DNA from: Clostridia bacterium
GTDB taxonomy: Bacteria; Bacillota_A; Clostridia; Christensenellales; Aristaeellaceae
Assembly (NCBI GenBank): GCA_017517815.1
Contig: JAFWYA010000041.1
Location: 1 to 25,116, forward strand
Reading direction: 5' to 3'
DNA: 25,116 bases
Below the pieces are notes generated by a model. The model did not search any database, was not told the origin of the DNA, and saw only the letters and a program-made list of their open reading frames with translations. Position numbers and translations under genes: made by a program. Positions 1-25,116 of this stretch are shown piece by piece. Numbering within the stretch: the stretch's first letter is position 1; each line of letters opens with the position of its first letter.

Positions 1-148
1 CGCCGATATAATAAGGCAGACCGCAGTTGGCGTATGAGATATATCCGGAACGCTCGAATACCACGATTTCCGCCTGTTCGTCCAGCCTGCGGATTCTTGC
101 CGCAGCAGTCGCTCCGCCTGCCACGCCGCCCACGATCACAACCTTCAT
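1..148 (-). CDS. CoA-disulfide reductase-like FAD/NAD(P)H oxidoreductase, N-terminal part (runs off the window)
   Basis: Only the first 49 residues are present; the rest lies beyond position 1. The N-terminus has a Rossmann FAD-binding motif, GGVAGG (residues 7-12), then an acidic strand end at VVFE. The segment [12 protein letters not shown] places a cysteine at residue 42. Known family: this cysteine motif is the redox site of CoA-disulfide reductases and related NADH-dependent persulfide or polysulfide reductases, which use one active-site Cys with bound CoA. The ATG at 146-148 lies 1 nt after the stop of the upstream rhodanese gene, so the two are almost certainly co-transcribed. The neighbouring rhodaneses favour a role in sulfane-sulfur or thiol-disulfide metabolism in the cytoplasm. 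Some family members carry their own C-terminal rhodanese domain, which cannot be checked here. An NADH oxidase of the same superfamily is the main alternative. Confidence 0.85.
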
Positions 149-149
149 A

Positions 150-470
150 TTATCGTTCCACCTTTCCTGAATAAGCGGCAATGCCGCCGATGTTGTTCAC
201 ATTCGTATAGCCCATCTGCTTAAGCATCCCGGCAGCCTGACGGCTTCGTGCGCCGGACTGGCAGTATACATACAGTGACGTATCTTTATTTTCTACTACA
301 GTGCTTACGCTGTCAATGGTCTGCAGCGGAATATTCTTGCTTCCCGGGATATGCCCGCTCCGGTATTCCTCCGGAGTGCGAACGTCCAGCAGCACAGCCC
401 CGGAAGTCCTTTGGAATTCCTTTACGCCCCGATTCACATCAGGCTGTTTGAAAAAGTCGAAGAAACCCAT
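150..470 (-). CDS. Single-domain rhodanese-like protein
   Basis: The 106-residue protein is one rhodanese domain without a signal peptide. It shows the [18 protein letters not shown] core (about residues 27-44) and a catalytic loop with cysteine 70 (CQSGARSR). Such proteins carry sulfane sulfur as a cysteine persulfide and donate it to acceptors. An upstream in-frame GTG at 476 abuts the GGAGGT ribosome binding site (477-482) with no spacing, whereas the ATG at 468-470 sits 6 nt from it, so I chose the ATG. It lies between a rhodanese lipoprotein and a CoA-disulfide-reductase-like gene and may pass persulfide sulfur between them; that link is inferred from context. Function at family level is secure; the physiological substrate is not. 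Confidence 0.9.
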
Positions 471-552
471 GTTCACACCTCCGTGCTTTCTTTTGTGATT
501 CCGTTATAACCGAATGCGGATGGCATGTCTGTGATAAGATCACCCAAAAAGC

Positions 553-954
553 CTACTCCATACCGGAAACCGTTTGGCCCGGCCAGCTATTGATGCCGCC
601 GAATTCGATGATGTTGGTATATCCCAGCTTCACCAGCTTATCGGACGCCTGCTTGGAGCGATTGCCGCTGCGGCAATAGACCATGATCAGTTGATCTTTA
701 TCGGGCAGCTGCGGGATATCTTCCGTGCCGATGGTCTCGTTGGGAACTACTATAGCGCCCGGGATATGTCCTGCGGCGAATTCCTCATGGGTACGCACAT
801 CGAGGATGATGTAGTTTTCTTCCTTTTCCATCATCCCGACCGCTTCCTGCATGGTGATCCGGCGGTAGGTATTTGCTTCAGTGGCAGGCTTGGGTACTGC
901 GCAGCCGGTCAGAAAAAGCGTCATCATCAGAAGTATCGGTATCATTCTTTTCAT
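553..954 (-). CDS. Rhodanese-domain lipoprotein
   Basis: The 133-residue product starts with a lipoprotein signal peptide: MKRM, a hydrophobic stretch, then the lipobox LTGC with cysteine 18. It should be anchored to the outer face of the membrane. Residues about 33-128 form one rhodanese domain with ILDVRTHEEFAAGHIPG and an active loop starting at Cys94 (CRSGNRS). The ATG at 954 follows a GAGGAGGG ribosome binding site. It appears to be the first gene of a three-gene unit with the cytosolic rhodanese and the CoA-disulfide-reductase-like enzyme. A reasonable inference is extracytoplasmic sulfane-sulfur or thiosulfate handling. The domain and localisation are well supported; the substrate is unknown. 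Confidence 0.9.
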   Translation of the reverse strand: MKRMIPILLMMTLFLTGCAVPKPATEANTYRRITMQEAVGMMEKEENYIILDVRTHEEFAAGHIPGAIVVPNETIGTEDIPQLPDKDQLIMVYCRSGNRSKQASDKLVKLGYTNIIEFGGINSWPGQTVSGME

Positions 955-995
955 TGAAATCCCTCCTCAGGGTCATTTTGTGTTTGTTTGCCCTG

Positions 996-1001
996 ATTAT
1001 A
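996..1001 (-). promoter_or_regulatory. Candidate -10 box of the rhodanese lipoprotein unit
   Basis: On the minus strand the sequence reads GATATAATC, a perfect TATAAT -10 hexamer, about 42 nt upstream of the ATG at 954. No good -35 box is seen 16-18 nt further upstream, so the promoter may need an activator. Confidence 0.4.
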
Positions 1002-1036
1002 TCGAATTCAGTCTCGGTTTTCCGTGATGATATCAC

Positions 1037-1069
1037 ATAAAAGAGCCTGCCGGTGGATTACCGACAGGC
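1037..1069 (-). terminator. Rho-independent terminator of the superoxide reductase gene
   Basis: Read on the minus strand, GCCTGTCGGT and ACCGGCAGGC form a 10-bp stem with one mismatch around a 5-nt loop (1045-1069). The tract TCTTTTAT follows. It lies 16 nt after the desulfoferrodoxin stop codon and separates that gene from the downstream rhodanese unit. Confidence 0.75.
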
Positions 1070-1084
1070 CCTTGTCAAGGAAGT

Positions 1085-1462
1085 TTATACTTCCGTCTTC
1101 CACAGACCGTGGAGATTGCAGTAGGCGTATACGGCGACGGCCTTGTCATTACCAAGATTAAAGGTCACGTTGGGCTCTTCGCCGGGCTTGAGGTACTTGC
1201 GCTGACCACCGTTTTCAGTCTCGACATAGACCCATTCAATGTAGTGCTCATCGGCCATCGGATGATTGACGCTGCCGATGTTGACGTTGATTGCGCCGTC
1301 CTCAACGGTCACTGCGGGCAGGTGCTTTTCGCTGCTGGCTTCAACGGTATTGGGAACCAGCTCTTCCATCTTCTTTCCGCAGCAGACAACGGGAACGCCA
1401 GAATCATTGATCTTTTCGATGATATTACCACAGGTGCGGCAGATATAAAACTTCGTATTCAT
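1085..1462 (-). CDS. dfx: Desulfoferrodoxin (class II superoxide reductase)
   Basis: The 125-residue length is typical for two-iron superoxide reductases. The N-terminal desulforedoxin domain has Cys8, Cys11, Cys27 and Cys28, the ligand set for the FeCys4 centre I. The C-terminal neelaredoxin domain carries the centre II ligands: His47 in the catalytic EKH motif, His67 in NHPM, His73 in DEHY, and Cys115 and His118 in YCNLHG. The enzyme reduces superoxide to hydrogen peroxide without making oxygen, as expected for an obligate anaerobe, and acts in the cytoplasm with rubredoxin-type donors. The ATG at 1462 follows AGGAGGT. All metal ligands are intact. A relaxase remnant ends immediately upstream, so mobile DNA stops just short of this gene's ribosome binding site. 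Confidence 0.97.
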   Translation of the reverse strand: MNTKFYICRTCGNIIEKINDSGVPVVCCGKKMEELVPNTVEASSEKHLPAVTVEDGAINVNIGSVNHPMADEHYIEWVYVETENGGQRKYLKPGEEPNVTFNLGNDKAVAVYAYCNLHGLWKTEV

Positions 1463-1477
1463 AAGGAAACCTCCTGT

Positions 1478-1730
1478 TCAGCTCCTGCTGATGCTTCTCA
1501 GCATACTGCTTCCGAACAAATCCCATGCCGCGCTTGCTCTTGTCAGAGATCGGCTTGAGCCGCTGGAATGTATCCAGATGTTTGAGTGCAGTTTGCTTCT
1601 TTCGAATAGCCTTGCCCACGCCATCAAGCTGGGTAAGGCTTTCTTGCTGTTTGCCAACAAATTCATTGAAATCATGCAGCGTGCTGATGCCAGCTTCCTG
1701 CATGAAGAACTGTACATCAGGTAATTCTTA
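1478..1730 (-). pseudogene. Remnant resembling the C-terminal part of a mobilisation relaxase
   Basis: One frame reads from about ELPDVQFFMQEAGISTL (near 1727) to KQYAEKHQQELN. It is a helical, Lys/Gln-rich stretch with a HLDTFQRLKPISDKSKRG segment. This resembles the coiled C-terminal tail of relaxases in clostridial mobilisable elements, where a kinase-like 'Y.KTRD.Y..YRKAGY..KFY..H' segment occurs. No relaxase catalytic domain, start codon or ribosome binding site is present. The frame runs into a truncated toxin gene on its upstream side. The family assignment comes from pattern memory and is moderate to weak. A coiled-coil fragment of another mobile-element protein is possible. Confidence 0.45.
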
Positions 1731-1942
1731 ATGGCTTTCATCCGTACACCTTCGCTGCGCCAGGGTTCTTCGTCTACCAAACGGACGCGCCCGGGCATAT
1801 GGGCGAGAGATGCCATTGCGGAAGCCAGCAGCCGTAGTGAGTTCTGTGCGGCATCAGGTGCGAACAGCTCATTGGCGATATAGTCTCTGATCTCCCGCAG
1901 CTGCTCCTGAGCCTGTGCAGTGATTCTGACTTCGTACTCCAT
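1712..1942 (-). pseudogene. Truncated RelE/ParE-family toxin
   Basis: The ATG at 1942 begins a RelE/ParE-like N-terminus with YEVRITAQAQEQLREIRDYI, then AHMPGRVRLVDEEPWRSEGVR and KNYLMY at about residue 77. Family members normally continue through a final strand (typically Y.FW.D...V.V..V.Y.RRD) to about 95-105 residues. Here the family-like sequence stops and the frame runs on into unrelated residues to 1478, giving a 154-codon ORF whose C-terminal half looks like out-of-frame relaxase remnant. The missing C-terminal strand contains residues needed for RNA cleavage or gyrase poisoning in known members, so the toxin is probably inactive. The start lies 2 nt after the antitoxin stop, the standard operon order. 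Confidence 0.7.
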
Positions 1943-1944
1943 GC

Positions 1945-2241
1945 TTACTCTCCGCGAAGCAGATCCGCCATGGCAGCCTCCAACGGGACAGAATTACCCT
2001 GTTTGGCCTGCGTGAGACCACGACTCATCATGGCATTGAAGTCAGCATCGCTCATGGTGTCGCGGGTGGGAATGCCCGCGGGTACAGTCAGGGAAAAGGG
2101 CAGCCCCTTTCGCATGATGATCTGACGATAAAGGGAATTGATCACGACGGATACAGGCAGACCAAGCTGTGCCAGGATCCCTTCTGCCTGCTCCTTGATC
2201 TCCGGCTCAACGCGAGCCATAACATTGGAACTCTTTGCCAT
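1945..2241 (-). CDS. RelB/DinJ-family antitoxin
   Basis: The 98-residue protein has a ribbon-helix-helix N-terminus (VMARVEPEIKEQAEGILAQLG, then LPVSVVINSLYRQI). Such domains dimerise and bind operator DNA. The PFSL/IP segment and acidic C-terminus (EAAMADLLRGE) fit the toxin-binding region of RelB/DinJ antitoxins. An upstream in-frame extension exists, but the ATG at 2239-2241 has an AAGGAG ribosome binding site 7 nt away and lies directly after a good promoter, so I use it. It should neutralise the adjacent RelE/ParE toxin and autorepress the operon. The gene is intact although its toxin partner is truncated, which suggests survival as a solitary antitoxin. Confidence 0.88.
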   Translation of the reverse strand: MAKSSNVMARVEPEIKEQAEGILAQLGLPVSVVINSLYRQIIMRKGLPFSLTVPAGIPTRDTMSDADFNAMMSRGLTQAKQGNSVPLEAAMADLLRGE

Positions 2242-2266
2242 GGGATTCACTCCTTTCTTGGTTTTA

Positions 2267-2300
2267 TTATGCGCGAATGTATTGCGAATTGCAATACATT
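2267..2300 (-). promoter_or_regulatory. Antitoxin promoter with overlapping palindromic operator
   Basis: On the minus strand TTGCAA (-35) and CATAAT (-10) are separated by exactly 17 nt, ahead of the antitoxin ribosome binding site. A perfect 8-bp inverted repeat, TGTATTGC-N5-GCAATACA (2278-2298), covers the -35 box. This is the expected place for an RHH antitoxin operator, so autoregulation is likely. Confidence 0.7.
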
Positions 2301-2398
2301 TTGATGGGTGCGATACCGCCTTTTTCAAGGTCTATACACCACCCAATCACATCAGAAACCCGGACAAATACTACGTTTTTGAACGATTGATTCCAGCG

Positions 2399-2443
2399 TT
2401 CGGGACCAAAAGGTCGCAGGTTCAAATCCTGTCACCTCGACCA
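2399..2443 (+). tRNA. 3' half of a tRNA-Pro (CGG) gene, partial
   Basis: The sequence reads as the 3' half of a tRNA: anticodon loop TTCGGGA (CGG, proline), 3' anticodon strand CCAAA, variable loop AGGTC, T-arm GCAGG-TTCAAAT-CCTGT, acceptor strand CACCTCG, discriminator A and encoded CCA. The bases before it (CAGCG) cannot pair with CCAAA, and no D-arm or 5' acceptor strand exists upstream, so this is not a complete gene. A 3' tRNA fragment of this kind is the usual footprint of an element that integrated into a tRNA gene (an attR-like site). A native-looking terminator follows immediately. Confidence 0.75.
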
Positions 2444-2453
2444 TTGCGAGGTT

Positions 2454-2495
2454 CCTTATAGGATCTGAAAATCCTATAAGGGGCTTTCTTTTTTT
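2454..2495 (+). terminator. Rho-independent terminator downstream of the tRNA fragment
   Basis: A perfect 11-bp stem, CCTTATAGGAT with ATCCTATAAGG, closes a 6-nt loop and is followed by GGCTTTCTTTTTTT on the plus strand. It suits termination of the original tRNA transcript. No T-tract follows on the minus strand, so it is not the recombinase terminator. Confidence 0.85.
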
Positions 2496-2515
2496 GTAAA
2501 GAATGATACAGTTTT

Positions 2516-4225
2516 TCAGACAGTTGCGCTTACAGGCTCGTATGCTACACGGACCCCTTTGCGGGTTTGCATCACCACCTTGGGTGTTTCCAATGTGGGC
2601 ACATCGGGAATATCCAACGTCCCTACGCAGTTGTAATAGATGGTGAGACGCTGCACCTGTACGCCGTCCAGTTTCTCAGCCTGATGAACTTCAATTCGCT
2701 GAATCAGCTCGTTTAGCATGCGTGGGGTGAGTTTTTTAGCACGGATGTACTTGCGTACGACAGCAATAAAAGCATCTGTGGTCATAGCTTGACTGCTATG
2801 CTTTTCCAGCTCAACCTTCGCTTTTTTGATCGTTTCAGCAAGCTCAGCCTGTTCCTTCTCATAGTTTGCACTCATGCGGGCATAACGCTCGTCAGAAATC
2901 TTACCCGCAACGTTATCCTCATACAGCCTTTCAAACAGCCGATCCAGTTCCTGATCCCTCTGCAAAAGTTTCGTAATCTCCTTTTCCCGGTGAGCCTTTT
3001 CCTGAAGAACAGCCTGCTGTGAATGTCCCATGACAGCCTTTACGAAGTCGCTTTCGTATCGGCTGGCAAACTTGGTCAGTCTCCGAATCTCGCTCAAAAT
3101 CACCTGTTCCAGAAAATCCACACGGATATAGTGAGTAGAGGTGCAAGTCCCCTTGGTGCTGTTATAATTGGAACAGTTGAAATAGCGGATATCATGATTG
3201 CTTTGGCTGAAATGGTAGTTGAGGTTGTGTCCGCAGTCCGCACACACCAGCAGGCCGGAGAACATATTTCGTTCACCATTCGAGGTGTTCCGCTTTCTCA
3301 TCTTTCCACGCTTTTCCTGAATCTTTGCCCAAGTTGATCGATCAATGATTGGATCATGGGCGTTCATGTGGATGGACATATTCTCCGGGTCATTCGGATG
3401 ACGCTTTTTGTTTTTGTAAGACTTGCTGTAGGTTTTGAAATTGATGACATCACCACAGTATTCCTGACGTGACAGAATTTTGATAATCGTACCCGAAGCC
3501 CAGTGTGTGCTCACATCCTCTTTGGGTTTACCAGGACGATTGACGCCTTTGCTTACCCAGTATGCTGCCGGTGCAAGAATATGTTCCTGCTCCAGAGTTG
3601 TCGCAATCTGATCCGTGCCCATCCCTTCCAGCGTCATGGCATAAATCTTGCGCACCACGCGTGCCGCTTCCTCATCAATAATCCAGTGTTTTGGATTGGC
3701 TGGATCTTTGATATAGCCATATGGCGGAAAGCTCAGCGGTTCGCCCGATAGACCTCTAATCTTGTTGCTGAGTCTCCGTTTCTTACTAATATCGCGTGCG
3801 TACCATTCATTGAACAAATTGCGAATTGGAGCGAGCTCGTTTTCTCCTGCTTCAGTATCAATACCGTCTGAAACAGCAACCAGTCTGACATCATGCTCTG
3901 GAAAGAACTCTTCGGTCAGGCGTCCGACTTCGATGTAGTTGCGTCCGAGACGCGAGAGATCTTTGACGAATACTGCCGCAGCATGTCCCTTCTCGATTTC
4001 CTGAAGCATTTCCTGAAAACCGGGCCGATTCATGGTGACACCCGAAATACCGTCGTCGAAAAAATGGACGAGATTGGTATATCCCATCTCTTTAGCAACC
4101 TTCGTGAGAAGTTTCTTTTGGTTTGCAACACTGTAGCTGTCGCCTTCCAAATTATCATCCCGTGAGATACGTTCGTACAGAAAAGCTGTGCTTTCCCTTG
4201 TTTTTTTGCTACCTGACCGTTTCAT
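2516..4225 (-). CDS. Large serine recombinase (TnpX/Tn4451 type)
   Basis: This 569-residue enzyme cuts and rejoins DNA through a phosphoserine link to move a transposon or integrative element. The resolvase domain (about 13-160) has LYERISRD with the catalytic Ser21, and KDLSRLGRN with the conserved arginines near 92-95. A recombinase domain follows (about 165-300), then a zinc ribbon with Cys328, Cys331, Cys351 and Cys361, a long coiled coil (about 385-470) and a C-terminal domain like that of TnpX-type recombinases. An in-frame TTG exists at 4252, but the ATG at 4223-4225 has GAGGAGGA in front at good spacing. All catalytic motifs look intact. tnpW lies just upstream, and the tRNA fragment and terminator lie just downstream. 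It is probably the mobility enzyme of the element that occupied this region. Confidence 0.95.
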   Translation of the reverse strand: MKRSGSKKTRESTAFLYERISRDDNLEGDSYSVANQKKLLTKVAKEMGYTNLVHFFDDGISGVTMNRPGFQEMLQEIEKGHAAAVFVKDLSRLGRNYIEVGRLTEEFFPEHDVRLVAVSDGIDTEAGENELAPIRNLFNEWYARDISKKRRLSNKIRGLSGEPLSFPPYGYIKDPANPKHWIIDEEAARVVRKIYAMTLEGMGTDQIATTLEQEHILAPAAYWVSKGVNRPGKPKEDVSTHWASGTIIKILSRQEYCGDVINFKTYSKSYKNKKRHPNDPENMSIHMNAHDPIIDRSTWAKIQEKRGKMRKRNTSNGERNMFSGLLVCADCGHNLNYHFSQSNHDIRYFNCSNYNSTKGTCTSTHYIRVDFLEQVILSEIRRLTKFASRYESDFVKAVMGHSQQAVLQEKAHREKEITKLLQRDQELDRLFERLYEDNVAGKISDERYARMSANYEKEQAELAETIKKAKVELEKHSSQAMTTDAFIAVVRKYIRAKKLTPRMLNELIQRIEVHQAEKLDGVQVQRLTIYYNCVGTLDIPDVPTLETPKVVMQTRKGVRVAYEPVSATV

Positions 4226-4308
4226 GATTCCTCCTCTCTGACGGTCAAACAATCAGCATTTACAAAATGGTTATACCATGCTTGATCGTCGTTGTCATGG
4301 ATACGGCG

Positions 4309-4491
4309 TTACCGCACAAATTCCGATTGCATCAGCTTGAACAAAACGCTGCCCAGAGTTTCAGGAGCCTCCTTGCGAAAAACAGGTGTGACTACAAATA
4401 CTTTCCCATTTAGGTTGTATGTAGATTGCTTTTCCAGCATATGATTTTGCTTCATTACGCTGGTATCGCAATGCTCTTTTATATCATGCAT
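4309..4491 (-). CDS. tnpW: TnpW-like transposon-encoded small protein
   Basis: The 60-residue protein contains LNGKVFVVTPVFRKEAPETL followed by GSVLFKLMQSEF. This matches the pattern of TnpW proteins of Tn4451-like elements: a short beta hairpin of the form 'Y.V...F......ET...K..RL...E'. Its biochemical role is unknown. Its position directly upstream of a TnpX-type recombinase is the usual arrangement. The ATG at 4491 has GGAGGA at a spacing of about 6 nt. The N-terminus (residues 1-25) is longer and less conserved than in most members I recall. Assignment rests on pattern and context. Confidence 0.75.
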   Translation of the reverse strand: MHDIKEHCDTSVMKQNHMLEKQSTYNLNGKVFVVTPVFRKEAPETLGSVLFKLMQSEFVR

Positions 4492-4837
4492 GGATCATCC
4501 TCCATTTCGACGCGGCTTCCATGAGTTGCTTATCAAAAAGTGCAGCAGGCTGCAACCAGCTTTATTGCATCATAGCCCCACATGCACCGTCGTCCCCCGG
4601 ACAAACGCATGCTGCAGGAACTCCCCCTCCATCAGTGGGAGGCCGTAGAAGAAGTATCATTATCCCCATGCGGCATCCTCGCGCTCCTGCGTGCCACGGC
4701 AGGGTCTGTGGTTCGCGTTGATCGCTCCGGCAATGCCATCGTCGCGCCGCACCACAAGCCGCTCCGCCGCATGGTTTCGTACCTGCTGCACCCTATGTTC
4801 ATTTGTCAAGGTTCGGTCGGCATTACCCTCCAAAAAG
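4492..4837. other. 346-bp gap between tnpW and the HTH gene
   Basis: No confident gene lies here. The minus strand carries the tnpW ribosome binding site near 4500 but no clear promoter. The plus strand holds a GC3-rich open frame, listed separately at low confidence, that could be the remnant of an unrelated gene. Confidence 0.5.
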
Positions 4838-4857
4838 TCAGGCAGAGAATTGGCTGA
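4582..4857 (+). CDS. Hypothetical ORF or gene remnant, low confidence
   Basis: The 91-residue frame contains LQELPLHQWEAVEEVSLSP followed by a stretch through VVRVDRSGNAIVAPHHKPL. Its third codon positions are rich in G and C, which argues for real coding descent, and the amino-acid composition is ordinary. Against it: no ribosome binding site precedes the ATG, an in-frame TAG lies just upstream, and the 3' end overlaps the convergent HTH gene by 20 nt. I do not recognise the family. It may be a truncated leftover of an element gene. Confidence 0.25.
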   Translation: MHRRPPDKRMLQELPLHQWEAVEEVSLSPCGILALLRATAGSVVRVDRSGNAIVAPHHKPLRRMVSYLLHPMFICQGSVGITLQKVRQRIG

Positions 4858-5155
4858 TGATACTGGTCATAACGATGAGGTCGTTCCCTTCCAATGTTTC
4901 CTGAAGCCGTATCAGCAGTTCCAATTGCGCCGGACTGTACACATTCGGATTGGGCGTATACCAGTCAGGAAGCTTGATTCCGCCATGGTAGCGTCCACGA
5001 ACGGTCTCAATCGGATAGATCAGGGAGAGGATTTCCACGTCGTAGTAAATGGTTCTCGGACACACGTTGTACTCTGCCGCCAGACGAGCAATCGTATCCT
5101 GACGGCGGCTGCACAATGAATGCCAGATGGCCATTCGCCGCTCGTGGGGCCTCAT
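4838..5155 (-). CDS. Small HTH regulator (HTH_11 / DeoR-like N-terminal domain)
   Basis: The 105-residue protein opens with a winged-helix domain: ERRMAIWHSLCSRRQDTIARL, then AAEYNVCPRTIYYDVEIL. In that pattern the recognition helix falls on 'V..RTI..D'. This is the standard N-terminus of DeoR and WYL-type regulators, but no effector domain follows. The second half (YHGGIKLPDWYTPNPNVY onward) resembles short stand-alone HTH proteins in clostridial mobile elements. The ATG at 5155 has AAGGAGG upstream. It probably regulates element genes. It is divergent from the XRE gene at 5354, and the 198-bp gap between them is likely a shared control region. The target is unknown. Confidence 0.8.
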   Translation of the reverse strand: MRPHERRMAIWHSLCSRRQDTIARLAAEYNVCPRTIYYDVEILSLIYPIETVRGRYHGGIKLPDWYTPNPNVYSPAQLELLIRLQETLEGNDLIVMTSIISQFSA

Positions 5156-5258
5156 CCCTGTCCCTCCTTTCCTCGATTTCGATTGTATCGGCTAAATATG
5201 CAAGAACCTTGCAAAGCTCAAAAAATAATTCAAAAATTTTTGTATAGAATTAAATTTC

Positions 5259-5310
5259 TTGAAGGATCGGAATTAAAATTCCTATAAAATTGGAATTGCA
5301 GTGAATTCAC
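5259..5310 (+). promoter_or_regulatory. Candidate promoter and palindromes ahead of the XRE regulator
   Basis: TTGAAG (5259-5264) and TATAAA (5283-5288) are 18 nt apart, a plausible sigma-70-type promoter. The palindrome GGAATT-AA-AATTCC (5269-5282) fills most of the spacer, and a second palindrome, GTGAATTCAC (5301-5310), lies near the expected start of transcription. Both are candidate sites for autorepression by the encoded XRE protein. Confidence 0.45.
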
Positions 5311-5353
5311 GGAAGGAAACAGGAATTGTAGAATATGTTTGAGGTGAACTGCA

Positions 5354-5716
5354 ATGCAGGAATATGTGCGTGTGTTAGGTGATATTGTTAAGCAGTCACG
5401 CGTTGATCTCAAACTCACTCAGTCTAAATTAGCTGAAATCATTGATTCCAATGAGCGAACGATTGCGAACATTGAGCGATATCAGGGCAATCCGAAAATG
5501 GAAGTATTATGGCCTTTGATCCGTGCGCTTGACATTGATGCCAACACCATTTTTTATCCAGAACAGGCAAAAGACACAAACGAAATGGCACGAATCCAGA
5601 TGCTGCTCTCACGGTGCAGCGCAGAAGAAATAAATCTGCTTTTGCCGATTTGCGAATCAATCCTTGAAACCTTTCGATCCACTCAGTCAAAACCCGCAGT
5701 TGCTGATCCGGAATAA
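5354..5716 (+). CDS. XRE-family transcriptional regulator
   Basis: The 120-residue protein has a Cro/C1-type HTH at about residues 7-65: VKQSRVDLKLTQSKLAEII, then DSNERTIANIERYQGNPKMEVL. The turn and recognition helix are typical. The C-terminal 45 residues are a helical tail (MLLSRCSAEEINLLLPICESIL), probably for dimerisation. Such small XRE proteins are common in integrative elements of Clostridia, where they repress excision or transfer genes. The ATG at 5354 follows GAGGTG at a spacing of about 7 nt. It is the only plus-strand gene in this part of the window. Its operators are probably the palindromes just upstream. Confidence 0.88.
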   Translation: MQEYVRVLGDIVKQSRVDLKLTQSKLAEIIDSNERTIANIERYQGNPKMEVLWPLIRALDIDANTIFYPEQAKDTNEMARIQMLLSRCSAEEINLLLPICESILETFRSTQSKPAVADPE

Positions 5717-5718
5717 TG

Positions 5719-5760
5719 AAAAAGAGCCTGCAACCTCCACATCGGAGGAATGCAGGCTCT
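5719..5760 (-). terminator. Terminator at the end of the minus-strand cluster
   Basis: A perfect 10-bp outer stem, AGAGCCTGCA with TGCAGGCTCT, and an inner CCTCC/GGAGG stem are followed on the minus strand by TTTTTC. It lies just after the KTR gene, the last gene of the long minus-strand cluster. The convergent XRE gene may also use the hairpin, although the plus-strand side lacks a T-tract. Confidence 0.8.
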
Positions 5761-5766
5761 GCGCTT

Positions 5767-5943
5767 TCATGCGTCTGGCTCTTTGCATATAACCATTTTC
5801 AGTTTTACCACGTTGATAACGGTTTCTTTTTTACATCGTGGACAGAATAGCGGGAAATTCAGCAGAATCGTATTTTCAAATACTTTTACCCGCGTTTTGC
5901 TGTCACAAATTGGGCAGGTGATCCAAAGAGATCGCCTTTTCAC
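5767..5943 (-). CDS. Cysteine-rich KTR-type small protein
   Basis: The 58-residue protein has two CPxC knuckles, CPIC (Cys10, Cys13) and CPRC (Cys34, Cys37), joined by SKTRVKVFENTILLNFPLF and ending in EPDA. This is the layout of the cysteine-rich KTR family, a small zinc-ribbon-like protein often carried by Tn1549-type conjugative elements. Its role is unknown. The GTG at 5941-5943 has GGGAGGG at a spacing of 7 nt and aligns with the family N-terminus. The longer in-frame extension overlaps the upstream gene and is not family-like. The true overlap with the HEAT-like gene is 41 nt. It marks mobile-element material at the cluster's downstream end. Confidence 0.85.
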   Translation of the reverse strand: MKRRSLWITCPICDSKTRVKVFENTILLNFPLFCPRCKKETVINVVKLKMVICKEPDA

Positions 5944-6274
5944 GGGAGTTCCCTCCCTTCTCGCACTGATATTTGGATTCCTCCAGTATCTTGATTCTTT
6001 GGAAGGCGGCCTCCCGCACGTCTGCAGCTGTATCATATTCGGCAATCTGTTTCAATACTTCCAGATCGCTAAGCTCCCTGACTAGTCTGCGGCGTACCAG
6101 CGGCGCAGGATCACAAAGGGCATAATGACGCAGCAAATCAGGATCGCCGATACGCAGAACGGCCGCACGCCGCACCTCAGCACATCTGGCTTGACAAACC
6201 ACCTGCCGGAGCTGTGATTCATCCATGTCACGAATGGCGCGCATGGCAATGACGGGATCAAGGCTGTACCACAT
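5903..6274 (-). CDS. Small HEAT-repeat-like protein
   Basis: The 123-residue protein consists of short paired helices with the repeated pattern 'VRRAAVLRI.DPDLL', 'VRRRLVREL.DLEVLKQIA' and 'VREAAFQRI' (about residues 30-95). This is the signature of HEAT or PBS-lyase-type repeats, which make protein-protein contacts. The C-terminal 25 residues are charged and overlap the KTR gene. The ATG at 6274 follows GAGGAGGGG at good spacing, and a longer frame upstream lacks support. It has no signal peptide and no catalytic motif. It resembles in style the HEAT-like protein that opens the cluster at 22197. A scaffold or adaptor role is an inference. Confidence 0.7.
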   Translation of the reverse strand: MWYSLDPVIAMRAIRDMDESQLRQVVCQARCAEVRRAAVLRIGDPDLLRHYALCDPAPLVRRRLVRELSDLEVLKQIAEYDTAADVREAAFQRIKILEESKYQCEKGGNSREKAISLDHLPNL

Positions 6275-6287
6275 ATCATCCCCTCCT

Positions 6288-7076
6288 CTATCTTCCCAGC
6301 CGGAGCTTGTGATATTCCGTTTCCCAAGGCGAGTGGTGAAATGCATCTTCATGCCAGTTTTTAACCCGTGAAAGATTGCCTTCAATGCGTACAGTCCGAA
6401 GTGCCGGGCATTTCCCGAAAGCAGCTTCTTCCACTTCCTTCACAGCGGCAGGAATCATTACTTCCGCAAGGTGTTCACACGCTTCAAAAGCCGCATTGTC
6501 GATGATCCTGAGCCCAGCAGGCAAATGAATGCTGGTCAGATTTTTGCACATTTCAAATGCCCATGGATCAATTTCCTCCAGTCCATCCGGCAGTGTAACC
6601 TCTTGCAAATTCTCACAGCAAGTAAAGGCGCGCATACCGAGATAAGTCACATTTTCCGGAAGATGTATGGTTCTTATACTTACGCAGCTTTCAAATGCGT
6701 GGTGCCCGATCTCCTGTACGCTCTGTGGAAACTCAATGGCGGAAAGAGCGCGGCAGTCGCAGAAGGCCCATGGACCAATGGTTTTCACGGTCTGCGGCAG
6801 CTTTATGACCGACAGATGATGACACATGGTAAAAAGCTCACTTGGTATGCTCTGCAGCGATTCGGGCAGGATCACAGTTTGCAAGTTTTCGCATTTCCCA
6901 AACGCACAGTCGCCAATGACGGTCACATCATTGGGGATCGTGACGGAAATCAGTATTTGATTCCCGCAAAAAGCATTTTTGCCGATAGCTGTAACACCAG
7001 ATGGAATCGTTACATAGGGTTCGGTTCCCGCATATCTCAGCAGCACGTTGTTTTCAATGACAAACCCCTGATTCAT
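6288..7076 (-). CDS. BspA-like leucine-rich repeat protein without signal peptide
   Basis: The 262-residue protein is almost all LRR_5 (BspA, Treponema pallidum-type) repeats of about 23 residues. The repeated form is 'L..V.LP..L..I...AF..C..L', for example VIGDCAFGKCENLQTVILPESL. I count about eight or nine repeats from residue 20 to 235. BspA-like proteins are usually secreted and bind host or surface ligands. This one has no signal peptide or anchor, so a cytosolic recognition or scaffold role is more likely. Its ATG at 7076 overlaps the upstream gene's stop as ATGA, and AAGGAGA precedes it, so the two genes are translationally coupled. It lies within the kinase/protease cluster. Confidence 0.88.
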   Translation of the reverse strand: MNQGFVIENNVLLRYAGTEPYVTIPSGVTAIGKNAFCGNQILISVTIPNDVTVIGDCAFGKCENLQTVILPESLQSIPSELFTMCHHLSVIKLPQTVKTIGPWAFCDCRALSAIEFPQSVQEIGHHAFESCVSIRTIHLPENVTYLGMRAFTCCENLQEVTLPDGLEEIDPWAFEMCKNLTSIHLPAGLRIIDNAAFEACEHLAEVMIPAAVKEVEEAAFGKCPALRTVRIEGNLSRVKNWHEDAFHHSPWETEYHKLRLGR

Positions 7077-7663
7077 GGCGTTCTCCTTTCCTGTTTCTGA
7101 ACAAACCTGTCAGATTGCAGCTGCCACAGCTGCGTTTCCGTGTGTACGTTACATTCTTGTTCCTTTGGACATCTCCTTGAGGGATCACACTGCGACAGAA
7201 ACTTCCATTGCAGAGCGTGTGGGCCGAAGGGCAGCTCTTCCGGTTCTTCACGGCCGCTACACGGGGGAACTTGATCCGTCCACAGAATCCAAAACCGAAG
7301 CACTTGGGCCTGATATTCCACAATGATGCCGTGTTCCGCGCCGCTGACGGTATCAGCAAAACCGCAGCGTCCCGAAAAAGTTCCGTCAGGCCAGCGGCAA
7401 GCAATGGCCATGCAGATCTTCTGAAAGAGGTTTGTTCCGATGTCTGTTTCTCGGGCGGCATATTCTCCCGAATACATGGGCGTTTCCCCGTCCACATACA
7501 GCACATTGCCTTCATGAACCAGATCAGTGTTCCAGTTGGAATGCAAATCAGCGTTTCTTTTCAACGACTGAATGGCGGCGTCAGATATGTCCCGTACAGC
7601 TTCTGCTGCGTTTCGCGCCTGTAGGGAGCTTGCGAATTTCAGATAAAAGCCTCCGCATACCAT
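7073..7663 (-). CDS. Uncharacterised 196-residue protein
   Basis: I do not recognise a family. The N-terminal third is helical (LQARNAAEAVRDISDAAIQSL), followed by a mixed region containing LVHEGNVLYVDGETPMYSGEYAARETDIG, mentioned here only by its ends, and an IVEYQAQVLRFWILWTDQV strand-rich segment. The C-terminus is Cys- and Gln-rich and charged. No signal peptide or convincing membrane segment is seen. The gene is real on context: CGGAGGA precedes the ATG at 7663, and the stop overlaps the next start as ATGA. A competing frame in the same stretch has no such coupling. It lies between a small paralogous protein and the LRR protein. Confidence 0.65.
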   Translation of the reverse strand: MVCGGFYLKFASSLQARNAAEAVRDISDAAIQSLKRNADLHSNWNTDLVHEGNVLYVDGETPMYSGEYAARETDIGTNLFQKICMAIACRWPDGTFSGRCGFADTVSGAEHGIIVEYQAQVLRFWILWTDQVPPCSGREEPEELPFGPHALQWKFLSQCDPSRRCPKEQECNVHTETQLWQLQSDRFVQKQERRTP

Positions 7664-7677
7664 GGATGATTCCTCCG

Positions 7678-8004
7678 TCAGACGTTTCCGATTCGTTTCA
7701 GCTTTTCAAGGGCATTCATCATTTCGGCAGAGGCCGTCACACGCGCTTCCAGCGCCCGGGACTGCATGGGGATCTCTTTAGCACGGGCAAGGTGCAGCGC
7801 GCAGGCTGCCAGACAGTTGATGGATACCTGCAAATCGTTCCGGCTCATAGTCCCAAGCCACAGGTGACGAAGCGTCCTGCGCAGCTCTTTTGCAAACGGT
7901 TCGTGCCGATGGAGGTGAATGCCGATCTGCAAAGCCGTTCGTACCGCTGCCTTTTCGGTCAGGCACAGGGTATTCAGGCGAAAGCATTCTTTCACTATCA
8001 TCAC
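7678..8004 (-). CDS. Small helical protein, paralogue of the 8466-8789 product
   Basis: The 108-residue protein is helical with no signal or catalytic motif. Read beside the product of 8466-8789 it matches along its length: LTEKAAVRTALQIGI versus AAEKAAVIKAVEIGI, then L..(T/A)LRH...G....DL, a central L.A.A segment, (A/K)LEARV versus ELKARA, and ALEKLK versus ALNKLEK. The two are paralogues of an unrecognised family and flank a membrane protein gene. Two ATGs (8004 and 8001) are possible behind a modest AGAGGA site. The tandem arrangement suggests subunits of one complex or a duplicated regulator of the membrane protein; this is inference. Confidence 0.75.
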   Translation of the reverse strand: MMIVKECFRLNTLCLTEKAAVRTALQIGIHLHRHEPFAKELRRTLRHLWLGTMSRNDLQVSINCLAACALHLARAKEIPMQSRALEARVTASAEMMNALEKLKRIGNV

Positions 8005-8013
8005 ATCCTCTGA

Positions 8014-8433
8014 TCAAAACAACTCCAGTCCAAGCTTTTCAAACAATGGATTCAGCAGCCATACGCACAGTGCCTTTATCAGCACGCCTATTCCTTCCAA
8101 ACCGAAAAGGAGCAGAACAACCAATTCCAAATCAAAGGATGCTGCCTGCGGCATACCGCCCCGGAAGGAATCAGGCCGGATGATGTGTAGCCAAACAGAG
8201 ACCACGCACAGAAGGAGCACCGCTCCTTTAACGGTGCAAAAGCGGATGGACCATCCCCGACTTTCGCCCAGTTCCCATGTGACGCGCAGGGAAACGAACG
8301 CATAGACCAACAGACCAGCCATCAGTCCCCACAGTCCTGCCATAGCATATGCACCGACCGGTACAACTGCCAGCAGGAGAACCGCCATCAGAATCAGCGC
8401 CATCCATCCAACCAATAGCAGCATCTTCTTCAT
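8014..8433 (-). CDS. Small polytopic membrane protein
   Basis: The 139-residue product has about four hydrophobic segments: residues about 3-22, 26-48, 66-87 and 102-128. It has short charged loops and no lipobox or catalytic motif. The ATG at 8433 follows GGAGGAGG. It sits between two paralogous small soluble proteins, with 9 nt to the next start, so all three are probably one transcription unit. I do not recognise the family. A membrane anchor or sensor for the cluster is possible but not shown. Confidence 0.75.
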   Translation of the reverse strand: MKKMLLLVGWMALILMAVLLLAVVPVGAYAMAGLWGLMAGLLVYAFVSLRVTWELGESRGWSIRFCTVKGAVLLLCVVSVWLHIIRPDSFRGGMPQAASFDLELVVLLLFGLEGIGVLIKALCVWLLNPLFEKLGLELF

Positions 8434-8465
8434 GGGACAATCCTCCTCCCACCATTAGAAAACGG

Positions 8466-8789
8466 TTAAAACATCTTTTCCAGCTTATTCAGCGCGCTGA
8501 CCATCACCACTGCTACTACGGCACGGGCCTTGAGTTCGGTGGAAAGCGCATTGGCCCCGCTGGTATCGGCGATTGCTTCAGCGGACGCCTTCAAGCATGC
8601 CATCACAGCAGCCAGATCCTGCACAGTGAGTGCGCCGCGTTTGAAGTGGCGAAGCGCCTTTTGAAGAACCGGCTTCATGGCGTCCCCTCGGTTGATCGCA
8701 ATACCGATCTCTACCGCCTTGATCACAGCCGCCTTTTCAGCAGCATTGAGCACATTCATCTTGTAGGGTTTCTTTTCAAACAATGCCAT
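8466..8789 (-). CDS. Small helical protein, paralogue of the 7678-8004 product
   Basis: Using the ATG at 8787-8789, the protein has 107 residues beginning MALFEKKPYK. A longer start at 8834 lies inside the loop of a large hairpin, close to the predicted transcription start, and has no ribosome binding site, whereas GGAG lies ahead of 8789. The body contains AAEKAAVIKAVEIGIAI, LQKALRHFKRGAL, DLAAVMACLKASAEAI and STELKARAVVAVV..SALNKLEKMF. It pairs residue by residue with the 108-residue product at 7678-8004. Family and function are unknown. It is the first gene of the downstream unit and has its own copy of the shared cluster promoter at 8841-8883. Confidence 0.75.
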   Translation of the reverse strand: MALFEKKPYKMNVLNAAEKAAVIKAVEIGIAINRGDAMKPVLQKALRHFKRGALTVQDLAAVMACLKASAEAIADTSGANALSTELKARAVVAVVMVSALNKLEKMF

Positions 8790-8813
8790 CGTCTTCTCCG
8801 CCAGTATGAAAAC

Positions 8814-8864
8814 CGGCTCTCCTTTCGCTTTCATGCTTGCATTCTATCAGCAAAAGGAGAGCCG
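8814..8864 (-). terminator. Long hairpin between the protease gene and the next unit
   Basis: CGGCTCTCCTTT and AAAGGAGAGCCG form a perfect 12-bp stem around a 27-nt loop. On the minus strand GGTTTTC follows, a weak terminator tail after the protease gene. On the plus strand GTTTTTT follows, which is stronger, although no plus-strand gene enters here. The -10 box of the downstream promoter lies in the loop, so read-through transcripts and newly initiated transcripts would differ in structure. Confidence 0.5.
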
Positions 8865-8883
8865 TTTTTTGAAATAAGTTGCA
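8841..8883 (-). promoter_or_regulatory. Shared cluster promoter, copy A
   Basis: On the minus strand TGCAACTT (8876-8883) is followed after exactly 29 nt by TAGAAT (8841-8846), a 5/6 match to the -10 box. An A-tract lies where a -35 box would fall. The predicted transcript begins near 8834, ahead of the gene starting at 8789. Confidence 0.6.
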
Positions 8884-8886
8884 GTT

Positions 8887-11800
8887 TTATTCTTTGAGCA
8901 ATTCTTCCATTTCCGCGCCAGTCAGCTTGTTTTTCTTCATCAGCGCATCCACCATGCGGTCGATGCGGGGCTTGTTTGCACGGATGATGTCAATGGTCGT
9001 TTGCAATTCCTCCCGCAGGATTTCGTTCACGCGCCTGCGAACCGCGGGATCGCTCTGGGCGGTGCGGCTGTCAACGGCTGCAAGGCCGAAAGCGTCGTCC
9101 ATGCCGTAGGAGCAAAGCATGGCCGTAGCCACCCGCGTGGCCTGTTCCAGATCGCCGCTTGCGCCGGTTGAAACACCTGCCTCTTCTCCATAGTAGGCAA
9201 TCTCCGCAGCTCTGCCGCCAAGGCTGGTGCGGATGCGGCTGATCAGCTCCGCTTTGGTGGACAGCGGCCCCATATCCTTTGCGGAATGCTCCATGTAGCC
9301 GCCATGTCCGCCGCGTGCGACGATAGTGAGATAGCTGGGCGTATTGCCACCGAGATAGCACAGGAAGGCGTGACCACTTTCATGCCGTGCCACGCGCTCC
9401 AGATATTCATAGCCCCAATCCTTCTTTTCACCATGGCGGGTGATTTCGTAGGCTTCATCCAGCACCGTATCATCCAGAGGTTTCAGTGCCTTCATCGCCA
9501 TACGATTGGCCAGTTCCATCACAGATGCCAGATTGGCCGGGCTCATGCCCATGGAACGGGAGGCAAGACGGCGAACCATCTCGTCCGTTACACTGTGCAC
9601 CTTGATCTTATTCAGATGCATGCGCAGGAACTGTTCGCGCTCGGCTTCGTTGGGCAGATCCACCAGAATCTTTCGGTCAAAGCGTCTTGCCAGCGCCGCG
9701 TCGATCACGCCCATGCCGCCCTGACCTTCCTCAATGTCGAAGTTGGTGGCGGCCAGCACGAATACCGGGCGCTTGGGATCGACGGAAAACCCGTCCATCT
9801 CGGTCAGAAGGGCATTAAGTGCCATTTCCTCGCCGTGCGCATTGTTCGCACCGCCGCGCTTGCGGCCCACAGCATCGATCTCATCAATGAACAGAATGGC
9901 CGGAGCATAGCGTCGCGCCTTTTTGAACAGTTCGCGCACGCTCTCCGGGCCGCTGCCTTGATACTTGGTCACAAAGGCGCTGGCAACAGCCGGGATAAAA
10001 GCCACGTCGCTTTCGCCTGCCATGGCCTTGGCCAGCATCGTCTTGCCCGTGCCGGGAGGGCCGTAGAGCAGAACTCCCTTGGGCGGCTTGAGCCCCTGCG
10101 CAGAAAACTTTTTTGGTTTTTTCAGATAGTCGATAAAGAAGCGCAGCTCTTCCTTGGCGTCTGCCGCACCGCTCACATCCCCAAAGCGGATGTTGGGCTT
10201 CTGCACATCATCCAGCACGCTGCCTGCATCATCGGCGGCAGCCGCGCGCTTGATGGTGAAATCGCGCAGACGGATGGTGATGGTGCTCTCATCGGCGCTC
10301 AGCTTCGGTGCAGTTTCAAAGGAGAGCACCTTCCGCTCGGAGGCCATCCGCGCCGCCACGCCCTGCATGTACAGCTCGCGGCAGATAGCAGAAAGCTGAT
10401 CCTCCAGCACACTGAAATCCTCTTCCGGCTGAGTGAGCTTGCCCCTCGCTCCTGCGCGCACAAAGCTCATTTCCAGTTCCGGGTCGATGGTGAAGGCGGC
10501 AGTTTCCAGCAGATACACGGGTGTCTCCGGCAGTCTTTCGCGCAAGGATCGGAACAGACGGTTGCCGTCGTGGATCACGCCTGCGGCCATGGGCGAAAAA
10601 TCAAACGCGCCCATGCTGGGCAAAGCCTGATCAAATCCCTCATAGATCGTGGCGTTGTCCAGTGCCCAGGCGTCCTCCGCACTCTTTTCCGCAATGTCCA
10701 GAAGTACCAGCCGGATGTCCTTTTCTCCGGCAATTTTCAGCGCTTCCTCCACGCTTTGTGTGTCGTGGATGACATAGCCGTTCAGCCGTTCGCGGCAAAG
10801 GTTTGCAAAGACCGGCCTGCCATAGAGGAGAATTTCCGGTTTTTCCTGGGAGAAGAACAACGGCTGCACCGTTTTCGGCAGATCGTCTGTCTCCACGGTG
10901 AAATGTATCTGCTTGATGCCATCCAGCGCTTTGGCGAAACTGTCCTCGCCCCACAGCCTGCATACCTTGAACAGCTCGTTTTTGAAAAACAGCTCCGTTT
11001 GGGCGCGAAGGGTACGTGCATCCGCCGCGCCGCCCTCCTGAAACAAGAGCGCTGTGGACAACAGCGCGTCCGCGCTCACATGGATGCCATACTGCTTTTC
11101 AAAAAGAGCGCAGAAACGGTCAAATTCCTTGCAGCTGATCTTTTCCAGATGGTGTGCTTCCAGATGGTTGAACAAAAGCGGCCAGCCGGTCGCCATGCGG
11201 CTGGTGATGGCGGCAGGAAAGAATGCTTGTCCAGTCTGCGGATTTTTTTCGGTTTCCAGCGCGTTAATGAGCGTTTTGCGCGGAACGCCCGCCGCGTTCT
11301 GTCTGGCGTCTCCTTCATAGAGGCTGCGCCCTGCGTTGGAGGTGAAAATGATGATGGTATCGCGGAAGCTGATCTCCTCATCCAGATAGCGGTCATGCAG
11401 CCTGCCTGCGTCCAGTATCTGCAAAAACAGATGGATGGTGTTCAGGTGGGCTTTTTCAATTTCGTCAAAGAGCAAGATGCTGTGCGGATTCTGCTTCACA
11501 AAGTCGGTCAGCGTTCCGGCCTTGGCCCCTGAATAGCTCTTCTCAAAACCCACCAATCCCATATAGGACTGATGATCGGAAAAGCTGGACATGTCAAAGC
11601 GCTTGTAGGGGATATCCAGCGCCTCCGCCGCCTGCTCCGCAAGGAACGTCTTGCCCACACCCGGAGGGCCTGTGAACACGAAGATGGCACGCGGACGCTT
11701 GCGTTTTTCATCGCTGGCGGCCAGCACCTCGGCGGCGAACATGCCCTCTGCAAAGGCATGCACCACATGATCCTGCCCCTGTACGGCGGACAAAAGCTGC

Positions 11801-12342
11801 GCCCGCATACGGCGGATGCGGCTGGTGAGGGCAGGCAGGAAAGCAAGGCTCATTTCATCCGTCTTTTCGCCTGTGGCCGCTTCTTCCTTTTGAACAACGG
11901 GCTTTTCTTCCTTCTTTTTGATGGGACAGATCTGCAATATCATGTCCGTGGGATTTTCCAGTATGGCAAGCAGCAGATCATGGGCAGAGATAGCCTCGCT
12001 TTTGCGCTCTGCCGCAAACTGTGCTGCCTTCCCAAAGCATTTTGCAAGGGCGTCCGCCGAGGACAGCGTATTCTGGCGCACGGCATACCGCAGCAGCCCC
12101 CTTGTGCGGGAGGTGTCGATGCCATGTTTTTCAAAGGCTGTACGGATGCTTTTGATCTCATCATCCACCGCTTTCAGGCTGTAAGATGAGGAAGAACTGA
12201 CAAAATCCTTTGCCTGCACTTCCGCAAGCTTTAGAAGGCCGAGGAACAAAAACTCCACCGTTGCGTCCTCCTGATGGGCTGCCTTGGCTTCCGCCTGAGC
12301 CCGCAGCAGGACAAATTGCATGGCTTTGGTAAATTCGGGCAT
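8887..12342 (-). CDS. ClpN-AAA/receiver-like/FtsH (AAA + M41 metalloprotease) fusion protein
   Basis: This 1151-residue protein joins modules that normally occur in separate proteins. Residues about 1-135 form a Clp N-terminal repeat-like helical domain. Residues about 175-450 are a ClpB/ClpA-type AAA module with Walker A GPPGVGKT (225-232) and Walker B ILLFDEIE. Residues about 502-650 look like a response-regulator receiver domain with Asp549 (LVLLDI), Thr614 and Lys635 in the expected order, a roughly 50-residue insert, and no acidic pair after strand 1. Residues about 710-975 are an FtsH-type AAA with Walker A GPPGTGKT (761-768) and Walker B ILFIDEID. The M41 zinc peptidase follows, with HESGH (987-991) and Asp1064 in GASGDLEQAT. 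The usual FtsH N-terminal transmembrane segments are absent, so it should be cytosolic. The ATG at 12342 has GAGGAGG. It probably unfolds and degrades proteins under control of the adjacent kinases. Confidence 0.92.
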   Translation of the reverse strand: MPEFTKAMQFVLLRAQAEAKAAHQEDATVEFLFLGLLKLAEVQAKDFVSSSSSYSLKAVDDEIKSIRTAFEKHGIDTSRTRGLLRYAVRQNTLSSADALAKCFGKAAQFAAERKSEAISAHDLLLAILENPTDMILQICPIKKKEEKPVVQKEEAATGEKTDEMSLAFLPALTSRIRRMRAQLLSAVQGQDHVVHAFAEGMFAAEVLAASDEKRKRPRAIFVFTGPPGVGKTFLAEQAAEALDIPYKRFDMSSFSDHQSYMGLVGFEKSYSGAKAGTLTDFVKQNPHSILLFDEIEKAHLNTIHLFLQILDAGRLHDRYLDEEISFRDTIIIFTSNAGRSLYEGDARQNAAGVPRKTLINALETEKNPQTGQAFFPAAITSRMATGWPLLFNHLEAHHLEKISCKEFDRFCALFEKQYGIHVSADALLSTALLFQEGGAADARTLRAQTELFFKNELFKVCRLWGEDSFAKALDGIKQIHFTVETDDLPKTVQPLFFSQEKPEILLYGRPVFANLCRERLNGYVIHDTQSVEEALKIAGEKDIRLVLLDIAEKSAEDAWALDNATIYEGFDQALPSMGAFDFSPMAAGVIHDGNRLFRSLRERLPETPVYLLETAAFTIDPELEMSFVRAGARGKLTQPEEDFSVLEDQLSAICRELYMQGVAARMASERKVLSFETAPKLSADESTITIRLRDFTIKRAAAADDAGSVLDDVQKPNIRFGDVSGAADAKEELRFFIDYLKKPKKFSAQGLKPPKGVLLYGPPGTGKTMLAKAMAGESDVAFIPAVASAFVTKYQGSGPESVRELFKKARRYAPAILFIDEIDAVGRKRGGANNAHGEEMALNALLTEMDGFSVDPKRPVFVLAATNFDIEEGQGGMGVIDAALARRFDRKILVDLPNEAEREQFLRMHLNKIKVHSVTDEMVRRLASRSMGMSPANLASVMELANRMAMKALKPLDDTVLDEAYEITRHGEKKDWGYEYLERVARHESGHAFLCYLGGNTPSYLTIVARGGHGGYMEHSAKDMGPLSTKAELISRIRTSLGGRAAEIAYYGEEAGVSTGASGDLEQATRVATAMLCSYGMDDAFGLAAVDSRTAQSDPAVRRRVNEILREELQTTIDIIRANKPRIDRMVDALMKKNKLTGAEMEELLKE

Positions 12343-12609
12343 GGGTTTTCCTCCTCGCTATAAAATCATTTCAGATGATAGTCCCAATCGAGCCAGTTGC
12401 AGACGATTTCCACATGAGCCGTTACATAGGCAAACAGAGCTATTTTCCTGTGCAGAATGGTGTATATTTCCATATTCCCATTCTGATCCGTTGTCAGGAA
12501 AACATTTTCCTTCAACCAAAACGCTCAAATGATTCTCCGATCCTGCCGGATGTGGATTTCTCCCACGGTTTTCTCCGCAAGATTGTATAGGTAGACATGG
12601 AAGCATTAG
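12343..12609 (-). other. Gap upstream of the protease gene
   Basis: Short frames on both strands lack ribosome binding sites and family features. TGCAACTG occurs at 12394-12401 on the minus strand, a one-mismatch match to the cluster promoter element. The A-tract and a good -10 at the 29-nt spacing are missing, so it is at most a degenerate copy. The gap may hold a separate promoter for the protease. Confidence 0.35.
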
Positions 12610-15600
12610 CTACTTCTCCAGTTCCCACTCCAGTTCATATACACTCACACCAACATCGGTCAGAACGGCTATCCGGAGCATATCTGCGCTGAAGGTGCAT
12701 GTTTTTGCACCAGGAACATCGATGCGCAGGGGCTGCGGCGCTTCTTCCTTCAAAAAATCCGCCACGCGGTACAGCAGGATTCCCGTCTCATCTGTTCGGG
12801 TAAGCCATGTTCCGTTCTGCACGTAATACTTTCCTTTTCCAAGTGCAAACGACTTCAAATAGCTGCCATCGGATAAGGAATAGAGCACCAGCGTGTTTTG
12901 AAAAGCCTGAACATCCTTAGCATTTTTGGAAGAGGTATCCCGTGCTTTTCCGGATAGTAAGCCACATATTCCGTGTTTACTATCTGCAAACGAAGAGACC
13001 CAGACCTTTCTGAGGATATTTCCGATGGATGTCGGCGTTTTAAAGGGAACTGTCTTTCCATCGGGGAGAGTTACTCCGCTTATATCAACGATCCTCCCGT
13101 CGGGAAGACATACAGGGAGGTTGAGCCAACTTGGCGACAGCTTGGTTTTGGAGACTTCAAAGCTTTGACTGTCTATCGTCAAAAAACTATGTTTCCAGAA
13201 GCCACTGCAGTGTGCAAGAAAACGGGAGCCGCCTACGGTTGCATACAGCGAGGATGAGACACTACTGGCACCCGGATGTTTCGTCAAGAGAACGGTTTTT
13301 TCCAATTTTCCATCCGGGAGAGACATAACATCCATCAACAGATCTTCCTTTCCCTTAAATCCGAGGCGGTAAATGTATACCGCTTTGCTGCCGATGAACC
13401 TTCCGTCATCAGGCCGTGTTTTGACAAAGGAGATCGGAGAGGCGCTATCGACAGGCCAGATATAGTTGGCGCGAAAACTCCCATCCATCAGAAATGCACC
13501 GTCGTCGGAAAGGTAAAAGGAAGTCATTTTGTCAAAACTCTTCAAAAACCGGAAGCCTCTGAGCTGTTGCAGCTCCTGATTTGACGCAATGGCACGATAG
13601 ATCCTTACGCAGTCCGGGGCAAACCGTTTTCCTTCCAGACTCCTTGCGCTTTCCAACGCATTGACGGCCTCCGACATTTTCCCTGCCGCAAGGAACGCTT
13701 TCGCCTGTGATATGGCCATTTCAAACTGTTCATCAATTTGAAGCTGCAAACCTGTATCCCGAAAGCGGCTGAGTTCCAGCGCGGCTTCCGTACAGGGCGT
13801 TGGGAAGGATACCAGAACGAGTCTGTTGTTGAAGACACGTGTTGTCAGATTCCGATAGGTGGTATAAACGCCAATAGCACGGTTTCCGTCAGGGTCCACT
13901 GTGAAAAAGGGACGTACAGCAGAATAGCCTGCTTTCATACTGCAGGCACAGATCCTGCGGTTTATATCCCACAGTCTTACGATTCCATTATCATGTCCGG
14001 TAACAGCAAGCCCACCGTCACGGGAAAAACAGATGGAATGCGTATCATTATCGATAGGATAAATCATGACCGGCGTTCCAATGGAATCAAACGCCATAAG
14101 GTGTTTGTCATATGCCGCAAAAAGCAAATCGTCCCGGGAAAACGCCATCGCCTCCGGATGCTCCCCGACACTTCTTTTCCAAAGGACAGCACCGTTCTCT
14201 GTATCCAGCACATGGAGAAACTTCCAGCCATCCGGTCCTTCAGACCAGGCAAGCCGCCTGCCGTCACGGCTCAGATTGAGATTCAGACAGGAATACTCTC
14301 CCTTGTAAATCAGCGTCTTTGTCGCAGGCTCCACCGTACAGAACCAGATAGCCTTATCCAACCCCATATAGTATTCATTTCTGGTCAGGCCGGAGCACAC
14401 GGAGGTTACATTTCCAGATTGGTACACCTGCTTTGAATTTCCGTCCGCCAGAGAGTAGAAGGCTATGCCCGAAGAGTTCTTCCCGAAGAATCCGCTTTCA
14501 TCCTCGCAGGGCTTGAGGGATGTTTCAAATGGAGCGTCAAGCCCGAAGGAGAACCGGATCCTGCCGTCCGGTCCCACATTTGCAACCTGCTGAGGTGTAT
14601 TCCTATTTTTGCCGATCAGGCAGGTGATGCCGCTCTTTTCAAAGGTCTGGCACATACAACCCCAGATATCGTAAAACAGCACTTCTTCAGATAATACATG
14701 TTCGGGCTGCGCCGCTGTCAGAACAGAGAAAACAGCTTCGTCATCCTCCGCGGGGATTCCCCGCAGTGCTGCAAGTTTGCGGCCCAGTTTGATACGCGCC
14801 TCTGGATCAGGAAGTGCAGAAACTGCATTCAGTGCCGCTAAGTCGTCAGTTCTGCCCTCCTGCCATTCATTGACGGCATAGTTGAATACTGCCTCAGGAC
14901 AGGCAGAGTTTTGCTCCAGCGCTTTCTTCCAGAGTTCTCGCGCCTCTGCCTTTTCGCCGAGGTCCAAAAAGCTGAGCGCCCGGTTGTTCAGGCTCTCCGC
15001 GGAATCTGCTGCGGCACTGGATGCAGGACGGGCGTAGTTCCTGCCGAAGCTTTCTCGGTAAATACCCTGGAGCGTCTCCTCCACAATGCCAAAGTCATGG
15101 GGTCTGTTTTCAGGCTCCGATGCAAGGCACTTTGCCAGCAGCTCTTTGAGCTTTTGGGGCATGGGGATGCGCGCCTGCTCAAAATATTCCCGGCAGTTGA
15201 GGCCAGCCATGGGGCCGGTATCGTAGCTCGCGCCTGCCCAGGGCTTGCAGCCCAGATACATCTCCAGCACGCTGACCGCCCAGGAATAAATGTCCGTCCG
15301 GCGCGTGAGGGTTTTGCCGTCCATCTGCTCCATGGAGCAGTAATGGGGCGAGCGCGCGCCGGAAGCGCTCACGATGGTACCGCCATCAGGTACTTCCACC
15401 TCCAGCACCGTCAGCTGTGCGCGGGCATTGGCGATGCCAAAGTCGGAAACCTTGGCGTCCCAACCAGAGGTAAGCATGAGGTTGTCGGGTTTTACATCCT
15501 GATGGATGAGTCCCTGTTCATGCGCATAATGCAGACCGCGCGCAAACTGGATGGCAATATCCAGCAAGCGTTTGTGCTGTTCGGCTTCGCTGCCCTGATA

Positions 15601-16086
15601 AAGGCTTTCATCGGCAATGCGGTCGCCGAGGCTGCCGTTTTCCATCCACTCCGAAAAGATGCTGGGCGTGCCGCCAATATCACGCACATAGTAGCAGGAC
15701 ACGATATTGGGATGCAGGCCCAGATCAATCCACACGCGGCATTCCTTGATGAAGCGCTCCTTGGTTTCGGGTGTAGCGAAAAAGGCGGGCTTGGGCCGTT
15801 TCATGGCAAGGTCGACATTCCAGCCGTTGTGATGCACCCGCCACACGCTGCCCATGCCGCCGTTGATGGCGCTGGATTCCACGGTGTAGGTGTCCATGAG
15901 GCTGGAGCCCTTCACGATATCGCTGTTCTGCAGGCTTTCTCCGCTGTGTTTCGCAGCCTCTGCAATGGCTGCTTCAGCAATGGAACCTTCATATACGGTT
16001 GCTCCGCTGTCCTCATATACCGTCGCGCCGTCGTTTTCGTAAACGGTGTCGTTTCCTTCATAGACGGTTTTGTCGTTGGCAGCCAT
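12610..16086 (-). CDS. Ser/Thr protein kinase with TVYE repeats and beta-propeller-like C-terminus
   Basis: The 1158-residue protein begins with four TVYE motifs (Thr7, Thr14, Thr22, Thr30). A Hanks-type kinase domain spans about 62-345, with glycine loop INGGMGS, Lys96 in AMKRP, HQDVKPDN in place of HRD (Asp197), DFG at 215-217 and SMEQM in the APE position. A TPR-like pair follows (about 365-410). The remaining 700 residues are repeated beta-strand units of WD40 or PQQ style, such as FSRDGGLAVTGHDNGIVRLWD, with a helical break near 790-850. No transmembrane segment is seen, so it should be cytosolic. Its ribosome binding site GGAGG touches the stop of the PP2C gene 11 nt upstream, so expression is tightly coupled. 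The catalytic Lys, Asp and DFG are present, so activity is likely. The propeller probably binds partners or substrates. Confidence 0.92.
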   Translation of the reverse strand: MAANDKTVYEGNDTVYENDGATVYEDSGATVYEGSIAEAAIAEAAKHSGESLQNSDIVKGSSLMDTYTVESSAINGGMGSVWRVHHNGWNVDLAMKRPKPAFFATPETKERFIKECRVWIDLGLHPNIVSCYYVRDIGGTPSIFSEWMENGSLGDRIADESLYQGSEAEQHKRLLDIAIQFARGLHYAHEQGLIHQDVKPDNLMLTSGWDAKVSDFGIANARAQLTVLEVEVPDGGTIVSASGARSPHYCSMEQMDGKTLTRRTDIYSWAVSVLEMYLGCKPWAGASYDTGPMAGLNCREYFEQARIPMPQKLKELLAKCLASEPENRPHDFGIVEETLQGIYRESFGRNYARPASSAAADSAESLNNRALSFLDLGEKAEARELWKKALEQNSACPEAVFNYAVNEWQEGRTDDLAALNAVSALPDPEARIKLGRKLAALRGIPAEDDEAVFSVLTAAQPEHVLSEEVLFYDIWGCMCQTFEKSGITCLIGKNRNTPQQVANVGPDGRIRFSFGLDAPFETSLKPCEDESGFFGKNSSGIAFYSLADGNSKQVYQSGNVTSVCSGLTRNEYYMGLDKAIWFCTVEPATKTLIYKGEYSCLNLNLSRDGRRLAWSEGPDGWKFLHVLDTENGAVLWKRSVGEHPEAMAFSRDDLLFAAYDKHLMAFDSIGTPVMIYPIDNDTHSICFSRDGGLAVTGHDNGIVRLWDINRRICACSMKAGYSAVRPFFTVDPDGNRAIGVYTTYRNLTTRVFNNRLVLVSFPTPCTEAALELSRFRDTGLQLQIDEQFEMAISQAKAFLAAGKMSEAVNALESARSLEGKRFAPDCVRIYRAIASNQELQQLRGFRFLKSFDKMTSFYLSDDGAFLMDGSFRANYIWPVDSASPISFVKTRPDDGRFIGSKAVYIYRLGFKGKEDLLMDVMSLPDGKLEKTVLLTKHPGASSVSSSLYATVGGSRFLAHCSGFWKHSFLTIDSQSFEVSKTKLSPSWLNLPVCLPDGRIVDISGVTLPDGKTVPFKTPTSIGNILRKVWVSSFADSKHGICGLLSGKARDTSSKNAKDVQAFQNTLVLYSLSDGSYLKSFALGKGKYYVQNGTWLTRTDETGILLYRVADFLKEEAPQPLRIDVPGAKTCTFSADMLRIAVLTDVGVSVYELEWELEK

Positions 16087-16097
16087 TTTCTTCCCTC

Positions 16098-16865
16098 CTA
16101 TGCAGTGATCTGGAGATAAACTGCCGCAATATTATCGCAGCCTCCGTGTGCGTTGGCGCTGTCGATCAGTCGCTGGCAAATCCGATCCGGACTTCGACTG
16201 GAACGCATGATGCGTGCAAGTTCCCGTTCCTCCGTCATGCCATACAGGCCATCAGAGCACAGCAGAATGCGATCTCCGGGATGTACCTCGCGGATGAAAA
16301 CATCCGGCGTTGCAGGAGACTGCATGCCCACAAAGGCCGTCAATCGGGAGCTGGCGGGATGACCCTTGGCTTCTTCCTTGGTCATCATGCCGTTTTTCAC
16401 CAGCATTCCAGCCAGATTCTGATCTTCGGTGACCTGCAAAGGCTTCTTTTTGTAACGGGGCAGCAGATAGGCTCGGCTGTCGCCCAGATTGATAAAGACG
16501 GCTTGATTCCCCAGCAACCAAACGCCGCAGAAGGTTGCGCCGTAAACAAAGCGCCCTTCGGTATTGCCGGCTTCATAGAGCCTGTCGCTCATCTGCTGAA
16601 CCAGCGCGGAAAGGGACTGCGCAGCCTTCCCTGCGTCGCGTTCTTCCTCATACTCGTTCATGCAGATGGGCATCAGCTCCGGCAGGGAGGTGCGCACATA
16701 TTCGGATGCGAGCTTTCCTCCGCTCAGACCGCCCATGCCGTCCGACACGGCAAAAAAACCCATGTCCGGGCAGAAAACCGCTTCGTCCATGTTGGTCTTA
16801 CGAAGCCTGCCGATGTCCGTCATCCACGCTGAACGGAAACGGTAGTCAAACAGAGGGTACTTCAT
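16098..16865 (-). CDS. PP2C-type Ser/Thr protein phosphatase
   Basis: The 255-residue protein has the PPM metal-dependent phosphatase motifs in order: DIGRLRKTNMDEA (variant of R..NED), VSDGMGG with Asp42, GDSRAYL, LLCSDGLYG and GGCDNIAAV. The acidic metal ligands are kept, so activity is expected. It is soluble and lacks extra domains. It should reverse phosphorylation by the two kinases that flank it. The ATG at 16865 overlaps the stop of the FHA kinase by 1 nt (TGATG), and the next kinase starts 11 nt after its stop, so the three genes form a coupled writer-eraser-writer set. This arrangement is like PrkC/PrpC pairs of Firmicutes and the PpkA/PppA/Fha control units of type VI secretion, but no secretion genes are seen here. 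Confidence 0.95.
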   Translation of the reverse strand: MKYPLFDYRFRSAWMTDIGRLRKTNMDEAVFCPDMGFFAVSDGMGGLSGGKLASEYVRTSLPELMPICMNEYEEERDAGKAAQSLSALVQQMSDRLYEAGNTEGRFVYGATFCGVWLLGNQAVFINLGDSRAYLLPRYKKKPLQVTEDQNLAGMLVKNGMMTKEEAKGHPASSRLTAFVGMQSPATPDVFIREVHPGDRILLCSDGLYGMTEERELARIMRSSRSPDRICQRLIDSANAHGGCDNIAAVYLQITA

Positions 16866-18730
16866 CAGAGAATTCCTTTCATGTCTGCTTTCAGCGACGC
16901 CGGAAGCGCAGCCACCAGATCGCGCCTAAAGGCGGCGGCGCTCTTGTAGCCGATCTCCGGCACTTCCACAAGCGCCTTGTCGATCACAGCGGCAATCGCA
17001 GGAGGAATGGAGGAATCGCGCTGACGGATGGGAACAGGCCGCTCCTGCACCAGCGTGAGCAGGATGTTTTTGCCCGGTTTAAAGTTGCGCGGGAACACGC
17101 CGGTAAGCATGTGATAGTAGCTGGCCGCAGCCGCCCACACGTCCACCTCCGGCTTGGAAAAACGGAAATCCTTGGCCTGCTGGATGGGCATGAACTGCGG
17201 CGTACCCATGGCGGAGCCTTCCTTGGTCATTTTGGTCATGCCAGCCGCCTGAAACGCCTTGGCCATGCCGAAATCGGCCACCATGGCAATGGGGCGGTCA
17301 CCGTCGTTGGACAGGAAGATGTTGCCCGGTTTCAAATCACGATGCACAACACCAGCGAAGTTCATTTCCTTCACGCCGCCGAAGAGGCCGCCCTTCACCT
17401 CGGCGGTCACAGCGGCATTGTGCACATAATCCAAACCGCTGAGCACCTGAAGGATAATCCATGTGGCAAGATTCAAAGAAAGCTTGCCGCCCTTTTGGGC
17501 CATCAGGCTGTCCGCGCTGCCGCCCTCGCACAGATCCATCAGGATATAGAAAACGCCGTTGGCACAGCCGGACTGATAGGTGCGCAGTACGTTTTTGTGC
17601 CGGAGCATCTCTGCCATTTTGGCTTCGCGCAGAAACATCTTTTTGGAATGATCGTCCGCTGCCACCTGCGGAAGCATGGTTTTGAGGGCGTAGTATTTGC
17701 CGGTTTTGGTTTCGCGTACCTTCCACACCTCGCCCATGCCTCCGCGTCCCAGCCGCTTGACCTTCTCATAGCCCTGCACGGGAGAAGGGCCTGCCGGGGT
17801 TTCGTCCCTCTTCCCGGCAAGCATGGCTTCCAGCAGCGCTTTGAGCACCACTTCGGCTTCCTCGCGCTTGTTCATGCAGCTTTCGCAAAGCGTCTGGTCG
17901 TCAGACTTCGGGGTGAAGGCCTTGCCGCACTGTGCGCACTTCTTCTCTCTGGCTTTCTTTGCTTCCAGCAGCGCCTTCAGCTTTTCTGCTTCCTTGCGCT
18001 CCTGTTCTGCCTTTTCTTTAGCCAGACGCTCCTGCTCAGCTTTGCGCTTCTTTTCTTCCTCTATGCGGCGCTGCTCTGCCTCGCGTTTTGCTTTTTCTTC
18101 AGCTTCCTTCTTCTGCTGTTTTTCCCTTGCAATGCGTTCTTCTTCCTGACGCTTGCGTTCGGCTTCTTCTGCCATCCTTGCAGCCTCGGCTTCGGCTCTG
18201 CGCTTTTCGATCAGTCGGTTCAGCCGTTCCTGCTCTGCCTGAAGCCAGCAGTTTTCACAGATCCGCTTTCCTTCTTTGCTGATATGCACGGCGGCTTCGC
18301 CCTCGGGAAGTGTTGCGCCATCCTCCGGGACGGAAGCAGCGGGCAGCACAGCACCGCAGAGTGCGCAGGTTTCCGGCTGCTCAATCATACAGGTCAGTTC
18401 ACACTTGGAGCCAAGGCGCAGACGGTCGCCATGGTTGAGATCATAGGCTTCATGGCTGAGGTTCTGCCCCTCCTCGATGGTTTGTGTGCGCTCTCTCTGG
18501 CCGATCTTCTGATCGTTGAGGAAGGTACCGTTCAGGCTGCCGAAATCATACAACTTCACCTGCGGCGGCATAACTTCCAGCACGCAGTGATACCGCGATA
18601 CCGTGTTTTCCGGGCATACGATGCCGCAGTCCTCCTGGCGGCCAATATACACGCGGTTGGGTTCCGTGTATTCATAGGCTGCTCCGGCAGCGACGCCTTT
18701 TGTCACTTCAATGCGAACCTTTCCTGCCAT
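16865..18730 (-). CDS. FHA-domain, zinc-ribbon, coiled-coil Ser/Thr protein kinase
   Basis: The 621-residue protein starts with an FHA domain (about 20-105) with the phospho-Thr-binding residues GR (30-31), S.RH (45-48) and NGT (67-69). A first CxxC pair set (Cys122, Cys125; Cys158, Cys161) is followed by a charged coiled coil (about 165-262) and a second zinc ribbon (Cys265, Cys268; Cys282, Cys285). The Hanks kinase domain spans about 321-605: LGRGGMGEV, Lys350, HRDLKPGN (463-470), DFG (486-488) and an activation loop with Thr499, Thr502 and Thr510. All catalytic residues are present. No membrane segment is seen. The ATG at 18730 has GGAGGAAG. The FHA domain should dock on phospho-Thr peptides, and the TVYE repeats of the neighbouring kinase are candidates. 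Confidence 0.95.
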   Translation of the reverse strand: MAGKVRIEVTKGVAAGAAYEYTEPNRVYIGRQEDCGIVCPENTVSRYHCVLEVMPPQVKLYDFGSLNGTFLNDQKIGQRERTQTIEEGQNLSHEAYDLNHGDRLRLGSKCELTCMIEQPETCALCGAVLPAASVPEDGATLPEGEAAVHISKEGKRICENCWLQAEQERLNRLIEKRRAEAEAARMAEEAERKRQEEERIAREKQQKKEAEEKAKREAEQRRIEEEKKRKAEQERLAKEKAEQERKEAEKLKALLEAKKAREKKCAQCGKAFTPKSDDQTLCESCMNKREEAEVVLKALLEAMLAGKRDETPAGPSPVQGYEKVKRLGRGGMGEVWKVRETKTGKYYALKTMLPQVAADDHSKKMFLREAKMAEMLRHKNVLRTYQSGCANGVFYILMDLCEGGSADSLMAQKGGKLSLNLATWIILQVLSGLDYVHNAAVTAEVKGGLFGGVKEMNFAGVVHRDLKPGNIFLSNDGDRPIAMVADFGMAKAFQAAGMTKMTKEGSAMGTPQFMPIQQAKDFRFSKPEVDVWAAAASYYHMLTGVFPRNFKPGKNILLTLVQERPVPIRQRDSSIPPAIAAVIDKALVEVPEIGYKSAAAFRRDLVAALPASLKADMKGIL

Positions 18731-18743
18731 GATTCTTCCTCCT

Positions 18744-19907
18744 TCAGTTTTCCTCGACGGGCCGTTCCAGCAATTCGATCATGCTTCTGGTTTCGCTGGA
18801 GGGCAGCACGCCCTCGTCCGCGAAATACATGAGCACATCGTGCACATAATCCATCACGCCGCGGTCGCTGTAACTGGTGTAATGTTCTTCAAAGCAGAGC
18901 TCCATTTCGGTGCGGCTGCTCTGATCATAGTAGCGCATCATTTTTTCAGCGCATGTAAGGCGCGTTTGATAATCTGCAAGCAGCGGCATGAAAGAAGGAT
19001 CTTTTGCCGTTTCCAGCCGTTTCACAACCCTGACGAGATTCTCATATTCAAAGCCCGGATAACGCTCATGCGCCATACGCACTGCGCACAATATGGCCAT
19101 ATCCGTCTTGGAAGCCGGGTCACTCAGGCAGCGCAGACGCGCAAGCTCCAGCATGGTATCCATCTCTTCCTCAGTCATGTTGCTGTAGAGGCCGAAGGCA
19201 ATCAGCTTGTCCCTGAGGTAGCGCGTGGCGACAGCCTTGCCGCCCTGAATAGGATAAAGCAGATTCTTGAGGGTGACGGGAAGTTCGCCGCTGACAGACA
19301 TTTCATGGATGGTGCTGTCGCCGATATAGAGCTGGATAAACTGCACCAGCCGCTGATCCGGCAGGCTGGTTTTGGCATCAGCGGTAAAATGTTTCTCGTT
19401 TGCAGCAAACCATCCGCTCATCTGCCCCTGCTGTGCTGCCTCATACAGCTGCAGGCTCATCGCAGCGGTTTCCAGCAGCGTGGACTGTGCGCTTGGCGAA
19501 TACTCGGAAAGACCCAAGCGGCTGATCAGTTCCCGGTACATGGATACGGCATCCTCCTGCCCCTTGCAGTTGAGAAGCAGCAGCTTAGCGGCGCTGTCCA
19601 GCGGGTTCTTGGCGTACAGACGAGGATAGCCGTTGCGGTAGAGAAAGGCATCAAGCTCCGGCGCATCCATGGCAAGCGCCATTCCCAGTTCTTTCATGCG
19701 TTCCTTGCCGTTGGGACGCGCCTTGCCCTGCCGCCACTTATCCACCATGGTATGGCTCACCAGGCAGCGCGCTCCCAACGCCACAGAGGACAGATGCATT
19801 TCATCCATGCGGCTCTGCACATCCTGCGAAAAGCTGTAGGCAGCATGTCCGCAGATGGCTTCGCGCATTTCCTGCAGGTCGTCCAAAAGAAGATGGCGGA
19901 TGGTCAT
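18744..19907 (-). CDS. HTH protein with long helical C-terminal domain
   Basis: In the 387-residue product, residues about 28-95 resemble an XRE-like HTH: VALGARCLVSHTMVDKWRQG, then KARPNGKERMKELGMALAM. The segment DAPELDAFLYRNGYPRLYAKNPLDSA follows, a pattern like 'MD...ELLLLAGYPPLY...RRDA' found in a family of HTH proteins linked to Ser/Thr kinases in Clostridia. The remaining 280 residues are helical without a recognised domain. The ATG at 19907 follows AGGTG, and 13 nt separate it from the FHA kinase gene, so it is in the kinase operon. The plus-strand gene at 23033 encodes a shorter protein of the same general layout and also precedes a kinase. It may be the transcription factor controlled by the kinases, perhaps acting at the shared TGCAACTT promoters; this is inference. 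Confidence 0.75.
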   Translation of the reverse strand: MTIRHLLLDDLQEMREAICGHAAYSFSQDVQSRMDEMHLSSVALGARCLVSHTMVDKWRQGKARPNGKERMKELGMALAMDAPELDAFLYRNGYPRLYAKNPLDSAAKLLLLNCKGQEDAVSMYRELISRLGLSEYSPSAQSTLLETAAMSLQLYEAAQQGQMSGWFAANEKHFTADAKTSLPDQRLVQFIQLYIGDSTIHEMSVSGELPVTLKNLLYPIQGGKAVATRYLRDKLIAFGLYSNMTEEEMDTMLELARLRCLSDPASKTDMAILCAVRMAHERYPGFEYENLVRVVKRLETAKDPSFMPLLADYQTRLTCAEKMMRYYDQSSRTEMELCFEEHYTSYSDRGVMDYVHDVLMYFADEGVLPSSETRSMIELLERPVEEN

Positions 19908-19938
19908 GGTGGTTCACCTCGCTGATCGGTTGATGAAG

Positions 19939-20280
19939 TCAGACTACGGGCACAAAAGGCTGATCGGAGAAAGGCACGAATCCGGTAGTTATCAGCACCC
20001 AGCGGACGATGCACAGGAGCACCAGACCGACGATCAGCAGTCCCACAAGCCGCGCCCAGCCGGGGCGGGTGTAGCCTCCCACGAAGATATTGACGACGGC
20101 AACAATCCATAGCAGACCTTCCACGCCGACCAGCAGATAGTACAACAGCCATTGAACGAACAGAGAGGGCCACGCGACTGCCTGAAGGATGGAAATATCC
20201 GGCCATAGGATGCTGGGAATGGATAGAGCGATCACGCCAAGCAAAACGACGGCAATGATCCAGATGGTTTTCTTCATCAT
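19939..20280 (-). CDS. Small integral membrane protein
   Basis: The 113-residue product has about three hydrophobic helices: residues 4-24, about 35-65 (which may be two shorter helices), and 78-100. No known domain is seen. AAGGAGG precedes two adjacent ATGs (20280 and 20277). Only 10 nt separate it from the upstream anchored protein, and 31 nt separate it from the HTH gene, so it belongs to the same operon. I do not recognise the family. A membrane component of the sensing branch is possible. Confidence 0.7.
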   Translation of the reverse strand: MMKKTIWIIAVVLLGVIALSIPSILWPDISILQAVAWPSLFVQWLLYYLLVGVEGLLWIVAVVNIFVGGYTRPGWARLVGLLIVGLVLLCIVRWVLITTGFVPFSDQPFVPVV

Positions 20281-20290
20281 GGCTTCCTCC

Positions 20291-20800
20291 TTATGGCATC
20301 AGCGTATTGAGGTATTTCGCCACCTCGTGTCCTGCAACATTCATGGTGTAAGTATAGCGGACATCCATCTTTTCCAGCTTATCCTGCTCGGCGTACACGC
20401 GCTGACGGGAAACCAGTGCCCAGTCCTCCAACCGGATGATGGAGACGTCCACATACTCCGTGTAGGCTACTCCCGCGCGCATGCCGCCCTGCGTGTTGAC
20501 CGCCGTGCCGATCCTCTCCGAACCTTCGAAACAGGAAACGATCACATTGACCTCCTTGGGGCTGCGGGCCTTGCCAGAAAAAAGATTGGAAGCGGGAACC
20601 TGGAACTTGTTTTCGTTAAGCAGCACATAGTGGGGATCATTCGGCAGAGAAACGCCGGACTGGGTATAGCCACCCTTCACAAAGGGGCGCAAAGTACGCT
20701 CATATTGCTGGTTGCGCCACAGAATGCATGCCGTAAAAAACAGCAGGATCAGCAGGTATGCGGCAACAATCTTCAGAATGATGCGTTTGCGTTTTTTCAT
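20291..20800 (-). CDS. Uncharacterised membrane-anchored protein
   Basis: The 169-residue protein has a basic N-terminus (MKKRKR) and one hydrophobic helix at about 8-27, without a lipobox cysteine in the right position. The remaining 140 residues should lie outside the cytoplasm. That part contains VSLPNDPHYVLLNENKF and NVIVSCFEGSERIGTAV and looks beta-rich. No family is recognised. AAAGGCGGG lies 7 nt before the ATG, and copy B of the shared promoter is placed so that the transcript would begin about 26 nt upstream of the start. It is therefore the first gene of the unit leading into the HTH, kinase and phosphatase genes. Confidence 0.75.
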   Translation of the reverse strand: MKKRKRIILKIVAAYLLILLFFTACILWRNQQYERTLRPFVKGGYTQSGVSLPNDPHYVLLNENKFQVPASNLFSGKARSPKEVNVIVSCFEGSERIGTAVNTQGGMRAGVAYTEYVDVSIIRLEDWALVSRQRVYAEQDKLEKMDVRYTYTMNVAGHEVAKYLNTLMP

Positions 20801-21014
20801 ATGAACCCGCCTTTCTGCGATAGGATGCTATGAGTGTAGCGCATGAAAAGAAAACGATTTTTGAATAAAGTTGCAGGGGGAGAATCGAGATGTATGCCTA
20901 AACACTTCGACTGCCGTTATCAACGAGAAAAGGAATCCTCTACCGTATCAAAAGTATCGAAGATATCGATCCCTGTGTGGTATAGACGCAGCGCATACAC
21001 CTGAACTTCCGTGG
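20801..21014. other. Gap between the anchored protein and the lipoprotein genes
   Basis: It contains promoter copy B near the left end. No gene or clear terminator was found in the remainder. Confidence 0.6.
20833..20875 (-). promoter_or_regulatory. Shared cluster promoter, copy B
   Basis: On the minus strand TGCAACTT (20868-20875), then 29 nt including TATTCAAAAATCG, then TACACT (20833-20838, 4/6 to the -10 box). The predicted leader is about 26 nt and includes the AAAGGCGGG ribosome binding site of the 20800 gene. Confidence 0.6.
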
Positions 21015-21392
21015 TTACTTCTTGATCTCTACCAGTGTCGCCTCAGCGATTTCTACATTGCCTTCAAATTCGTTGTACTTGCCACCGAAAATCACGATGG
21101 TATCCCCCTCGGCGATTCCCGCTTCCTCAAAGGCCTTATGTTCGTCATCCACCATTATGCCGAAAATGTGAACCTCTGCGCCGGAACTGTCGGTGACAAG
21201 TGCCCATACGGGATTTTCAATGGCCACTATGGTGACGGTCATGGTGGCATACGCCTCCGACCCAGCGTTGTCAAGCCATTCCTGAATAGTTACGGAATCT
21301 TTCTCCGTACTCGGTGTTGCAGCTGCCGAACAAGCGGTCACGGAAAAAGCGAAAATCATCAGCATCACAAACACAAAACATTTTTTCATCAT
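21015..21392 (-). CDS. Lipoprotein with OB-fold-like domain
   Basis: The 125-residue product has a lipoprotein signal peptide (MMKKCFVFVMLMIFAFSVTAC) with lipobox VTAC at about residues 18-21. The mature part reads as alternating strands (ATMTVTIVAIENPVWALVT, EVHIFGIMV, EGDTIVIFGGKYNEFEGNVEI). This is the rhythm of OB-fold domains such as tRNA_anti-like or BOF-type proteins, which can bind oligosaccharides or small ligands outside the cell. GGAGGA precedes the ATG at 21392. Copy C of the shared promoter lies upstream with a predicted leader of about 29 nt. The fold assignment is moderate; the ligand is unknown. Confidence 0.75.
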   Translation of the reverse strand: MMKKCFVFVMLMIFAFSVTACSAAATPSTEKDSVTIQEWLDNAGSEAYATMTVTIVAIENPVWALVTDSSGAEVHIFGIMVDDEHKAFEEAGIAEGDTIVIFGGKYNEFEGNVEIAEATLVEIKK

Positions 21393-21427
21393 TTGATATT
21401 CCTCCGTTCAGTTGATGTTGTGATCAA

Positions 21428-21470
21428 AGAATACACTACGGAGGTGCTGCTGTTTTTCATGAAAGTTGCA
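21428..21470 (-). promoter_or_regulatory. Shared cluster promoter, copy C
   Basis: On the minus strand TGCAACTT (21463-21470), then 29 nt beginning TCATGAAAAAC, then TATTCT (21428-21433, 4/6). The TGCAACTT element overlaps the last codons of the upstream HEAT-like gene (LLQLS). The predicted leader of the lipoprotein gene is about 29 nt. Confidence 0.55.
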
Positions 21471-22197
21471 GGAGCTTTCGGGCTTCCTCCACGAGCCGTT
21501 CGTCAAAAGTGGTATCCTCGATCATAGTGCGGCAGGTCTGCCTGATTTGCTCATCCGTGACACCTTCAGCCTGCCCGCATTCAAACGTACAATGGCTGTA
21601 AGCATCACAGGGCTCGTAGAAACTTTGGCCAGTCAGCCTTGCAAAAGCAAACCAGCGGTGCGGACCATGAACGGCGGCGCGCATGAGAAGCGGCACATCG
21701 TTCTCACGCCGGGCCAGCTTTTCCTGCAGGAAGTACAGCGCCCGTTCCTCGCCTGCCTCCGGATAGCAGCCATCCGGCAGCGCAAGGATCGCAGCATGAC
21801 GGATGGAACCGCTGCACGTTCTGGCGATGTACTCCAGAAAAACGGTGTCATTTTGCGCAACGGCCTGCTGCAAAAACAGATGAGGTTCTTCCCGGAAAAG
21901 GCTGCGTTCCTCCGTGGAAACAGGCATCGAAGGATCGGGCTTGAAAATTCTGTGGGAAGCAGTTTCACGCAAGGAGGCATCATCTGCAAGCTTGGCAATA
22001 CGGCACAGCAGCTCCTGCTCCTGTAAACCAAGCACAGCCATGCGGCGGATGGAGTGCTCTTCCTTCACAGACATGGCGATAGCATACAGCGCGTCATTAT
22101 CCTCACGGCGAAGTCTGCGCAGCGCTTCTTTCTTTTCAGTGGCCGAGAGCTTTGCAAACCAGCGCTGAAGACCTTTCATGCGTGCGAGAGGAGACAT
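21457..22197 (-). CDS. HEAT-repeat-like protein, first gene of the cluster
   Basis: With the ATG at 22195-22197 the protein has 246 residues; an upstream GTG at 22206 is possible but overlaps the likely ribosome binding site AAAGGT. It is built from short helices with HEAT-like patterns: ALRRLRREDNDALYAIAMSV, then IRRMAVLGLQEQELLCRIA, and later IRHAAILALPD. The C-terminal third (AAVHGPHRWFAFARLTGQSFY and a Cys-containing tail) is unlike the repeats. No catalytic motif or signal is present. The small protein at 5903-6274 has the same style of repeat at the far end of the cluster. Promoter copy D gives a leader of about 27 nt. An adaptor or scaffold role is plausible but not shown. Confidence 0.75.
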   Translation of the reverse strand: MSPLARMKGLQRWFAKLSATEKKEALRRLRREDNDALYAIAMSVKEEHSIRRMAVLGLQEQELLCRIAKLADDASLRETASHRIFKPDPSMPVSTEERSLFREEPHLFLQQAVAQNDTVFLEYIARTCSGSIRHAAILALPDGCYPEAGEERALYFLQEKLARRENDVPLLMRAAVHGPHRWFAFARLTGQSFYEPCDAYSHCTFECGQAEGVTDEQIRQTCRTMIEDTTFDERLVEEARKLLQLS

Positions 22198-22230
22198 GGT
22201 ATTCACACCTTTCCTTGACTTGACGAAAGC

Positions 22231-22273
22231 ATTATAAGTTGCAGATCTTGTAAGATTTTCGGAAAAAGTTGCA
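22231..22273 (-). promoter_or_regulatory. Shared cluster promoter, copy D (best -10)
   Basis: On the minus strand TGCAACTT (22266-22273), then exactly 29 nt, then a perfect TATAAT (22231-22236). The predicted transcript begins near 22224, about 27 nt ahead of the HEAT-like gene's ATG. A second TGCAACTT overlaps the -10 box (22235-22242). Confidence 0.7.
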
Positions 22274-22478
22274 CGTGCAGGAGGACGTGAATAGATCGAG
22301 CAAGTATATCCAGATACGAATTACAGTTCAAGTGTAAACAACAATGCGATTCCAGTTTCTATATCCTATGATACACTGATTGACTTTTTATGGCAATGTT
22401 GTGAAGCAGTTTACTTTTGCATAAATTTTGCATTATGGATTGAAAACAGGATGAGAAACAATACTGGCAAGCAATGTC

Positions 22479-22554
22479 TGTGGGTACCCACACACGATTA
22501 GCTTGTTGGGGGAAGTCTCCCCCAATCCCCTGTTGATCGCATGATAAATCATGC
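22479..22554. other. oriT-like run of three inverted repeats
   Basis: Three perfect inverted repeats lie in 76 bp: TGTGGGTACCCACA (22479-22492), TTGGGGGA-AGTC-TCCCCCAA (22506-22525) and GCATGAT-AA-ATCATGC (22539-22554). ATCCCCTG follows the second repeat, loosely like the YATCCTG nick region of MobP-type transfer origins. This layout is typical of transfer origins in mobilisable elements. No relaxase gene is adjacent, so it would be an orphan. Alternatives are an operator array or a replication-related site. Confidence 0.45.
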
Positions 22555-22590
22555 GGCTGCGCACCTTTCGGCGCTTATGTTCACAAAAAT

Positions 22591-22761
22591 ATGAATAAGA
22601 ATCAATCACGCAATGAAAAGTACTTGAGAGCACGTACCCGCTATATGTTCGAAAAGATTCAACAGAATAATACAAAGCCAGATTTCACTTTTTTATTGAT
22701 CCAGTTTCTTGGTTATATAAAAAATGCATGCTATAATCTATACATTCATAAGAGCTTGTGA
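22591..22761 (+). CDS. Small ORF, possibly a mobile-element remnant
   Basis: A 56-residue frame starts with a charged, helical segment, NKNQSRNEKYLRARTRYMFEK, then IQQNNTKPDF and a hydrophobic tail. The first 36 residues look like a genuine small protein N-terminus, of a kind seen near transfer origins in clostridial elements, but I cannot name a family. No good ribosome binding site precedes the ATG, and the tail looks random. It lies just after the oriT-like repeats. Confidence 0.3.
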   Translation: MNKNQSRNEKYLRARTRYMFEKIQQNNTKPDFTFLLIQFLGYIKNACYNLYIHKSL

Positions 22762-22772
22762 GGTGAAATACT

Positions 22773-22910
22773 ACGAAATTTGATGCATTAACAATTAAGA
22801 ATTTCAGAAATTTTGAGAATACAACAATATACATGTGTTATTTGTGGAGACAGCTATATCGGGGACATTGTGCCTCCTTACGCCGTTATTTTCCGCGGGA
22901 AAGGGTATAA
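22773..22910 (+). pseudogene. N-terminal remnant of an SMC/RecF/OLD-type ATPase
   Basis: The frame reads KFDALTIKNFRNFENTTI, the classic first strand and 'I.NFRN' motif of RecF, SMC and OLD-family ATPases, which normally continue to a Walker A motif by about residue 35. Here it degenerates after about 19 residues and stops at 22908-22910. A good GAGGTG site lies 7 nt upstream, but the codon in the start position is ACG rather than ATG. Only the extreme 5' end of the gene survives. Confidence 0.55.
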
Positions 22911-22958
22911 ATCTAAAAAAGCGTGGAGAAAGAGCTCTGGAAATATTTGATCTGAAAC

Positions 22959-22981
22959 AAGGTGGGCAGTCTGCCCACCTT
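22959..22981. repeat. 23-nt palindrome AAGGTGGGCAG-T-CTGCCCACCTT
   Basis: The two 11-nt arms are exact reverse complements. The same AAGGTGGGCAG arm reappears at 25105-25115, just after the LRR kinase gene, with the window ending inside it. The copies therefore flank the plus-strand HTH-kinase pair. A short T-tract only (TTT) follows, so it is a weak terminator at best. Confidence 0.6.
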
Positions 22982-22996
22982 TGGGTAAAATGGAAA

Positions 22997-23005
22997 TGCT
23001 ATTAT
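22997..23005 (+). promoter_or_regulatory. Extended -10 promoter of the HTH-kinase pair
   Basis: TGCTATTAT is an extended -10 box (TGn plus TATTAT, 5/6), 28 nt before the ATG at 23033. No good -35 hexamer is present. AGGTGA serves as ribosome binding site. Confidence 0.45.
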
Positions 23006-23032
23006 GGGCTACAGTAATGAGGTGAGAGAGCC

Positions 23033-23479
23033 ATGCCGGACAACAACCGAATCAGCACGGACGAGTTGCTGGCGCTGCTGTTCAAGGAGCGAAACCTGGA
23101 GCACTTTCTCCAGAGAAACGAATCTGCGTACCTGACGGCCTCCTTCAGCGACTACCTGAACCAGTGGTGCAGGCAGCACCTGGATGTGCCGGAGCAAGTC
23201 ATCCGGCGGGCGAACCTGGAAAAGTCCTACGGCCACCAGCTTTTCAGCGGCAAGCGCAACCCGTCGAGGGATACGGTTTTGCAGCTGGCCTTCGCCATGG
23301 AAGCCGATCTGCCCCAAGCGCAGGAAATGCTGCGGATCGCCCGCAGGAGCCCGCTGTATCCCCGCATCAAGCGCGACGCGGCGATCATCTACTGCCTTCA
23401 CAACCACATATCCCTGCTGGACACGCAGATCATCCTGCAGGACCTGAAATTGCCGCTGCTGGGAGGGCGAGAAAAGTGA
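23033..23479 (+). CDS. HTH protein paired with a Ser/Thr kinase
   Basis: In the 148-residue protein, residues about 45-95 form an HTH-like region: VPEQVIRRANLEKSYGHQLFSG, then KRNPSRDTVLQLAFAM. The segment ADLPQAQEMLRIARRSPLYPRIKRDAAIIYCL follows, given here by its features: 'A..ML..A..SPLYPR.KRDA..I..L'. This layout is common in small proteins encoded next to kinases in Clostridia. The larger 19907 protein shares it in part. The start at 23033 has AGGTGA. Its stop overlaps the kinase start as GTGA, so the two are translationally coupled. DNA binding is plausible, but the fold may instead serve protein contact. GC content and codon use differ from the AT-rich stretch upstream. Confidence 0.75.
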   Translation: MPDNNRISTDELLALLFKERNLEHFLQRNESAYLTASFSDYLNQWCRQHLDVPEQVIRRANLEKSYGHQLFSGKRNPSRDTVLQLAFAMEADLPQAQEMLRIARRSPLYPRIKRDAAIIYCLHNHISLLDTQIILQDLKLPLLGGREK

Positions 23480-25083
23480 AAGAATTGAAGCGCATCGTGG
23501 CGGACATGGAATCCGTGTTCGCGCAGAGCAGCTATCCCCAGGATTTCCTGGCGGCCTATGACCAGATGGAATGCCTGGCGAGCCATAAGGGCAGGGAGAC
23601 CTTCCTGGTGCAGCGCAAGTCAGACGGCGAGATGGCCATCGCTACCTGCTATGACCGCGCCGCCTTTCCGCTGCGCCCGGACATCCAGCTGCTGCAGGAC
23701 CTGAACCATCCCGGCCTGCCGCATTACTACGAGGAGTACCGGAACGAACAGATGCTGTGCGTCGTGCGGGAATACATCGAGGGCGAGCCGCTGAGCGCCT
23801 ACGCCCGGGACCGCCAGCTGTCCATAGAGGATATCGCGTCCATGGCAAGGAGGCTCTGCGACATCCTGCAGGTGCTGCACACCCATGAGCCGCCCGTGGT
23901 CCACCGGGACATCAAGCCGGAGAACATCATCGTGAAGCCCGACGGCGACATCGTGCTGATCGATTTCGACATTGCCCGCACCGTGAAGGCGGAAAGCGGC
24001 ACGGACACGGTTTTCTTCGGCACCAAGGGCTACGCGCCGCCGGAGCAGTACGGCTTCGGCCAGACGGACGGCCGGACGGACATCTACGCCTTCGGCGTGC
24101 TGCTGCGCTGGCTGGTCACGGGCAGCGACCGGGAGAACGGGAACATTTCCACCGACCCGGACCTGCAGCATATCATCGACCGCTGCACGGCCTTCGCGCC
24201 CCAGCAGCGCTTCTCGGACGTCGGCGAGGTCCGGCGGGCGCTGGAGAGCGTCGGCAGGCGCAAGCGGCGCTTTGATCCCAGGGCCGCCGTTGCGCTGGCG
24301 CTGGCGGCGATCCTGATGCTGTGCGCGGGTTTCGCGGTGGGCCGCTGGACCGACTGGCTGCGGCCCGTGGAAAGGATATCCTTCCAGGAGCCGCTGATCG
24401 AAAAGGCCGCGCGGCTGTGGATCGGCAAGGAGCAAGGAGCGCTGACCGAGGAGGACCTTGCCCGGGTCACGCATCTGTACATCTTCGGCGACCAGGCCTT
24501 CGGCGAAGCCGACCCGTACCACCAGTGTGACGTGGGCAGCAGTGTCGGAGGACCCATCCGCACGCTGGACGACCTGCAATTGCTTAAAAACCTGGAGGAG
24601 GTGCACATCGCCCACCAGGGCTATGTGGACGCGACGGGCATCGCGGGTATGCTGAAGCTGCATACCTTGGATCTGAGGCACATGTACCTCTCCGGCGTCG
24701 CCGCCATCGCGGACGCGCCCGGGCTCAAGCACGCGTTCCTGCCCTGCAACGGCCTCTCCGACGTGACGGCGCTTCAAAAGTGCCCGTGGCTGGAGACGCT
24801 GGACATCGGCCTGAACGACATCGCGTCCCTCAACCAGGTGGGCAGCTATCCCAACGTGACAAGCTTGGGCTTCATGTGGCTGGAGATGGACAACGTGGAC
24901 GACATCGCCCAGCGGTTTCCAAAGGTGAAGGCTGTGACGCTTCAGCACACGAGCATCAGAGATCTCTCCGGCCTGAAGGCGCTCCCCAACCTGAAGGCCG
25001 TCTGGGTGCTGAACGAGCAGGCCGACGCGGTGCGCGCACTGTTTGAGGGCACGGACGTGCAGGTGAACGTCACCGAAAACTGA
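23476..25083 (+). CDS. Transmembrane Ser/Thr kinase-like protein with extracytoplasmic leucine-rich repeats
   Basis: The 535-residue protein uses a GTG start at 23476 that overlaps the HTH stop, with GGAGG upstream; longer frames run into the HTH gene and are rejected. Residues about 25-255 form a Hanks-type kinase domain with HRDIKPEN (143-150), DFD in place of DFG (163-165) and FGTKGYAPPEQYG. The segment equivalent to the ATP-binding VAIK strand reads MAIATCY, with Thr57 where a lysine is expected. A transmembrane helix spans about 270-292, and an internalin-like LRR region (about 320-530) lies outside. The catalytic Asp145 remains, so the protein is either an atypical kinase or a pseudokinase receptor. 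It probably senses an external ligand. An AAGGTGGGCAG half-palindrome after the stop may start its terminator. Confidence 0.9.
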   Translation: MKELKRIVADMESVFAQSSYPQDFLAAYDQMECLASHKGRETFLVQRKSDGEMAIATCYDRAAFPLRPDIQLLQDLNHPGLPHYYEEYRNEQMLCVVREYIEGEPLSAYARDRQLSIEDIASMARRLCDILQVLHTHEPPVVHRDIKPENIIVKPDGDIVLIDFDIARTVKAESGTDTVFFGTKGYAPPEQYGFGQTDGRTDIYAFGVLLRWLVTGSDRENGNISTDPDLQHIIDRCTAFAPQQRFSDVGEVRRALESVGRRKRRFDPRAAVALALAAILMLCAGFAVGRWTDWLRPVERISFQEPLIEKAARLWIGKEQGALTEEDLARVTHLYIFGDQAFGEADPYHQCDVGSSVGGPIRTLDDLQLLKNLEEVHIAHQGYVDATGIAGMLKLHTLDLRHMYLSGVAAIADAPGLKHAFLPCNGLSDVTALQKCPWLETLDIGLNDIASLNQVGSYPNVTSLGFMWLEMDNVDDIAQRFPKVKAVTLQHTSIRDLSGLKALPNLKAVWVLNEQADAVRALFEGTDVQVNVTEN

Positions 25084-25104
25084 ATACCATCGAATCCCTT
25101 TACA

Positions 25105-25116
25105 AGGTGGGCAGAC
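25105..25116. repeat. Second AAGGTGGGCAG arm, cut by the window end
   Basis: This matches the arm of the 22959-22981 palindrome exactly for 11 nt and lies about 20 nt after the kinase stop. The complementary arm would fall outside the window. Confidence 0.5.

Follow-up and report, generated by a model that had tools for sequence, protein, structure and literature searches.

One open reading frame in the 25,116-nucleotide stretch of clostridial DNA analysed here (the window) was previously predicted to encode a Clp-type AAA module, a receiver-like domain and an FtsH-type AAA-M41 protease, which raises the question whether these parts really form a single protein and how such a protein might be controlled. 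If they do, the locus would provide bacteria with an ATP-dependent protease that unites two unlike motors and a peptidase in one soluble chain, so that the coupling of a double ring could be tested without partner subunits.

Architecture and integrity of the fusion protein

The coordinates of the original prediction (8887-12342) were correct, but its strand is the minus strand: the frame is read from an ATG at 12342 to 8887, its sole stop codon is the terminal one, and the ATG is preceded by gaggaggaaaaccc, a good ribosome-binding sequence. Pfam matches above cut-off were obtained for AAA_2 (residues 217-356, E = 5.8e-34), AAA (757-895, 6.8e-48) and Peptidase_M41 (983-1148, 1.6e-26), and Pfam and the structural search agree with the prediction that one polypeptide combines a Clp-type AAA with a receiver fold and a full FtsH AAA-M41 unit. 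Both Walker motifs (GPPGVGKT, 225-232; GPPGTGKT, 761-768) and the zinc site HESGH with its downstream Asp (D1064) are present as predicted. According to the sequence and the structural model, the chain is thus predicted to begin with ClpN-like helices, to continue with a Clp D2-type AAA module and a receiver fold, and to end with an FtsH-type AAA module followed by an M41 protease (Table 1). No named family with this domain architecture was found in Pfam or NCBIfam, as had been anticipated.

A frameshift or an assembly join of two genes, an artefact considered in the original prediction, was ruled out because the relatives are single chains (120 listed of 4175 relatives in a protein search, covering 86-100% of the query) and because the fusion is one open reading frame in all 37 loci examined, namely the window and 36 fetched loci, of which L215 is cut by the contig end.

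Table 1. Features of the fusion gene and its surroundings in the window.
Feature	Position	Strand	Basis
Fusion protein gene, 1151 aa	8887..12342	minus	ORF, Pfam, homologs, ribosome-binding site
ClpN-like helical domain, residues 1-140, seven helices in model	11923..12342	minus	Clp_N sub-threshold, model
Clp D2-type AAA module and small domain, residues 166-486	10885..11847	minus	
Receiver fold (pseudo-receiver), residues 502-640	10423..10839	minus	structural search, residue counts
Low-confidence insertion loop, residues 563-585, with T565-I-Y-E-G motif (10650-10639)	10588..10656	minus	pLDDT <50, motif counts
Conserved beta-hairpin between receiver and FtsH module, residues 671-699	10246..10332	minus	model, alignments
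FtsH-type AAA module, residues 713-970; Walker A 761-768, D820/E821, R886/R887	9433..10206	minus	
M41 zinc metalloprotease, residues 978-1151; HESGH 987-991, D1064	8890..9411	minus	
106-aa partner directly downstream of fusion, start at Met17 of a 122-aa ORF	8466..8786	minus	homologs in close loci
Ser/Thr kinase with TPR and WD40-like repeats	12610..16086	minus	Pfam, ribosome-binding site
N-terminal tail of this kinase, four TVYE motifs	15988..16068	minus	motif scan
PP2C (Stp1-like) phosphatase	16098..16865	minus	Pfam, NCBIfam
FHA domain and Ser/Thr kinase	16865..18730	minus	FHA 60 bits, kinase 129 bits
387-aa protein, weak helix-turn-helix match (E 0.0042, below cut-off)	18744..19907	minus	
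Kinase with hydrophobic segment and leucine-rich repeats	23476..25083	plus	

Conservation and distribution

The 120 listed homologs (of 4175 relatives scored) share 63-98% identity with the fusion protein. Sixteen catalytic positions show no variation in the 121 sequences formed by the listed homologs and the window's member, and the catalytic residues of both motors and of the protease are, as far as can be judged from sequence, intact. A single listed homolog, P0039, is without the N-domain, and one bears a Deltaproteobacteria bin name. Searches of a genome collection with Walker-motif patterns retained 80 loci, among which at least eight (L001-L008) encode the fusion; seven of these are only 34-41% identical to it with the domain order unchanged, so that the order proposed as a search target recurs even in distant genomes. 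The other retained loci match mainly from residue ~710 onward and were taken as ordinary FtsH.

When genomes were scanned with the middle domain, 391 from the class gave two matches and 308 from the family gave 11. Profile scans gave matches in 27 of 396 genomes of the order (three of them weak, in frames of 183-241 aa), and in 4 of 299 of the phylum (two weak). In the family to which the Mediterraneibacter bin G002 belongs, 10 of 200 genomes matched (two in long frames of 1170 and 1625 aa, eight weak); one other phylum yielded no fusion-length match in 198 genomes and three weak partial ones (frames of 173, 254 and 618 aa). The weak middle-domain matches (frames of 145-464 aa) are probably ordinary response regulators and were not counted as fusions. 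These counts indicate a patchy family which, as sampled, occurs in Clostridia, some of them uncultured, and in related Bacillota. The surroundings of the fusion were fetched for 36 of the 41 genomes with strong matches (all except G005, G542, G862, G1190 and G1353). Viral contigs contained 71 relatives, the best two matching the FtsH half (residues 718-1146, 37%) and the others parts of residues 122-1140.

Relationship to Clp and FtsH proteases

The N-terminal region matches Clp_N below threshold (16.7 bits, cut-off 20.7) and is helical in the model. It is followed by a Clp/HSP100 D2-type AAA module with Walker A at residues 225-232, D293/E294, N336, R382 and R443. The fusion protein resembles ClpB, ClpC and ClpA in the Clp D2 fold, an arginine that we take to be the sensor-2 residue, and the aromatic Y270, presumably the pore residue; its N-domain is a candidate ClpN-like one. 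In contrast to these HSP100 proteins it has no D1 ring ahead of D2, a single Clp-type module being detected by Pfam and in the model, and its peptidase belongs to the same chain (in cis), taking the place of a separate ClpP.

The second half has the arrangement of FtsH, with an FtsH-type AAA module followed by an M41 domain that carries HExxH and an Asp as third ligand, in 89/89 and 121/121 sequences. The score with the FtsH family model TIGR01241 was 341.7 bits, below the NCBIfam cut-off of 600 bits. A tree, which is a weak test, separated 36 fusions (L215 left out) from two FtsH proteins, and the fusion coexists with other M41 genes in all 12 genomes checked. FtsH is described as membrane-anchored in a review whose main text contains neither "fusion" nor "receiver" (PMC9020784). 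The fusion protein differs in having a Clp motor and a receiver in front of the FtsH-type unit and in showing no N-terminal transmembrane anchor, its maximum 19-residue hydropathy being 1.33; the best values ranged from 0.97 to 1.73 in 37 fusions, compared to 2.92 and 3.14 in two FtsH controls, the usable ones of seven regions fetched. Of the "cytosolic, signal-gated unfoldase-protease" envisaged originally, the first attribute is therefore consistent with hydropathy, the chain being apparently soluble, whereas gating by phospho-Asp is not supported by the residues of the receiver (see below).

The nearest described two-AAA FtsH protein found is that of the FtsH ternary systems, which, as described by Kaur et al. 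(2020; PMC7159879), has two FtsH-type AAA modules, the first without P-loop and Walker B, and works with MoxR and vWA proteins. Measured against this description, the likeness lies in the two AAA modules with an FtsH-type second one, whereas the fusion has an intact Clp-type first AAA and an intact M41 domain. A Pfam scan of 18 window proteins detected neither the MoxR nor the vWA family. Among the titles and abstract openings listed by searches of an open-access library, none describes a Clp-FtsH fusion of this kind.

The receiver-like middle domain

All 50 structural rows agree on a (beta-alpha)5 receiver fold, which lessens the doubt originally attached to residues 500-650. The Foldseek rows include NtrC1, NtrX, LuxO and RssB, and one of the 50 rows of the plain Foldseek list (USP11) is no response regulator by title. 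Response_reg was matched only below threshold (E = 0.001, 19.6 bits; cut-off 30.2), and a match to the YycF profile covers the first half of the domain only, ending just past strand 3. Asp549 does occupy the predicted phospho-acceptor position at the end of strand 3, and Asp is kept there in 84 of 89 sequences. The two other members of the proposed triad, Thr614 and Lys635, exist but are displaced by one and three positions, respectively: a register anchored on Pro608 and Gly631, for which the CheY residues in the second half are those we take to be equivalent, places E613 in the Thr slot and Q638 in the Lys slot, and both candidates were therefore rejected as active-site residues. Lys635 occupies the aromatic slot, which in a 31-row domain set is mostly filled by Val (13), Lys (6) and Ile (5).

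Among the 89 sequences, none has Thr or Ser in the Thr slot, Lys in the Lys slot or an acidic residue in the first acidic slot, and the Pfam scan, which covered 18 window proteins but not several small ORFs, detected no histidine kinase. Receiver-style gating by phospho-Asp, as suggested originally, is thus not supported. On the evidence of alignments and model, the middle domain is a receiver fold but apparently not a working phospho-Asp receiver, although it retains Asp549, which would be dispensable in a dead receiver. The fusion would in this case illustrate how a receiver fold may be re-used once its chemistry is lost. Receivers linked to an AAA+ ring or to proteolysis driven by ATP also occur in NtrC-type regulators and in RssB, the latter described as a receiver adaptor that delivers sigma-S to ClpXP (PMC7593790); the receiver of the fusion differs in its position between two protease motors and in the absence of most phosphorylation residues. 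The beta-hairpin that follows the receiver is retained even in distant relatives.

A threonine motif common to the receiver loop and the kinase tail

In the close clade, the receiver is interrupted between Asp549 and the next helix by the insertion 563-585, which contains NATIYEGF in the window's member. Among the window ORFs (stop-to-stop, at least 90 aa), T[VI][YF]E is restricted to the fusion and the adjacent kinase. The N-terminus of this kinase (12610-16086) reads MAANDKTVYEGNDTVYENDGATVYEDSGATVYEGS and lies behind a good ribosome-binding site. Database entry P0122 (1075 aa) starts the same kinase 83 residues downstream, within the kinase domain, and this later start hides the TVYE tail; a clear ribosome-binding site precedes the upstream ATG.

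Within the D549-F580 stretch of 121 fusions, T[VI][YFML]E occurs in 51 (shuffled maximum 4) and the relaxed T[VIL]x[EDQ] in 80 (shuffled maximum 16), leaving 41 without it; four further fusions that match the relaxed motif outside the insertion are excluded from the 80. The aligned columns of Thr565 and Glu568 contain Thr in 91 and Glu in 78 of the 121 fusions. A pattern for the glycine loop allowed the tails to be delimited in 108 of 120 kinase relatives, and 12 were dropped. At least two T[VILMA]x[DE] motifs are present in 95 of these 108 tails (shuffled maximum 21) and the narrower T[VI][YF]E in 31; 58% of the threonines have Asp or Glu at +3, and the Ser version occurs 44 times versus 438 for Thr, the tails containing 624 Ser and 844 Thr. 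At the close loci the kinase tail carries the motif in three of five cases (L217, L218 and L220, not L216 and L219). Since shuffling ignores kinship, these counts show a conserved pattern and not independent events. FHA domains prefer phosphothreonine with Asp or Glu at +3, and the T-x-x-D/E tails of Clostridial kinases could possibly constitute an FHA-docking array. N-terminal tails with T-x-x-D/E repeats are found in many Clostridial Ser/Thr kinases among the kinase relatives P0123-P0241.

Gene neighbourhood and proposed control

The TPR/WD40-like kinase, the PP2C phosphatase and the FHA-kinase lie upstream of the fusion on the same strand. All three are kept, with strong matches, in two of five close loci (L217 and L218), and all five contain a relative of the first kinase, which in L219 and L220 lies on the downstream side of the fusion; in L216, L219 and L220 the contig ends a short way upstream of the fusion. 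The lists of fusion and kinase relatives have 18 contigs of exactly equal size in common (119 of 120 rows in each list; 63 fusion contigs of at least 13 kb), which points to linkage. Because Ser/Thr kinase, PP2C and FHA form the neighbourhood, signal gating is plausible through a chemistry other than that proposed originally, and the kinases encoded beside the fusion probably switch it on or off.

The preferred reading, to which we assign a probability of roughly 0.55, is that the fusion is a dedicated soluble single-chain AAA+ protease of double-ring type, gated by Thr565 phosphorylation and FHA docking. Six chains would stack into two motor rings; the N-domain would pick substrates, the Clp-type ring would pull them in, the receiver ring would serve as a collar between the motors, and the FtsH-type ring would feed the substrates to the zinc protease below. 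In the close clade, the switch would be Thr565 in the receiver-inserted loop, phosphorylated by the neighbouring kinase, docked by the FHA domain and reset by PP2C. Several findings argue against this switch: the relaxed motif is absent from 41 of 121 loops, strong FHA-kinase and PP2C matches occur in only two of five close loci, and the motif is not exclusive to receiver loop and kinase tail, as T[VI][YF]E also turns up at one close locus, L217, both in a protein that Pfam does not match and at a further place of the fusion, and T-x-x-E/D at residues 68 and 959 of the window's fusion. Distant relatives have a shorter receiver loop without the Thr motif; Thr gating therefore cannot be the ancestral switch, and these loci must use other control, perhaps YbjN-type adaptors. 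More tentatively, and with the odds somewhat against it, the receiver may have swapped its Asp-phosphate switch for an inserted FHA-type Thr-phosphate loop, so that a Hanks kinase, PP2C and FHA would control a Clp-FtsH protease with two rings built from one kind of chain, a self-contained bacterial "kinase-gated proteasome". The Thr motif common to fusion and kinase offers a direct and cheap test of a possible control of proteolysis by Ser/Thr kinases in Clostridia.

It is rather unlikely that the receiver-like domain is a mere structural collar or adaptor-docking surface, with adaptors in control and the kinases acting elsewhere. Candidate adaptors exist in the 106-aa protein, which lies 3' of the fusion in the window and has homologs downstream of it in four of five close loci (L216-L219, not L220), and in YbjN-family proteins of distant loci, matched by tblastn in 14 of 36 fetched loci and located at most three called genes away from the fusion in 11; however, the Thr motif is conserved in an otherwise variable low-confidence loop and is common to the kinase tail. 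An aspartyl switch, in which a histidine kinase or a small phosphodonor would phosphorylate the receiver to gate both motors as in NtrC or RssB, is improbable: the fold, the conserved Asp549 and a second acidic slot with Asp or Glu in 41 of 89 sequences agree with it, but Arg509 fills this slot in the window's member, and the other active-site residues and a histidine kinase are missing as detailed above. A role in an anti-phage or conflict module, in which kinases would sense and the protease would act as effector, appears very unlikely as well. Such a role would suit the patchy occurrence of the fusion (11/308 genomes of the family and 2/391 of the class), the recombinase and toxin-antitoxin genes nearby in the window, a TIR-WD40 neighbour in L210 and, in L224, a tubulin-like neighbour and another that matches vWA below threshold, which have relatives in L226. 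However, no such neighbour is retained throughout the examined loci, and PADLOC on eight proteins gave only single-domain AAA, kinase or TIR-type matches.

Other neighbouring genes

Among the distant fusions, YbjN-family (PF10722) genes were located in L201, L203, L209, L210, L215, L221, L222, L224-L227, L229, L233 and L234, with three copies in L221. In L224 and L226, the fusion and the YbjN gene are followed by the large protein with the sub-threshold vWA match and the tubulin-like protein (PF13809, scanned in L224), and L200 and L235 have in common a vWA gene, a kinase-like gene and a gene that matches PP2C below threshold. A relative of the leucine-rich repeat kinase of the window sits at the same end of locus L217. 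The window further contains a large serine recombinase with DUF4368 (2516-4252, minus strand), adjoined by a RelB-ParE-like toxin-antitoxin pair (1478-2328), a BspA-type leucine-rich repeat protein (6288-7076, minus strand), and Rhodanese-domain and desulfoferrodoxin genes (553-1462, minus strand), which are ordinary genes of anaerobes.
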